Part shown: one piece after another, positions 1 to 64,000 of the stretch | Layout: every line of letters starts with the position of its first letter | Numbering within the stretch: the stretch's first letter is position 1 | Assembly (NCBI RefSeq): GCF_900101545.1 | Contig: NZ_FMZU01000005.1 | Span: 1-64,000, forward strand | DNA: 64,000 nucleotides | From: Variovorax sp. CF079 | GTDB taxonomy: Bacteria; Pseudomonadota; Gammaproteobacteria; Burkholderiales; Burkholderiaceae_C | Direction of reading: 5' to 3' | Translations under genes and position numbers: made by a program | The notes under the pieces: generated by a model | What the model was told of the DNA's origin: nothing | Seen by the model: only the letters and a program-made list of their open reading frames with translations | The model's database searches: none

Positions 1-93
<93 letters not shown>

Positions 94-197
94 CTATCCT
101 TGAAAGAGCAGTGCCCGTGTATGGTTTAACGTCTGCACCATGTTGCTGGTTCTCTCGCCACGGGCAACGAGAGGCACACGGTCGCAGACAGAACTTC

Positions 198-2297
<2,100 letters not shown>

Positions 2298-2321
2298 GAA
2301 AATTACTCCGTTAACGGATGA

Positions 2322-2353
2322 AAGCCCGCCCACCGCATTCGGTGGGTCGGGCT
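2322..2353 (-). other. Intergenic hairpin between rpsG and fusA
   Basis: A stem of about 14 pairs with one mismatch encloses a CATT loop in the 84-base spacer. There is no U-run on the operon strand, so it is unlikely to be an intrinsic terminator. It may act as an RNase processing site or a 3'-end stabiliser that sets the rpsG to fusA ratio. The role is an inference; the inverted repeat itself is directly visible. Confidence 0.6.
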
Positions 2354-2381
2354 TCCAGCCTGTCTGACTAGTGGGCTGTTG

Positions 2382-2855
2382 TTAGAAGCGGAAGTGACTG
2401 AAGGCCTTGTTGGCTTCGGCCATGCGGTGCACTTCATCGCGCTTCTTCATGGCACCGCCACGGCCTTCCGTGGCTTCCATGAGTTCGTTGGCCAGACGCA
2501 GGGCCATCGACTTTTCGCCGCGCTTGCGGGCGGCTTCCTTGATCCAGCGCATCGACAGCGCCAGGCGACGCACCGGGCGCACCTCGACGGGCACCTGATA
2601 GTTCGCACCGCCGACGCGGCGCGACTTCACTTCGACCATCGGCTTGACGTTGTTGATGGCCATGGTGAAGGCTTCGACCGGGTCCTTGCCCGGGTTCTTC
2701 TTCTCGATCTGGTCGAGCGCGCCATAGATGATGCGCTCGGCGATCGCCTTCTTGCCGCCTTCCATGATCACGTTCATGAATTTGGACAGCTCGACATTGC
2801 CGTACTTGGGATCCGGCAGGATTTCACGTTTGGGGACTTCGCGACGACGTGGCAT
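2382..2855 (-). CDS. rpsG: 30S ribosomal protein S7
   Basis: A 157-residue primary 16S rRNA-binding protein that nucleates the 30S head and contacts tRNA at the E site. It begins [19 protein letters not shown] and shows the S7 signature around [22 protein letters not shown], which matches the family over its full length. It sits between rpsL and fusA in the str operon. In many bacteria S7 binds its own operon mRNA and represses it, and the S12-S7 spacer (2856-2999) contains small inverted repeats that could serve that purpose; no binding site was proved here. Confidence 0.98.
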
Positions 2856-2999
2856 TTTTCTAACCTCTTTGCTTCAGTTGGCACCGTTTCCGGCACCGCG
2901 AGAGCCAACAAGAACTCTCACTTACTCGACCCAACAGCGGGTCACTTCGTTCGATGCGCCTGCCAGGGCACGCCGAACACCGTTGAACGACAGAAAGCC

Positions 3000-3377
3000 T
3001 TAAGCCTTCTTGGGGCGCTTCGCGCCGTACTTGGAACGCGACTGCTTGCGATCCTTCACGCCTTGCAGGTCCAGCGAACCGCGCACGATGTGGTAGCGCA
3101 CACCGGGCAAGTCCTTGACACGACCGCCGCGAACCAGCACGACGCTGTGTTCCTGCAGATTGTGACCTTCGCCGCCGATGTAGGAAATGACTTCGAAGCC
3201 GTTGGTCAGACGCACCTTGGCGACTTTCCGCAGCGCCGAGTTCGGCTTTTTCGGGGTCGTGGTGTAGACCCGGGTGCAGACGCCGCGACGCTGCGGCGAG
3301 TTCTGCATGGCAGGGCTCTTCGACTTGATCTTTTCGACCTCGCGACCCTGACGCACCAGTTGATTGATGGTTGGCAT
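3000..3377 (-). CDS. rpsL: 30S ribosomal protein S12
   Basis: A 125-residue decoding-centre protein. It starts [20 protein letters not shown]; a longer in-frame reading upstream has no family support. The streptomycin-determining positions carry the susceptible residues: Lys43 in [11 protein letters not shown] and Lys88 in GGRVKDLPG. It ends in a basic tail typical of the family. It is the first gene of the str operon, about 100 bases downstream of the predicted transcription start. Confidence 0.98.
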
Positions 3378-3483
3378 GAATGAATAAGTCCCAAAACACC
3401 CCGGCAAGAATCCTTGTCGTGACACAAGGGGCCGGGAGATGACGAAAACGTGAATCCCTTCGGATTTTTCCGAAAAGCCCACG

Positions 3484-3512
3484 AGTATAGCAGTGCGGCC
3501 GTGACGCCGCAA
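3484..3512 (-). promoter_or_regulatory. Sigma70 promoter of the str operon
   Basis: On the minus strand a -35 element TTGCGG is followed by a 17-base spacer and a -10 element TATACT, preceded by TG in an extended -10 arrangement. Transcription would start near 3477, leaving a leader of about 100 bases before rpsL that contains a short A/U-loop hairpin. It is the only good match in the rpsL upstream gap and has the strength expected for a ribosomal protein operon. Confidence 0.7.
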
Positions 3513-3552
3513 TTTCAGCTGCACCGGGGCGCCCGCCGGGCGGGCGCCGGCC

Positions 3553-4722
3553 TCACTTGATCCAGAGACGGACGGCGTCCCAGGCGCGGCCGAGGACGCC
3601 AGCTTGCTCGACCGGCTCCAGCGCCACGAGCGGCACTTCGGCGACCGGTTGGTCGGCCAGCGTGATCTTGAGCGAGCCGATCGGCTGGAAGCGGGAGAAC
3701 GGCGCGACCAACGGGTCTGGCCGTGCCACTTGCGTCTTGATCTTGCTCGCCGAGCCAGCCGGGACCGCTACCACGATCGCCTCGGGACGGCCCAGCTTGA
3801 CGGTGTTTTCCTTGCCCTTCCAGACCGCCGGCGTCGCCACCGCCTGGTTGGCGTCGAACAGGCGAACCGCGTCGTAAGCGGTGTAGCCCCAGTTCAGCAA
3901 CTTCTGCGACTCGTTGGCGCGTGCGTTCTCGCTCGCCGCGCCCAGAACGATCGACAGCAGGCGCCGGCCGCCGCCGAGGTTCGGGAAATCGCGCTTCGAG
4001 GTCACGATCATGCAGTAGCCGGCCGCATCGGTGTGGCCGGTCTTGAGGCCGTCGACGGTCGGGTCGCGGAACAGCAGCAGATTGCGGTTGGTGTCGTTGG
4101 TCGAGGGGGTGCCGGGATAGCGGTACTTCTTGATGGCGTAGTAGTGCACATACTCCGGAAAGTCGCGCATCAGGCGCGTCGCCAGGATGCTGAGGTCGCG
4201 CGCCGTGGTGCTATGGCCCGGCGCCGTGAGGCCTTCGGGATTCTTGTAGCTGGTGTTCTTCATGCCGAGCGCCTTGGCCTGCTCGTTCATGAGTTCGACG
4301 AAATGCTCGACCGTGCCGCCCACGCCTTCGGCCAGCGCGACGGTGGCGTCGTTGCCCGACTGGACGATCAAGCCCTTGACCAGGTCTTCGACCGGCACCT
4401 GCATCTTGGGGTCGATGAACATGCGCGAGCCGGGCATCTTCCAGGCGCGCGGGCTGACCGGCAAGGTCTGCTGCAGGCTGATCTTCTTGGCCTTGAGCGC
4501 GTCGAACACCAGATAAGCCGACATCAGCTTGGTGAGCGAGGCCGGTTCGACCGGGCTGTCGATGTCCTTTTGCGCGAGCAGCTGGTTGGCCGTGATGTCG
4601 AGCAGCAGGTAGCTGCGCGCCGCGACTTCGGGCGGCGCCGGCACCTGGGCGTGGACGACCATGCAGAAGGATGCGGCAGCGGCCACCGCGAGCGCGCGCA
4701 GCGCGTCGAGAAAACGATTCAT
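3553..4722 (-). CDS. dacC: D-alanyl-D-alanine carboxypeptidase (PBP5/6 type)
   Basis: A 389-residue serine peptidase that trims the terminal D-Ala from peptidoglycan pentapeptides in the periplasm. A signal peptide ends near HA-Q at residues 25-26. The three active-site motifs are intact: SLTK at 62-65, SGN at 122-124 and KTG at 227-229. The C-terminal beta domain and a short final amphipathic segment ([10 protein letters not shown]) fit membrane anchoring as in PBP5. It follows the rpsL promoter region on the same strand but is transcribed separately. The exact paralogue name (dacA or dacC) is uncertain. Confidence 0.93.
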
Positions 4723-4744
4723 GGGGATGCGAAGAGACGAAAAA

Positions 4745-5377
4745 CTAGCCCGCGCGCAGGTGGCGGACGACCAGACTTTTGAGCAGCGGCAATTGTCCGT
4801 GAAAGAAATGACCGCCTCCGGGAACGACTGTGACAGGAAGTGACTGCGGCCGCGCCCAGTCCATCACGGCAGCGAGCGGCACGGTGTCGTCGTGCTCGCC
4901 GTGCACGACCAGCGTGCGTTCGTGCGCCTCCGCCGGCAACGTAGCAACGGAAAAGCGCGAGGCGGCCGTGCCGACCAGCACCAGGTGCCGGATGTCCCTC
5001 GTCGCCCAGAGCTTCTCGGCCGTGCAGCTCGCCACGAAGGCGCCGAACGAGAAGCCGGCGATGGCCAGCGGCCCCTCGGGCGCCAACTGCTCGACGACGG
5101 CCAGCATGTCGTCGCGCTCGCCGCGTCCTTCGTCGTGCGCCCCTTCGCTGGCGCCGACACCGCGGAAGTTGAAGCGCACGGCGGTCCACCCGCACGAAAC
5201 GAAGGCGCGCGCCAGCGTCTGCACCACCTTGTTGTCCATGGTGCCGCCGAAGAGCGGATGGGGATGGGCGATCACCGCCACGCCGAGCGCCGGCGAGCCC
5301 GCGGCCGCCGCGTCGCGCAGCACTTCGATGGCGCCCGCGGCGCCCTTCAGCTGGATTTTTTCGGTTCTGGAATTCAT
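4745..5377 (-). CDS. Alpha/beta hydrolase of the dienelactone-hydrolase-like group
   Basis: A 210-residue single-domain hydrolase. The N-terminal half has HPHPLFGGTMDNKVV, typical of the small family of cytoplasmic hydrolases often annotated as alpha/beta hydrolase of unknown substrate. The nucleophile elbow is GFSFGAF, the acid is in GEHDDTVPL and the histidine in GGGHFFHG, so the Ser-Asp-His triad looks complete. Its start codon shares one base with the stop of the ferredoxin gene upstream (TGATG), so the two are translationally coupled. Substrate unknown. Confidence 0.85.
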   Translation of the reverse strand: MNSRTEKIQLKGAAGAIEVLRDAAAAGSPALGVAVIAHPHPLFGGTMDNKVVQTLARAFVSCGWTAVRFNFRGVGASEGAHDEGRGERDDMLAVVEQLAPEGPLAIAGFSFGAFVASCTAEKLWATRDIRHLVLVGTAASRFSVATLPAEAHERTLVVHGEHDDTVPLAAVMDWARPQSLPVTVVPGGGHFFHGQLPLLKSLVVRHLRAG

Positions 5378-5730
5378 CAGCGCCCCACCTCGGGCGGCAA
5401 CAGCAGCCGCTCGACCACCTTGCCGTTCTTCAGATGCGATTCGACGATCTCATCGATGTCGTCCTCGTCGACGAAGGTGTACCAGACGGCTTCCGGATAG
5501 ACCACCGCCACCGGCCCGCCCGCGCAGCGGTCGAGACAGCCCGCCTTGTTGACGCGCACCTTGCCGGGCCCGGCCAGTCCGGCCTCCCTGATGCGGGCCT
5601 TGCAGCGATCGAAGCCCGCCTGGGCGTTGTGCTTCGAGCAGGAGTCCTCTTCGTTCTTGCGTTCGTTCAGGCAGAAGAAGATGTGCCGAGCGTAGTAGCC
5701 GCGCGGCGGCGGGATGCTGGAATTGGACAT
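5377..5730 (-). CDS. Thioredoxin-like [2Fe-2S] ferredoxin
   Basis: A 117-residue protein of the (2Fe-2S) ferredoxin domain family related to the NuoE fold. Cysteines lie in FFCLNERKNEEDSC near residues 18-31 and in AGCLDRCAGGP near 64-68, giving the usual C-x(n)-C ... C-x3-C cluster pattern. It probably carries electrons to a partner not identified here. It is coupled by a one-base overlap to the downstream alpha/beta hydrolase, a pairing seen repeatedly in Burkholderiales. No signal peptide. Confidence 0.85.
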   Translation of the reverse strand: MSNSSIPPPRGYYARHIFFCLNERKNEEDSCSKHNAQAGFDRCKARIREAGLAGPGKVRVNKAGCLDRCAGGPVAVVYPEAVWYTFVDEDDIDEIVESHLKNGKVVERLLLPPEVGR

Positions 5731-5781
5731 CGAACCATTCTATTGAGCGTGCGACGCGAACACTGGGCGCCGGGGTATGGA

Positions 5782-6894
5782 CTACGCCGGCCGCGTCCGG
5801 CGCGACAGCGCGGCCAGCACGTAGGCCAGCGTGGCGAAGGGCCAAAGCCAGCCCAGCCACTGCGCGAGCCCGTGGAAACGGATGAAGCGCCCCTGCTCCC
5901 AGGTCGCCAAGGTTTGTGCGAAATAAGCGCTCTCGGGCGCCTGGTTGAGCAGGCTCAGGTGAACCACGAGCGCGATCAGCAGCAAGCCTGCACAGAACCG
6001 GCGCGGCGCGGGCAGCAGCAGCACGCCCAGAACCAGCGCCGCCACGATGCCGACCTGCACCGGCAGGCTCAGCCAGGCCCAGGCGTGCTCGGGGCCGTAG
6101 CTCAGCGCGGCCGACAAGGCAGTGGCCGCCATCCCGGCCACAAGCACCAGCGGCAGCAGGACGGCCCGGCGAGAGATCGAGCGCGTGACCAGGAAGGCCA
6201 GCAGGCAGGGCACCAGCGCTCCCAGCATGACGCACAGCAGTTCGACGCCGGGCACCAGCGGCTCGAGCTCGAACTGGCGCACCGGCATCCAGTCGATGAA
6301 AGGGGTGTCGAGGAGCCATTCCGAAATCGCCGCCTCGAGCCGTTCGAACACCTGGCCCAGCCCGAAAGTGACCGCTGCCGGAAACAGCAGTGCGAGCGGC
6401 CACAGCGCCAGCAGCACCAGCGCGCCGCGCGACTCCTCGACGAACCAGTTGGAGCGGGTCCGGTGCCAATGCGCCACGGCGCCGAAGCGCTCGAGCGCCG
6501 CCGCGAGCACGGCGCCCGCCAGCGCGCCCGCGCTGTTCAGTCCGAGGTCGACATTGGAGGGAATGCGCGAGGGCAGGTAGCTTTGCAGGGTCTCCATCGC
6601 GAAAGCGATCGCGGCGCCGGCCGCCGTGGCGCGCAGCACCGCGCCCGCCACGCCGACGCCCGGCCGAGTTCGCAGTACTGCGATCGCCGCCAGGAAACCG
6701 AAGGGCATGTAGCCCGCGACGTTGACCCCGAAGTCGAAGCCGGTCCAGTACTTGGGCCACGGCGCCGCCAGATAGGCCCAGGGCGCGATGCCCTGGTCGC
6801 GCCAGTCGGCGAAGGGATAGAGACTCGCGTAGACGATCAGCGCCGCATAGGCGAGCGCGAGGGGCAGTGCGGCGGACTTGTGCTGGGTTCCCAC
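5782..6894 (-). CDS. VanZ-like family membrane protein
   Basis: About 370 residues with many hydrophobic helices; the N-terminal half carries the VanZ-like signature (SLYPFADWRDQG, then NVAGYMPFGFLAAI and an ...ETLQSYLPSRIPSNVDLGLN segment). The family name comes from a teicoplanin-resistance accessory gene, but most members have no known function. The GTG start at 6894 is chosen because it begins just after the hemJ stop at 6900 and precedes the first membrane helix; much longer in-frame readings run through hemJ and are not real. Part of a hemJ-vanZ transcript on the minus strand. Confidence 0.75.
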   Translation of the reverse strand: MGTQHKSAALPLALAYAALIVYASLYPFADWRDQGIAPWAYLAAPWPKYWTGFDFGVNVAGYMPFGFLAAIAVLRTRPGVGVAGAVLRATAAGAAIAFAMETLQSYLPSRIPSNVDLGLNSAGALAGAVLAAALERFGAVAHWHRTRSNWFVEESRGALVLLALWPLALLFPAAVTFGLGQVFERLEAAISEWLLDTPFIDWMPVRQFELEPLVPGVELLCVMLGALVPCLLAFLVTRSISRRAVLLPLVLVAGMAATALSAALSYGPEHAWAWLSLPVQVGIVAALVLGVLLLPAPRRFCAGLLLIALVVHLSLLNQAPESAYFAQTLATWEQGRFIRFHGLAQWLGWLWPFATLAYVLAALSRRTRPA

Positions 6895-6899
6895 CGCGC

Positions 6900-8653
<1,754 letters not shown>

Positions 8654-8670
8654 CGGACCGGTCGGGCACC

Positions 8671-9807
8671 ATGCGCGTCTTCGAAATCAGCGGCTCGCGA
8701 ATTACCGAACACGAGGCGCTCGCGCCGATGGCCGTGCCCGGCGCCTGCGCCGGCGGCTATCTGTGGATCTCGCTCACGCGGGACGAATTCCGCAGCTCGC
8801 TCGCCGAGGTGCAGGGCATCCTGCAGTCGCTCTGCGGCACCCAGCTGGTCGACCTCCATGTGGCCGACCTGGTCAACGACCAGTTGCCCTCGCACTACGA
8901 CTACACCTCGCAGTACGACGTGCTGGTCTTTCGCCGGCTCGCGGCTGCCAACGGCACGGCGCCGAAGAGCGCGGAGCCGACGCTGGCGCGCGGCGGCCCG
9001 CCGGTGCTGCGGCGCGTCGATACGCGGCCGGTCGGCTTTGCGGTCTTCGACCGCGTGCTGCTGTCCGTCCATCCGGAAGACGGCGCGGTGCGCGATGCCT
9101 TTGCCGCCCGCCTGCTGGCCGCTGCGGTCTCGGAGGGGCGCGGCGGTGCGGCTGCCCCGGCGCTCGACGTCCGCGCCGTTTCCACGCGCGTGCCGCCGAA
9201 TCCTGCCGACCTGATGCTGCGCGTGGTGAACCTGATCGTCGACGCCTACCTCGACCTGCGGCGCGAGCTGACGCGGCAGCTGGACCACTGGCAGGCCGAG
9301 CTGATCGACCCCCGCAGCCGCTTCACGAACTGGGGCGCGCTGATGGATGCGCGCCAATCGCTGCACCACCTGGACGAGATTTGCGAAGACCAGCGCGCAG
9401 CCATCCAGGACTGGATCGATGCGCTCGAAACCCTGCCGCCGCCCGAAGGAGCGGCCGCGTTGCGCGAACGCGAACTGATCATGGTGCGCAGCCGCGACGT
9501 GCTCGAGCACATCCAGCGCGTGGTGCACCACGTGCGGCGGCTCGAACAGAACGCCGAGACCGCCGTGCAGATGCACTTCAGCGTGCAGAGCCACCGCGCC
9601 AACGACATCATGCGGGTGCTCACGGCGCTCACGGCGATCTTTCTTCCGCTCAACCTGATTGCCGGCATCTTCGGCATGAACTTCGAGTTCATCCCGCTCG
9701 TGCACAAGGCCGACGGCTTCTGGATCGCCATGGCCTCGATGGCCGTGATCGCGCTGCTGCTGGTGGTCGTGTTCTGGCGCAAGCGCTACCTGGCCCGAAG
9801 CAGATAA
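8671..9807 (+). CDS. CorA-family divalent cation transporter
   Basis: A 378-residue protein of the CorA/ZntB superfamily. A large soluble alpha/beta and helical N-terminal part is followed by two C-terminal membrane helices, the first ending in the family motif GMN (in GIFGMNFEF, near residue 335). The protein ends in a basic tail (WRKRYLARSR) on the cytoplasmic side. It starts 17 bases after hemB on the same strand and probably shares its transcript. Whether it moves Mg2+, Co2+ or Zn2+ cannot be told; the sequence around GMN (GMNFEFIP) resembles the widespread proteobacterial CorA-like group. Confidence 0.85.
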   Translation: MRVFEISGSRITEHEALAPMAVPGACAGGYLWISLTRDEFRSSLAEVQGILQSLCGTQLVDLHVADLVNDQLPSHYDYTSQYDVLVFRRLAAANGTAPKSAEPTLARGGPPVLRRVDTRPVGFAVFDRVLLSVHPEDGAVRDAFAARLLAAAVSEGRGGAAAPALDVRAVSTRVPPNPADLMLRVVNLIVDAYLDLRRELTRQLDHWQAELIDPRSRFTNWGALMDARQSLHHLDEICEDQRAAIQDWIDALETLPPPEGAAALRERELIMVRSRDVLEHIQRVVHHVRRLEQNAETAVQMHFSVQSHRANDIMRVLTALTAIFLPLNLIAGIFGMNFEFIPLVHKADGFWIAMASMAVIALLLVVVFWRKRYLARSR

Positions 9808-9841
9808 ACAAAAAACCGGGCAGCGCACTAGCGCTGCCCGG
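9808..9841 (-). terminator. Intrinsic terminator between corA-like gene and secreted protein
   Basis: An 11-bp perfect stem (CCGGGCAGCGC, loop ACTA) has an A-rich run on its left, giving a U-run for the minus strand. It best serves the minus-strand gene ending at 9864, and the stem could also slow transcription arriving from the plus-strand gene ending at 9807. Confidence 0.8.
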
Positions 9842-9863
9842 TCCTTCTGTGGGGTCGGCGAAT

Positions 9864-10232
9864 TTACTTGGCCGCGGGGGTGCCTTCCTTCTGCGCTTGC
9901 TGGAGCGTGGCGGCGCGGTTGGGCATGGTCGAGATCACGCGGCTGTTGACGCGCGAGCCGCTGGTCACGTTCTGGTCGGGCGCATTCGCCGTGGCGACGG
10001 CTTGGGCACGCACAGCCGCCGAATCAGCCACCGAGGTGAAGGGATCGGCGCCACGCGAACCGCGCGTCACGTTCTGGTTGGGGGCGGCAGCCGCACGGAC
10101 GGCTTCGGCTTCGACGTCGGCGCGGTTCATGCCCGACACCGACTTTTGAACGCCTTCGTAGCTTTCGGCCTGGGCGCCGGCAGCGGCCAGAAGGGAGAGA
10201 GCGGCGGCGGCGATGATTTGCGAGGTCTTCAT
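9864..10232 (-). CDS. Small secreted DUF4148-like protein, copy 1
   Basis: A 122-residue protein with a clear Sec signal peptide (MKTSQIIAAAALSLLAAAGA, cut after AQA). The mature part holds two similar segments of about 28 residues, each with a helix-like AEAV/AQAV stretch followed by APNQNV or APDQNV and a GSR motif. It is paralogous to the gene ending at 10433, with near-identical signal peptides. The family is common in Burkholderiales, is periplasmic or extracellular by prediction, and has no established function. Confidence 0.75.
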   Translation of the reverse strand: MKTSQIIAAAALSLLAAAGAQAESYEGVQKSVSGMNRADVEAEAVRAAAAPNQNVTRGSRGADPFTSVADSAAVRAQAVATANAPDQNVTSGSRVNSRVISTMPNRAATLQQAQKEGTPAAK

Positions 10233-10370
10233 TTCAGGTCCTTTGGAATTCGTCGGAGTGGTTGCTGACCAGGCTCGCGGGATGGCTGGCCTGTGCGACG
10301 AAGTTTCCGGTGGAATGACCTCGGGAAATTACCTAGAAAAGAGACACCGCGTTTCCGGGATCGAAACAAT

Positions 10371-10405
10371 AAAAAACCGGACCCATGCTTTCGCATGGCC
10401 CGGCT
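10371..10405 (-). terminator. Intrinsic terminator after secreted protein copy 2
   Basis: Stem CCGG-CCCATGC pairs with GCATGG-CCGG around a TTTC loop, with small bulges; six A at 10371-10376 give the U-run on the minus strand. It lies 28 bases after the stop at 10433. Confidence 0.75.
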
Positions 10406-10432
10406 TTGTCGCTCGTCGCGCGAGCTGACGAA

Positions 10433-10786
10433 TTACAGCCCGGCTTGGCGCGTCGTCACGAAACGCGGGTTCGAGAACTGCGACGGAATCACGCTGCCGG
10501 CGAAGGATTCGCGGCGCACGTTCTGGTTCGGCCTATGGGCATGGGCCACGGCTTCGGCGCGAACCTCGGCACGGTCACGAGCGTTCACCAGAACCGTCGC
10601 GGGGCCCGCGACGTAGCCTTCGGCATACGGGTTTGCGCTGCGGGCAGCGACGACCGCCTGGGCATTCACTTCGGCGCGGCTGTTGGCCGACACCAGCGAG
10701 TGCACGCCGTCATAGGTTTCGGCCTGTGCGCCGGCAGCGGCGAGAATCGAGAGAGCGGCGGCGGCGATGATCTTCGAGGTCTTCAT
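10433..10786 (-). CDS. Small secreted DUF4148-like protein, copy 2
   Basis: 117 residues; starts at MKTSKIIAAAALSILAAAGA, chosen over a 28-residue upstream extension because the signal peptide begins here and an AGGAGAT-like ribosome site precedes it. The mature part has two related segments, AEVNAQAVVAARSANPYAEG and AEVRAEAVAHAHRPNQNV. It shares signal peptide and the QNV motif with the copy ending at 9864, so the pair is a tandem duplication. Each copy has its own terminator. Function unknown. Confidence 0.75.
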   Translation of the reverse strand: MKTSKIIAAAALSILAAAGAQAETYDGVHSLVSANSRAEVNAQAVVAARSANPYAEGYVAGPATVLVNARDRAEVRAEAVAHAHRPNQNVRRESFAGSVIPSQFSNPRFVTTRQAGL

Positions 10787-10893
10787 TTCAATCTCCTTTG
10801 GTTGGTGTGGGATGAAGTTTGCGCCTGAATCTAGGTAAAAACCCTCGGCTTTCTGAACCACCGCATTCACGAAATTGAAACAATGGAAGCCCG

Positions 10894-11853
10894 ATGGACG
10901 GCCTGGACCTGCTGAAAGCCTTTCGTGAAGTTGCCGAACGCGGCAGCTTCTCCCGCGCTGCCAAGGTGTTGGGCACCTCGAAGGCCACCGTCAGCAAATA
11001 CGTCGCGCAGCTCGAAGAGCGCTTCGGGGTGCGCCTGCTCAACCGCTCCACGCGCTCGGTCAGCCTGACCGATGCCGGTCAACTGCTGCTCGAGCGCAGC
11101 AAGCCGCTGATGGAGATGGTCGAGCTCACGCAGAGCGAGCTGCAGGAACATGCGGGCCATCCGCGCGGGCGGCTTCGCATCACGGCGCCGCACGGGTTCG
11201 CCCAGAGCGCCTTTCCGGACATCCTGAGCGAGTTCATCAGGAACTATCCCGACGTTCATGTGAGCCTGCACCTGAGCAACCGCGTGATCGATCTGGTGGA
11301 GGAAGGCGTGGACATCGCGCTGCGCCTCGGGCGTATCCGCGACGAGAACCTGATCGTGCGGCGCCTGCGCCAGATGGACCTGGTGCTGTGCGCCGCGCCT
11401 TCCTACTGGGCCCGGCGCGGCCTGCCCAAGAAACCCGACGACATGCGCAGTCACGACGTGCTGACCTACTCGCTCGCCGAGGGCGCGCCGCACCTGCCCT
11501 TCGAGGTCGACGGCAAGCCCTACATCGTGCCGGTGCAAAGCCGCATGGATGCCAACGATGCCGCGCCGCTGATCGGCGCCGCGCTCGCCGGACTCGGCGC
11601 CGTCTGCGTGCCGGCGATGATGGCGCAGTCGCATGTCGAGCGCGGCGCGCTGGTGCCGGTGCTGAAGGAATACATGCCGCGCGACCTGTGGCTCTACGCG
11701 GCCTATTCGCAGCGCCGCCACAACAGCGCGGCGCTGCGCGCCCTGCTGGATTTCCTCGAGGACCGCGTGCGGAACTCGGCAGCGGCGCTGGCTCCTCCCG
11801 AGGCCGCCGCCATCAAGCCTGCCAGGCGGGTGCGTCAGCCGGTGAGCGCCTGA
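10894..11853 (+). CDS. LysR-family transcriptional regulator
   Basis: A 319-residue DNA-binding regulator. The N-terminal winged helix-turn-helix spans residues 1-60 (LDLLKAFREVAERGSFSRAA, then TVSKYVAQLEERFGVRLLNR). The C-terminal LTTR effector domain follows, of the CrgA/AaeR-like subgroup (PRGRLRITAPHGFAQ, RNYPDVHVSLHLSNR). It is transcribed away from the secreted-protein gene and converges on the amidohydrolase at 11863. No adjacent divergent target is obvious except the secreted-protein gene, whose start lies 107 bases away. Confidence 0.92.
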   Translation: MDGLDLLKAFREVAERGSFSRAAKVLGTSKATVSKYVAQLEERFGVRLLNRSTRSVSLTDAGQLLLERSKPLMEMVELTQSELQEHAGHPRGRLRITAPHGFAQSAFPDILSEFIRNYPDVHVSLHLSNRVIDLVEEGVDIALRLGRIRDENLIVRRLRQMDLVLCAAPSYWARRGLPKKPDDMRSHDVLTYSLAEGAPHLPFEVDGKPYIVPVQSRMDANDAAPLIGAALAGLGAVCVPAMMAQSHVERGALVPVLKEYMPRDLWLYAAYSQRRHNSAALRALLDFLEDRVRNSAAALAPPEAAAIKPARRVRQPVSA

Positions 11854-11862
11854 CGACAGGGT

Positions 11863-12747
11863 TCAGCGCAGACCGAACAGCGCCGCCGCGTTGCCCCACG
11901 CGATGCGCTGCGCCACCTCGGGCGGCACGTCGCCCAGCCATCGGCGATAGCCGCCCATGATCTCGTCGTAGGCGCTCCAGCGCTGGTTGACCCAGGTGTC
12001 GGAGCCGACCAGGAAACGCTCCGGATACTTGAGGATCAACGCGCGCCACTCGGGGCACAGCGTGCCGCCCTCGCAGGTGAGGCCCGGCCGGTAGGAGAGC
12101 TCGCCCATCAGCAGCGGATAGCGCTCCAGCAGCGCCTGCACGCGCGCCACCGGCGCGCCGCCGATGCCGGTGTGGGCCCAGATGAGCCGCAGCGCCTTTC
12201 CCTTGGATGGCGCGTGCGCCATCAGCAGATCGATCGCGACGTCGTCGACATGCGCCAGCACCGCGAGCTTCTTTTCTTCCGCCAGAACGATCAGCTTCCT
12301 GGCGACCGGCCCGTTGGCGTTGGCGCTGTCGTAGAGATGGAACTCCCCCAGCCCCCGGTAGGGCCCGCTCGCCGTGCCGCGCGCCAGTTCGGCCTGCACC
12401 ATCTCGTAGATGCTCTCGTCGCGGAACCAGTTGCCGTAGTCGTCGCGATTCCGGTAGAGCCGCACGAAGGGCACCACGGTCACGCCGGCCTCGCGCGTCT
12501 CGCGCGCCGCGGCCAGCGTCTGCGTGCCGGCGTTGGGCCGCGAGTTGGCGATGATGGCTTTCACGCCGTTGCGCTGCATGCGCGCCAGTGCCTCGGCGGG
12601 CGGGTACGGGCCGGAGTCGCCGTCCCAGGCTTCCTGGTTGTAGTGCAGGTGGGTGTCGAACAGCGGGCCGCCGTAATCGGCCGCCTGTGCGCCGAACGCG
12701 GCAGCCGCCAGCAGGGCCGGCACCCAACGCATCAGATGCCGCGTCAC
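11863..12747 (-). CDS. Secreted amidohydrolase-family protein
   Basis: About 294 residues. A signal peptide ([20 protein letters not shown], cut after QA) is followed by a TIM-barrel amidohydrolase_2 fold: FDTHLHYN near residue 30, a glutamate in [23 protein letters not shown] and the acid in [10 protein letters not shown]. Those residues fit a metal-dependent hydrolase or decarboxylase working in the periplasm. The GTG start at 12747 has GGGGG upstream; ATG at 12732 would shorten the signal peptide by five residues. It follows the dienelactone hydrolase by 13 bases in a three-gene minus-strand group. Substrate unknown. Confidence 0.78.
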
Positions 12748-12760
12748 GCCATACCCCCGC

Positions 12761-13444
12761 TCAGCCGACGTGCTTCGCAAAAAAGGCCAGCGTGCGCTCG
12801 CGCGCCAGCTTGGCGGCCTCGGCGTTGTACGAGCCCCGCTGGTCGCAATTGAAGCCGTGGCCGGATTCGTAGACATGCACCTCGACCTCCGGGTGGGCCT
12901 TCTTGAAGGCCTCGATGGTGTCGAGCGGAATCCAGTGGTCGTTGTTGCCGAAATGGGCGAGCACCGGCACCTTGGGTTCGATCGCGCTCTCCTCCGGCGC
13001 CGTCATCCCGCCGCCGTAGTAAGGCGCCGCCGCCGCGAGGCCGGAGACCTTCGCCGATGCGCGCCACGTGAGCAGGCCGCCCCAGCAGTAGCCGACGATG
13101 CCGACCTTGCCGGCACGGGCCGCGTATTCCACCGCCGCCTGGATGTCCTGCAGCACGCCCGGTGCCGGCAGCGCCTCGACGGCGGTCTTGAGCTCGAAGC
13201 CGGCCTTCATGTCCTCGTCGCTGTAGCCCAGTTCGACGCCCGGCTTGACGCGATGGAAGGTCGAGGGCGAGACCGCGAGATAGCCGTCGGCCGCATAGCC
13301 GTCGGCCACCGATCGGATGTGCGAGTTGACGCCGAAGATTTCCGGCACCACGACGATCGCGCCCTTCGGCTTGCCCGCGGGTTCCGCCACGTAGGCCGGA
13401 AAGCCAAAGCCGTCCTTGGCGGTGAGATCGATGAACTGGCCCAT
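12761..13444 (-). CDS. Dienelactone hydrolase family protein
   Basis: A 227-residue cytoplasmic alpha/beta hydrolase. The characteristic Cys-Asp-His triad is present: Cys in GIVGYCWGG, Asp in FGNNDHWIP and His in ESGHGFNCD. Such enzymes open dienelactones in chlorocatechol degradation, though many act on other lactones or esters. ATG 13444 sits eight bases after an AGGAG site; ATG 13450 overlaps the upstream stop (ATGA) but is too near the site. It is coupled to the isomerase-like gene upstream, hinting at one small aromatic-compound operon. Confidence 0.88.
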
Positions 13445-13446
13445 GG

Positions 13447-14067
13447 TCATGCTCCTGAGGTGGATGGTTGTTGAATCAATGCGCGTTCGACGAAATCCAG
13501 CCGGTCCTGGCCCCAGAAGATCTCGCCGTCGATCACGTAGCTCGGCGCACCGAACACCTTGGCGTCGATGGCCTGCTGCGTGTAGTCCTCGTAGCGCTCC
13601 TGGACCGTCTGGCTTTGCGACTGCTCGCATCGTTTGGCCGGCAAGGCGCATTCGCCGACCAGCACTTCGAGCACCTTGGGGTCGGCGATGTTGCGCTCCT
13701 GCACCCAGACCGCGGCGAACACCGCGCCGCAGAGCTTCATCGCGGCCTCGGTGCCGTCGTGCAGGTCGACCGCGATGATGAGCTTCGCCGCGTCGTCGGC
13801 AGCGACCGGAAAGAACTTGGGCTTGGGGTTCAACGGAATGTCGAGGTGGCGCGAGAAGCGCGCCAGCTCCAGCAGCCGGTAGGCCTGGCGCTGCGGTGCG
13901 CGCTTGCCGAGCGGCAGGCCGCCCGAGACCGGATACACGGCGCCGAGATCGACCGGCCGCACCCGCACCGTGGCGCCGTTGGACTTGGCGAGCGCAGCGA
14001 AGCGCGCATGCCCCAGGTAGGCCCAGGGGCTCTGGGGCGTGAAGTAGTAGTCGATGGTGTGGGTCAC
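13447..14067 (-). CDS. 2-hydroxychromene-2-carboxylate isomerase-like (DsbA/GST-kappa fold)
   Basis: About 206 residues. The active-site segment DYYFTPQSPWAYLGHARF matches the HCCA isomerase group, in which the thioredoxin-fold cysteine is replaced by Ser. In naphthalene degradation such enzymes, using glutathione, convert hydroxychromene carboxylate to the benzylidenepyruvate. C-terminal FGAPSYVIDGEIFWGQDRLD is also typical. The GTG at 14067 has GGGAG eight bases upstream. Many members are not in naphthalene pathways, and none of the other genes of that pathway is here. Confidence 0.82.
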   Translation of the reverse strand: MTHTIDYYFTPQSPWAYLGHARFAALAKSNGATVRVRPVDLGAVYPVSGGLPLGKRAPQRQAYRLLELARFSRHLDIPLNPKPKFFPVAADDAAKLIIAVDLHDGTEAAMKLCGAVFAAVWVQERNIADPKVLEVLVGECALPAKRCEQSQSQTVQERYEDYTQQAIDAKVFGAPSYVIDGEIFWGQDRLDFVERALIQQPSTSGA

Positions 14068-14138
14068 AAGCCGCTCCCGATGATGTAATCGTGCGCACGG
14101 TTTTAACTGAGGCACGGCTTTCGTGCAGGAGGTGGGAT

Positions 14139-14885
14139 TTGGACCAGGTGCTCTTGATCACCGGCGGCAGCCGCGGCATCGGTGCCGCGACGGCACTGCT
14201 GGCCGCGCAGCGCGGTTTCGCGGTGGCCGTCAACTATGCCAGCAACTCGCTGGCCGCCGACGAGGTGGTGCGCACGATCCGCGACGGCGGCGGCCGCGCG
14301 ATCAGCGTGCAGGCCGACGTCGGCGACGAGGCGCAGGTGCTCGCGATGTTCGAGAAAGTCGATGCGAAGTTCGGCCGCCTCACGGCGCTGGTCAATAACG
14401 CCGGCGTGGTCGACGTGCAGGCGCGCGTCGACCAGATGAGCGTGGCGCGGCTCGACCGCATGCTGCGCATCAACGTGATCGGCAGCTTCCTCTGCGCACG
14501 CGAGGCGGTGCGGCGCATGAGCACGAAGCACGGCGGCAGCGGCGGCGCCATCGTCAATCTCTCCAGCGCCGCCGCGCGCCTGGGCTCGCCGGGCCAGTAC
14601 GTCGACTACGCGGCCAGCAAGGGTGCCATCGACAGCTTCACGATCGGGCTGGCCAAGGAGGTCGCCGACGAAGGCATCCGCGTCAACGCGGTACGACCGG
14701 GCCTGATCGACACCGAGATCCATGCCTCGGGCGGCCTGCCCGACCGCGCCGCCCAGCTCGCCCCCACCGTGCCGATGAAGCGCACCGGCAGCGCCCAGGA
14801 GGTCGCCAACGGCATCGTGTGGCTGCTGTCGGAAGAAGCGAGCTACGTGACGGCCACCTTTCTCGACGTGACAGGCGGAAGGTGA
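14139..14885 (+). CDS. Short-chain dehydrogenase/reductase
   Basis: About 248 residues. The cofactor motif is TGGSRGIG near residues 8-15, followed by NNAG, a catalytic Ser in NLSSAAARLG and YxxxK in YVDYAASKGAIDS, so the enzyme looks active. An Asn-Tyr after beta-2 (AVNYASN) suggests NADP use. A TTG start is chosen at 14139 because a perfect AGGAGG ends six bases before it; the next upstream ATG (14091) overlaps the divergent isomerase gene. It overlaps marC by TGATG coupling. Substrate unknown. Confidence 0.85.
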   Translation: MDQVLLITGGSRGIGAATALLAAQRGFAVAVNYASNSLAADEVVRTIRDGGGRAISVQADVGDEAQVLAMFEKVDAKFGRLTALVNNAGVVDVQARVDQMSVARLDRMLRINVIGSFLCAREAVRRMSTKHGGSGGAIVNLSSAAARLGSPGQYVDYAASKGAIDSFTIGLAKEVADEGIRVNAVRPGLIDTEIHASGGLPDRAAQLAPTVPMKRTGSAQEVANGIVWLLSEEASYVTATFLDVTGGR

Positions 14886-15541
14886 TGGCAACACCGACGA
14901 TGGACCTTGTCAAGCCCATGATCACGCTGCTGGCCATCGTGAATCCGCTGGCGATCGTGCCTTTCTTCATCCACTACACGCAGGGCTATACCGAGGCCCA
15001 GCGCAAACGCACCGCGTGGGTGTCGGCCTTCAGCGCCTTCGTGGTCATCGCGGTCTGCGCGCTGCTCGGGCTTCAGTTGCTGTCCTTCTTCGGCATCTCG
15101 ATCGCGAGCTTCCAGGTCGGCGGCGGCATGCTGCTCCTGATCAGCTCGCTCAGCATGCTCAACGCGCAGCCGGCCGAATCCAAGACCAACAAGGAGGAGA
15201 TTCGGGCCACGGAAGTGAAGGCCTCGCTGGGCGCCTCGATCGCGGTGGTGCCGCTCGCCATTCCGCTCCTGACCGGGCCGGCCACCATGTCGACCGTGGT
15301 CATCTATGCCGAGAAGACGCAGCACCTCTGGGAGCTCGCGGTGCTGGTCGGCTACGGCATGGTGATCGGGCTGGCGACCGGCCTCACCTTCTCGCTGGCC
15401 GAGCCGATCGCACGCGTGCTCGGCAAGACCGGCATCAACGTGATGACGCGCTTGATGGGCCTGATCCTCGCGGCGCTGGCGGTCGAGGTGATGGCCGACG
15501 GGCTCGGCACGCTGTTTCCGGCGCTCGCGCGCGCGCCCTAG
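14885..15541 (+). CDS. MarC-family integral membrane protein
   Basis: A 218-residue protein with six predicted membrane helices. MarC (UPF0056) features are visible: IVNPLAIVPFFIHYTQGYTE near the N-terminus and PLAIPLLTGPATMSTVV in the fourth helix region. The family was once linked to multiple antibiotic resistance, but this was not upheld and its role is unknown. The ATG shares a base with the SDR stop. The 3' end overlaps the convergent phosphoesterase gene by four bases. Confidence 0.88.
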   Translation: MATPTMDLVKPMITLLAIVNPLAIVPFFIHYTQGYTEAQRKRTAWVSAFSAFVVIAVCALLGLQLLSFFGISIASFQVGGGMLLLISSLSMLNAQPAESKTNKEEIRATEVKASLGASIAVVPLAIPLLTGPATMSTVVIYAEKTQHLWELAVLVGYGMVIGLATGLTFSLAEPIARVLGKTGINVMTRLMGLILAALAVEVMADGLGTLFPALARAP

Positions 15542-16002
15542 CCCTTCACCAGTTCGACGATGCGCGGCGTGACCACGCCGTCATCGATCTTCAGCTCCGC
15601 CGCCGAAATCGGCAGCCTGAAGCGGCGCGGGCCGGCGCTGCCGGGATTGACGTAGAGAACCCCATCGCGCTCTTCGGTCCGCGGCCGATGCGAGTGCCCG
15701 GACACCACCACCCGGACGCCCGCGGCGACCGGGTCGATGTCGAGCAGCGCGAGATCGTGGATCGCATAGAGACGCAGGCCGCCGAACTCGACCAGCGCCG
15801 TGTCGGGCACCGCCTCGGCCCACGCCCCCCGGTCGTTGTTGCCGCGCACCGCTGTCAGCGGCGCGATGGCGGCCAGCGCTTCGAGAATGTTCGCATCGCC
15901 GATATCGCCGCCATGCACGATGTGCTCGCAACCGCGCAGGAACGCGAGCGCCTCGGGCCGCAGCAGGCCATGCGTGTCGGAGATGAGACCGATGCGGTGC
16001 AT
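15538..16002 (-). CDS. YfcE-type metallophosphoesterase
   Basis: A 154-residue calcineurin-like phosphoesterase. Metal-binding motifs appear in order: ISDTHG (residues 7-12), GGDIGD (31-36), GNND (near 54) and SGHSHRP (near 100), with the C-terminal NPGSAG. These bind two divalent metals. YfcE enzymes hydrolyse artificial phosphodiesters in vitro and the physiological substrate is not known. It ends inside the 3' end of marC on the other strand and starts 15 bases after the lipoprotein stop. Confidence 0.88.
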   Translation of the reverse strand: MHRIGLISDTHGLLRPEALAFLRGCEHIVHGGDIGDANILEALAAIAPLTAVRGNNDRGAWAEAVPDTALVEFGGLRLYAIHDLALLDIDPVAAGVRVVVSGHSHRPRTEERDGVLYVNPGSAGPRRFRLPISAAELKIDDGVVTPRIVELVKG

Positions 16003-16017
16003 GCGGCCGGCCTCTGC

Positions 16018-16698
16018 TCAGCGGGGCTGGTCCACCCATGTCACCAGTTCCGCCACCGCCGCATCGCTCGCCGCTGCCAGCCCCTTCACGCCGCCGGGCG
16101 CGTCGGCGCTCGGCGCGGGCCGCTGCACCATGAAGCTCTGCTGCGCGAGCACGCGGTCGCCGCCGGCATTGCTGCGGATCAGGGTCGCGCGCAGGCGCAC
16201 CAGGCCCACGCTCCGGGTCGGCGATTCGAAGTAGTGGCTGAATTCCTCGAGCGACACCCTGAGCGTGTCGGGCACCTTGCCCTCGCTGCGCGCGATGGTG
16301 GCGCTTTCTTCCGGACCGAGCACGGTGCGGCGCGCGGCCAGCGCGTCGCGCAGGCGCTGGTGCAACAGCTGCGCCGGCGCCAGGCTCCAGCGCGATTGGC
16401 CATAGGGCCGCAGCTGGTTGGCATCGGCATAGCCCAGGCGGTAGAGCAGCTGCGTGCCCTCGAGCCGCGTGCCGGCCTCGATCTCGGCCAGCGCGATGAG
16501 CGGCAGCGCGTGCGGATTGACAGGTGCCGGCGCCGTGGATGCGGCGAGGTTGGGGCCGAAGTCGTACAGCGTGGCGCGAGCGGGCTTGTCGGGCAAGGCG
16601 CCGCAGCCCGCCGCCAGCAGCACGGCGGCGATGCCTGCGACGGCCGAGAGGCGCGCCCGCGCTGCGCGAGCGGCCATGTTCTGGAGTACGTCGTTCAT
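16018..16698 (-). CDS. PqiC/YmbA-like outer-membrane lipoprotein of an Mla-type system
   Basis: About 226 residues with a lipobox VLLAAGC near residue 35, so it is a lipoprotein after SPase II processing. The rest matches the ABC-type transport auxiliary lipoprotein family (LYDFGP near the N-terminus, LPLIALAEIEAG, RWSLAPAQLLHQRLRDAL). The family includes PqiC, which holds MCE tunnels at the outer membrane. It starts 12 bases after the MlaD-like gene, is its partner by context, and is the last gene of the operon. Confidence 0.82.
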   Translation of the reverse strand: MNDVLQNMAARAARARLSAVAGIAAVLLAAGCGALPDKPARATLYDFGPNLAASTAPAPVNPHALPLIALAEIEAGTRLEGTQLLYRLGYADANQLRPYGQSRWSLAPAQLLHQRLRDALAARRTVLGPEESATIARSEGKVPDTLRVSLEEFSHYFESPTRSVGLVRLRATLIRSNAGGDRVLAQQSFMVQRPAPSADAPGGVKGLAAASDAAVAELVTWVDQPR

Positions 16699-16709
16699 GG
16701 TCGTCACTT

Positions 16710-17696
16710 TCAAGGCCGCGCCGGCGCGACGGCCGGCGCGGAAAATCCGGGCTCGCCCGGCCCGGCGACCACGCCGCCGCTGCCGAACAGCAGCGATTGC
16801 GGGTTGTCGTTGATGCCGTCGGCCGCGCGGCCGAGGCGGCGTACCGCGCGCGAGGTGTCCTCGGCGACGCGGTTCACGCGCGGCAGCGTGGCGCTGTTGA
16901 AGGAGTCGACCGCCTGCGCCAGGGACTTGGTGCCGTCGCCCAACCGGTCGATCGGGCCGTCCTTCGCATTCAGCCGGTTCACGGTGCCGTTGAAGTTGTT
17001 GGCCACGCGCGAGACGTCGCCGGCGGCCGTCTTGAGCGAAGCCATGGTATCCCTCGTGCGGTCCACCAGCGGCGGCAAGGTGGCCAGCGTCGGGTTGAGC
17101 CCGTTCTTCACCGTGTTGTCGAGCGAGCGCGTGAGCTGGTTGGCGCTGGCCGAAGCCTGCGCGATGTTTTCCAGCGCGTCGGCGATGCGTTTCTGGTTGT
17201 CGTCGCCCAGCAGCGTGTTGGCCTTCTTCGTCACCTCGTCGATCTGGTTGATGATGGCCTCGCCGCGGTCCTGCAGCTGCGCCAGCACCGAGGGCTTGAG
17301 CGGGATGCGCGGTGGATCGTCGTTGTTCGGCGTGAGCGCCACCTGCGATTCGCCCTTGTCGTCGATCGCAATGAAGGCCAGGCCGGTCACGCCCTGGTAA
17401 CTCAGCGTGGCATAGCTCGAGGTCGTGAGCGGCACGCGCTCGTCGACCGTGATGCGCACGCGCACATTGCCCTTCACCTTGGGATCGAAGTCGATCGAGG
17501 CGACCTTGCCGACGGCGATGCCGCGGTAGCGCACCGTCGCCTGCGGCTGCAGCCCGCTCACCGGGTCGCGGGTCGAGAGTTCGTAGATGTTGCGCACCGT
17601 GTTGTCGCGCGTGAACCAGACCACCAGCGCGATGATCGCGGCGATCAGGCCGAGCACGAAGGCGCCGGCGGCGATGGCATGGGCCTTGTTTTCCAT
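16710..17696 (-). CDS. MlaD-like MCE-domain lipid-transport protein
   Basis: 328 residues. One N-terminal membrane anchor (residues 7-29) is followed by an MCE domain (GLQPQATVRYRGIAVGKVAS, then SYATLSYQGVTGLAFIAIDD). A long helical C-terminal part of about 170 residues carries TLATLPPLVDRTRDTMASL and similar repeats. It is longer than MlaD proper (about 180 residues) and resembles LetB/PqiB-short or plant TGD2-type single-MCE proteins. It should form the periplasmic hexameric ring on the MlaEF complex. Six bases separate it from the ATPase gene. Confidence 0.88.
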   Translation of the reverse strand: MENKAHAIAAGAFVLGLIAAIIALVVWFTRDNTVRNIYELSTRDPVSGLQPQATVRYRGIAVGKVASIDFDPKVKGNVRVRITVDERVPLTTSSYATLSYQGVTGLAFIAIDDKGESQVALTPNNDDPPRIPLKPSVLAQLQDRGEAIINQIDEVTKKANTLLGDDNQKRIADALENIAQASASANQLTRSLDNTVKNGLNPTLATLPPLVDRTRDTMASLKTAAGDVSRVANNFNGTVNRLNAKDGPIDRLGDGTKSLAQAVDSFNSATLPRVNRVAEDTSRAVRRLGRAADGINDNPQSLLFGSGGVVAGPGEPGFSAPAVAPARP

Positions 17697-17701
17697 GGCA
17701 G

Positions 17702-18547
17702 CTACCTTTCAGTGAGTGGGGTCCGGCCGGTGCCGGCAAGCCCCGAGACGGTCGAGGGCGGCACGCCTTCGTGGAGCGCCTCCATGGCGCGCTGGCCGCG
17801 GCCGCCGAGAAAGTATTCGTGGATGAAGGGATGCGGGTAGGCGATGACGTCGCGTGCCGTGCCGGCGACGATCACGCGCTGGTCGGCCAGCACCGCGATG
17901 CGGGTGCTGAGGTCGAACAGCGTGTCCAGGTCGTGCGTGACCATCACCACCGTGAGCCCCAGTTCGCGATGCAGCCCGCGCAACAGGTCGCAGAAGCCGT
18001 CGGCGCTTTCGGGGTCCAGGCCGGCGGTGGGCTCGTCGAGCAGGAGCAGCGGCGGATCCATGATCAGCGCGCGCGCCAGTGCCACCCGCTTGATCATGCC
18101 GCCCGACAAATCGGCCGGACTCTTGGTCGCCTGCTGCGGCTCGAGCCCGACCATCTGCAGCTTGACCAGTGCGGCATCGCGGATCAGGTCGTCGGGCAGG
18201 AGCTTGAGTTCGCGCAGCGGGAACGCGACGTTGTCGAGCACGCTGAAGGCCGAGAACAGCGCGCCGTGCTGGAACAGCATGCCGACGTTGGCGGCGCCGG
18301 TGGCGCTGAGCCGGCCCGGCGGATGACCGAGCACGGAGACCTCGCCCTTCGAAGGCCGCTCGAGTCCCAGGATCTGGCGCAGCAGCACGGTCTTGCCGGT
18401 GCCCGAGCCGCCCACCAGCGACAGCACCTCGCCTTTGCGGATCGTGAGGTCGAGGTCGCGGTGCACCACCTGGTCGCCCTCGGGCGACTCGAAGACGGTC
18501 CACAGCTTGCGGATTTCGACCATGTTGGTCTTCTGATCTTCGCTCAT
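17702..18547 (-). CDS. MlaF-like ABC transporter ATPase
   Basis: 281 residues. Walker A GGSGTGKT is at 46-53, the signature is LSGGMIKRVALARAL, and Walker B is LLLLDEPTAGLDPE, followed by the H-loop VTHD. The GGMxKR signature is typical of the ATPases of MCE systems. It energises phospholipid movement between inner and outer membrane with the MlaE-like permease. It has a C-terminal extension (EYFLGGRGQRAME) as in MlaF. Only 55 bases separate it from the permease gene. Confidence 0.92.
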   Translation of the reverse strand: MSEDQKTNMVEIRKLWTVFESPEGDQVVHRDLDLTIRKGEVLSLVGGSGTGKTVLLRQILGLERPSKGEVSVLGHPPGRLSATGAANVGMLFQHGALFSAFSVLDNVAFPLRELKLLPDDLIRDAALVKLQMVGLEPQQATKSPADLSGGMIKRVALARALIMDPPLLLLDEPTAGLDPESADGFCDLLRGLHRELGLTVVMVTHDLDTLFDLSTRIAVLADQRVIVAGTARDVIAYPHPFIHEYFLGGRGQRAMEALHEGVPPSTVSGLAGTGRTPLTER

Positions 18548-18602
18548 TGGACAACCTCCGCGCTGCGCGCTGCGGTATTCGCCTTGGGAGCGGCCCGGCG
18601 GC

Positions 18603-19772
18603 TCATGCCCTGAACCCCACGCCCTTGAAGAGCACAGCGAAGAGCGCGTCGACCAGGATCACGACCGTGATCGAAGCCACCACCGAGGAGGTGGTGCCGC
18701 GGCCGAGGCTTTCGGTGTTGGGCTTCACCTTCATGCCGTAGTAGCAGCCGATCAGCGCGATCAGGACGCCGAACACGGCCGACTTGGACATCGCGAGCCA
18801 GATGTTGGTCATCGGCACCGCGCGCGGCAGCGCCGACAGGAAATAGGCCGGCGAGATGTCCAGCGTGAGATCGGCCGCGACCATGCCGCCTAACAGGGCC
18901 GCCGCCGAAGTCCACATGCTGATCAGCGGCATCGCGATCGCCAGCGCCAGCACGCGCGGCATCACGAGCCGGAAGCCATGCGGAATGCCCATCACGCGCA
19001 TGGCATCGAGTTCCTCGGTCACGCGCATGACGCCGATCTGCGCGGTGATGGCCGAGCCCGAACGGCCCGCAATCAGCACCGCCGCGAGCACCGGGCCGAG
19101 TTCGCGGATCAGCGACAGGCCGAGGATGTTGACGATGAAGGCTTCGCCGCCGTACTGGCGCAATTGCTGCGAGGTCAGGTAGGCCAGCACCACGCCGATC
19201 AAGAGGCCCACCAGCGCGGTGATGGGCAGCGCGGTGGCGCCGAAATGGTAGAGATGGCCCGAGAAGTCGCGCCAGGGCGCACGGTGCGGCGCGCGCAGCA
19301 GCGTGCCGACGTCGAGCGTGAGCTGGCCGACGAGCGCCAGGAAATCGCGCGCCACCATCATGATGCGCGCGCCGTTGTGGGCGAAATCGTGGAAATGCTC
19401 GGCCAGCGTCTTGCCGGGCTCCGCCGGGGCGCTGCAGGTGTACTGCGCCACCTGGTCCAGCACGGCCTTGTGCTGCGAGTCCATTTCGAGCCGCGCCGGC
19501 CAGGCCTGGCGCCAGTGGTTCCAGAGCAGCTGGGCGCCGATGTGGTCGAGCTGCTCGACGGGGCGCAGGTCCCAGGCCCGGTCGTCCTGCGGCGGCACGG
19601 CATCGAGATTCTTCGCCAGGGCCTCCCAGGTGCGCCGCGACGACATCGAGAGCGCGGTCCAGCAGCCGCTGGCGACGGCCCATTTGCCGCCCTCCCCGTC
19701 GCGTTGCTCGACGCGCGGACGCAAGCGGTCTGCGTTTTGCGCGTCGGCGGTCGGCAACGATGCGATCGACAT
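18603..19772 (-). CDS. MlaE-like permease with N-terminal STAS-like domain
   Basis: About 389 residues. The C-terminal 260 residues are the MlaE permease fold with LIGVVLAYLTSQQLRQYGGE, RELGPVLAAVLIAGRSGSA and ELDAMRVMG. The N-terminal 120 residues (WTALSMSSRRTWEALAKNLD and onward) resemble a STAS domain, so MlaB and MlaE functions are fused in one chain. It is the first gene of the operon; start MSIASLPT is the first good one, as the region upstream is shared with the divergent GMC gene (197 bases apart). No MlaC homologue is seen nearby. Confidence 0.87.
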   Translation of the reverse strand: MSIASLPTADAQNADRLRPRVEQRDGEGGKWAVASGCWTALSMSSRRTWEALAKNLDAVPPQDDRAWDLRPVEQLDHIGAQLLWNHWRQAWPARLEMDSQHKAVLDQVAQYTCSAPAEPGKTLAEHFHDFAHNGARIMMVARDFLALVGQLTLDVGTLLRAPHRAPWRDFSGHLYHFGATALPITALVGLLIGVVLAYLTSQQLRQYGGEAFIVNILGLSLIRELGPVLAAVLIAGRSGSAITAQIGVMRVTEELDAMRVMGIPHGFRLVMPRVLALAIAMPLISMWTSAAALLGGMVAADLTLDISPAYFLSALPRAVPMTNIWLAMSKSAVFGVLIALIGCYYGMKVKPNTESLGRGTTSSVVASITVVILVDALFAVLFKGVGFRA

Positions 19773-19969
19773 GGATGGAGCGGGCGGGCGGTCTGCGAGA
19801 TGGAGGACGCAACATCGTAACCGTGTGCGTCTGCAGCAAACCGCCCGATCGGCGCCCGTTCGCGTAGGCCATCGGCGCAAGGCACGGGCGTTTGCCACAA
19901 TCGACCGTTCGGTGCCGCATTGCAGCACCCCTTCACAAGAACGACCAGAGACAGACAAACAAGGCGCGA

Positions 19970-21595
19970 ATGAGCGACACCACCTTCGACTACATCGTCA
20001 TCGGCGCCGGCACCGCCGGCGCGCTGATGGCCAATCGCCTCTCAGCCGACAAGCAATGCCGCGTGCTCCTGATCGAGGCCGGCCGCAAGGACGACTACCA
20101 CTGGATCCACATTCCGGTCGGCTACCTCTACTGCATCGGCAATCCGCGCACCGACTGGCTCTACAGCACCGAGCCCGACGCCGGCCTCAACGGCCGCACG
20201 CTGCGCTATCCGCGCGGCAAGACGCTGGGCGGATCGTCTTCCATCAACGGGATGATCTACATGCGCGGCCAGTCGCGCGACTACGAGCAGTGGGCCGCGC
20301 TCACCGGCGACGACACCTGGCGCTGGGACAACGTGCTGCCCGCCTTCAAGAAGCACGAGGACCACTACCTCGGCGCCGACGAGATGCACGGCGCCGGCGG
20401 CGAATGGCGGGTCGAGAAGCAGCGCCTGCGCTGGGACATCCTCGATGCCTTCGCCGAGGCCGCGGTGCAGGCCGGCGTGCCGCACAGCACCGACTTCAAC
20501 CGCGGCAGCAACGAGGGCGTGGGCTATTTCCAGGTCAACCAGAAGAACGGCTGGCGCTGGAACACGGCCAAGGCCTTCCTGCGCCCGACCTGCTACGGCC
20601 GCCCCAACTTCGAGCTGTGGACCGGCGCCCAGGTCTCGCGCCTCGTCGTCGAAACCCGGCCCGACGGCAGCCGGCGCTGCACCGGCGCCCAGGTGTGGGA
20701 CGGCCACGAGATGGTGCTGGCGCATGCGACACGCGAAGTGATCCTCTGCGCGGGCAGCATCGGCTCGCCGCAGATCCTGCAGCTCTCGGGCGTCGGGCCG
20801 GCCGAGCTGCTGCGCCAGCATGGCATCGACGTCGTGCTCGATGCGCCGGGCGTCGGCGCCAACCTGCAGGACCATCTGCAGATCCGCGCGGTCTACAAGA
20901 TCAAGGATGCGCCCACGCTCAACGTGCTCGCCTCCTCCTATTACGGCAAGGCGAAGATCGGCCTCGAATACCTGTGGAAGCGCAGCGGCCCGATGAGCAT
21001 GGCGCCCTCGCAGCTCGGCGCCTTCACGCGCAGCTCGCCCGAGCACGAATGGCCGAACCTCGAATACCACGTGCAGCCGCTCTCGCTCGACGCCTTCGGC
21101 GAGCCGCTGCACGCCTTTCCGGCCTTCACCGCCAGCGTGTGCAACCTGAACCCGACCAGCCGCGGCACGGTGCACATCAAGAGCCACCGCTTCCAGGACG
21201 CGCCCGCGATCGCGCCGCACTACCTGAGCACCGACGAAGACCGCAAGGTGGCGGCCGATTCGCTGCGCGTCACGCGCCGCATCGCGGCCCAGCCGGCACT
21301 CGCCAAGTACGCGCCTGAAGAATGGAAGCCGGGCCTTCAGTACCAGAGCGACGAGGAGCTCGCGCGCCTGGCCGGCGACATCGCGACCACCATCTTCCAT
21401 CCGGTCGGCACCACGAAGATGGGCGCCGACGGCGACCCGATGGCGGTGCTCGATTCGAAGCTCCGCGTGCGCGGCATCGACGGCCTGCGCGTGGTCGATG
21501 CCGGCGCGATGCCCACCATCACGAGCGGTAACACCAACAGCCCGACCTTGATGATGGCGGAGAAGGCGGCCGGCTGGATTCGGGATCAGCCCTGA
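19970..21595 (+). CDS. GMC-family FAD oxidoreductase (choline-dehydrogenase-like)
   Basis: 541 residues. The N-terminal FAD motif is IVIGAGTAGALMANRLSA with the acidic end IEAG. The GMC signature GKTLGGSSSINGMIYMRGQ lies near residue 85, and ATREVILCAGSIGSPQILQLSG near 260. The C-terminal active-site region is FHPVGTTKMG, with a second conserved NTNSPTLM near the end. Such enzymes oxidise alcohols, choline or sugars. There is no signal peptide. It converges on the solute-binding protein gene at 21726 and may be unrelated to that cluster. Substrate unknown. Confidence 0.9.
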   Translation: MSDTTFDYIVIGAGTAGALMANRLSADKQCRVLLIEAGRKDDYHWIHIPVGYLYCIGNPRTDWLYSTEPDAGLNGRTLRYPRGKTLGGSSSINGMIYMRGQSRDYEQWAALTGDDTWRWDNVLPAFKKHEDHYLGADEMHGAGGEWRVEKQRLRWDILDAFAEAAVQAGVPHSTDFNRGSNEGVGYFQVNQKNGWRWNTAKAFLRPTCYGRPNFELWTGAQVSRLVVETRPDGSRRCTGAQVWDGHEMVLAHATREVILCAGSIGSPQILQLSGVGPAELLRQHGIDVVLDAPGVGANLQDHLQIRAVYKIKDAPTLNVLASSYYGKAKIGLEYLWKRSGPMSMAPSQLGAFTRSSPEHEWPNLEYHVQPLSLDAFGEPLHAFPAFTASVCNLNPTSRGTVHIKSHRFQDAPAIAPHYLSTDEDRKVAADSLRVTRRIAAQPALAKYAPEEWKPGLQYQSDEELARLAGDIATTIFHPVGTTKMGADGDPMAVLDSKLRVRGIDGLRVVDAGAMPTITSGNTNSPTLMMAEKAAGWIRDQP

Positions 21596-21630
21596 ACACT
21601 GGAGATACGCGCAGCGCGGCCTGTTCGGGA

Positions 21631-21667
21631 AACACCGCGGAACCGGCTTTGCCGGGCCGCTGGTGTT
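21631..21667 (-). repeat. Intergenic hairpin repeat, copy 1
   Basis: A 37-base element between convergent genes. On the minus strand an outer stem AACACC/GGTGTT encloses an inner hairpin CCGGC-AAA-GCCGG. It is preceded by a CCCCC/GGGGG palindrome at about 21668-21685. An equally long copy lies at 43865-43901 on the plus strand, with compensatory base changes in the outer stem. Likely a dispersed bidirectional terminator or REP-like unit. Confidence 0.75.
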
Positions 21668-21725
21668 GCCCCCGGTGAAGGGGGTTGGCGAAGCGACACG
21701 AAGTGCGCGAAGCCTGGGGGAGCGC

Positions 21726-22793
21726 CTATTTCTCGATGGTCTTGTTCCAGCGCGCGTTCCAGGCGGGCCGGTTGGCGTTGATGCTGTCCCAGTCGATGGT
21801 CACGGCGTTCTTCATCCACTTGTTGATCTCGGCCACCTGCGCCGCGCCCTCGCCCACCGCCGGCGCCTTGGGGTTGGTCGGGATCTGGCTGCCAAACTGA
21901 AGCACGTTGGCCTGCGCCAGCGGGCTCAGCAGGAACTCGGCCAGCTTTTGCGCCAGCTCGGGTTCGCTGTTGTTGGCGATCACGCACTGCCCCACCATCA
22001 GTACCACCGAGCCCTCCTTGGGCTGCGCGTACTCCACCGGGATGCCCTTGGTCTTCAACGCGGCCACCGCGGTGGGCGTGAGCGGGAACAGCGCGGCCTC
22101 GCCGGTCTGCACCATCTCGGAAATCTTGGCCGAGCTGGGGATGTACTCGAGCACGTTGGGGCCGATGGTGGTGGGCCAGGCCTTGAAGCCGGGCTCGACG
22201 TTCTTGTCGTTGCCGCCCTGGATGCGGTTGAACATCAAAAAGCCGTGCAGGCCGAAGGACGAGGAGGACATCGACTGGAACACCACCTTGCCCTTGAACT
22301 TCGGGTCGGCCAGGTCCATCCACGAGGTGGGCGCGGCCCAGCCCTTCTCCGCGAACATCTTCTTGTTGTAGGCCAGCCCGGTCATGCCCAGGCTGACGCC
22401 GCTCGCCATGTCGTCCTTGAAACGGGCCGCCGGATAGATGTCGTTGAGCGCCGCGCTCGGGCGCTGCTTCTGGCACAAGCCCATGCCGATGGCGCGCACC
22501 ATGATGCCGTCGTCGAGGAACATCACGTGCATCTGCGGCCGGTCCTTGTTGGCCTGCGCCTTGGCCAGGATGTCCGACGAGGTGCCGGGCACCACCACCA
22601 CCTTCACGTTGTTCGCCTTCTCGAAGGCCGGGAACACGTACTGCGTGTACGCCTTCTCCATGGTGCCGCCGTTCATGCCGATGTACAGCGTCTTGGTCTG
22701 GGCGCTGGCCGCGCCGCCGCCGGCCAGCGCCGCGGCGGCAGCCACGGCGAGGAGTGCACGGCGGATCGATTGGGGTTGGCGAGAACGGGACAT
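21726..22793 (-). CDS. ABC transporter substrate-binding protein (PotD-like)
   Basis: 355 residues of the spermidine/putrescine-type (SBP_bac_6/8) family. A signal peptide (RRALLAVAAAAALAGGGAAS, cut after AQ) is followed by KTLYIGMNGGTMEKAYTQYV and the closing hinge region near SINANRPAWNARW. The start MSRSRQ has an AGGA site. It is the distal gene of a PotABCD-like set, placed after the dehydrogenase genes rather than beside the permeases. The family binds polyamines, amines or related organic cations; the dehydrogenase partners suggest an amino acid or amine ligand. Confidence 0.87.
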   Translation of the reverse strand: MSRSRQPQSIRRALLAVAAAAALAGGGAASAQTKTLYIGMNGGTMEKAYTQYVFPAFEKANNVKVVVVPGTSSDILAKAQANKDRPQMHVMFLDDGIMVRAIGMGLCQKQRPSAALNDIYPAARFKDDMASGVSLGMTGLAYNKKMFAEKGWAAPTSWMDLADPKFKGKVVFQSMSSSSFGLHGFLMFNRIQGGNDKNVEPGFKAWPTTIGPNVLEYIPSSAKISEMVQTGEAALFPLTPTAVAALKTKGIPVEYAQPKEGSVVLMVGQCVIANNSEPELAQKLAEFLLSPLAQANVLQFGSQIPTNPKAPAVGEGAAQVAEINKWMKNAVTIDWDSINANRPAWNARWNKTIEK

Positions 22794-22827
22794 GGTGGGT
22801 TCCTTTGAGAGTGGGGTCAGGGAGACT

Positions 22828-23970
22828 TCAATGAGCCGTTGCGGGCACGGCGGCTTCGACGGAAAGAAAACGTTCGATGGCAAAGGCTTCGATGGGCGTG
22901 CTGCTGTGCCCGTCGCGCGCCAGTTCGGCCAGCACCTCGCCCACGGCCGGGCCGATCTGGAAGCCGGCGCCGGAAAAGCCGAAGCCGTGGATCAGACCCG
23001 GCGTCGTCGCGCTCAAGCCCAGCACCGGCTGGCGGTCGGGTAGATACCCTTCGGTGCCGCTCCAGGTGCGGATGAAGCTGGCGTGGCGCAGCACGGGCAG
23101 CAGCTCGATCGCCTGCACCGCCAGCGCGGCGATGGCATCGCGGCCGGCGCGCGCGCGGTCCGCATCCAGGGCCAAGCCGGCGCCGCCGCCCAGCACCAGG
23201 TTGCCGCGCTTCACCTGGCGGCAATAGACGCCGCCACCTTCCACGCCAAGGCTCCAGTCCATGAAGTAAGGCAGCGGCTCGGTCACCACCATCGTCGGAT
23301 GGCCGGAACGCAGCGGCATCGTCTCGCCGAAGCGGCTGGCGACGGCACCCGCCCAGGCGCCGGCGCAGTTGAGCATCACGGGCGCGCGCACTTCCAGCGC
23401 GTTGCCCGAACGCAGCGTGAAGAGTTCGCCGTCGTGCACCGCTTCGTCGAGCGGGGTGCGCTCGAAGATCTGCGCGCCCGCGCGCTGCGCCGCACGTGCG
23501 AAGGCCGGTGACACCAGGCGGGGATTGGCCTGCCCGTCTTCCACACACAGCGAGCCGCCGAGCGCCCTGTCGCCCAGCCACGGGCAGCGCTCGCGCATGC
23601 GCGCACCCGACAGCAGCTCGATGCCGAGGTCGAAATCGCGGCTCGCGTCGCGGTAATGCTCGAGCGCGGCCAGGTCGGCCTCGCTGCGGGCGATCTTGAA
23701 ATGGCCGGAGCGCAGGTAATCGCCATCGGTGCCGATCAGTTCCGGCAGCCGGCCCCAGATGCGATGGGCCCGCTGCGCCAGCGGCAACTGGGAGAGCGGC
23801 CGGCCCTGGCGCCGCACGCCGCCATAGTTCACGCCGCTGGAACGCGAGCCGCAGAAGTCGCGCTCCAGCAGCGCCACCTGCAGCCCCATGCGCCGCAGCG
23901 CCAATGCGGCGGAAGCGCCGACGATGCCGCCGCCGACGATGGCCACGTCGGTCTTCAGCGTTTGCTTCAT
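22828..23970 (-). CDS. FAD-dependent amine/amino-acid dehydrogenase, catalytic subunit (DadA/HcnC-like)
   Basis: 380 residues of the DAO superfamily. FAD motif VAIVGGGIVGASAALALRRM at residues 9-28, then the GVNYGGVRRQGR segment and C-terminal GFSGAGFQIGPAVGEVLAEL. It corresponds to the beta-type subunit of HcnABC, opine oxidases and D-hydroxyproline dehydrogenase LhpB. It probably oxidises the C-N bond of an imported amine or cyclic amino acid. Its start overlaps the stop of the next subunit gene by four bases, so the three subunits are coupled. Confidence 0.85.
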   Translation of the reverse strand: MKQTLKTDVAIVGGGIVGASAALALRRMGLQVALLERDFCGSRSSGVNYGGVRRQGRPLSQLPLAQRAHRIWGRLPELIGTDGDYLRSGHFKIARSEADLAALEHYRDASRDFDLGIELLSGARMRERCPWLGDRALGGSLCVEDGQANPRLVSPAFARAAQRAGAQIFERTPLDEAVHDGELFTLRSGNALEVRAPVMLNCAGAWAGAVASRFGETMPLRSGHPTMVVTEPLPYFMDWSLGVEGGGVYCRQVKRGNLVLGGGAGLALDADRARAGRDAIAALAVQAIELLPVLRHASFIRTWSGTEGYLPDRQPVLGLSATTPGLIHGFGFSGAGFQIGPAVGEVLAELARDGHSSTPIEAFAIERFLSVEAAVPATAH

Positions 23971-25364
23971 GCGGCCGCTCCTTCGGCCGGCGCGCTCGCC
24001 AGCTGGATCGGGATCGGCTTGATCGGCGCCTGTCCGCGCAGCCGGCCCACCTGCGCGAGCGGCCGGCCGCTCGCGTGCGCGAGGATTTCGGCCGCCGCCG
24101 CGCCGCACATGCGGCCCTGGCAGCGGCCCATGCCGACGCGGGACAAGGCCTTGAGGCGGTTCATCTCGTCGGCGCCGCAGGTCCGCACGGTATCGCGCAG
24201 CTCGCCGGCCGTGATGTTCTCGCAGCGGCACACCACCAGCGCGTCGGGCGCATGGGAGGCCCAGTCCTGCGGAAAGGGAAAGGCGCGTTCCAAACCGGCG
24301 CGGAAACTCTTGAGCTTGTCGAGCTTGCGCTCCAACACTTGCGCACGCGCGGCATCCACCTTCACACCGCGGTCGGCCAGGAGGGCCAGCGCAGCGCGCT
24401 CGCCGGCCCATTCGGCCGCATCGGCGCCCATGATGCCGGCGCCATCGCCGGCCAGGTAGACGCCGGCCACGCTGGAACGGCCGGCCGTATCGCGCTCGGG
24501 CAGATGCGCGCGCTGCATCGGCGCAAAGGCGAAGCGGCAGCCCAGCAGGTCGGCCAGCTGCGTTTCGGAGCGCAAGGCATAGCCGAAGCCGACGGCGTCG
24601 CATTCGAGCGTTTGTTCGCGCCTGCCGTCGTGCCAGGAGACGGTGCTCACGCGCGCATCGCCCAGCACCCGCAGCGGCCGGACGCCCCCATGCAGCGCCA
24701 CGCCGCGGGCGCGCAACCAGGCGACGTAATAGAGGCCCTTGAGAAACACGGCCGGCTGCGAAAGCATCGCGGGCACGGCCGCGAACTGGTCGGCGAAGCG
24801 GGCGGTGTCGAGCACGGCCGCGACCTCGACGCCGGCCTTCGCGTATTGGTAGGCCACCAGGTAGAGCAGCGGGCCGGTGCCCATGAAGACCACGCGCCGG
24901 CCGATCGCGCAGCCCTGGAACTTGAGCGCCACCTGCGCGCCGCCCAAGGTGTACACGCCGGGCAGCGTCCAGCCGGGCACGGGCAGCACGCGGTCGGTCG
25001 CGCCGGTCGCCACGATGAGCTGGCGGTAGGGCACGCTGCGCGTCGTGCGGCTCGGGCCGTGCAGCACGTCGAGCAGGCCGCCCTGGGCGTTCCACACCAG
25101 GCTGTCGGGCCGGTAGTCGATGCGGTCCTGCAGCCCGTCCAGCGCAGCGTGCACGGCGGTGGCGCGCGCTGCTTCGAAACCGTACAGGGTCTCGGGGGAA
25201 CGCTGAAAGTTCGCCGGGGGCCGGCGGTAGATCTGGCCGCCGGCACGGCCGGCTTCGTCGATCAGCACCGGCCGCAGGCCGTGCGCGACCAGGGCCTGGG
25301 CCGCGCGCACGCCGGCCGGGCCGGCGCCGGCGATCACGGGTTGCAGCAAGGCCTCTGCCGTCAT
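23967..25364 (-). CDS. FAD/NAD(P)-binding subunit with BFD-type [2Fe-2S] domain (HcnB/LhpF-like)
   Basis: 465 residues. N-terminal FAD motif VIAGAGPAGVRAAQALVAHG, a second nucleotide motif near VVFMGTGPLLYLVAYQYA and the late FAD motif GVYLAGDGAGIMGADAA. The C-terminal part carries a BFD-like iron-sulfur site with CRCENIT and MGRCQGRMCG, four cysteines in the expected C-x-C ... C-x4-C spacing. This is the alpha subunit of HcnABC/LhpBEF-type dehydrogenases, moving electrons from the DadA-like subunit toward the respiratory chain. Overlaps both neighbouring subunit genes by four bases. Confidence 0.87.
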   Translation of the reverse strand: MTAEALLQPVIAGAGPAGVRAAQALVAHGLRPVLIDEAGRAGGQIYRRPPANFQRSPETLYGFEAARATAVHAALDGLQDRIDYRPDSLVWNAQGGLLDVLHGPSRTTRSVPYRQLIVATGATDRVLPVPGWTLPGVYTLGGAQVALKFQGCAIGRRVVFMGTGPLLYLVAYQYAKAGVEVAAVLDTARFADQFAAVPAMLSQPAVFLKGLYYVAWLRARGVALHGGVRPLRVLGDARVSTVSWHDGRREQTLECDAVGFGYALRSETQLADLLGCRFAFAPMQRAHLPERDTAGRSSVAGVYLAGDGAGIMGADAAEWAGERAALALLADRGVKVDAARAQVLERKLDKLKSFRAGLERAFPFPQDWASHAPDALVVCRCENITAGELRDTVRTCGADEMNRLKALSRVGMGRCQGRMCGAAAAEILAHASGRPLAQVGRLRGQAPIKPIPIQLASAPAEGAAA

Positions 25365-25663
25365 GCAGGCTCCCCGCCGGTGAGCAATGCCATGCCGGCC
25401 TCGATGAAGGTAGAGCAGGCGCGCAGCCGACCGCCATCCGCCGTCAGGATCCAGCAGTCCTGGCAGGCGCCCATCATGCAGAAGCCGGCGCGCGGCGTGC
25501 CGCTGAACTCGTTGCGGCGCAGCTGGCCGCACTGGGTCAGCACCGCGGTGAGCACGGTGTCGCCGGCCAGGGCCCGGGCCGGCTGGCCGTCGAGCGTGAA
25601 GGCCACGGCAGCGCGGCCAGCCTCGGCCACGCGGTGCAGAAGTGCTTTGCTGGTGCTGCTCAT
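25361..25663 (-). CDS. Small [2Fe-2S] subunit (HcnA/LhpE-like)
   Basis: A 100-residue Fer2_4-family protein. The plant-type cluster motif is GFCMMGACQDCWI with the fourth cysteine in RLRACST. It corresponds to the gamma subunit of HcnABC-type dehydrogenases and lacks a signal peptide. It overlaps the FAD subunit gene by four bases and the permease gene before it by four bases, so importer and dehydrogenase are one translational unit. Confidence 0.87.
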   Translation of the reverse strand: MSSTSKALLHRVAEAGRAAVAFTLDGQPARALAGDTVLTAVLTQCGQLRRNEFSGTPRAGFCMMGACQDCWILTADGGRLRACSTFIEAGMALLTGGEPA

Positions 25664-26454
25664 CGGCGCCCCACCAGCACACGGTCCAGCCCGTAGACGC
25701 GGTCGAGCAGCACCATGGCGCAGGCCGTCACCGCCACCATCAGCGCCGACACCGCGGCCATCAGCGGATCGATGGATTCGGTGGCGTACATGTACATGCG
25801 CACCGGCAGCGTCACGGTGCTGGGCGCGGTCACGAAGATCGACATCGTCACCTCGTCGAAGCTGTTGATGAAGGCCAGCATCCAGCCGCCGGTCACGCCC
25901 GGCAGGATCATCGGCAAGGTGATGCGCCGGAACATGGTGGCCTGGCTCGCGCCGAGCGACAACGCGGCCTGCTCGGCGCTGCGGTCAAAGCCGACCAGCG
26001 CGGCGATCACCAGGCGCAGCGTGTAGGGCGTGACGATCAGCGCATGCGCCAGCACCAGCCAGCCGAAGCTGCCGGTGCCGCCGACCAGCGCGAACAGCCG
26101 CAGCAGCGCCACGCCGAGCACCAGGTGCGGAATGATCAGCGGCGAGAGGAACAGGCCGTTCAGGAAGTCGCGCCCCGCGAAGTCGTAGCGCGTGATCGCC
26201 ATGCCGGCCGGCACCGCCAGCAGCGTGGCCAGCGTCGCCGAGGCGAGCGCCAACCACAGGCTGTTCCAGAACGACTGCATGAAGTCGGGATGCGCGAACA
26301 CCGCCTCGAACCAGCGCAGCGAGAAGCGCGTGGTCGGGATGGTGAGCGTGTTCTCGGGCGTGAAGGCGACGATGCACACCACCAGCAGCGGCGCCAGCAT
26401 GAAGGCGATGACGAGCGCGTTGAACGCGAGGGCGAGGGGGCCGTTCTTGCTCAT
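25660..26454 (-). CDS. ABC transporter permease (PotC-like)
   Basis: A 264-residue inner-membrane permease with about six helices and the EAA-type loop SLGASQATMFRRITLPMILP, which docks on the ATPase. It has the N-terminal region FTPENTLTIPTTRFSLRWFE typical of PotC/YdcV. The start lies four bases before the end of the sister permease gene upstream, which stops at 26459. It forms the transmembrane pair with the PotB-like permease. Confidence 0.9.
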   Translation of the reverse strand: MSKNGPLALAFNALVIAFMLAPLLVVCIVAFTPENTLTIPTTRFSLRWFEAVFAHPDFMQSFWNSLWLALASATLATLLAVPAGMAITRYDFAGRDFLNGLFLSPLIIPHLVLGVALLRLFALVGGTGSFGWLVLAHALIVTPYTLRLVIAALVGFDRSAEQAALSLGASQATMFRRITLPMILPGVTGGWMLAFINSFDEVTMSIFVTAPSTVTLPVRMYMYATESIDPLMAAVSALMVAVTACAMVLLDRVYGLDRVLVGRR

Positions 26455-26458
26455 GGCC

Positions 26459-27307
26459 CTACCCCAGCGCCTTCTTGTAGCGGCCTTCGACCAGCCGGTT
26501 GTAGCTCAGCATCACCACCAGGTTGGCCGCCAGCAGCGTCAGCGCGATCGCCGCGCCGAGCGGCCAGTTGAGCTCGTGCAGGTACTCGTCGTAGACCACC
26601 GTCGCCACCATCTTGAGGCGCCGCCCGCCGAGCAGGCCCGGAATGGCGAAGGAACTGGCCGAGAGGCCGAACACGATCAGGCTGCCCGACAACACGCCCG
26701 GCATCACCTGCGGCAGCACGACGCGGCGCAGCGTGGTGAAGTGCGAGGCCTTGAGCGAGAGCGCAGCGTTCTCGACGCCCGGGTCCAGCTTCTGCAGCGA
26801 GGTCCAGACCGGGATCACCATGAAGGGCAGCATCACGTGCACCAGCGCGATCACCACCGCGGTCTCGGTGTAGAGCATCTTCACCGGGCCGAGGCCGATC
26901 ATTCGCAGCGTGCCGTTGACCAGCCCTTCCGGCCCGAGCAGCATGCTCCAGCCGAAGGCCCGTACCACCACCGATACCAAGAGCGGCGCCAGCACCACCA
27001 GCAGCAGCACCGAGCGCCATGGGTTGCGCATGCGGCTCAGCACATAGGCCTCGGGGGTGCCGACGAGCACGCAGATCAGTGCCACCAGGCCGGAGATCCA
27101 GAAGGTGCGCCAGAAGATGCCGTGGTAGTAGGCGTCGGTGAACACGTGGGTGTAGTGCTCCAGCGTGAACTCGCCGGCCCGGGGCCCGGTGGCCGGGTCG
27201 TAGACGTTGAAGGACAGCACCGCGGTCAGCACCAGCGGCACCAGCAGCAGCGCGGCGAACAGCAGCAGCGCCGGCCCGGACAGCCACCAGGGCGATGCCT
27301 TCTTCAT
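26459..27307 (-). CDS. ABC transporter permease (PotB-like)
   Basis: About 282 residues with six predicted helices. The EAA loop is ALSLKASHFTTLRRVVLPQV. It begins MKKASPWWLSGPALLLFAAL. The start overlaps the ATPase stop by four bases (ATGA). Longer in-frame readings upstream run through the ATPase and are not real. Partner of the PotC-like permease. Confidence 0.9.
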   Translation of the reverse strand: MKKASPWWLSGPALLLFAALLLVPLVLTAVLSFNVYDPATGPRAGEFTLEHYTHVFTDAYYHGIFWRTFWISGLVALICVLVGTPEAYVLSRMRNPWRSVLLLVVLAPLLVSVVVRAFGWSMLLGPEGLVNGTLRMIGLGPVKMLYTETAVVIALVHVMLPFMVIPVWTSLQKLDPGVENAALSLKASHFTTLRRVVLPQVMPGVLSGSLIVFGLSASSFAIPGLLGGRRLKMVATVVYDEYLHELNWPLGAAIALTLLAANLVVMLSYNRLVEGRYKKALG

Positions 27308-28386
27308 GCGGCCACCCGTTCGGCAGCTGCGCCCTCTTCGGCGGGCAGCAGGCGCGTGCAGTGGTCGGGCCAGGCGATGCCGGCCGCGTGGCCTTCGTCC
27401 AGCGCGGGCCGGCCGTCGTTGGGCGACAGCACCATCAGTTCGCCGACCGGCGTCGTCATCGCGTAGAGCCACTGGCTGCCGAGGAAGAAGCGCTCGCGCA
27501 CCGTGCCGTCGAAGCGGCCGCGGCCCGCGTCCACCAGTTGCAGCTTTTCCGGTCGCACGCTGAGCAGCACCTGTGCGCCGGCCTGGAAGCCGACGTCGTC
27601 CACGTCGACCGCGAGCGGCCCCAGGTCAACGCGGCTGCGGGTCCCGTTCGCCACCACGCGCCCGGCGAGCAGGTTGGCCTTGCCCACGAAGGTGGAGATG
27701 AAGCGGGTGCGCGGATGTTCGTAGACCCGGTGCGGATGGTCGATCTGCGTCGCGCAGCCGCCTTCCATCACGACCACGCGGTCGCTGATCGACATGGCCT
27801 CGCTCTGGTCGTGCGTGACCATCACCGTGGTGGTGCCCACCTTGCGCTGGATCTGGCGCAGCTCGAACTGCATCTCCTCGCGCAGCTTGGCGTCGAGGTT
27901 GGACAGCGGCTCGTCCAAGAGCAGCACCGGCGGCTCGATCACCAGGGCGCGCGCCAATGCCACGCGCTGGCGCTGGCCGCCCGAAAGCTCGCGCGGGTAG
28001 CGGTTGGCATGTGCCTCCAGGTGCACCAGGGCCAGCGCCTGCGCCACGCGCTCGCGCCGCTCGGCCTTCGGCATCTTGCGCATTTCGAGGCCGAAGCTCA
28101 CGTTGTCGGCCACCGTCATGTGCGGAAACAGCGCATAGGTCTGGAACACGATGCCCAGGCCGCGCGTGTTGGCCTTGACGTGCGTGATGTCGCGCCCGGC
28201 CAGCTCGATGCGGCCGCTGCTCACCGCCTCGAAGCCCGCCACCATCTGCAGGGTGGTGGTCTTGCCGCAGCCCGAAGGCCCCAGCAGCGAAACGAATTCG
28301 CCTTTCTCCACCGAGAGGCTCATGGCCGACACCGCGCAGGTGCCGCCGTAGAACTTGGTCAGTTCGGTGAGCTTGAGAAATGACAT
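27304..28386 (-). CDS. ABC transporter ATPase (PotA-like)
   Basis: 360 residues. Walker A GPSGCGKTT is near 38-46, signature LSGGQRQRVALARAL near 135, Walker B LLLDEPLSNLD, H-loop VTHDQ and the C-terminal TOBE domain (DVGFQAGAQVLLSVRPEKLQ). MSFLKLTELT is used as the start, with AAAGG upstream; a reading eight residues longer exists. First gene of the importer-dehydrogenase operon, 193 bases from the divergent IclR gene. Confidence 0.93.
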   Translation of the reverse strand: MSFLKLTELTKFYGGTCAVSAMSLSVEKGEFVSLLGPSGCGKTTTLQMVAGFEAVSSGRIELAGRDITHVKANTRGLGIVFQTYALFPHMTVADNVSFGLEMRKMPKAERRERVAQALALVHLEAHANRYPRELSGGQRQRVALARALVIEPPVLLLDEPLSNLDAKLREEMQFELRQIQRKVGTTTVMVTHDQSEAMSISDRVVVMEGGCATQIDHPHRVYEHPRTRFISTFVGKANLLAGRVVANGTRSRVDLGPLAVDVDDVGFQAGAQVLLSVRPEKLQLVDAGRGRFDGTVRERFFLGSQWLYAMTTPVGELMVLSPNDGRPALDEGHAAGIAWPDHCTRLLPAEEGAAAERVAA

Positions 28387-28518
28387 GAACAGGCCTTTCG
28401 TGGGGCGCACCCCGATGGGGCAGCAACTGAAGTCTTTCGTCGGAGTCGATTCACTCTATTGCAACGAACGCGCCAGACCACACAGGGTATTTCACTAATC
28501 AGAATCTTTTTCTTATTT

Positions 28519-28535
28519 ATTCCGTTCAATGGAAT
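28519..28535. promoter_or_regulatory. Probable IclR-family operator
   Basis: A 17-bp near-perfect palindrome: ATTCCGTT and AATGGAAT around a central C (seven of eight pairs complementary), in an AT-rich stretch of the divergent region. IclR-type regulators bind partly palindromic sites of about this size with TTCC/GGAA half sites. Its position, 45 bases before the IclR start and 133 bases from the PotA-like start, suits control of both transcripts. Confidence 0.5.
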
Positions 28536-28579
28536 TTATGGCGTAGACTGGCCGGACAGCATTCCACCCGGCACGCGGC

Positions 28580-29428
28580 ATGAGCACCCCTTCCCCATCC
28601 ACCAGCGGCGTGCCGCGCGTCTTCGCCGTGATCCGGGCCCTCGCCGCGGTGCAGGCCGAAGGCGGCCGCGTGACAGAGATTGCCCGCGCCGTGGGCCTGA
28701 CCCAGGCCACCACGCACCGTTTGCTGCAGTCGCTGCTGGCCGAAGGCATGGTCGAACAGGACGCGCGCAGCAAGCTGTACCGCCTCGGCATCGACTTCTT
28801 TGCGCTGGCGGCGCACGCCGGCAACCCGGGAGACCTGCGCTCCCTGTGCCGCCCGGTGCTGCTGCGCCTGTGTGCCAGCCTGGGCGACAGCATTTTTCTG
28901 CTGGCGCGCAGCGGCTTCGATGCGGTGTGCCTCGACCGCAGCGAGGGGCCTTTTCCGATCCGCTCTTTCACCGGCGACGTCGGCGGGCGCATCGCGCTGG
29001 GCGTGGGCCAGGGCGCGCTCGCGATCCTGGCCTTCCTGCCAGAGGCCGAGCGCGAAGAGGTGATCCGCTTCAACCTGTCGCGCGTGCGCGAGTACGGCGT
29101 CTACGACGAGGTCTATCTGCGAACCGAGATCGAACGCGTGCGCCAGGCCGGCTATGCGGGCCGCAGCACCGGCCTGCTCGAAGGCATGGCCGGCGTGGCC
29201 GTGCCCATCTGCGACCGCGAGGGCCGCGCCGTGGCCGCGCTGAGCGTGGGCACCATCGCCGACCGGCTCAACGCCGACCGCATGCCCACGGTGGTGGAGC
29301 TGCTCAAGCGCGAAGCCGCGGCCATCGGCCCGAAGATCAATCCCTTCGACGCGACACTGCGCCGGCCTTTGCAAAGCCTGGCGAGCTCGCCCGCGGCGCA
29401 GCGGATCGGTCATGCACCGGAGGGATGA
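28580..29428 (+). CDS. IclR-family transcriptional regulator
   Basis: 282 residues. The N-terminal winged helix-turn-helix covers residues 10-70 (GRVTEIARAVGLTQATTHRL, then LAEGMVEQDARSKLYRLG). The C-terminal effector domain covers 85-260 with the family's IALGVGQGALAILAFLPE and CDREGRAVAALSVGT segments. Divergent from the PotA-like operon and followed 105 bases later by the ALDH gene, so it is the natural local regulator of both. Confidence 0.92.
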   Translation: MSTPSPSTSGVPRVFAVIRALAAVQAEGGRVTEIARAVGLTQATTHRLLQSLLAEGMVEQDARSKLYRLGIDFFALAAHAGNPGDLRSLCRPVLLRLCASLGDSIFLLARSGFDAVCLDRSEGPFPIRSFTGDVGGRIALGVGQGALAILAFLPEAEREEVIRFNLSRVREYGVYDEVYLRTEIERVRQAGYAGRSTGLLEGMAGVAVPICDREGRAVAALSVGTIADRLNADRMPTVVELLKREAAAIGPKINPFDATLRRPLQSLASSPAAQRIGHAPEG

Positions 29429-29533
29429 CCTGACGCCCCCTGAACGCCATACCCTGGACCGCATGCCATTCCAGTTGCGCATCAAGTCTTTCCGTTTTTT
29501 TGCTATGCAACCGGCCCTGCGTGGCGGATATTG

Positions 29534-31102
29534 ATGCCCCTCCTGTCTTCGAACCTGCAACCCATGCCGCAAGCCCCCGCCCCCTCCCCCGTCGCCACCG
29601 AAGTCGATCAGCTGCTGCAGCGCCTGGGTGTGCCGCGCAGCGCCTACACCGGCGGCGATCTGCCGGTGCGCTCCCCGATCACCGGCGAATCGATCGGCAC
29701 CGTGCCGCAGACCGCGCCGGCCGAAGCCACGCAGGCCATCGGTCGCGCGCATGAGGCCTATCTGGCCTGGCGCAGCGTGCCGGCGCCGCGCCGCGGTGAG
29801 CTGGTGCGCCTCCTGGGCGAGGAGCTGCGCGCGGCCAAGGCCGACCTGGGCCGGCTGGTCACGCTGGAGGCCGGCAAGATCCCGTCCGAAGGCGCGGGCG
29901 AGGTGCAGGAGATGATCGACATCTGCGACTTCGCGGTCGGCCTGTCGCGCCAGCTCTACGGCCTGACGCTGGCCACCGAGCGCGCCGAGCACCGCATGAT
30001 GGAAAGCTGGCATCCGCTGGGCGTCTGCGGCGTGATCTCGGCCTTCAACTTTCCGGTGGCCGTGTGGTCCTGGAACGCCGCGCTGGCCCTGGTCTGCGGC
30101 GATGCGGTGGTGTGGAAGCCGTCCGAGAAGACCCCGCTCACCGCGCTGGCCACGCATGCGATCGCCCAGCGCGCGCTGGCGCGCTTCGGCGACGCGCCCG
30201 AGGGCCTGCTGGAACTGCTGATCGGTCAGCGCGCCGTCGGCGAGGTGCTGGTGGACGACCACCGCGTGGCGGTGCTGTCGGCCACCGGATCCACCGCCAT
30301 GGGGCGCCAGGTGGCGCCGCGGCTGGCGGCGCGTTTCGCGCGCGCGATCCTGGAGCTGGGCGGCAACAACGCCGCCATCGTCGCCCCCTCGGCCGACCTC
30401 GACCTGACGCTGCGCGCCATCGCCTTCGCCGCGATGGGCACGGCCGGACAGCGCTGCACCACGCTGCGCCGCCTTTTCGTGCACGCCAGCGTGTACGACG
30501 CGCTGGTGCCGCGGCTGGCCAAGGTCTACGCCGGCGTGCAGGTAGGCGACCCGCGCACGCCGGGCACGCTGGTGGGACCGCTGATCGACGGCGCCGCCTT
30601 CGAGGGCATGCAGAAGGCGCTGCATGAAAGCCGCGCCGCGGGCGCCACGGTGCACGGCGGCGGTCGCGTCGACGGGATCGCCGGCGACGGCGCCTTCTAC
30701 GTGCGTCCGGCCCTGGTGGAACTGGCCGCGCACGCCGGCCCGGTGCTGCGCGAGACCTTCGCGCCCATCCTGTACGTGCTGCGTTACGAGGCGCTCGACC
30801 AAGCGATCCGCTGGCACAACGAAGTCGGCGCCGGCCTGTCGTCCTCCATCTTCACCCTGAACGTGCGCGAGGCCGAGCGCTTCATCTCGAGCGCGGGCTC
30901 GGACTGCGGCATCGCCAACGTCAACATCGGCCCGAGCGGCGCCGAGATCGGCGGCGCCTTCGGCGGCGAGAAGGAGACCGGCGGCGGGCGCGAGGCCGGC
31001 TCCGACAGCTGGAAGGCCTACATGCGCCGAGCGACCAACACCATCAACTACTCCACCACCCTGCCGCTGGCCCAGGGCGTGACCTTCGACATCGAAGGCT
31101 GA
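29534..31102 (+). CDS. ALDH7-family aldehyde dehydrogenase (AmaB/antiquitin-like)
   Basis: 522 residues. NAD-dependent dehydrogenase with catalytic Cys308 in GTAGQRCTT and general base Glu274 in LELGGNNAAIV. GGNNA and GTAGQRCT are hallmarks of the ALDH7 group, whose bacterial members (AmaB) oxidise alpha-aminoadipate semialdehyde/piperideine-6-carboxylate to alpha-aminoadipate in lysine and pipecolate breakdown. ATG 29534 is the likely start, with ATG 29564 possible. It sits downstream of the IclR gene and opposite the amine-dehydrogenase cluster. The ALDH7 call is strong; the substrate is inferred. Confidence 0.87.
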   Translation: MPLLSSNLQPMPQAPAPSPVATEVDQLLQRLGVPRSAYTGGDLPVRSPITGESIGTVPQTAPAEATQAIGRAHEAYLAWRSVPAPRRGELVRLLGEELRAAKADLGRLVTLEAGKIPSEGAGEVQEMIDICDFAVGLSRQLYGLTLATERAEHRMMESWHPLGVCGVISAFNFPVAVWSWNAALALVCGDAVVWKPSEKTPLTALATHAIAQRALARFGDAPEGLLELLIGQRAVGEVLVDDHRVAVLSATGSTAMGRQVAPRLAARFARAILELGGNNAAIVAPSADLDLTLRAIAFAAMGTAGQRCTTLRRLFVHASVYDALVPRLAKVYAGVQVGDPRTPGTLVGPLIDGAAFEGMQKALHESRAAGATVHGGGRVDGIAGDGAFYVRPALVELAAHAGPVLRETFAPILYVLRYEALDQAIRWHNEVGAGLSSSIFTLNVREAERFISSAGSDCGIANVNIGPSGAEIGGAFGGEKETGGGREAGSDSWKAYMRRATNTINYSTTLPLAQGVTFDIEG

Positions 31103-31152
31103 GAGCCTGGGCCCGGGCGTGATCGAATTCCGCGAATGTTTCCTTTTGTTTC

Positions 31153-31250
31153 AGGGTGACGGGTAATCCCCGATGCACTGGCACGGTGCGCACCCTAAAG
31201 TCTCGCCACTCGCAAACGGGCCTGCCCGCAGCGCGGGGGACCGAGGAGAC
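31153..31250 (+). ncRNA. Structured intergenic RNA candidate
   Basis: No gene is present in the 250 bases between the ALDH stop and the next gene. Two consecutive multi-stem folds are visible: AGGGTG/CACCCT (31153-31158 with 31191-31196), enclosing small hairpins CGGG/CCCG and GCAC/GTGC; then GTCTC/GAGAC (31200-31204 with 31246-31250), enclosing two mutually exclusive G/C hairpins. Tandem terminators follow. I could not match it to a known riboswitch or small RNA. It might be a 3'-UTR-derived RNA of the ALDH transcript. Confidence 0.35.
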
Positions 31251-31283
31251 ATTTCGAAGAATCAAAACATGCTTGCTACACAA

Positions 31284-31310
31284 GGCATCCGTACGAGATG
31301 CCGTTTTTTT
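31284..31310 (+). terminator. Intrinsic terminator 1 downstream of the ALDH gene
   Basis: Stem GGCATC/GATGCC with a seven-base loop, followed after one G by seven T. Classic rho-independent form on the plus strand, 180 bases past the ALDH stop. Confidence 0.8.
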
Positions 31311-31314
31311 GAAC

Positions 31315-31343
31315 AAGGCGCCGCTGGTCGGCGCCTTTTCTTT
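31315..31343 (+). terminator. Intrinsic terminator 2 downstream of the ALDH gene
   Basis: Stem AAGGCGCCG/CGGCGCCTT with a CTGGT loop, followed by TTCTTT. It is plus-strand oriented, because the other strand lacks an immediate U-run, and lies five bases after terminator 1. Confidence 0.75.
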
Positions 31344-31352
31344 GGGCGCTCG

Positions 31353-32504
31353 TTACTGGACCAACTTGCCGCCGGCGCCGAACATCGCGAAATCCACGTA
31401 GCGCGATGCGGTCTGGCCTCTTGCACTGAAGTCGAGCGTATAGCCGCCGACGTCGATCGCCTTCGCTGAGGCCAGCGCGGCGCCCACACCGGCCGCGTTG
31501 AGGATGCTGGCGCTCTCCATCACCTTGACCAGCGCCTTGGCGGCGATGAAGCCTTCCATCGAGCGCGCCGAAATATCCGGATCCTTCGATGCCTGGCGCA
31601 GCTGCAGGTACTCGCGCACCACGGCTCGGTCGCCCTGCTGCGGCAGAACGACCGAGAAGGCGTAGCCGCGCGCACGCTGCGGCCCGAGCGCCTTGAGCAG
31701 CGCGTCGGTGTCGATGATCGACATGCCGTAGAGCATGCTGCCGGCGCCGCCGGCGGCCGCATACTGCTTGACGAACTCGATCCCTGCGGCCGTGGTCGCG
31801 CCTAGAAAGACGACCTGCACCTTGGCCTTGGCGATCTCTGCCACGGCCTTCTCCACGGCCACCGTGTTGCGCGGGTAGCCGGCGCGCACCACGAGCTGGA
31901 TGCCGTGGGCCTTGGCAGCCGCCTCGGCGCCGGCCAGCACATCCTGACCCAAGCCGTCGTCCTGGTAGAGCAGACCCACGCGTTGCACGCCGACGGTGGC
32001 CAGCTGGCTGAACAGCCGCGCGACCTCGTCGTGGTAGCTGGCCTTGACCACATAAATGCCCGGCGCCTGCGCCACGCTGCTCGCGCCCGAGACGGCGCCG
32101 ATCATCGCGACCCCCTTTTGCGCCAGCACGCCGTCCTTGGCGATGGCCTCGAGATTGGTCGTGCCCACCGTTCCCATCAAGGCCACCGGCGATTCGGCCG
32201 CGATGATCTCCCGGGTCAGGCGCACGCTTTCCTCCGCTTTTTGTGCGTCGTCGCGCGTCACGAGCTTGATCGGCCGGCCACGCACCCCGCCCTTGGCGTT
32301 GACGGCGTCGAAATACAGCTTGGCGCCGGCATGGATGGCTCGGCCGGTGACCGCCTGCGGACCGGTGAACGGCGCAACCTGGCCGACGACGATAGGCTCA
32401 CCAGGGGCAGCAGCACTCCAGTGAGCGCTCGCCAACAAAAGTACGGCCGTGCAGGCATTGCGCCAACGCGCGAAACGGCGCCCGCCCTGATTCCCGATGC
32501 TCAT
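31353..32504 (-). CDS. LivK-like periplasmic binding protein (orphan)
   Basis: 383 residues of the branched-chain amino acid/amide-type family (Peripla_BP_6). A signal peptide ends near SAAA (residues 30-33). The mature start EPIVVGQVAPFTGPQAVTGR and the domain pattern (VALMGTVGTTNLEAIA, KAKVQVVFLGATTA) are typical. No permease or ATPase lies beside it, which is common for this family in Burkholderiales: these orphans serve importers encoded elsewhere. The ligand cannot be told. Confidence 0.88.
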   Translation of the reverse strand: MSIGNQGGRRFARWRNACTAVLLLASAHWSAAAPGEPIVVGQVAPFTGPQAVTGRAIHAGAKLYFDAVNAKGGVRGRPIKLVTRDDAQKAEESVRLTREIIAAESPVALMGTVGTTNLEAIAKDGVLAQKGVAMIGAVSGASSVAQAPGIYVVKASYHDEVARLFSQLATVGVQRVGLLYQDDGLGQDVLAGAEAAAKAHGIQLVVRAGYPRNTVAVEKAVAEIAKAKVQVVFLGATTAAGIEFVKQYAAAGGAGSMLYGMSIIDTDALLKALGPQRARGYAFSVVLPQQGDRAVVREYLQLRQASKDPDISARSMEGFIAAKALVKVMESASILNAAGVGAALASAKAIDVGGYTLDFSARGQTASRYVDFAMFGAGGKLVQ

Positions 32505-32627
32505 GAGACCTTTCCGGCGTAGCCGCCGATACCGTTTAGTAACGATTATTTACAAAGGCCTAGAGCGTACAGGAGGGGCGAATCACCCCCGAAAACCCAG
32601 GGTTAACCCTCAAATCGATCGGAGCCG

Positions 32628-34601
32628 TCAGGGGGCCGTTGCCGCGGCCGGACCAGAGACGATGGGCCAGGCCATCTCGCTCGCCACGCGCGGCTTGCCC
32701 ATCGGTGGGCCGGCCTTGCCGGCCTGCACCGCGACCAGGTCCTGCTCGTTGGGATACTGGTCGGCCAGCCAGTAGTCGAACACGCGGCGCACGATCGGGG
32801 CCGCTGCCGCCGCACCAAAGCCGGCGTTCTCGACGATGATCGCGACCGCGATCCTGGGCGCCTCCGCCGGCGCGTAGGCCGCGAACAGCGAGTGGTCACG
32901 CTGGTGCTCCTCGAGCGCCTTGGCGTTGTACTTCACGTTCTGGCCCATGCTCACGGCCTGCGCCGTGCCGGTCTTGCCGGCCGAGCTGTAGGGCGCCCCG
33001 GCGAACACGCGCGTACCGGTGCCGCCCTTGTTCACCGCGACCAGCGCGTTGCGCACGATCTCCACGTTCTTCGGCGCGTAGCCCAGGTCCACGCCCGGCG
33101 GCTGCGGCATCGGGACGGTCTCGCCGCTCACCGTGTTCTTGATGCCGAGCACCAGGTGCGGCTGGTGCTTGATGCCGCCGTTGGCCAGCGTGGCTTCGGC
33201 CGCCGCGAGCTGCAGCATCGTGAAGTTGTTGTAGCCCTGGCCGATGCCGAGCGAGACGGTTTCGCCGGGGTACCACTTCTTCATCTCGGGACGCTTGTAG
33301 GCGTCGCGCTTCCAGGTCGTGCTGGGCAAGAGGCCGCGCACTTCGCCCTGGACGTCGATGCCGGTGATCTGGCCGAAGCCCAGCGGCTTCATGAAGTCGT
33401 GGATGGCGTCCACTCCCATGTCGACCGCGAGCGAATAGAAGTAGGTGTTGCTCGAGAACTGGATGGCGCGGTGCATGTCCATCCCGCCCAGGCCGCCCTC
33501 GTGGCTCTTGAACGTGTGGCCGCCGAAGGTGTAGAAGCCCGGGTCGTTGATCACCACGCTCGGCGCGCGCTTGCCGAGCTGCAGCGCGGCCATCGCCATG
33601 AAGGGCTTGTAGGTCGAGCCCGGCGGGTAGGTGCCGCGCAGCGCGCGGTTCAGAAGCGGCTTGTCCAGCGACTCGTTGAGCGCCTGCCAGCTTTCGTTGT
33701 CGATGCCCTCGACGAACAGGTTCGGATCGAAGGTGGGCTTGCTCACGAAGGCCAGCACCTCGCCGCTGTTGGGATCGATCGCCACCAGCGCGCCGCGGCG
33801 CTCGCCGAACATGTCTTCCACCAGCTTCTGCAGCTTGATGTCCAGCGAGAGCTTCACCGTGTTGCCGGGCGTCGCCGGGTGGCTCGAGAGCCGGCGCACC
33901 GCGCGGCCGCCGGCCGAGGTTTCCATCTGCTCGACGCCGGTGTGGCCGTGCAGCGTCTTCTCGTAGCTCTGCTCGATGCCCAGCTTGCCGATGTAGTCGG
34001 TGCCCTTGTAGTTGGCCTGGTCTTCCTCGCTCCAGTCCTCCATCGCGGTCTTCTCGCGCTGGTTGATGCGGCCGATGTAGCCCAGCACATGGGAGGCGAG
34101 TTCGCCGTTGGGGTAGTTGCGGAACAGCCGGGCCTTGATCTCGACACCCGGGAAGCGGTAGCGCTGCGCCGCGAAGCGCGCGACCTCCTCGTCGCTCAGG
34201 CGGGTGCGGATCGGGATCGAATCGAAGCTGCGCGAGTCCTCGCGCAGGCGCTTGAAGCGCCGGCGGTCGCGCTGCGAGACTTCCACCACCTCGCCGAGGC
34301 TGTCCATGGTGTCTTCCAGGCTGCCGACCTTCGAGGGCGTGATCTCGAGGGTGTAGGCCGAGTAGTTGGAGGCCAGCACGATGCCGTTGCGGTCGAGGAT
34401 CAGGCCGCGGTTCGGCACCACCGGCACGACGGCCGTGCGGTTGCTCTCGGCCTGCTCCGCGAGATCGTCGTGGCGCACCACCTGCAGGAAGAACAGGCGC
34501 GTGCACAGGAGGCTGAAGGCGGTGAGCACCACGAGGCCGATCACGATCACCCGGCGCTTGAAGCGCGCGAGGTCGGCGGCGACGTTGCGGAGTTCGGTCA
34601 T
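32628..34601 (-). CDS. mrdA: Penicillin-binding protein 2 (elongasome transpeptidase)
   Basis: 657 residues. One N-terminal membrane helix (residues 14-34), a dimerisation domain (residues 60-240) and a transpeptidase domain with SxxK at Ser329-Lys332 (PGSTYKPFMAM), SSN in FSSNTYFYSL and KTG in SAGKTGTAQ. It cross-links peptidoglycan along the cell wall under MreBCD control. It follows mreD by 56 bases. In many proteobacteria rodA comes next; here an orphan binding-protein gene follows instead. Confidence 0.96.
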   Translation of the reverse strand: MTELRNVAADLARFKRRVIVIGLVVLTAFSLLCTRLFFLQVVRHDDLAEQAESNRTAVVPVVPNRGLILDRNGIVLASNYSAYTLEITPSKVGSLEDTMDSLGEVVEVSQRDRRRFKRLREDSRSFDSIPIRTRLSDEEVARFAAQRYRFPGVEIKARLFRNYPNGELASHVLGYIGRINQREKTAMEDWSEEDQANYKGTDYIGKLGIEQSYEKTLHGHTGVEQMETSAGGRAVRRLSSHPATPGNTVKLSLDIKLQKLVEDMFGERRGALVAIDPNSGEVLAFVSKPTFDPNLFVEGIDNESWQALNESLDKPLLNRALRGTYPPGSTYKPFMAMAALQLGKRAPSVVINDPGFYTFGGHTFKSHEGGLGGMDMHRAIQFSSNTYFYSLAVDMGVDAIHDFMKPLGFGQITGIDVQGEVRGLLPSTTWKRDAYKRPEMKKWYPGETVSLGIGQGYNNFTMLQLAAAEATLANGGIKHQPHLVLGIKNTVSGETVPMPQPPGVDLGYAPKNVEIVRNALVAVNKGGTGTRVFAGAPYSSAGKTGTAQAVSMGQNVKYNAKALEEHQRDHSLFAAYAPAEAPRIAVAIIVENAGFGAAAAAPIVRRVFDYWLADQYPNEQDLVAVQAGKAGPPMGKPRVASEMAWPIVSGPAAATAP

Positions 34602-34657
34602 GGCGCGCGCGAGCCTACGCTCGCCGGAGCTGCAGGACAAGCCGGATCAGCATGTCT

Positions 34658-35179
34658 TCACAGGGGGCGGTTGGCATCGGGCTCGGGGGTGCGGCGCTGC
34701 GGCGCAAGGAGCGCCAGGCTCACCAGCGGCCACAGGGCGGTCTCGATGGCCGGCGAGATCAGGATCGTCCAGCCCGGGAAGATGCCGCCGCCGATCATCC
34801 GGATCGCGACTTCGATCAGGTGCGAGAGCGCGAACAGCGGCAGCACCTGCAAGGCCTGCGAGACCACCGGGTACCAGAGCAGGCGCCGGTGGATCATGAT
34901 CGCGAAGAAACCGAGCGTGGTGTAGGACAGCGCATGCTGGCCCAGCATGGCCGTCTGATGCACGTCCATCAGGAGACCGAACATGAAGGCCGCGCCGATG
35001 CCGATGCGCGCGGGCTGGTGCACGCTCCAGAACACGATCACCAGCGCCAGCAGGTCGGGCGTCCAGGCGGCGCGACCGATCGGAATCATGTTGACGAGCA
35101 GGGCCGCAATGAGGCTCGCCCACATGAAGAGGGGACTGACGGGCAGCAGGAGCTGCTGCTGGCCGGGACGCATGATCAT
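34658..35179 (-). CDS. mreD: Rod shape-determining membrane protein MreD
   Basis: 173 residues with about five hydrophobic helices and no large soluble domain. It matches the MreD family by size and by its place between mreC and mrdA, with GRAAWTPDLLALVIVFWSVH and GIGAAFMFGLLMDVHQTAML recognisable. It forms the inner-membrane bridge of the elongasome with MreC. Its start overlaps the mreC stop by four bases. Confidence 0.93.
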   Translation of the reverse strand: MIMRPGQQQLLLPVSPLFMWASLIAALLVNMIPIGRAAWTPDLLALVIVFWSVHQPARIGIGAAFMFGLLMDVHQTAMLGQHALSYTTLGFFAIMIHRRLLWYPVVSQALQVLPLFALSHLIEVAIRMIGGGIFPGWTILISPAIETALWPLVSLALLAPQRRTPEPDANRPL

Positions 35180-36138
35180 CGGGTTCGGCCCTCCTTCTTG
35201 TCAGGCTTGGCGGCGGACTTGTCGCCCTTCTTCTTGCCCGCCGCGGCATCCGCCGGTGCGGCCGGCACCGGCTTCGGCGCCTGCACGCCCGTGGGCGCCA
35301 GCACCAGCACGTAGCGCGCGGCCGTCACATGGGCCAGCGGCACGCAGTGGATGCGCGCGAAAGCGGTGTCGGCGCGGCGCTCGATGCGGTCGATCTTGGC
35401 GACCGGCAGGCCCGGCGGGTAGACGCCGTCGACGCCGCTGGTGGTGAGCAGGTCGCCTTCCTGCAAGTCGGCATTGGCCGCCATGAAGCGCAGCTCGAGC
35501 CCGCCGCCGTGGGCGCTGGCATCGCCGAAGGCCACGCTGCGCGCGCCGGTGCGCACGTTCTGCACGGGAATCGACAGGTCGCGGTCGATCACCAGCGTGA
35601 TCTCGCTGCTGAAAGGCTGGACCTGCGTGACCTGCCCGACCACGCCGTGCTCGTCGATCACCGGCGAGCCGGCCGCGATGCCGTTGGTGAGCCCCTGGTC
35701 GATGACCAGCTTGCGGGTGTAGGGATCGGCGGCGTCGTAGAGCACCTCGGCCGCGCGGCCCGGCGTCTGCGTGGCCTGGCGCAGTTCGAGCAGAGAGCGC
35801 AGCCGCGCGTTCTCCTGCGCCAGGGTGTCGGCCTGGCTCGCGCGTTCGGACTGCAGCGCGAGCGCCTTGCGGGCCTCCGCCTCCTTGCTTTGCGCAGTCT
35901 GCAGGTCTTCCAGGTAGCGGCCGCCGCCCATCGCGAGCTGCACCGGCTTGAGCGCCAGCCACTGGATGGGATAGAGCACCGCGCCGATGCCCGCGCGCAG
36001 CGGCTGCACGATGTTGAAGCGCGCGTCGGCCACCATCAGGAACAGCGCGAGCGCGCTGAAGAAGATCAGCTTGCTGAGCGCCGAAGGCCCCTGGTTGAAC
36101 AGGGGTGGCGCGGTGCGATCCAGCGTGCCCAGGGGCAT
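35176..36138 (-). CDS. mreC: Rod shape-determining protein MreC
   Basis: 320 residues: a single N-terminal helix (about residues 20-40), a coiled coil (residues 65-105, rich in EAEARKALALQSERASQADT) and the periplasmic beta domains (VIDEHGVVGQVTQVQPFSSE, RDLSIPVQNVRTGARSVAFG). A C-terminal Lys/Ala/Pro-rich tail of about 40 residues is a lineage-specific extension. MreC links MreB to PBP2. Confidence 0.94.
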   Translation of the reverse strand: MPLGTLDRTAPPLFNQGPSALSKLIFFSALALFLMVADARFNIVQPLRAGIGAVLYPIQWLALKPVQLAMGGGRYLEDLQTAQSKEAEARKALALQSERASQADTLAQENARLRSLLELRQATQTPGRAAEVLYDAADPYTRKLVIDQGLTNGIAAGSPVIDEHGVVGQVTQVQPFSSEITLVIDRDLSIPVQNVRTGARSVAFGDASAHGGGLELRFMAANADLQEGDLLTTSGVDGVYPPGLPVAKIDRIERRADTAFARIHCVPLAHVTAARYVLVLAPTGVQAPKPVPAAPADAAAGKKKGDKSAAKPDKKEGRTR

Positions 36139-36161
36139 GGTGTGAGCTGCGCGTTAGATGG

Positions 36162-36194
36162 AAAAAAGCCGGCCGATGCTGACACGGGCCGGCC
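36162..36194 (-). terminator. Attenuator/terminator between mreB and mreC
   Basis: On the minus strand a perfect 7-bp stem GCCGGCC/GGCCGGC with a 12-base loop is followed by six U, in the 74-base spacer. It may reduce readthrough so that mreB is made in excess over mreCD-mrdA. Confidence 0.75.
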
Positions 36195-36212
36195 AAATGT
36201 GCAAAGTGTGCA

Positions 36213-37756
<1,544 letters not shown>

Positions 37757-37760
<4 letters not shown>

Positions 37761-39247
37761 GCGCCGCCGACCTGCACCAGATGGGGGTGGCCGAATTGGC
37801 CGCGGCCCTGCGCGAGCGCAAGGTGTCGGCGGTCGAGGCCGCCGAACACCACTTGGCGCGCATCAAGCAGCACCAGGATCTTGGCAGCTTCGTCGCCCTC
37901 GACGAGGACGTGACGCTGGCCCAGGCCCGCGCCGCCGACGCCCTGCTCGCCGCCGGCAAGGCCCCGGCCCTGGCCGGCGTGCCGATCGCGCACAAGGACA
38001 TCTTCGTCACCGCCGATTTCCCGACCACCGCGGGCTCGCGCATCCTGGCCGGCTACCGCTCGCCCTTCGATGCCACCGTGGTGCGCAAGCTGGCCGAAGC
38101 CGGCGCCGTCACGCTCGGCAAGCTGAGCTGCGACGAATTCGCGATGGGTTCGGCCAACGAGAACGTCGCGGTGCCGGCCGTCGGCTTCGACCGCGCGGTG
38201 CCTGTGCGCAACCCGTGGGACACGACGCGCATTCCCGGCGGCTCCTCGGGCGGCAGCGCTGCAGCGGTGGCCGCGCGCCTGGCGCCGGCCGCGACCGGCA
38301 CCGACACCGGCGGCTCAATCCGCCAGCCGGCCTCCTTCTGCGGCGTGACCGGCATCAAGCCGACCTACGGCCGCGCCTCGCGCTACGGCATGGTCGCCTT
38401 CGCCTCCAGCCTCGACCAGGCCGGGCCGCTGGCGCGCTCGGCCGAAGACTGCGCGCTGCTGCTGTCGGCCCTGTGCGGACCCGACCCCGAGCGCGATTCG
38501 ACCTCACTGGACAAGCCAGCCGAGGATTTTTCGCGCACCCTCACCGATTCGCTCGACGGCCTGCGCATCGGCGTGCCGAAGGAGTTCCTGGGCGAAGGCG
38601 TCGCCCCCGGCGTGCGCGCGGCCATCGACGCCGCGCTGGCGGAATACGAAAAGCTCGGCGCCCGCCGCGTCGAGGTCACGCTGCCGCGCACCGAGCTGTC
38701 GATCCCGGTCTACTACATCATTGCGGCGGCCGAAGCGTCGAGCAACCTGAGCCGCTTCGACGGCGTCAAGTTCGGCCATCGGGCCAAGAACTACCGCGAT
38801 CTGGCCGACATGTACGCCAAGACGCGCGAGGAAGGCTTCGGCGACGAGGTCAAGCGCCGCATCATGATCGGCACCTACGTGCTCTCGCACGGCTACTACG
38901 ACGCCTACTACCTGCAGGCGCAGAAGGTGCGCCGCATGATCGCCGACGATTTCCAGCAGGCTTTCGCGCAGTGCGATGTGATCGCCGGCCCGGCCGCGCC
39001 CACGGTCGCCTGGAAGCTGGGCGAACACGGCGGCGACCCGGTGGCCGACTACCTGGCCGACATCTTCACGCTGCCGGGCTCGCTCGCCGGCCTGCCCGGC
39101 ATGAGCCTGCCGGTGGGCTTCGACGGCGGCATGCCGGTCGGCCTGCAATTGATCGGCAACTATTTCGGCGAGGCGAAGCTGCTGAACGCGGCGCACCGTT
39201 TCCAGCAGGCGACCGACTGGCACCGCCGCACGCCGGAGGGCTTTTGA
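37757..39247 (+). CDS. gatA: Asp-tRNA(Asn)/Glu-tRNA(Gln) amidotransferase subunit A
   Basis: 496 residues of the amidase-signature family. The Lys-cisSer-Ser triad is in [23 protein letters not shown] and [11 protein letters not shown]. It hydrolyses glutamine and passes ammonia to GatB for correction of mischarged tRNA. The start codon overlaps the gatC stop. The same fold appears twice more in this window, as AtzE and AtzF. Confidence 0.97.
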
Positions 39248-39248
39248 C

Positions 39249-40727
<1,479 letters not shown>

Positions 40728-40774
40728 ACCAGGAAGCCGTTGCCGGGCGGGCTCGACGGTCGCCTGCGGCCCCG

Positions 40775-40975
40775 CTACTCATCGAGGAAGCCTGCTCGGT
40801 AGAAGCTCCATGCAGTACCGTCGTGCAGGTAGAAGTGGCCGTCCGTGCAGAAGTCTTTGCCCGGGAAGAACTCCCGGTATGCGCGCGGGACCAGGCGCTC
40901 CAGTTGCTCGTCGGACAGTTCTTCGAATTGTTCTGGCGTGATGGGCTGGCCTACTTTGAGTCTGGTGGGTTCCAT
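40775..40975 (-). CDS. Small hypothetical protein
   Basis: 66 residues, acidic N-terminal half with a probable helix (PEQFEELSDEQLERLVPRAY) and an aromatic-rich C-terminus (FYLHDGTAWSFYRAGFLDE). I do not recognise it. Codon use looks normal for the region, and it stands alone between gatB and the P-loop gene. No signal peptide or membrane helix. Confidence 0.55.
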   Translation of the reverse strand: MEPTRLKVGQPITPEQFEELSDEQLERLVPRAYREFFPGKDFCTDGHFYLHDGTAWSFYRAGFLDE

Positions 40976-41058
40976 GATTGTGAATTGCGCTCGAAGTGAC
41001 TTGAGTGATGGGTGGCGTGCGACACGATCGGCCTGCGCGCCCGCACGAACCGTTCGAT

Positions 41059-41571
41059 TTACGACGCAGTATGGTCCGGCTCCGCATCACTGCGAAAACG
41101 CGTGCATTGCAATGCCATGAATCTTGGAAACCGCGCGCGGATGCGCGACTCTTCATTCGCCCTGCTGCCGGACAAATACGGCCTCGACAGCTGTTTCTTC
41201 ACGATGATGTCGACACACGTCTCCAAGTCGAACGCTGGTAGCGGAAGCGCGGTCAGCGCGTCGGATTCGATGGAACTGCGAAGCGCCGGGTATCGCGTAT
41301 CGACATCCGCTGGATACGTCATGAAACCAGATGAAAGCGCACACACAGCGGGTGCTGCGAGGGCGCTCTTCGTCTGGAGGTAGGTAGATACGTTCCGCCT
41401 GGCATAGCCCGCGTAGCCGTGTGCCTCGATGCAGGCAGTGATGTCGCCTTCACATGCCATGAAGCGCTGGTCGAGGTCGACAAAGTGCCAGCCCAGCCGC
41501 CCTGCCAGGGAGATCCCAACGGACGTCTTCCCGGCGCCCCCGGGGCCAACGAGGTGAACAACAGGTATCAC
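41059..41571 (-). CDS. Shikimate-kinase-like P-loop protein
   Basis: 170 residues. Walker A GPGGAGKTS at residues 9-17 and a following HFVDLDQRFMACEGDITACI resemble shikimate kinase (the DLD motif after beta-2 and G-D-I). The body diverges after that: it lacks the usual shikimate-binding GGG motif and arginines, reading SGFMTYPADVDTRY instead, so the substrate is likely different. GC content is visibly lower than in neighbours. True AroK is probably elsewhere. Confidence 0.6.
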   Translation of the reverse strand: MIPVVHLVGPGGAGKTSVGISLAGRLGWHFVDLDQRFMACEGDITACIEAHGYAGYARRNVSTYLQTKSALAAPAVCALSSGFMTYPADVDTRYPALRSSIESDALTALPLPAFDLETCVDIIVKKQLSRPYLSGSRANEESRIRARFPRFMALQCTRFRSDAEPDHTAS

Positions 41572-41633
41572 TGCTTGTGCGCGGTGACGAAGGTCAATGC
41601 GCAGTCATCGTGCCCGTTCGGTTGCGCACCGGC

Positions 41634-42296
41634 TCAGCGCGCCGTGGTCGCAGGCGCATTGCCCGCCCACAGCGGCTTGAGGCGCCCGCGCTCCTCGTCG
41701 AAGCGCGCGTTGACGCGCCTCTTCTCGTCTTCCTGGTCGCCGATGAAGCGGTTCTGTACCGCGACGCTCTTGCCGTTGTCGTCGAGCTTGCGGCGCAGGG
41801 AATCCGGCGCCTTGCTGACATCCTTCTTGTAGAACTCCAGCTCGTCGTCGATCTTCTTGCGCTCCTCGGCCAGCTCGCCCAGGCGCTTCTTGGCGGCGTT
41901 GATCACTGCATCGATCTGGACCAGCGCCTCGGCGCGTTCGCGGTCGTGCGCGGTGGCATTGGGATAGCGGATCAGGAGCGCGCGTTCGCGGCGGCGCTCT
42001 TCGATCAGACGCGCCGCCTGCAGCTGCGCCTGGCGCTCGCGGTCCTCGCGCTCGGCCAGCTCGCGTGCCGTGTAGGTGGGCTCGATCTTGCGCCGCACGG
42101 AGCCGCTCGGGCTCAGTTCGCGTTGTTCGCGATCGCTGCAGTCGGCGATCGGGCGGTCGGAGGTGAGGGTGCGCCCCCGGGCGTCGACGCAGCTGTAGAT
42201 GCCGGAGCTCGCGGCCGGCGCCGGTTGCGCAGGGACCACACCGGCCCCCGCCAGCAAGAGGGCCAGAGAAGCGATGCGAGTGAGGATGCGCGCCAA
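41634..42296 (-). CDS. DUF4124-type secreted protein with coiled coil
   Basis: About 220 residues. A signal peptide (MARILTRIASLALLLAGAGV, cut near PAQPA) leads into a short DUF4124-like domain with paired cysteines (IYSCVDARGRTLTSDRPIAD then CSD). A long charged coiled coil follows, from about residue 70 to 200 (ERRRERALLIRY, RLGELAEERKKIDDELEFYK). A TTG start at 42296 is chosen because GAAGGA lies six bases upstream. Function unknown; probably envelope-associated. Located just after pyrE. Confidence 0.72.
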   Translation of the reverse strand: MARILTRIASLALLLAGAGVVPAQPAPAASSGIYSCVDARGRTLTSDRPIADCSDREQRELSPSGSVRRKIEPTYTARELAEREDRERQAQLQAARLIEERRRERALLIRYPNATAHDRERAEALVQIDAVINAAKKRLGELAEERKKIDDELEFYKKDVSKAPDSLRRKLDDNGKSVAVQNRFIGDQEDEKRRVNARFDEERGRLKPLWAGNAPATTAR

Positions 42297-42319
42297 CGTC
42301 GGTCCTTCAAACAGTGGAA

Positions 42320-43012
42320 TCAACCCGCGCCGTAGCGCGCCCTGTATGCCAGCACTCCCTCCCGGTGGGCGCGCAGCTCGTCGTCCGCGCGGCCCGAGAG
42401 GTAATGTAACAAGTCGTCAAGCGTCGCGATCGCCACCACCTGCAGCCCGAGCTGGTTGCGGACATATTGCACGGCGCTGTGCGCCACATCGATGCCGTTC
42501 TCGGTCGCCTTCTCCTGCCGGTCCAGCGCGATGGCCACCGCGTGCGGGGTGGCGCCGGCGCTCTGGATGGCGGCGATGGACTCGCGCACCGCAGTGCCGG
42601 CCGACATCACGTCGTCGACGATCAGCACGCGGCCCTTGAGCGGCGCGCCGACCAGCGTGCCGCCCTCGCCGTGGTCCTTGGCTTCCTTGCGGTTGTAGGC
42701 AAAGGGCACGTTGCGGCCGCGCCGGGCGAGTTCGGCGGCCACCGTGGCGCCGAGCGGGATGCCCTTGTAGGCCGGGCCGAAGATCATGTCGAAGTCCAGG
42801 CCGCTCGCGATCAGCCGGTCTGCATAGAATCCAGCGAGCCGCGCGAGCTTGGCGCCGTCGTCGAACAGGCCCGCGTTGAAGAAGTAGGGGCTCATGCGGC
42901 CGGCCTTGGTCTTGAACTGGCCGAAGCGCAGCACCCCCGATTCGAGCGCGAACTGCACGAAGGCCTGCGCCAGCGCACCGCCCTCTCCCACCTCTGTCAC
43001 CTCTTCAGCCAT
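42320..43012 (-). CDS. pyrE: Orotate phosphoribosyltransferase
   Basis: 230 residues. The PRPP-binding signature VLIVDDVMSAGTAVRESI is near residue 138, and the N-terminal FQFALESGVLRFGQFKTKAGRMSPYFF (split here as ALESGVLRFGQF and TKAGRMSPYFF) is typical of bacterial PyrE. It converts orotate and PRPP into OMP in pyrimidine synthesis. The start MAEEVTE is the only one consistent with the family. It is 13 bases from the divergent xth gene, so their promoters must lie inside each other's coding ends. Confidence 0.95.
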   Translation of the reverse strand: MAEEVTEVGEGGALAQAFVQFALESGVLRFGQFKTKAGRMSPYFFNAGLFDDGAKLARLAGFYADRLIASGLDFDMIFGPAYKGIPLGATVAAELARRGRNVPFAYNRKEAKDHGEGGTLVGAPLKGRVLIVDDVMSAGTAVRESIAAIQSAGATPHAVAIALDRQEKATENGIDVAHSAVQYVRNQLGLQVVAIATLDDLLHYLSGRADDELRAHREGVLAYRARYGAG

Positions 43013-43025
43013 CGGGAACGTCCTT

Positions 43026-43829
43026 GTGTTCAAACTGACCAGCCTCAACCTCAATGGCCTGCGCTCGGCCGCGACCAAAGGCGTCGCCGACTGGGTTGCC
43101 GAACTGGCGCCGGATTGTATTTGCATGCAGGAAATCCGCGTCCAGGCCAGCGATATCGAAGGCCGGTTCGAGGCCATGGCCGGTCTCAAGGGCCACTTCC
43201 ATTTTGCGGAGAGGAAGGGCTACGCCGGCACTGCGGTTTACACCAAGCACGAGCCCAGCGAGGTCGTGGTGGGCTGGGGCGACAAGGAGTTCGATGCCGA
43301 AGGCCGCTACCTCGAACTGCGCTTCGATACGCCCAAGCGCAAGTTCTCGGTCATCAGCTGCTACTTTCCGAGCGGCTCCTCGGGGGAGGAGCGGCAGGCG
43401 GCGAAGTACCGTTTTCTCAAGGGCTTCTTCCCGCACCTGATCGCGCTCAAGGCCGAGCGCGAGTTCGTCCTCTGCGGCGACATCAACATCGCGCACAAGG
43501 AGATCGACCTCAAGAACTGGCGCGGCAACCAGAAGAACAGCGGCTTCCTGCCCGAGGAGCGCGCCTGGATGACGAAGCTGCTCGACGCCGGCGCGGAGGG
43601 CGCCGGCCTGGTCGACGTCTACCGGATGCTCAAGCCCGACACCACCGACGAGGCCTACACCTGGTGGAGCAACCGCGGCCAGGCCTATGCCAAGAACGTG
43701 GGCTGGCGGTTGGACTACCACCTGGCGACGCCGAAGACCGCCCAGCTCGCGCGCAGCGAGCAGATTTTCAAGACCATCAAGTTCAGCGACCACGCGCCGA
43801 TCACCGTGGACTACGAGTTCACTCTGTAA
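43026..43829 (+). CDS. xth: Exodeoxyribonuclease III / AP endonuclease
   Basis: 267 residues of the EEP superfamily. Motifs in order: LNLNGLRSA (residues 6-14), MQEIR with the metal-binding Glu near 36, CYFPSG, CGDINIAHKEIDLKNW with the catalytic Asp-Asn pair, RLDYHLAT and the C-terminal SDHAPITVDY. It nicks abasic DNA and degrades 3' ends in base excision repair. The GTG start at 43026 has GGGAA upstream. It is divergent from pyrE. Confidence 0.95.
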   Translation: MFKLTSLNLNGLRSAATKGVADWVAELAPDCICMQEIRVQASDIEGRFEAMAGLKGHFHFAERKGYAGTAVYTKHEPSEVVVGWGDKEFDAEGRYLELRFDTPKRKFSVISCYFPSGSSGEERQAAKYRFLKGFFPHLIALKAEREFVLCGDINIAHKEIDLKNWRGNQKNSGFLPEERAWMTKLLDAGAEGAGLVDVYRMLKPDTTDEAYTWWSNRGQAYAKNVGWRLDYHLATPKTAQLARSEQIFKTIKFSDHAPITVDYEFTL

Positions 43830-43864
43830 AGGCTCTCCCCCAGGCCACCCCCCTCGCCGGGGGC

Positions 43865-43901
43865 GATACCAGCAGCCCGGCGAAGCCGGTTCCGCGGTAT
43901 C
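43865..43901 (+). repeat. Intergenic hairpin repeat, copy 2
   Basis: Same 37-base element as at 21631-21667, in the opposite orientation, again between two convergent genes. The outer stem is GATACC/GGTATC and the inner hairpin CCGGC-GAA-GCCGG. A CCCCC/GGGGG palindrome precedes it at 43847-43863. Two of six outer-stem pairs differ from copy 1 by changes on both sides. Confidence 0.75.
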
Positions 43902-43918
43902 CCTGGAATGAGGCATGC

Positions 43919-44653
43919 CTATCGGCGTCCGGCGTTCTTTGCCATATAGACCTGGTGCAGCGTAATCTTGCGCGCCTCGGCCTGGCTGGTCTCGATGTGG
44001 GCGCGCAGCAGCATCGCGGCCTGGTCGCCGCGGTTGGCGCGGATCGCCTTGAGAATCTTGCCGTGTTCCTCGTAAGTGGCGTCGATGCGCGGCTGCTTGG
44101 TGAAGTCGAGCCGGCGAATGATGCGGATGCGGTCGGTCACGTCGCGATGCACGCGCGCCATCTCCGCATTGCCCGCGGCCGCGACCAGCGCACAGTGAAA
44201 GGCCTCGTCCCATTGCGCGACCTGCACGCCGTCCGCGCTGCGCTGCGCCACCGGCACCAGCCAGATGTCGGCCAGCGCATCGAGCAGGCTGCGATCCACG
44301 CGCCGGTCGGTTTCGCAGAGCCGGTGCGCCGCGGTGGTCTCCAGCACCATGCGCAGGTCGTAGAGCTGTTCGAACTGGTCGAAGTCGAAGGGCAGCACGC
44401 GCCAGCCGCTCCTGAACAGCACCTCGACGAAGCCCTCCTGCTGCAGCCTGAAGAGCGCCTGGCGCACCGGCGTGCGCGAGACGCCGAGGCGCTCGCTGAT
44501 CTCGTTCTCGGTGAAGCGGTCGCCCGGCACCAGGCTGAACTCGGCCACGTCGCGCTTGAGCTGCGCGTAGACCTCGTCGGCGCGGGTGCGGAACGCGGCC
44601 GTGCCCTCGGCTGCAGGCTGGGAAGGAAGGGAGCGGGATCGAACGGTGGACAC
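43919..44653 (-). CDS. GntR-family (FadR/FCD-type) transcriptional regulator
   Basis: 244 residues. Winged helix-turn-helix at residues 25-95 (LVPGDRFTENEISERLGVSR, then TPVRQALFRLQQEGFVEVLF) and an all-helical FCD effector domain with the metal-site histidines (AFHCALVAAAGNAEMARVHR). It ends a long block of urea-derivative genes, nine bases after the first isochorismatase-fold gene, and is the likely local regulator, with an organic acid or amide as inducer. Its own operator was not identified. Confidence 0.92.
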   Translation of the reverse strand: MSTVRSRSLPSQPAAEGTAAFRTRADEVYAQLKRDVAEFSLVPGDRFTENEISERLGVSRTPVRQALFRLQQEGFVEVLFRSGWRVLPFDFDQFEQLYDLRMVLETTAAHRLCETDRRVDRSLLDALADIWLVPVAQRSADGVQVAQWDEAFHCALVAAAGNAEMARVHRDVTDRIRIIRRLDFTKQPRIDATYEEHGKILKAIRANRGDQAAMLLRAHIETSQAEARKITLHQVYMAKNAGRR

Positions 44654-44662
44654 GCAGGGATG

Positions 44663-45328
44663 TTAGTGGTTGCCGAGCGCACCGAGCAACGCGGTGCTCG
44701 GCGCGGTCCAGCCGACGATCGCACCCTGGGCGCGGATCATCTCGATGGCCGCCGTCTTGAAGGCGGGGAAGTAGCTCTCGGTGCAGTCTTCCAGCAGCAG
44801 GCAGTCGTAGCCGCGGTCGTTGGCCTCGCGCATGCTGGTCTGCACGCAGACTTCGGTGGTGACGCCCATGAAGATCAGTTTGCGGATGCTGCGCTGCTGC
44901 AGCATGGACTGCAGGCCGGTGGCATAGAAGGCGCCCTTGCCGGGCTTGTCGATCACGATCTCGCCATCGACGGGTGCGAGCGCATCGATGATCTGGTTAC
45001 CGGGTTCGCCGGCGACCAGGATGCGGCCCATGGGGCCCGTGTCGCCGATGCGGAGCACCGGGTTGCCGCGGTTGCGCTTGGCCGGCGGGCAGTCGGCGAG
45101 GTCGCGGCGGTGGGCTTCGCGCGTGTGAATGACGAGGCCGCCCTTTTTTCGCCATGCATGGAGGACCGACTGTGTCGCAGGGACGATGGCCTGGAGCAGC
45201 GAGACATCGTTGCCCAGGGTCTCGCCGAAGCCGCCGGGTTCGACGAAGTCGCGTTGCATGTCGATGATGACGAGGGCTGTCCTGTCCAGCTCGAACTCAT
45301 AGGCGAAGGGGTTGGCGTGTATCTGCAT
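44663..45328 (-). CDS. Isochorismatase-fold cysteine hydrolase
   Basis: 221 residues. Catalytic triad Asp23 in IIDMQRDF, Lys128 in [11 protein letters not shown] and Cys161 in [10 protein letters not shown], with the cis-peptide before the Cys. It shares the [18 protein letters not shown]-type core with the BiuH-like gene at 47281 but is clearly divergent, so a related urea or amide substrate is likely. A 345-base intergenic repeat region separates it from the ATPase gene, so it and the GntR gene may have their own promoter. Confidence 0.85.
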
Positions 45329-45341
45329 GGACTTGGCTTTA

Positions 45342-45656
45342 CTCCCTCCCCCTCCGGGGGAGGGTTGGGGTGGGGGCGCTGGGCCCTTGTTTGAGCGTTG
45401 CGCTTGGTTGGGCACCAGAGCCTGAGGCATTCGCTTCGCTCGGCCGCCTGAAGCGAGCACCGCAGGTTGCCCCGGAGCGAAGCGCAGGGGACACGCACAG
45501 TGGGGTCGCCTTTTCTTTGCTTACTTTCTTTTGGCGAAGCAAAAGAAAGTAAGTCGCCCGCCGGGGCGAGACCCGGCTCCAGGCCCCAGCAAGGAACAGC
45601 GACGGTTCAAAGGCCCAAGGGCCCCGACCCCAACCCTCCCCCAAAGGGGGAGGGAG
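45342..45656. repeat. Inverted-repeat-flanked intergenic island
   Basis: This 345-base gap holds no plausible gene. Its ends are inverted copies of a 36-base G/C element (45342-45377 against 45621-45656), each itself a CCCTCCCCC/GGGGGAGGG palindrome. In the middle lies a perfect 13-bp hairpin, CTTACTTTCTTTT/AAAAGAAAGTAAG with loop GGCGAAGC (45520-45553). The arrangement resembles a miniature inverted-repeat element or a complex REP unit; no transposase and no clear target duplication are seen. Confidence 0.6.
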
Positions 45657-45673
45657 CAAGAGCAAGACCGCAC

Positions 45674-47272
45674 TCATGCGTGATGCCCCCCACCCATATG
45701 CGCTCCCAACACATGCCGCTCCGCAGAAGCCGCGGAGGTTTCGAACACGATCCGTCCTTCGCTCATCACGACGATCCGGTCTGCCAGTTCCAGCAGCTCG
45801 TCGAGGTCTTCGCTGATGAGCAGCACGCCGCCGCCCTTCTGCCGCACCTGCACGATGCGGCCGTGGATCTCCCGCACGGCGGCGAAGTCCAGCCCGAACA
45901 CGGGATTGGCGGCAATCAGCACGTTGATGTCGCCGGCCAGCTCGCGGGCCAGTACGGCGCGCTGCACATTGCCGCCCGAGAGACTGCGGATCGGCGCGCC
46001 CTCGCCCTGGGTCTTCACACCGTACTCGGCAATCCACTCGCGCGCCCGGCTGCGCCAGGCCGGAAAATTCAACACGCCGCCGCGCGCCAGCGGCGGCTGG
46101 TCGAAGTCGCGCAGCGCCATGTTCTCCGCCACGCTGAGATCGCCGACGCAGGCGTTGCGCAAGGGCTCCTCGGGCAGGCTGCGCAGCTTCAGGCGCCGGT
46201 TCTCCTCGCGCCGTGCAGCGTATGGCTCGCCCATCACGGTCACGCGGCCTGCGAGCCGCGGGCGCTGGCCGACCAGCGCCTCGACCAGCTCGCGCTGGCC
46301 GTTGCCCGAGACGCCGGCCACGCCGAGGATCTCGCCCGCGCGCACGGCGAGGCTCAGGTCGTGCACGGCCAGCGTGCCGCGGTCGCCCTGCGCCTGCAGG
46401 CCCTCGACCTGCAAGGCGATGGGCGCGTCCGCCGCCGTCTCCTTCATCGCATGCAGCGCCCGGCCGACCGGCGCTGCGGTGTCGCTCTCGGGCGGCGGAG
46501 CCTCGCCTTCGCCCATCATCGCGGCGGCCAGCCGGCGGGGGTCGGTGTCGGCCACGCGGCAGTGATGCACGGCTTTCCCGCGCCGCAGCACCGTCACGCT
46601 GTCGGCATAGGCCATCACCTCGCGGAACTTGTGCGTGATGATGAGCACGGTGCACAGGCCGCTCTGCGCGAAATCGCGCACATGGCCCAGCACCTCGTCG
46701 GCCTCCTGCGGGGTCAGTACCGAGGTCGGCTCGTCGAGGATCAGGAGGCGCGGCTTCAGGTAGAGCTGCTTCAGGAGCTCCAGCTTCTGCTTCTCGCCGG
46801 CCGCGAGCTCGGAGGGCCGCCGGTCGAGGTCGAGGCTAAAGGGCGTGGTGGCCAGAAAGGCCTCGAGCTCTGCGCGCTTGCGTTTCCAGTCGATCAAGGC
46901 CGGCGTCTTGCCGCCGGCCAGCAACAGGTTCTCGGCCACCGTCATGCCGGGCGCCAGCGTGAAGTGCTGGTAGACCATGCCGATGCCGAGCGCGCGCGCC
47001 ACCACCGGGTTGGCGATCTCCTGCTCGCGCCCATCGATCAGGATGCTGCCCTCCTCTGCGCGCTGGTAGCCCGCCACGCACTTGACCAGCGTGCTCTTGC
47101 CGGCGCCGTTCTCGCCCAGCAGCGCATGCACCGTGCCGGGCTCGACCCGCATCGTGACGCTGTCCATCGCGGTGAAGCTGCCGAAGCGCTTGGTCAGCTG
47201 GTAGGTGTCGAGCGCGAGCGCGCCGGTGGCGGCCGGCAGCGCGCCGATGGGTTGAAGTGAGGCATCGGCCAT
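45674..47272 (-). CDS. BMP/nucleoside-type ABC importer ATPase (two nucleotide-binding domains)
   Basis: 532 residues with two ABC cassettes in one chain. First: Walker A GENGAGKST, signature LAAGEKQKLELLKQL and LLILDEPTSVLTPQE. Second: signature LSGGNVQRAVLARELA with a degenerate Walker A (VSGNGQREL), as is usual for MglA/NupO-type proteins. It powers uptake by the two permeases at 48996 and 49913, with the BMP binding protein. ATG 47272 has GAGG upstream; a GTG at 47284 overlapping the biuH stop is also possible. Confidence 0.9.
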   Translation of the reverse strand: MADASLQPIGALPAATGALALDTYQLTKRFGSFTAMDSVTMRVEPGTVHALLGENGAGKSTLVKCVAGYQRAEEGSILIDGREQEIANPVVARALGIGMVYQHFTLAPGMTVAENLLLAGGKTPALIDWKRKRAELEAFLATTPFSLDLDRRPSELAAGEKQKLELLKQLYLKPRLLILDEPTSVLTPQEADEVLGHVRDFAQSGLCTVLIITHKFREVMAYADSVTVLRRGKAVHHCRVADTDPRRLAAAMMGEGEAPPPESDTAAPVGRALHAMKETAADAPIALQVEGLQAQGDRGTLAVHDLSLAVRAGEILGVAGVSGNGQRELVEALVGQRPRLAGRVTVMGEPYAARREENRRLKLRSLPEEPLRNACVGDLSVAENMALRDFDQPPLARGGVLNFPAWRSRAREWIAEYGVKTQGEGAPIRSLSGGNVQRAVLARELAGDINVLIAANPVFGLDFAAVREIHGRIVQVRQKGGGVLLISEDLDELLELADRIVVMSEGRIVFETSAASAERHVLGAHMGGGHHA

Positions 47273-47280
47273 GCTCTGCC

Positions 47281-47979
47281 TCACATCGAAGCCAACGCAT
47301 CGAGCAGCGCGCCCGAATGCGCATGCGCGCCGAACACGCCGCCCTGCATCGTGATCATTTTCAAGGCTGCGAGATGGTTGCCGTGGTCAGTCGCGGCCGT
47401 GCAGTCCGACAGCAGCAGGCATTCGAAGCCGCGGTCGTTGGCGTCGCGCATCGTCGTGTGCACGCACACGTCGGTCGTGATGCCGGCCAGGATCAGGTTC
47501 TCGATGTCGCGCGTGCGCAGCACCAGCTCGAGATCGGTGGCGTAGAAGGAGCCCTTGCCGGGCTTGTCGATCACCACCTCGCCCTCGATCGGCGCAAGCG
47601 CGGGAATGATCTCCCAGCCCGGCTCGCCGCGCACCAGGATGCGGCCGCAGGGGCCGTCGTCGCCGATGCCCACGCCGCCGGCGCCGATCTGGCGCGAGCG
47701 CCAGCGCTTGTTGGCCGGCAGGTCGGCCAGGTCGCGGCGATGGCCCTCGCGCGTGTGGATGATGTGGAAGCCGAGTGGCCGCAGGCGCGCCAGCGTGCGC
47801 GCGATCGGCGCGATCGGCACCTGCACGAGCGACAGGTCGTAGCCCATCACGTCGACGTATCCGCCCTTGCCGCAGAAATCGGTCTGCATGTCGATCACGA
47901 TCAGCGCGGTGTTGTCGGGCCGCAGTGCGCCGTTGTAGGGCCAGCGATAGGGCTCGGCCGCGACGTAGCGTTCGTTCAT
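47281..47979 (-). CDS. biuH: Biuret amidohydrolase (BiuH-like)
   Basis: 232 residues. The sequence [20 protein letters not shown] followed by [20 protein letters not shown] closely fits the rhizobial BiuH cysteine hydrolases as I recall them. Triad: Asp30, Lys139 ([11 protein letters not shown]) and Cys172 ([10 protein letters not shown]). BiuH converts biuret to allophanate and ammonia in the cytoplasm. Allophanate hydrolase, the next step, is at 56942. The start overlaps the formamidase stop by four bases. Ureidoacrylate or other N-carbamoyl amide hydrolysis is an alternative. Confidence 0.82.
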
Positions 47980-48980
47980 AAGGCCTCCGGTCCCTTGTAG
48001 CTGCGCTCCGGCGGCTCGAAGCCGAAGCCGCTGCCGTCCTTCACTTTCACCTCATCGCTCCACGGCAGCTTGTAGCGGCCGGCCGCCATGTCCTGCATGT
48101 AGGTGTAGGGGCAGTCCTGTGCGCCGCCTTTCACCGCGACGTAGCCGCGGTGGTAGAGCTGGTAGATGTTGTTCTCCACGCCCCAGCCGGTGCGGGCCTC
48201 GCGCGCCAGGTCGGGCCGGAGCTCGGCGGTGATGATCTCGTCGGGCCGGCCGCCGCCCTCCACCAGCACGGTGCCGTCGAAGTTGCAGAACATGCCCTCG
48301 CCCATCGAGTCGAAGGTGCCGTCGCTGCCGCACATGCAGACGCTCGCGGTGTACGCGAGATTGCAAAAGGCGTTGGCCTGGTTGGTGATGCGCCAGGCGT
48401 GGCGGATCGGCGCCGTGTAGCCCGCTGTGCGGACGATGATCTCGGCGCCCTTGTACGCGGCCTCGCGCGCCATCTCAGGCAGCATGCCGTCGTGGCAGAT
48501 GATCAGGGCCAGCTTGCTGCCCTTGGGCCCGTCGCACACTGGCACGCCGATGTTGCCGGGCTCCCAGGGTTCGACCGGCACCCACGGATGCATCTTGCGG
48601 TAGTAGAGGCGCAGGGCGCCCTGGTCGTCGATGATCAGGCCGCTGTTGTAGGGATTGCCGCCGGGGTTGGCTTCCATGATCGAGAAGCAGCCCCAGATCC
48701 TGTTGTCGATGCAGGCCTTCTTGAAGGCCGCCACCTCGGGCCCGTCGAGCGAACACATGATCTCGGGCGCGGTGTCCATCGAAAGGCCGTGCAGCGCGTA
48801 TTCCGGGAACACCACCAGGTCCATGGTCCCCTGGTTGCGCCGCGCCTTGGCCACCAGCTCGCAGATGCGCTGCGTCTGCGCCGCGAGATCGGCCTTGGTC
48901 TTGACGACCGGCAGCTGCAGCTGCACCAGCCCGAGCACGACGCCGTTCTCCGATTTGTTGAGACCACCCAGACCGCTCAT
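47976..48980 (-). CDS. amiF: Formamidase
   Basis: 334 residues of the nitrilase superfamily. Catalytic Glu60 ([15 protein letters not shown]), Lys129 ([10 protein letters not shown]) and Cys162 ([14 protein letters not shown]). N-terminal [15 protein letters not shown] and the C-terminal [20 protein letters not shown] match AmiF rather than the aliphatic amidase AmiE. It hydrolyses formamide to formate and ammonia. Its place inside an importer operon implies that formamide, or a formyl-amide, arises from the imported compound. Confidence 0.92.
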
Positions 48981-48995
48981 CGCTTGGTTCCTTTC

Positions 48996-49916
48996 TCAGC
49001 GGGTCGACGACAGCTCGCCGGGACTGCCTGCCGCCACGCTGCCCGGCTTGCAGGTCAGCACCAGGATCACCAGCGTCAGCACATAGGGCACCGTGTTGAA
49101 GAGGTGGTAGCCCCAGCCCACGCCGATCGATTGCAGCGCCGGCCCGATGGCGCCGGCACCGCCGAAGAGCAGCGCCGCGCCGATGCAGCGCAGCGGACTC
49201 CAGCGAGCGAAGATGACCAGCGCCACTGCGATCAGCCCCTGCCCGCTCGAGATGCCCTCGTTCCAGCTGCCCGGATAGAAGAGCGTGAGCGAGGCTCCAC
49301 CGAGCCCGGCGATAAAGCCGCCCGCCGTGGTGGCCGCGATGCGCAGCCCCGCGACCGAATAGCCGAGCGCACGCGTTGCATTGGCCGAGTCGCCCGCCAT
49401 GCGCACCAGCAAGCCGATGCGCGTGCGCGCAAAAGCCCACCACAGCAGCAGCGCGAGCGCGATGCCGATCGGCACCAGAGCGTTGACCTGCAGCGCCGAG
49501 CGCACCACCGGGTTGTCGCTCCAGTCGCCGAGCGGAATCGCCGGCAGCTGCGGCGCCTGCGGCTGGATCAGCGGCTTGCCGAGGTAGAACGCGAGCCCGG
49601 TGCCGAGCAGCATCAGCGCAATGCCGGTCGCAACGTCGTTGACGCGGTCGAGCGAGCACAAGAGGCCATGCAGCAGCGCCAGCAGCGCACCGGCCGCGGC
49701 GCCGATCAGCACGCCGAGCCAGGCCGAGCCGGTGAGCCAGGCGCCGCCGAAGGAGGCCATGGCCGACAGCACGAGCACGCCTTCGAGGCCGAGGTTGATG
49801 CGGCCCGATTTCTCGGTCAGGCATTCGCCGAGGCTCACGAAGAGAAAAGGTGCGCCGACGCGCAAGGCGCCGCCGACGATGCCGGCCACAAGTGCGATCC
49901 ATTGGTCGGCGGTCAT
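48996..49916 (-). CDS. BMP/nucleoside-type ABC permease 2
   Basis: 306 residues with 8-9 hydrophobic helices. Motifs GECLTEKSGRINLGLEGVLV near residue 30 and FYPGSWNEGISSGQGLIAVA near 225 are typical of the NupQ/YufQ-like permeases of the branched-chain superfamily. It starts MTADQWIALVAG, overlapping the sister permease stop by four bases. It precedes amiF by 15 bases. Confidence 0.88.
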   Translation of the reverse strand: MTADQWIALVAGIVGGALRVGAPFLFVSLGECLTEKSGRINLGLEGVLVLSAMASFGGAWLTGSAWLGVLIGAAAGALLALLHGLLCSLDRVNDVATGIALMLLGTGLAFYLGKPLIQPQAPQLPAIPLGDWSDNPVVRSALQVNALVPIGIALALLLWWAFARTRIGLLVRMAGDSANATRALGYSVAGLRIAATTAGGFIAGLGGASLTLFYPGSWNEGISSGQGLIAVALVIFARWSPLRCIGAALLFGGAGAIGPALQSIGVGWGYHLFNTVPYVLTLVILVLTCKPGSVAAGSPGELSSTR

Positions 49917-50998
49917 ACCGGCTCCTTGCGCATCTGCGGCTCGGCGGGACGCGGCATGCGGTTCTTGAGCAGCGTCTTCCAGTCGACCATGCGCAGCCCC
50001 TCGCTCGCAAGAATCAGCACGAAGGCGATGCCCTGCAGCACCAGCACCGACGCATCGGGCAGGCCGAGCCGCCGCTGCAGCAGGCTGCCCGCGGCGCCGA
50101 AGCCGCCGAACAAGATCGCCACCGGAATCACGGCCACCGGGTTGTGGCGCGCAATGAAGGACACCAGGATGCCGGCATAGCCGTAGCCCGCGATCAGCGA
50201 GGCGTTGGCGTTGGTGTGAACCGCCGCGACTTCGACCGCGCCGGCCACGCCGGCACAGGCGCCGCCGAGGCCGCAAGCGGCGAGGATCAGCCGGTTCGCG
50301 GGCAGCCCGACCAGCTGCGCGGTGCGCGGATTGCCGCCCACCACCCGCACCGCAAAGCCCGAGGCCGTGGCGCGCAGCCACAGCCCCGAGGCCACGCAGG
50401 CCACGATGCCGATCGCGAGCCCCCAATGCACGTCCGAGCCGCCGATGCCGCCGATGGCCAGCCCCTCCGCGAGCGAGCGCGTGGCCGGCTTGTTGAGGCT
50501 GGCAGGATCGCGCAGCGCGCCCTCGACCCAATGCTTGAAAAGCCCGATGGCGACATAGGCCAAGAGCAGGCTGCTGATGGTTTCGTTGATGCCGCGGTAC
50601 TGGCGCAACCAGCCGGCCAGCGCGATCCACAGCGCACCGGCCAGCGCGCCGGCGAGGCACAGGGCTACGGTGCCGATCGCATTGCCCGGCAGCGGCAGCG
50701 CATAAGGCAAGGCCGCGCAGGCCAGGCCGCCCAGCACCAGCGCGCCCTCGCCGCCGATCACGACCAGGCCGGCGCGCGCGGGGATCGCGACGCACAGCGC
50801 GGTGAGCATCAGCGGCGCGGCGCGCTGCAAGGTGTTCTGCCACGAGAACCAGTCGCCGAAGGCGCCCTTGAAGAGGATGACCCAGACCTCCAGCGGACTC
50901 ACGCCGGCGAACCAGACGAAAACGCCGAACAGCAGCAGCGCCGCCGCGATGGCGAACACCGGGAGGGCGGCTTCTTTCAAGGCGTTGGGCATGATCAT
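49913..50998 (-). CDS. BMP/nucleoside-type ABC permease 1
   Basis: 361 residues, about ten helices, with ALCVAIPARAGLVVIGGEGA near residue 75 and RGINETISSLLLAYVAIGLF near 135, the NupP/YufP pattern. It pairs with the permease at 48996. A 108-base repeat-rich gap separates it from the binding-protein gene upstream. Confidence 0.88.
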   Translation of the reverse strand: MIMPNALKEAALPVFAIAAALLLFGVFVWFAGVSPLEVWVILFKGAFGDWFSWQNTLQRAAPLMLTALCVAIPARAGLVVIGGEGALVLGGLACAALPYALPLPGNAIGTVALCLAGALAGALWIALAGWLRQYRGINETISSLLLAYVAIGLFKHWVEGALRDPASLNKPATRSLAEGLAIGGIGGSDVHWGLAIGIVACVASGLWLRATASGFAVRVVGGNPRTAQLVGLPANRLILAACGLGGACAGVAGAVEVAAVHTNANASLIAGYGYAGILVSFIARHNPVAVIPVAILFGGFGAAGSLLQRRLGLPDASVLVLQGIAFVLILASEGLRMVDWKTLLKNRMPRPAEPQMRKEPV

Positions 50999-51004
50999 TG
51001 ATGC

Positions 51005-51105
51005 AGGTTGCCGGCCGCCGCCGGGCCGCCCCAGGGCGGCCGGGCCTCCCCCTCGGGGGGTGGAGTTACACGAGCGCAGCGAGTGGAAAGCCGGGGGGCA
51101 AACAT
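51005..51105. repeat. G/C palindromic repeat between binding protein and permease genes
   Basis: The 108-base gap is filled by palindromes: GGCCGCC/GGCGGCC-type stems, a CCCCCTC/GAGGGGG stem and a CACTCGCTGCGCTCGTG near-palindrome. It loosely resembles the element that contains the 37-base hairpin at 21631 and 43865 but lacks its core. It may give a stable 3' end to the binding-protein message, raising its dose over the permeases. Confidence 0.5.
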
Positions 51106-51106
51106 T

Positions 51107-52222
51107 TCAGCCGATCGAGCCGACGACGCCTTCCACGAGGTAGTTCATCTTCTCGAGCTCGAGGTCGGTCTGCTTGAGCGCCTTGCCGGCGGGGATGACG
51201 ACCACGCCCTTGTTGTCCTTCAACCCGCCCTGGAAGATGTCGAAAGTCCCGGCGATCATCTTGGCCTTGATCTCGTCGGCGTTCTTCTTGGCCGCGTCGC
51301 TCACCATCGGTCCGTAGGTCGAGGTTTTCACGTAGCCCTCCTTCAAGCCGCCGCGCAGGAAGTTGGGATGCGGCTTGCCGGCCTGCGCCGCTTCGATGAT
51401 GGTCTTGTAGGCCGTGAGCCAGTTCCACTCGGCGCCGGTGAGGTAGGCGTTGGGCGCCAGCTTGGCCTGGCTCGCGTGGTAGCCGCAGACCATCTTGCCG
51501 CGCTTGGCCGCGGTCTCGACCACCACCTTGGGGCCGTCGACGTGCATCGTGAAGACATCGCAGCCCTGGTCGGCCAGGCTGTTGGTGGCCTCGGCTTCCT
51601 TGACGGCCATCGACCAGTCGCCGGTGAAGATCACGCTGCAGGTGATGCCGGGCTTGACCGAGCGCGCGCCCATGGTGAAGGCATTGATGTTGCGCAGCAC
51701 CTGCGGAATGGGCTTGGCCGCGACGAAGGCGATCTTGTTGCTCTTGGTCATGTGGCCGGCGATCACGCCGTTCAAGTACTGGCACTCGTCGATGTAGCCG
51801 AAGAAGCTGCCGGCGTTCTTCGGATGCTTGCCTTCGGACCAGAGGCCGCCGCAGTGCGAGAAGCGCACGTCGGGGTTCTTCGGTGCCACGGCCAGGATGT
51901 GCGGATCGAAGTAGCCGAAGGAGGTGGGGAACAGCAGCTTGGCGCCGTCCTGCGCGATCATGCCGGTCATGGTCTTCTGCACGGCCGCGGTCTCGGGCAC
52001 GTTCTCTTCTTCCACCAGCTTGATGCCGGGCATCTTCTTGAGCTCGGCCGCGGCCTGCGCATGCGCCTGGTTGTAGCCGTAGTCGTCGCGCGGGCCGACG
52101 TAGATCACGCCCACGGTCAGCGGCTTCTGCGCGCTCGCCAGCGCGCTCCAGCCGCCGAGCGTGGTGGCGGAGGCAAGTGCGGCGAGGGACTTGAGGGAAT
52201 CGCGGCGGTTGAACTGGCTCAT
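51107..52222 (-). CDS. BMP-family ABC substrate-binding protein
   Basis: 371 residues. The N-terminus (MSQFNRRDSLKSLAALASAT) has a twin arginine and a hydrophobic stretch to about residue 31, so Tat or Sec export is plausible. The mature part KPLTVGVIYVGPRDDYGYNQ and GYIDECQYLNGVIAGHMTK belong to the Bmp/Med family, whose members bind purine nucleosides, purines or related heterocycles. That suggests a planar nitrogen-rich ligand for this importer. Confidence 0.88.
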   Translation of the reverse strand: MSQFNRRDSLKSLAALASATTLGGWSALASAQKPLTVGVIYVGPRDDYGYNQAHAQAAAELKKMPGIKLVEEENVPETAAVQKTMTGMIAQDGAKLLFPTSFGYFDPHILAVAPKNPDVRFSHCGGLWSEGKHPKNAGSFFGYIDECQYLNGVIAGHMTKSNKIAFVAAKPIPQVLRNINAFTMGARSVKPGITCSVIFTGDWSMAVKEAEATNSLADQGCDVFTMHVDGPKVVVETAAKRGKMVCGYHASQAKLAPNAYLTGAEWNWLTAYKTIIEAAQAGKPHPNFLRGGLKEGYVKTSTYGPMVSDAAKKNADEIKAKMIAGTFDIFQGGLKDNKGVVVIPAGKALKQTDLELEKMNYLVEGVVGSIG

Positions 52223-52261
52223 GGTTGCTCCTGGAAGTAGGTGGGGACTGGGAGGGATTGA

Positions 52262-52642
52262 TCAGGCAAGCAGGCTCACGTGCGCGGCCACCACGCGCCA
52301 GCCCTGGTCGGTGCGCATCCAGGTCTGGCTCTGGCGTCCCGTCTTCGCGCTGCCTTCGCGGCGGAACTCGATGTTGGCGGTGGCGAAGTCGCGGCCATAG
52401 GTGGTGATCGCGGTGCGCAGCACGTCGCGTGCCAGGCCCTGCGAGGGCCGCGCGGCGCGGAAGGCCTGGATTTCTTCGTAGCCGTAGAGGTTCTCGGTCG
52501 CGCCGTAGCGCAGCGTGTGCGGGCTGTTCCAGAACAGTTCGTCGAGCACCTCGACCTTGTTGTGGACCAGCGCGTCTTCGTAGCGCGCGAAGGCGGTCGT
52601 CACTTCGGCCAGCACGTCGGGGAGGTTGATCTCGGGCGTCAT
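52262..52642 (-). CDS. AtzH/HpxZ-like protein (DUF3225)
   Basis: 126 residues with an NTF2-like fold. It matches the AtzH/HpxZ family: [40 protein letters not shown] and [19 protein letters not shown]. Members occur with cyanuric-acid genes (AtzH, reported as a dicarboxyurea decarboxylase) and with oxalurate genes (HpxZ). It lies 11 bases after atzE. Which reaction applies here is not settled by sequence. Confidence 0.85.
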
Positions 52643-52653
52643 CGTGTCGTTCT

Positions 52654-54081
52654 TCACGAGAGGGTGGCGACGGGCGACTGCACCACGCCGGCCGATTCGA
52701 GCGCGGCGGCCACGCGCAGCACCAGGTCTTCGCGCCAGGGCGCGGCGATCACCTGTACGCCGATCGGCAGGCTCGCATGTGCGCCCCACACCGGCACGGC
52801 GCACACCGGCAGGCCGATGCACGAGATGGGCTGGGTCAGCACGCCCATGTTGGGCCGCACCTGCGCGCGCTGGCCGTTGAGCTCGAACCATTCGGCGCCG
52901 ATGGGCGTGGCGGCGCAGGGCGTGGCCGCGGCGAGCAGGATGTCGAAGCGCTCGAAGACCCGCGCTGCCTGCTCGGCATAGAGGCGCCGCACGCGCTGCG
53001 CGCGCGCCACCCAGGCGGCCGGCAGCAGCGCGCCGGCCAGGAAACGGTCGCGCGAGAGCGGCTCGAAGTCCTGCGCGCGCGTGCGCAGATCGCTCAGGTG
53101 CAGCGCTGCGCCTTCCGAGTTGGTGATCAGGAAAGCGGCGGCGCGCCCGGCCTCGACCATCGGCAGCTCGACGGTGCGGCTCGCGCCCAGTGCCTGGGCC
53201 ACGGCGTCGACCGCGGCGAGCGCCTCGGGCTGTGCGCGCTGCCGGAACCAGCCGCCGAGCACACCGACGCGCAGGCCCTGCACGCCGCGCGACAGCAGGT
53301 TGGCGACCGGCTCCACGGCGCGCTGGGCGCAGCCGGGGTCGCGCGGCGCCAGTCGTTCCGGTCCCTGCATGGCGTCGTAGGCCAGTGCCAGGTCGCGCAC
53401 CGAACGTGCAAAGGGCCCGAGGTGGTCCAGGCTCGAGACGAAGGGATAGCTGCCGGTGCGCGGCAGCCGGCCGAATGTGGGCTTGAGCCCGAACACGCCG
53501 TTGAGCGAAGCGGGCACGCGGATCGAGCCGTTGGTGTCGGAGCCGAGCGCGAGCGCCACCTGGCCGGCGGCCACCGCGGCGCCGGAGCCGCCAGAGGAGC
53601 CGCCGGCGATGCGGTCGAGGTCATGCGGGTTGTGGGTCGCGCCGACATGGCTGTTCTCGGTCGTGAAGCCGTAGGCGTACTCGTCCATGTTGAGCGCGCC
53701 GACCAGCACCGCGCCGGCGCTTTCGAGGCGGCGCACCAGCGTCGCGTCGCTGCGAGCGGGCATGCGGTCGCGCTCGATCTTCGAGCCGGCCAGTGTCGGC
53801 AGGCCGGCGACGTCGAACAGGTTCTTGACCGCGAACGGCACGCCGAGCAGCGGCAGCTCGCGCGTGCGCACGCCGTGCGCGGAGGCCAGCGAGGCATCGA
53901 CCTGGCCGGCGCGGCGCAGCGCGCGCTCGCGGACCACCTCGGTGAAGGCGTTGACGCGGCCATCGGTCGCGGCGATGCGGTCCAGGCTGGCCTGCGCCAG
54001 CGCGACCGCGCTCACCGCGCCCGAGCGCACCGCCTGCGCCATCACGGCGGCATCCTGCAGCAGCAGGGCGGCGGGTGTCAT
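52654..54081 (-). CDS. atzE: AtzE-like amidase (1-carboxybiuret hydrolase family)
   Basis: 475 residues of the amidase-signature family. Lys86 in FAVKNLFD, cis-Ser in GGSSGG (162/163) and nucleophile Ser186 in [11 protein letters not shown]. The family pattern and neighbours AtzG and AtzH make this AtzE or its oxalurate-pathway relative HpxY. AtzE removes ammonia from 1-carboxybiuret and needs AtzG for stability. Its start overlaps the atzG-like stop by four bases, fitting a two-subunit complex. Confidence 0.85.
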
Positions 54082-54284
54082 GCGCCGGGCTCCGGGGGTA
54101 CGACCGGCGAGAAGTGGACGGCCGGTTCTGCGTGCGGGTCCAGCGGCACGGCCTCCACCACCTCCGCGAATTCGCCCGCGAGCGCGAAGTAGCGCAGCAC
54201 GCCGGCGCGATGGTCGGGCCGCAGCTTCAGATCGAGCGCGGCCGCCGCGGCATCGACGTAAGCCTCGATCTGCCTGGGTGTCAT
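54078..54284 (-). CDS. atzG: AtzG-like small subunit (DUF4089)
   Basis: 68 residues. MTPRQIEAYVDAAAAALDLK followed by an extended Pro/Glu-rich C-terminus (LDPHAEPAVHFSPVVPPEPG) fits the AtzG/DUF4089 family, a GatC-like partner that wraps AtzE-type amidases. It overlaps atzE downstream and the ATPase gene upstream by four bases each. It is easily missed because a longer reading in the same frame runs through it. Confidence 0.82.
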   Translation of the reverse strand: MTPRQIEAYVDAAAAALDLKLRPDHRAGVLRYFALAGEFAEVVEAVPLDPHAEPAVHFSPVVPPEPGA

Positions 54285-55114
54285 CGTCTCACCTCGCGTT
54301 GGAAGATCTCGAGGCTCAGCTTCTTGGTGCTGATGAAACTCGGCGCGCTCAGCGTCTCCAGCGTGCGCGGGCGCGCATCGGCGTAGTCGAGGATCTCGGC
54401 CACCCGGGTCGGCCGCTTGGTGAGCAGCAGCACCTGGTCGGCCAGGTACACCGCCTCTTCCAGGTCGTGCGAGACCAGCAGCATCGTGGTGCCGGTTTGC
54501 ATGAAGACTTCCTGCAGTTTCTCGCGGATGAAGAGCGTCATCTCGAAGTCGAGCGCGGAGAAGGGCTCGTCGAGGAACAGCACCTCGGGATTCGGTGCCA
54601 GCGCGCGCATGATCGAGGCCGTCTGCTGCTGGCCGCCCGAGAGCTCGTACGGATAGCGGTGCAGATCGAACTTGACGTCGAAGGAAGCGACCAGTTCCGC
54701 CATGCGCCGGTCGACCTCGGCCTTGGAGCGGCCTTCGAGCTTGAGCGGGTAGGCGATGTTGTCGATGGTGCGCATCCAGGGGAACATCGCTTCGCGGTAG
54801 TTCTGGAACACGTAGCCGATCTTGGTGTCTTTCAGCGACTTGCCGTCGAACAGGATCTCGCCCGAGTCGATCGGAATCAGCCCCGCGATCATGTTGATCA
54901 GGGTCGACTTGCCGCAGCCGTTGGGCCCGAAGACCGAGACGATCCGGTTCTTCGGAATGTCGAGGTCGAAGTTCTCGTACAGCGGCCAGCCTGCGAAGTA
55001 CTTGGTGAGGCCGCGGATCGTGATGTGTGTGCCGGCCGGGCCGGGCGCGAAGACGGGCTTCGGCACATCGGCATACACCGGGCCGTTGATGACGGTGTCG
55101 GTGGCAGCTCTCAT
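54281..55114 (-). CDS. NitT/TauT-type ABC importer ATPase
   Basis: 277 residues. Walker A GPNGCGKST, a Q-loop in YVFQNYREAMFPW, signature LSGGQQQTASIMRAL, Walker B VLFLDEPFSALD and H-loop VSHD. The FQNYREAMFPWM region is typical of the nitrate/sulfonate/taurine group. There is no TOBE domain. It overlaps its permease gene upstream by four bases. Confidence 0.9.
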   Translation of the reverse strand: MRAATDTVINGPVYADVPKPVFAPGPAGTHITIRGLTKYFAGWPLYENFDLDIPKNRIVSVFGPNGCGKSTLINMIAGLIPIDSGEILFDGKSLKDTKIGYVFQNYREAMFPWMRTIDNIAYPLKLEGRSKAEVDRRMAELVASFDVKFDLHRYPYELSGGQQQTASIMRALAPNPEVLFLDEPFSALDFEMTLFIREKLQEVFMQTGTTMLLVSHDLEEAVYLADQVLLLTKRPTRVAEILDYADARPRTLETLSAPSFISTKKLSLEIFQREVRR

Positions 55115-55941
55115 CTTCCGCTCCAGTGCACGATGCGGCGTTCTGCGAGCAGGAAGAGGATGTTGAGCGCATAGCCCAGCGCGCCCGCCGCGAGGATCGC
55201 CGCGTACATGCTCTTGACGTTGAGCACCTGCTGCGCATCGATGATGCGGTGGCCCAGGCCGTTGTCGGAACCGATGAACATCTCGGCCACGATCACGATC
55301 ACCAACGCCATCGAGACTGCCGAGCGCAGGCCGACGAAAGAAGGCTGCAGGCTCTCCCACACCAGCACGTCCTTGAAGATCTGCCAGCGCGAGGCGCCCA
55401 TCACGCGCGCTGCCATCACGCGCTGCTTGCGCGCGTTGATCACGCCGTAGGCGCTGTTGAACACCACGATCAGCAGCGCGCCGAAGGCCGCGATGGCCAC
55501 CTTGTTGACGTCGGACACGCCGAAAATCAGGAGGAACAGCGGGATCAGCGCCGACGACGGCGTGGAGCGGAAGAAGTCGATCAGGAACTCGACGCTGCGA
55601 TAGGCCTTCTCGTTGCTGCCGAGCAAGACGCCCAGCGGCACGCCGATGGCCGCCGCGATCAGGAAGGCCTGCAGCGTGCGCCAGACCGTGACCGCGAAAT
55701 CCATCAGCAGCGGGCCGCCCGCCAGGCCGGTGACCAGCGCCGCGATGGTGTCGGCCGGCGTCGGCAGCAGGATCGGCTTGATGAAGCCGAGCCGCACCAC
55801 CAGGTCCCAGAGGATGAACAGCACGATGGGGCCGATGGCGGGTAGCCACTTGCTCCATGACGACTTCTTCGGCGCGGCAGCGGCCGCGGCGCCGGCGGTC
55901 CATGGCGTGGCAGCCGCGGGGCTGGTGCTCGTGGTGGCCAT
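55111..55941 (-). CDS. NitT/TauT-type ABC permease
   Basis: 276 residues. After an Ala/Pro-rich N-terminal tail of about 35 residues there are six helices, with the TauC/SsuC pattern FFRSTPSSALIPLFLLIFG and the EAA-like loop ARVMGASRWQIFKDVLVWES. It ends LLAERRIVHWSGR. It starts two bases after the binding-protein stop. Confidence 0.9.
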   Translation of the reverse strand: MATTSTSPAAATPWTAGAAAAAAPKKSSWSKWLPAIGPIVLFILWDLVVRLGFIKPILLPTPADTIAALVTGLAGGPLLMDFAVTVWRTLQAFLIAAAIGVPLGVLLGSNEKAYRSVEFLIDFFRSTPSSALIPLFLLIFGVSDVNKVAIAAFGALLIVVFNSAYGVINARKQRVMAARVMGASRWQIFKDVLVWESLQPSFVGLRSAVSMALVIVIVAEMFIGSDNGLGHRIIDAQQVLNVKSMYAAILAAGALGYALNILFLLAERRIVHWSGR

Positions 55942-55943
55942 GA

Positions 55944-56945
55944 TCAGCCCTTGTAGAGCAAGCCGTCCACCGGCACCTTCTTCTCGAAGATGCCTTTCTC
56001 GGTGAACAGGTCGTAGAACTTCTGGAAGTAGGCGACGTCGCTGGGCTTGAACTCGTTGTAGAGCATGTACGAAGCCAGCGGCACCTCGGCCGTGAGCGCA
56101 CCCTCGATCGCGGTGTAGCCCTTCATGTGTTGCCGCGCGTCCCCGGGCTTGGTGCGCACCAGCTCGACGCCGCGCGCGTAGGCGGCGATGAATTTCTTTG
56201 CCGCTTCGGGATTCTTCTTGATGAATTCGGTGGTCAGGCTGGCGGCGCCGCCATGCCACGGCGCCATCGGGTCGCCGAGGATGTACTTGGCGACAACGCC
56301 GGCCTCGATCACGCGCGTGGTGCCGTTCATGCGGCCGACCGTGCCCGTGGGCTCCAGTGTGTAGCAGGCATCGACTTGGCCTGCGACCAGCGATGCGACG
56401 TGCTGGCCGATCGGCAGTTCGGAGACCATCGCGCCGGTGGCGCCGGCGCGCTCCAGCATCGTCTTGCACAAGGTCATGTTCTGGATGCCGGGACCGGAGG
56501 CGACCTTCTTGCCCTTGAGCTCGGCCATGGTCTTGATCGGGCTGTCCTTGGCGACGATGAACTCGTCGAGCACGAACTTGGCGTTGCTCGGGTTGGTGCA
56601 GAAGATCTTGAACAGGCCGGGCTGCGCGATCTCGCCGATGGCGAGGTTGGCCGAGCCGGTGCCGTTGGAGCTGCCGTCGGAGCGGCCGGAGAGCATCGCT
56701 TCCATCACCTGCTGCGCGCCGGCGAACTTGAGCGGCTCGACCTCGAGGCCGGCTTCCTTGAAGTAGCCGCGATCGATGGCCGCGAAGAAGGGCAGCCCCG
56801 CCGCCACCGGCCAATAGCCGATGCGGATCTTCGGCGCGGCCTGGGCCAGCACCAGCGAGGGCGCGGCGAGCGCGGCGATGCCCGCGGCGCCGGCTTGCAG
56901 CACACGTCGTCGCGACGCGGCGGGTATCGAGTTGACGATGCTCAT
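55944..56945 (-). CDS. NitT/TauT-type ABC substrate-binding protein
   Basis: 333 residues. The signal region (ASRRRVLQAGAAGIAALAAP) has adjacent arginines, compatible with Tat export. The mature part PKIRIGYWPVAAGLPFFAAI followed by DRGYFKEAGLEVEPLKFAGA is the SsuA/TauA (NMT1-like) fold. Relatives bind sulfonates, nitrate, hydroxymethylpyrimidine or urea-like compounds. The start overlaps the atzF stop by four bases, tying this importer to allophanate metabolism. Confidence 0.88.
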   Translation of the reverse strand: MSIVNSIPAASRRRVLQAGAAGIAALAAPSLVLAQAAPKIRIGYWPVAAGLPFFAAIDRGYFKEAGLEVEPLKFAGAQQVMEAMLSGRSDGSSNGTGSANLAIGEIAQPGLFKIFCTNPSNAKFVLDEFIVAKDSPIKTMAELKGKKVASGPGIQNMTLCKTMLERAGATGAMVSELPIGQHVASLVAGQVDACYTLEPTGTVGRMNGTTRVIEAGVVAKYILGDPMAPWHGGAASLTTEFIKKNPEAAKKFIAAYARGVELVRTKPGDARQHMKGYTAIEGALTAEVPLASYMLYNEFKPSDVAYFQKFYDLFTEKGIFEKKVPVDGLLYKG

Positions 56946-58675
56946 GGAACACTCCTTGTCGTTGCCTTGCGGGACTCGATGTAGCGGCGCCAGCCGCCCA
57001 GATGCGTGATGTCTTCGGCGCCTTCGAGCGCCAGCCCTTCGCAGAGAAAGCCTTGCACGCTGCTGCCGTCGGCCAGCGCCAGGGTGCCGATGCCGAGCGG
57101 CGCCGGAATCAGCGACACGAAGGAGCCGTAGTGCGCGAGCGGCATCTGCCACACCTCGACCGCGATCGCCGCACCTTTCGTGCCCGGCACGCGCACCAGT
57201 CCGGGCTTGGGCGGCACCGTGCCGGGCAAGGCGTAGAGGCGGTAGTGCGGCGCGGTCGCCGTCTGCGCCACGAGCGTGGCGCCGCGCTCCGTCAGCTGGC
57301 CGTTCAGCGGCATGCCCGACAGGTGTGCGCCGACCACCGCGAGCCTGACCATAGGCTCGGCCGCGATCAGCGGCAGCGCCTCGGGCGCGGGCAGCGGTGC
57401 ACCGGTCGCGCCCAGCGGCACGCCGGTGGCGTGGTGGAAGCGCTGGCCCAGTTCGGCCAGCTGGAAGTCGCTGCCCGAGCGTCCGATCAGTGTGATGCCG
57501 AAGGGCAGGCCGTCCTCGCGCAGGCTGCTCGGCACCGAGATCGCCGCATAGTCGAGCAAGTTCACGAAGTTGGTGTATTCACCCAGGTTGCGGTTGAGCG
57601 CCACCGGCGCGGCCTGCATCGCGTCGGTCGTGTAGTGCGCGGGCGCGGTGGGCACCAGCAGCACGTCGATGTCGCGCCACATCGCGGCCGCGCGCTGGCC
57701 GAGTGCGTGCAGCTTCGCGCGCGCATCGACGAAGTCGGCCGCGCTGTAGCGCCGGCCCGCGGCCAGGATGCCGCGCACCGGCTCGATCACTTCGCTTTCA
57801 TGCGCGTCGAAGAAGCCGCGGACGGCGGCATAGCGCTCGGCGACCAGCGCGCTGTCGTAGAGCAGCGCGGCGGCTTCGGCCAGCGGCGCGTAGTCGATCG
57901 CCACCGGCGTGCCGCCCAGGGCCTGCATCTGCGCGACGGCGCGTTCGAAGGCGACCGCCGACAGCGCATCGCCGAAGAAGCGCGGCGCCGAGGGCAGGCC
58001 GAAGCGGAAGCCCGCGGGCAAGGGTTCGGCGGCGAGCTTCAACTCGCGCGAATAGGGATCTTCGGCATCGAAGCCCATCGCCGCCTGCAGCACGCGCGCG
58101 GCCAGGCCCACGGTCCTTGCGAAGATCGACACGCAATCGACGCTCTGCGCCGCCGGTACCACACCGCGCGCGCTGATCAGGCCGCGCGAGGGCTTGATGC
58201 CGACGATGTTGTTGAGCCCGGCCGGCACCCGGCCCGAGCCCGCGGTGTCGGTGCCCAGGGCGAAGTCGACCTGGCCGGTGGCGACCACGTAGGCCGAGCC
58301 GGAGCTCGAGCCGCCCGACACGTAGCGCGCATCGAAGCTGTTGGGCACGGCGCCATAGGGCGAACGGGTGCCGTTCAGGCCGCAGGCGAACTGGTCGAGA
58401 TTGGTCTTGCCGGCGAGGCTTGCACCGGCATCGAGCAGCCGCTGCACCACATGCGCGTGGGTGGCCGGCGTATAGGCGAAGGCAGGACAGGCCGCCGTGG
58501 TCGGCATGCCGGCAGCGTCGATGTTGTCCTTGGCGGCGAAGCTGAGGCCGGTGAGCGGCCCCTCGGCCGCGCCGGACAACGGCGGGTCGAGCCGCGCGAT
58601 CCATGCCTGCGCGGCCCCTCCGTTCACTTGGTCTGACACCTCGCCGCGAAGCGAGGCCTTTTCATGCACCATCAT
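56942..58675 (-). CDS. atzF: Allophanate hydrolase
   Basis: 577 residues. The amidase-signature domain covers residues 1-450: Lys49 (SFAAKDNIDAAGMPTT), Ser in GGSSSGS (123-125) and nucleophile Ser147 in GTDTAGSGRVP. The C-terminal domain of about 115 residues (VGAHLSGMPLNGQLTERGAT to YIESR) is the one found in AtzF and TrzF that completes decarboxylation. It splits allophanate into ammonia and CO2. ATG 58675 has AGGA six bases upstream. First gene of the urea-derivative block. Confidence 0.93.
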   Translation of the reverse strand: MMVHEKASLRGEVSDQVNGGAAQAWIARLDPPLSGAAEGPLTGLSFAAKDNIDAAGMPTTAACPAFAYTPATHAHVVQRLLDAGASLAGKTNLDQFACGLNGTRSPYGAVPNSFDARYVSGGSSSGSAYVVATGQVDFALGTDTAGSGRVPAGLNNIVGIKPSRGLISARGVVPAAQSVDCVSIFARTVGLAARVLQAAMGFDAEDPYSRELKLAAEPLPAGFRFGLPSAPRFFGDALSAVAFERAVAQMQALGGTPVAIDYAPLAEAAALLYDSALVAERYAAVRGFFDAHESEVIEPVRGILAAGRRYSAADFVDARAKLHALGQRAAAMWRDIDVLLVPTAPAHYTTDAMQAAPVALNRNLGEYTNFVNLLDYAAISVPSSLREDGLPFGITLIGRSGSDFQLAELGQRFHHATGVPLGATGAPLPAPEALPLIAAEPMVRLAVVGAHLSGMPLNGQLTERGATLVAQTATAPHYRLYALPGTVPPKPGLVRVPGTKGAAIAVEVWQMPLAHYGSFVSLIPAPLGIGTLALADGSSVQGFLCEGLALEGAEDITHLGGWRRYIESRKATTRSVP

Positions 58676-58756
58676 CAAGCATCCTGTCTTGTGTACAAGA
58701 CGAGATGCAAATGGCGTGCCAGCGGAATGCGGCGCAAGGCCGCTGTCCTGGTTGGG

Positions 58757-59128
58757 CTAGCGCTTGTGCTCGCGGTACAGCACCATGCCCGCGTGGTAGA
58801 GCACGCCGTCACGGAACTCGCCGTCGGCGGTGAAGCCGGTGTCGTCCACGTAGTCGATGTGATCGCCGGCGAGCACATAGCGGCCCTGATAGGCGCTCTT
58901 GCGATTGCCGCGCGCCTCGTCGTAGCGTCCGCCGGGCAGGAGCTCGTGGCGGATGTAGCCGTCCTTGGTCACCCACATGCCGGCGTAGGCGTTCTGGTCG
59001 TTCGATCGGTTGTCGGTGGTCGTCATTGCCTTGGGTCCTTGAATCGAGTCGGGGGCGCGTTGCGCGTCGGCGGGCGGCGCCGTCATGACGCCCATGGCGA
59101 GGCCGAGCAGAAGCAGATGGCTGTGCAT
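58757..59128 (-). CDS. Atu4866-family secreted protein
   Basis: 123 residues. A signal peptide (MHSHLLLLGLAMGVMTAPPA, cut near DAQ) precedes a small beta-rich domain: AYAGMWVTKDGYIRHELLPG, RYDEARGNRKSAYQGRYVLA and DHIDYVDDTGFTADGEFRDG. This matches the Agrobacterium Atu4866 family, which has a known fold but no assigned role. It is close to the truncated SDR gene (14 bases), an association often seen in this family. The start 59128 has an AAAGGAG-like site. Confidence 0.82.
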   Translation of the reverse strand: MHSHLLLLGLAMGVMTAPPADAQRAPDSIQGPKAMTTTDNRSNDQNAYAGMWVTKDGYIRHELLPGGRYDEARGNRKSAYQGRYVLAGDHIDYVDDTGFTADGEFRDGVLYHAGMVLYREHKR

Positions 59129-59142
59129 GGTCGGGCTCCTTT

Positions 59143-59733
59143 TCAGTGGGGGCTCGCCGTCGGGCGCGCGATGATTTCGCTGGCGTCCACGTCCTCCGGC
59201 TGCTCGATCGCAAAGGCGATGGCGCGCGCGATGGCCGTGGGCGACTCGGTCAGGCCCGGCGAGATCACGGTGACGCGGATGTCGCCGCCCGCCTCCTGGC
59301 GCAGCCGTTCGGAGATCGCGTGCACCGCGAACCTGGAGGCGCAATAGACGAACTGCCCGCAGCCCTGCGCGCGCATGCGCGGCAGGCCGGCGGCGATGCC
59401 GTGCAGCACACCGCGCACGTTGACGTCGAGCATGCGGTCCCACTCGTCGACCTTGAGTCCGGCGTTGTTGACGATCACGTCGACGCGGCCGAAAGCCTCG
59501 GTCGCCTCGTCGATGAAACACTGCATGCTGGCGCGCCGCGTGACGTCGAGCGCCTGGTAGCGCGCCGAACCGCCGGCTTCGACGATCTCATTGGCGAGCG
59601 CATTCAGCCGGCCGATGCGGCGGGCCCCGAGCAGCACGCGCGCGCCGCGCTGTGCCAGGAGCCTGGCGGTGGCTTCGCCGATGCCGCTGCTCGCGCCGGT
59701 GATGGCGACGACTTTTCCTTCGATTCCTGACAT
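59143..59733 (-). pseudogene. Degenerate short-chain dehydrogenase
   Basis: 196 residues, about 50 short of the usual SDR. The cofactor motif TGASSGIG and NNAG are intact, but the chain skips from NNAG straight to LKVDEWDRM, then from RMRAQGCGQF to VYCASRFAV (losing the catalytic Ser segment, with YxxxK changed to YxxxR), and from SPGLTES to PTAIARAIAF. Three in-frame losses leave the frame open. It may bind nucleotide but is unlikely to reduce a substrate. It lies beside the Atu4866-family gene. Confidence 0.6.
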
Positions 59734-59840
59734 GTTGCGTTCCTTGGCTGCGGGGGAGTGGAACGAAGTCTAGGAACGAGGGAGCATGAGGCGGTAGCCG
59801 ATTCGCCCGCGCTTCTTGCCTGATCCTGCAAGGCGCAGCT

Positions 59841-60284
59841 TCAGAGCACGGACAGCGGCTCGAACGCAACGCCCTGGCCAGCGGCCTGCCTGATCGGCTC
59901 CGGGTCGACGCCGGAGCGCAACGCGCGCAGCAGCGCGGTGTCCATGTAGACGCGCTCCTCGGCGATCTTGCCGTCCCTCAGCCGAAACTTGTCGACACCG
60001 CGCCAGTCGAAGCGCTTGCCGCCGACCTGGCGCGTGCACTGCCATTCGATGATCACGATGTCGCCGCGCGAGCTCCAGTCCAGGAGCTGCCAGACGAGGT
60101 CGGGCGTGGCCTCCCGCTGCACGTCGTTCAGGCGCCCGAGCTCCTTGCCGGCAATGGGGCGATCGACCAGCGGCGTGCGCAGCACCCCGTCCGGATGCCA
60201 GAGCGCGAGAAAGGCCTCGCCATCCCTCGCGGCCCATGCGGCGGCGAATTGGGTGATGAAATCCTGGATCTCTGCGTCGGTCAT
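59841..60284 (-). CDS. SnoaL-like (NTF2-fold) protein
   Basis: 147 residues with the small cone-shaped NTF2 fold. DAEIQDFITQFAAAWAARDG, ALWHPDGVLRTPLVDRPIAG and RGVDKFRLRDGKIAEERVYM are typical SnoaL_2-like elements. Such proteins are isomerases, hydrolases or ligand binders, and no catalytic set can be named. The start MTDAEIQ is supported by homologue-like length. It is divergent from the epimerase gene. Confidence 0.75.
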   Translation of the reverse strand: MTDAEIQDFITQFAAAWAARDGEAFLALWHPDGVLRTPLVDRPIAGKELGRLNDVQREATPDLVWQLLDWSSRGDIVIIEWQCTRQVGGKRFDWRGVDKFRLRDGKIAEERVYMDTALLRALRSGVDPEPIRQAAGQGVAFEPLSVL

Positions 60285-60397
60285 GGATCGGCTCGCTTTC
60301 GTTGTAATGACGCAGCGATGATCGCGAAGTGCGGTGCACTTGCCCGGCCATATCCGGACATCATCATCCGAACGCAAGAATTCATGAAAGGTCTACC

Positions 60398-61381
60398 GTG
60401 AAGATTCTCGTGACCGGCAGTTCCGGCCACCTCGGCGAGGCGCTGATGCGCAGCCTGCAGGCCACGACGCACGAGGCAGTCGGCATCGACGCGCTGGCGT
60501 CGCCGTACACACGCCATGTCGGTTCGATCGCGGACCGCGCGCTCGTGGCCCGCTGCATGCGGGGCGTCGATGCCGTGCTCCACACCGCGACACTGCACAA
60601 GCCCCACGTGGCCACGCACAGCCGCCAGGACTTCGTCGACACCAACATCACGGGCACGCTGAACCTGCTGGAAGAAGCGGCAGCCGCAGGCGTCGGCGCC
60701 TTCGTCTTCACCAGCACCACCAGCGCCTTCGGCCGTGCGCTGACGCCGCCGCCGGGCGCGCCGGCGGCCTGGGTCACCGAGGACGTGGCGCCGGTGCCGA
60801 AGAACATCTACGGCGCCACCAAGGTCGCGGCCGAGGACCTGTGCGAACTGTTCCAGCGCCAGCAGGGGCTGCCCTGCATCGTGCTGCGGACCTCGCGCTT
60901 CTTTCCCGAGGAGGATGACCAGCGGCATGTTCGCGAACGCTACGAGGACGCGAACGCGAAGGTCAACGAGTTCCTGCATCGCCGGGTCGACGTGGAGGAC
61001 GTGGTCGAGGCGCACCTGCTCGCCATCGACCGCGCGGCCGGGATCGGCTTCGGCCGCTACATCATCAGCGCGAGCTCGCCCTTCACGCGCGAGGACTTGC
61101 CGACGCTGCGCACCGACCTGCCCGCGGTGGTGGCACGCCACGTGCCGCAGTTCGAGGCCGAGTACGCGCGGCGCGGGTGGCGCATGTTCCCGGAGATCGA
61201 CCGCGTCTACGTCAACGATCGCGCACGCGCCGAGCTCGGCTGGCAACCGCGCCACGACTTCCAGGCGGTCATCGAACGCCTTCGCACCGGTGGCGACCAT
61301 CGCAGCGCGCTGGCGCAGGCGATCGGCTCCAAGGGCTACCACGCGACCGTCTTCGCGGACGGCCCCTATCCGGTGGAATAG
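60398..61381 (+). CDS. NAD(P)-dependent epimerase/dehydratase
   Basis: 327 residues of the extended SDR type. Cofactor motif KILVTGSSGHLGEAL at residues 2-16, Ser-Thr-Thr in FTSTTSAFG and the YxxxK motif in NIYGATKVAAEDL. The C-terminal substrate domain ends YVNDRARAELGWQPRHDFQA, as in UDP-sugar epimerases, but lengths and residues fit the less specific NAD-dependent oxidoreductase group. The GTG start has AAAGG upstream. Substrate unknown. Confidence 0.85.
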   Translation: MKILVTGSSGHLGEALMRSLQATTHEAVGIDALASPYTRHVGSIADRALVARCMRGVDAVLHTATLHKPHVATHSRQDFVDTNITGTLNLLEEAAAAGVGAFVFTSTTSAFGRALTPPPGAPAAWVTEDVAPVPKNIYGATKVAAEDLCELFQRQQGLPCIVLRTSRFFPEEDDQRHVRERYEDANAKVNEFLHRRVDVEDVVEAHLLAIDRAAGIGFGRYIISASSPFTREDLPTLRTDLPAVVARHVPQFEAEYARRGWRMFPEIDRVYVNDRARAELGWQPRHDFQAVIERLRTGGDHRSALAQAIGSKGYHATVFADGPYPVE

Positions 61382-61393
61382 CTCGAAGACAGC

Positions 61394-62227
61394 TCAGCCG
61401 CGCTTCGCCGCGCGGTAGAGCCCTTCGACCTTGGGCACGTTGGCCTCGAGCTTGGCGATGCGGTCCGGCCCGCTCGGGTGTGTCGAGAGAAAGTTCAGCC
61501 CGCCCTGGTTCTTCGAGGCCTGCGCCATCTTGTTCCACAGCGAGATCGAAGCCTTCGGGTCGTAGCCGGCGCGCGCGGCGAGTTCGAGCCCGACCAGGTC
61601 GGCATCGGTCTCGTCGCTGCGGCTGAACTTGAGCGTGAGCAGTTGCGTGCCGGCCCGCGCCGCAAGGTCGCCGGCCTGCCCGAGGCCCAGCAGCTGGGCC
61701 GTGATCGACAGCGCGGCGCCCGTGCCCGCGCTCTTGGCCAGGCGGGCGCGCGCATGCTCGCGCAGCGCATGCGCCATCTCGTGGCCCATCACGATCGCGA
61801 CCTCGTCGTCGCTGAGCTTGAGCTGGTCGAGGATGCCAGTGAAGAAGGCGATCTTGCCGCCCGGCATGCAGAAGGCGTTGATCTGCTTGCTGCCGATCAG
61901 ATTGAGCTCCCACTTCCAGCGCGCGGCGCGCTCGTTCCATTGCGCTGCGAACGGGATGATGCGTGCCGAGATGGCGTGCAGGCGCTGCAGCTGAGCATTG
62001 CCCTCGCCGGCCAGCGCACCCTTGGCCCTGGCCTGCGCCATCAGCTCGCCGTATTGCTGCACGCCGGCCTGCTCGACGTTCTCGGCCGGCACCAGGTTGC
62101 GCGCCACCGAGGACTTGCCGACCTCGACCTGCGCGAGCGCCGGTGTCACCGCGGCCGCGCCCGCAGCCAGCAGAAATGCGCGGCGGGCTTGCCAGGTTCC
62201 GGAGCGAGAAGTGCAGCGCAAACACAT
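61394..62227 (-). CDS. M48-family zinc metalloprotease (periplasmic)
   Basis: About 277 residues. A signal region (RRAFLLAAGAAAVTPALA) with a twin arginine precedes an M48B domain with HEMAH in VAIVMGHEMAHALREHARAR, the downstream ETDADLVGLELAARAGYDP supplying the third zinc ligand, and STHPSGPDRIAKLEAN. It resembles YcaL/LoiP-like outer-membrane quality-control proteases. An alternative start at 62260 would add 11 residues and lies three bases from the divergent AmpG start; the choice is uncertain. Confidence 0.85.
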   Translation of the reverse strand: MCLRCTSRSGTWQARRAFLLAAGAAAVTPALAQVEVGKSSVARNLVPAENVEQAGVQQYGELMAQARAKGALAGEGNAQLQRLHAISARIIPFAAQWNERAARWKWELNLIGSKQINAFCMPGGKIAFFTGILDQLKLSDDEVAIVMGHEMAHALREHARARLAKSAGTGAALSITAQLLGLGQAGDLAARAGTQLLTLKFSRSDETDADLVGLELAARAGYDPKASISLWNKMAQASKNQGGLNFLSTHPSGPDRIAKLEANVPKVEGLYRAAKRG

Positions 62228-62262
62228 GCGGGAATAATAAGAGAGTCCAAAGACCCTCATTC

Positions 62263-63594
62263 ATGTCCGCACCCCCGGCTGACGAAGCCTCTCCTGCCCT
62301 GCCTTGGCGCGACGCGCTCAAGGTTTATCTCGAACCGGCCACGCTGCGCATGCTCGCGCTGGGCTTCTCCGCGGGCCTGCCTCTGCTGCTGGTGCTGGGC
62401 ACGCTGAGCTTCCGGCTGCGCGAGGCGGGCATCGACCGCACCACCATCGGCTACCTGAGCTGGGTCGGCCTGGCCTATGGCTTCAAGTGGGTGTGGGCGC
62501 CGCTGGTGGACCGGCTGCCGATCCCGCCGCTGACCACGCTGCTCGGGCGCCGCCGCGGCTGGCTGCTGCTGGCGCAGGCGATAGTGATCGCCGGCATCGT
62601 CGGCATGGCTTTCAACGACCCGCGCGCCGGGCTCGCGCCGCTCGTCTGGTGCGCGCTGCTGGTGGCTTTCGGCTCGGCCACGCAGGACATCGCGCTCGAC
62701 GCCTTCCGCATCGAATCGGCCGCCACGCGCAAGCAGGCCGCGCTGGCGGCGGCCTACCAGACCGGCTACCGGCTGGCGATGATCTGGGCCGGCGCCGGCG
62801 TGCTGTGGATCGCGGCCTGGGCCGAGATCGCCGGCGCCGCGGGCTACCAGAACGGCGCCTGGAAGGCCGCCTACCTCGTGATGGCGGCTTCGATGGCGGT
62901 GGGCGTGATCACGGTGCTGCTGTCGCCCGAGCCGGTGCGCGTGGCGCTGCCGAAGGCGAAGAACGCGGCCGAGTGGCTGCAAAGCGTGCTGATCGAGCCC
63001 TTTGCCGACTTCATCCGCCGCTACAAGTGGCAGGCCGCGCTGATCCTCGCGCTGATCGCGGTCTACCGCATCAGCGACGTGGTGATGGGCATCATGGCCA
63101 ACCCCTTCTACGTCGACATGGGTTTCACCAAGGACGAGGTGGCGACGGTCAGCAAGATCTACGGCGTGGTGATGACGCTGGCCGGCGCCTTCGTCGGCGG
63201 CGTGCTGTCGATGCGCTTCGGCGTGATGCGCGTGCTGATGCTGGGCGCGGTGCTGAGCGCCGCGAGCAACCTGCTGTTCGCCTGGCTAGGAACGCGCGGG
63301 CACGACCTCACCGGCCTGGTGCTGGTGGTCTCGGCCGACAACCTGGCCGGCGGCATTGCATCGGCCGCCTTCATTGCCTACCTGTCGAGCCTGACCAACA
63401 TCAGCTACTCGGCCACGCAGTACGCGCTGTTCAGCTCCCTGATGCTGCTCTTGCCCAAGTTCATTGCCGGCTACTCGGGCGTCTTCGTCGACCACTACGG
63501 CTACAGCGCCTTCTTCATCGGCACCGCGGCGCTGGGTGCGCCGGTGCTGCTGCTGGTGGCGCTGGCCTCTCGAGCCTTCAAATCGGCGCCATAA
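62263..63594 (+). CDS. ampG: AmpG-like muropeptide MFS permease
   Basis: 443 residues with about 12 membrane helices. AmpG features: ALGFSAGLPLLLVLGTLSFR, KWVWAPLVDRLPIPPLTTLLG-type loop (seen as WVWAPLVDRLPIP then LLGRRRGWLLLAQ), QDIALDAFRIE and YQTGYRLAMIWAG. It brings N-acetylglucosaminyl-anhydromuropeptides into the cytoplasm for wall recycling and so influences AmpC induction. Divergent from the M48 protease gene. Confidence 0.88.
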   Translation: MSAPPADEASPALPWRDALKVYLEPATLRMLALGFSAGLPLLLVLGTLSFRLREAGIDRTTIGYLSWVGLAYGFKWVWAPLVDRLPIPPLTTLLGRRRGWLLLAQAIVIAGIVGMAFNDPRAGLAPLVWCALLVAFGSATQDIALDAFRIESAATRKQAALAAAYQTGYRLAMIWAGAGVLWIAAWAEIAGAAGYQNGAWKAAYLVMAASMAVGVITVLLSPEPVRVALPKAKNAAEWLQSVLIEPFADFIRRYKWQAALILALIAVYRISDVVMGIMANPFYVDMGFTKDEVATVSKIYGVVMTLAGAFVGGVLSMRFGVMRVLMLGAVLSAASNLLFAWLGTRGHDLTGLVLVVSADNLAGGIASAAFIAYLSSLTNISYSATQYALFSSLMLLLPKFIAGYSGVFVDHYGYSAFFIGTAALGAPVLLLVALASRAFKSAP

Positions 63595-63618
63595 TGACTC
63601 CATTTCGGAGGCATTCGA

Positions 63619-63891
63619 GTGGCCAATCTGTCGATCAAAGGCGTTCCTGACGATATCGCCGAGCGCCTGCGGCAACGCGCCGCACGCAACCACCGCTCGC
63701 TGCAAGGCGAGCTGATGGCCATCATCGAACAGGCCGCCGGGGAGCCGAAGCCCGTGCCCTCCCACGCCTTTCAGTGCGCGAGCAAGTCCATCGAACAGAT
63801 CGCGGCCGAGCACCGCGCCCGCTTCCCGCAGCCCATCGCCCACGGCCCCGACGCGGTCGACATCATTCGCACCGAACGGGACGTCCGGTGA
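63619..63891 (+). CDS. FitA-like antitoxin (ribbon-helix-helix)
   Basis: 90 residues. The N-terminal ribbon-helix-helix MANLSIKGVPDDIAERLRQR with RNHRSLQGELMAIIEQA is the FitA-type Arc/MetJ DNA-binding module; the C-terminal extended arm would block a PIN toxin. The GTG start has GGAGG eight bases upstream. It overlaps the downstream toxin gene (GTGA) in the usual antitoxin-first order. Confidence 0.85.
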   Translation: MANLSIKGVPDDIAERLRQRAARNHRSLQGELMAIIEQAAGEPKPVPSHAFQCASKSIEQIAAEHRARFPQPIAHGPDAVDIIRTERDVR

Positions 63892-64000
63892 GGGCGCCGG
63901 CCCCCGCTCCCCGCGCCGCCGAACCGCCGGTGCCCTACCTGATCCGGCCGCCGATGGTGGTCGACTGCAGCGCGCTCAGCGCCGTGCTGTTCGACGAGCC
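63888..64000 (+). CDS. PIN-domain (VapC/FitB-like) toxin, N-terminal fragment
   Basis: Only 37 codons are in the window. GTG at 63888 overlaps the antitoxin stop. After a Pro/Ala-rich lead of about 22 residues the PIN start MVVDCSALSAVLFDE gives the first catalytic Asp (VVDCSAL). The rest of the gene, with the remaining acidic residues, lies beyond the right edge. The long lead before the PIN domain is unusual; ATG inside it (PPMVVDC) could be the true start. Confidence 0.75.
   Translation, partial: MRAPAPAPRAAEPPVPYLIRPPMVVDCSALSAVLFDE

Follow-up and report, generated by a model that had tools for sequence, protein, structure and literature searches.

A putative nitrogen-scavenging operon for triuret with two branches from carboxybiuret in Variovorax sp. 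CF079

Gene content and order of the block

The window analysed in this study, a stretch of 64,000 nucleotides on contig NZ_FMZU01000005.1 of Variovorax sp. CF079 (GCF_900101545.1), contains a block of 15 genes, all on the minus strand, which fills positions 43919-58675 (Table 1). An earlier sequence-only reading had described this one-directional block and its four-base gene overlaps; the block is real and was correctly placed, and the exact four-base overlap was found at 7 of the 14 junctions. Two junctions are loose, with 345 bases before trtA (median of 48 bases in 95 relatives) and 108 before bmpP1, the first BMP-type permease gene. Because both carry G+C-rich repeat-like sequence, a single transcript for the whole block is only putative. 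The search for the same gene order in other genomes, which had been proposed as a check, found it again in relatives, and therefore the block is no chance run of genes.

Family scans with NCBIfam and Pfam, which jointly took in all 15 proteins, supported the names given earlier to the hydrolases and to the two importers, one BMP-type and one NitT/TauT-type. AtzE, the AtzH/HpxZ-like protein, AmiF and one BiuH scored above NCBIfam cut-offs among the 15 proteins scanned, and the AtzG-like protein, the allophanate hydrolase C-terminal domain, the BMP-type and NMT1/NitT-type binding proteins and the GntR/FCD regulator scored above those of Pfam. The best solved relatives were allophanate hydrolase 4gyr for AtzF (E 1.5e-159), AtzE 6c62 for AtzE (E 5.8e-166) and AtzH 6bjt for the AtzH-like protein (E 6.7e-54), in which Tyr22 and Arg46 are retained.

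Table 1. Features of the block and its head in the window
Feature	Positions	Strand	Evidence
CTTGTNNACAAG, probable GntR operator	58688..58699		exact match; 12 bases before atzF start codon
atzF, allophanate hydrolase with C-terminal domain, 577 aa, first gene	56942..58675	-	PF01425 278 bits, PF21986 178 bits
NitT/TauT-type binding protein, 333 aa	55944..56945	-	PF09084 73.7 bits
NitT-type permease, 276 aa	55111..55941	-	PF00528
NitT-type ATPase, 277 aa	54281..55114	-	PF00005
atzG-like subunit, 68 aa	54078..54284	-	PF13318 48.7 bits (cut-off 24)
atzE, 1-carboxybiuret hydrolase family, 475 aa	52654..54081	-	TIGR02715 677.7 bits (cut-off 425.75)
atzH-like, HpxZ/DUF3225 family, 126 aa	52262..52642	-	PF11533 206.8 bits
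BMP-type binding protein, AtzT-like fold family, changed pocket, 371 aa	51107..52222	-	PF02608 141.7 bits
BMP-type permease 1, 361 aa	49913..50998	-	NF047929 160 bits, under cut-off; position
BMP-type permease 2, 306 aa	48996..49916	-	NF047928 144 bits, under cut-off; position
amiF, formamidase, 334 aa	47976..48980	-	NF009803 576.2 bits (cut-off 406); 5g3o, E 1.5e-117
biuH, biuret hydrolase, 232 aa	47281..47979	-	6azo, E 2.7e-119; NF050097 409.9 (cut-off 370)
BMP-type ATPase, two ATP-binding domains, 536 aa	45674..47284	-	PF00005, 2 stretches
Spacer, 345 bases, repeat-like sequence, BMP ATPase gene to trtA	45329..45673		
trtA, triuret hydrolase, 221 aa	44663..45328	-	6xix TrtA, E 3.6e-89; 13/13 TrtA sites
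GntR/FCD-family regulator, 244 aa	43919..44653	-	PF00392 62.8 bits, PF07729 72 bits

Triuret hydrolase and the proposed branches from carboxybiuret

The hydrolase list of the earlier reading was right about BiuH, which carries the BiuH letter at all 13 catalytic and diagnostic sites and exceeds the cut-off of its model, but it overlooked a second isochorismatase-type cysteine hydrolase, which is, judged by its residues, the triuret hydrolase TrtA. This protein matches Herbaspirillum TrtA and scores 262 against the BiuH model NF050097, under the cut-off of 370. Its sites all carry the TrtA letter, namely the catalytic Asp24, Lys129 and Cys162, the residues Phe35, Asn41, Ala134, Glu160, Tyr187, Gln202 and Ile205, and the remaining three scored, Phe29, Glu72 and Lys132; this pattern rules out a second "BiuH-like" gene at its position. 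In an alignment of 235 rows, which includes the two references and both block proteins, 217 rows match one, and only one, of the two 13-site patterns in full, and 16 further rows are one site off a TrtA or BiuH pattern; of the last two, one is misaligned and the other, L164 of the order-level set, proved not to be TrtA.

TrtA converts triuret to carboxybiuret (PMC7948467). The earlier reading had left the primary substrate unknown; the presence of TrtA makes triuret the best candidate for the entry compound. Its broader proposal of nitrogen scavenging from urea derivatives, including carboxybiuret, biuret and allophanate, is supported.

The distribution of the branch genes was followed in named loci, the 80 top-ranking ones among 188 relatives found, with a bias towards Variovorax. 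In 61 of these, the view extends 9 kb or more upstream of trtA; of the 61, 40 have BiuH and AtzE, 16 BiuH only and 5 AtzE only. None has neither, and at least one branch is thus kept in 61/61. In the genomes of six BiuH-less loci, the only BiuH match at E 1e-40 or better was trtA itself, and the same search also showed BiuH in 5/5 other genomes. AtzF was above cut-off in five of the six, and in four of these it shares a contig with trtA, at about 12 kb on the upstream side. Conversely, AtzE at E 1e-60 was found in none of 15 of the 16 AtzE-less Variovorax-type genomes, and the sole match in the 16th was a 39% identical amidase. The BiuH branch and the AtzE branch thus separate in relatives. 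When the first recognised gene to follow trtA was sought over a distance of 1.5 kb, it was atzE in 11 and atzH in 7 of 135 loci. For the order-level set, 50 loci were taken from 58 genomes with a match, the weakest matches being left out; 20 of the 50 have no BiuH, AtzE, AtzH, AmiF, AtzD or cupin in view, and therefore TrtA occurs in other settings too. AtzH is retained in loci without AtzEG, hinting that it may act directly on carboxybiuret, and the AtzH of the block is a candidate for the TrtB (carboxybiuret decarboxylase) step.

Most probably, the block is an operon with two branches that scavenges nitrogen from triuret and from the compounds formed as it is broken down. In Variovorax sp. 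CF079, TrtA would convert triuret to 1-carboxybiuret with release of one ammonia. Along one branch, AtzEG would take the next ammonia from carboxybiuret to give 1,3-dicarboxyurea, which AtzH would convert to allophanate; along the other, carboxybiuret would lose CO2, spontaneously or aided by AtzH, and BiuH would convert the resulting biuret to allophanate. AtzF would complete both branches, with ammonia as the end product, and the presence of both would avoid a dead end at unstable carboxybiuret or leaked biuret.

Importers, formamidase and regulator

The planar ureides may be taken up by the BMP importer and perhaps by the NitT importer. The best solved relative of the BMP binding protein is AtzT (6pi5, E 4.1e-61), and the pocket residues Tyr45, Ser97, Asn169 and Trp194 of AtzT are retained in the block. 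Three polar guanine contacts of AtzT are changed, Glu165 to Gln, Asn218 to His and Asn220 to Asp, in 87 of 88 rows, the remaining row being a gap. By these residues, the block protein departs from the AtzT-type pocket for guanine or hydroxyatrazine. The solved relatives of the NitT binding protein are weak and none suggests a ligand.

The earlier reading regarded a formamidase inside the importer operon as unusual for a biuret pathway and as a sign of a formamide-yielding substrate; the latter was not supported, and the arrangement is not peculiar to this genome. AmiF is above the formamidase equivalog cut-off and retains Glu60, Lys133 and Cys166, which we take to be the formamidase triad, in 50/50 rows. 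In all 49 loci that have it, its gene separates the second BMP permease from biuH, and a formamidase occupies the same slot in Rhizobium leguminosarum 31B, with AtzD alongside, and in Pseudomonas luteola. In 43 other loci (43 of 92 biuH-bearing loci), the second BMP permease is followed directly by biuH. As AmiF is so often absent, it does not define the substrate, and it was dropped as a substrate clue. Any role of AmiF would lie beside the triuret scheme, in which it has no step. A literature search on formamidase together with biuret returned an unrelated match only, and one on biuret, formamide and deoxycytidine together returned none.

At the head of the operon, CTTGTNNACAAG is likely to be the GntR operator. 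A usable operon head was available in 30 of 135 loci; with at most one mismatch the site was present at 12 of these 30 heads, compared with 1.4% of 1500 control stretches taken from the same loci with heads not excluded, and 18 of the 30 heads had no good operator-like site. The GntR protein probably keeps the operon repressed at CTTGTACACAAG as long as no ureide is available.

Alternative readings, known systems and significance

Oxidation of uric acid or guanine is a source of triuret as well as of oxalurate, so the two could share one set of importers. The block might therefore hold parallel pathways, with TrtA-BiuH-AtzF acting on triuret and biuret and AtzG-AtzE-AtzH working as HpxX-HpxY-HpxZ on oxalurate. 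We consider this unlikely. Consistent with it, the AtzH-like protein bears, above cut-off, the NCBIfam label "oxalurate catabolism protein HpxZ", block AtzE is 55% identical to Klebsiella HpxY (a single HpxY was compared) vs 58% to the AtzE of Pseudomonas sp. ADP, one group of TrtA-linked AtzE lies beside Klebsiella HpxY in the tree with moderate support, and comammox trtA-biuH genes are adjoined by oxalurate genes (PMC12625717). Block AtzE itself falls in its own clade. When Klebsiella HpxY was searched for across the class, 6 of 369 genomes had a match, among them that of Variovorax sp. CF079, and no additional set of Enterobacterales type emerged. However, an HpxW-like gamma-glutamyltransferase has no match among the 15 block proteins, as the earlier reading had noticed, and carboxybiuret would have no enzyme in the BiuH-less loci. 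Moreover, the ADP AtzE is a tested carboxybiuret hydrolase (PMC6219798, from which the AtzEG/AtzH chemistry is also drawn). In the tree it is nested in the TrtA-linked AtzE (98/86), although an AU test did not reject a sister position outside that group (p 0.27), and its placement is accordingly weakened to within or beside the TrtA-linked Comamonadaceae group.

Far less probably, the main substrate is a ring compound of the kind suggested by the earlier reading (cyanuric acid, 5-azauracil or some other ring of triazine or purine type), with its opening enzyme elsewhere in the genome and triuret only secondary. AtzD was the ring-opening enzyme seen to travel with the gene order; most of the loci seen lack it, but it lies inside or beside the order in L120, L060, L032, L045 and genome G171, and the nearest solved binding protein, AtzT, takes guanine and 2-hydroxyatrazine (PMC6834077). 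Nevertheless, the absence of AtzD noted earlier extends to the whole genome (99.98% complete, 71 contigs), where PF09663 had no match, while the search matched 6/6 control genomes or records, chosen because AtzD had already been seen in them; an AtzD elsewhere in the genome is thereby ruled out. TrtA is also an entry enzyme in its own right, AtzT binds cyanuric acid only weakly (KD 340 uM; PMC6834077), and the altered guanine contacts likewise speak against a ring. Another improbable reading, in which AmiF would gain a purpose, is broad scavenging of oxidised-base fragments, with triuret from urate and biuret plus formamide from oxidised pyrimidines. Biuret and formamide may arise from oxidised cytosine or thymine. 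The fixed AmiF slot and its formamidase score fit this reading, as does the formation of cyanuric acid, oxaluric acid and urea by guanine oxidation (PMC10607741), but the many biuH-bearing loci without AmiF count against it.

The triuret reading agrees with published systems: a TrtA-(TrtB)-BiuH-AtzF pathway in Herbaspirillum sp. BH-1 and Rhizobium leguminosarum (PMC7948467) and ammonia oxidiser contigs with trtA-biuH-trtB-atzF-bmpA-nupABC (PMC12625717) likewise bring together TrtA, BiuH, AtzF and a BMP-type importer, and the order BMP importer-BiuH-ATPase-TrtA was also seen in Rhizobium, Agrobacterium, Ideonella and Pseudomonas luteola plasmids. Unlike these pathway systems, the block adds AtzG-AtzE-AtzH, the NitT importer and AmiF and has no cupin gene after trtA, whereas in Rhizobium a cupin gene comes next to trtA on that side. 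With the atzDGEHF operon of Pseudomonas sp. ADP it shares AtzG-AtzE-AtzH in order, AtzF and a nearby BMP-type binding protein, whereas it lacks AtzD, has TrtA, BiuH, AmiF and NitT, and carries a GntR regulator instead of AtzR. In the Klebsiella pneumoniae oxalurate cluster, HpxX, HpxY and HpxZ are homologous to AtzG, AtzE and AtzH, but the block has AtzF and TrtA in place of HpxW, HpxU and allantoin-type genes. Although TrtA-BiuH-AtzF-BMP clusters are already published, the two-branch gene combination looks new.

Clusters of the form atzF-(ABC)-atzG-atzE-atzH-ABC-amidase in Variovorax, Rhodoferax, Leptothrix and Methylibium were in 2018 only nitrogen-compound clusters (PMC6219798); naming their downstream hydrolases here as AmiF, BiuH and TrtA would give AtzG-AtzE-AtzH a substrate. 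We tentatively propose, as an idea with somewhat less than even prospects, that these genes served triuret before triazines, that Comamonadaceae TrtA operons are their older home from which the ADP operon took them over, and that AtzH is a general N-carboxy-ureide decarboxylase, carboxybiuret included, doing the TrtB step without AtzEG. The ADP AtzF is 51% identical to block AtzF and shows no special affinity to the operon AtzFs. The block also hints at where the atrazine pathway may have obtained its AtzG-AtzE-AtzH genes. Since natural loci carry either branch alone or the two together, they offer a test of why two routes through unstable carboxybiuret are kept, and also of what AtzH does without AtzEG. 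Nitrogen-rich triuret reaches farmland in fertiliser, as an impurity, and uric acid may also give rise to it (PMC7948467); the operon thus bears on the fate of triuret in soil.

The operon and its two cysteine hydrolases

The 15 genes from 43919 (GntR-type regulator) to 58675 (allophanate hydrolase) all lie on the minus strand, with four-base overlaps at 7 of the 14 junctions, as the sequence-only reading had described, and its gene names were backed by family scans jointly covering all 15 proteins. Of the two isochorismatase-type hydrolases, that reading had correctly named BiuH and had missed the TrtA identity of the other, leaving the primary substrate as unknown. The BiuH protein passes the NCBI BiuH cut-off of 370 with a score of 409.9, and the second protein scores 262 on the same model, below the cut-off. 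PMC7948467 gives the catalytic residues and the positions separating TrtA from BiuH, and at the 13 sites compared, the window proteins showed the full TrtA pattern and the full BiuH pattern, respectively. Exactly one of the two patterns was found in 217 of the 235 aligned rows, which take in reference and window proteins; 16 rows depart from one pattern at a single site, and the remaining two are L168, a row that was misaligned, and L164, which is not TrtA. Since the second hydrolase matches TrtA and carries the full TrtA pattern, triuret is most likely the entry substrate of the operon.

Cysteine hydrolase genes of the candidate triuret operon and their nearest matches
Gene	Position	Strand	Nearest match
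trtA	44663-45328	-	triuret hydrolase TrtA of Herbaspirillum (6xix, E 3.6e-89)
biuH	47281-47979	-	BiuH of Rhizobium leguminosarum (6azo, E 2.7e-119)

The trtA product of this 6.85 Mb genome is 95% identical to its counterpart in Variovorax paradoxus ISL-79, suggesting that the DNA is of Variovorax-like origin. The order BMP permeases-(AmiF)-BiuH-ATPase-TrtA was found again on alpha-, beta- and gammaproteobacterial plasmids, with bmpATP before trtA in 95 of 135 loci. The spacer before trtA (45329-45673) measures 345 bases in the window, whereas the median across 95 relatives is 48 bases; G+C-rich repeat-like sequence is present in this spacer and at 51008-51100, within the block's two widest spacers.

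Among solved structures, the BMP binding protein is closest to AtzT, which is encoded on the atrazine plasmid (6pi5, E 4.1e-61, 40% identical) and, according to PMC6834077, holds guanine (110 nM) and 2-hydroxyatrazine (2.2 uM) between Tyr45 and Trp194. With an offset of 5 between the chain index and the published numbering, which fits nine of nine letters checked, this sandwich is retained in the window protein. In place of Glu165, Asn218 and Asn220 of AtzT, 87 of 88 rows have Gln, His and Asp, the remaining row being a gap. We infer that this uniform pocket, for a flat non-guanine ligand, would fit triuret or biuret.

AmiF scores over the formamidase cut-off, and its Glu60, Lys133 and Cys166 are present in 50/50 rows; its gene always takes the same slot in the 49 loci that have it, and 43 of the 92 biuH-bearing loci lack it. 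The predicted operator CTTGTNNACAAG sits 12 bases before atzF in the window and was found, with at most one mismatch, at 12 of 30 relatives' operon heads versus 1.4% of 1500 control stretches; at the other 18 heads it was missing at this tolerance.

Two probable routes from carboxybiuret

The TrtA product, 1-carboxybiuret, is unstable: its half-life is about 20 minutes, and biuret is what it decays to (PMC7948467). In Pseudomonas sp. ADP, carboxybiuret itself is acted on by AtzEG, and AtzH was proposed to hand the AtzEG product to AtzF (PMC6219798). The block encodes AtzEG-AtzH plus BiuH, and an AtzF that would serve either branch. The named loci are the best 80 of 188 relatives, and 61 of them show 9 kb or more upstream of trtA. 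Among these 61, BiuH and AtzE occurred together in 40, BiuH only in 16 and AtzE only in five, and no locus was without both.

Six BiuH-less loci (L039, L055, L070, L076, L078, L079) come from genomes in which, down to E 1e-40, trtA was the sole BiuH-type match; five further genomes searched alongside them showed BiuH in addition to trtA. A whole-genome search at E 1e-60 found no AtzE in 15 of 16 AtzE-less genomes, the match in the sixteenth being an amidase (39% identical). These searches show that the absent branch is not simply encoded elsewhere in the genome. AtzF was over the cut-off in five of the six BiuH-less genomes, in four of them on the same contig, about 12 kb upstream of trtA; the sixth, G772, had no AtzF over the cut-off. 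In L039, the stretches 1141-3185 and 3335-8000 hold a distinct BMP importer together with an amidase gene and a gene for a RutB-like cysteine hydrolase, these two on the opposite strand; L055, L076, L078 and L079 have similar neighbours.

A less probable reading is that AtzG-AtzE-AtzH act on oxalurate as HpxX-HpxY-HpxZ. The window AtzE shares 58% identity with ADP AtzE and 55% with Klebsiella HpxY; in the tree it falls in a Variovorax-Rhodoferax-Xenophilus clade (100/99). The ADP AtzE is placed among TrtA-linked Comamonadaceae AtzE (98/86), although a position just outside this group was not rejected (AU test, p 0.27). TrtA-linked AtzE is also found in other parts of the tree, and one such group adjoins HpxY with moderate support, a point in favor of the oxalurate reading. 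In 11 of 135 loci, the first recognised gene to follow trtA is atzE. Outside betaproteobacteria, Paroceanicella profunda plasmid pD4M1A (L129) carries cysteine hydrolase, AtzG-like and AtzE genes, from which an AtzH-like gene diverges.

TrtA in other settings

TrtA also occurs in settings other than the block type, since BiuH, AtzE, AtzH, AmiF, AtzD and cupin are all out of view in 20 of the 50 order-level loci; the trtA-type genes of these loci, L143, L145 and L147 among them, have the full TrtA residue pattern and none of BiuH, AtzE, AtzH or AmiF nearby. Two TrtA-type genes and one BiuH per cluster were seen in the L023 region of genomes G023 and G153 (L178, L176). Relatives of TrtA type, with about 60% identity over nearly the full length, are also on Escherichia plasmids (78 of 284 plasmid records), and the 12 E. 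coli rows among the matches listed mention birds or poultry (nine), humans (two) or no source (one). Uric acid is abundant in bird droppings and is a possible source of triuret there.

AtzH apart from AtzEG

TrtA-BiuH-AtzF pathways and their BMP importer have already been published (PMC7948467 and PMC12625717). In 2018, Variovorax clusters of the type atzF-ABC-atzGEH-ABC-amidase were described, with no substrate given in the accessible part of PMC6219798. No report of an operon that unites TrtA, AtzEG and AtzH was found within the literature searched, so this combination appears to be new. A 603-kb Pseudomonas putida plasmid, pZXPA-20-602k (L126), carries a cyanuric-acid-type operon in which a ring-opening amidohydrolase gene is accompanied by atzF, DUF4089 (AtzG-like), atzE and hpxZ, and by genes for a solute carrier 23 permease and an OprD porin.

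Sixteen named loci have kept atzH although they lack atzG and atzE; in L022, the orphan atzH starts where the NitT ATPase gene ends. No internal stops were found in the 16 orphan genes, whose median dN/dS is 0.26 versus 0.33 in 36 AtzH accompanied by AtzE, and Tyr22 and Arg46, needed in ADP AtzH, are present in all 91 AtzH rows examined. Inversely, L018, L028, L035 and L067 have atzG and atzE with no atzH detected. Therefore, AtzH and AtzEG can be retained separately. Ideonella and P. luteola have an AtzH-like gene at or near the spot after trtA that a small cupin gene takes in Rhizobium and Agrobacterium. The gene contexts suggest that AtzH may act on carboxybiuret, an idea that would be partly known already if TrtB, the carboxybiuret decarboxylase of the published triuret pathway, proves to be AtzH-like.
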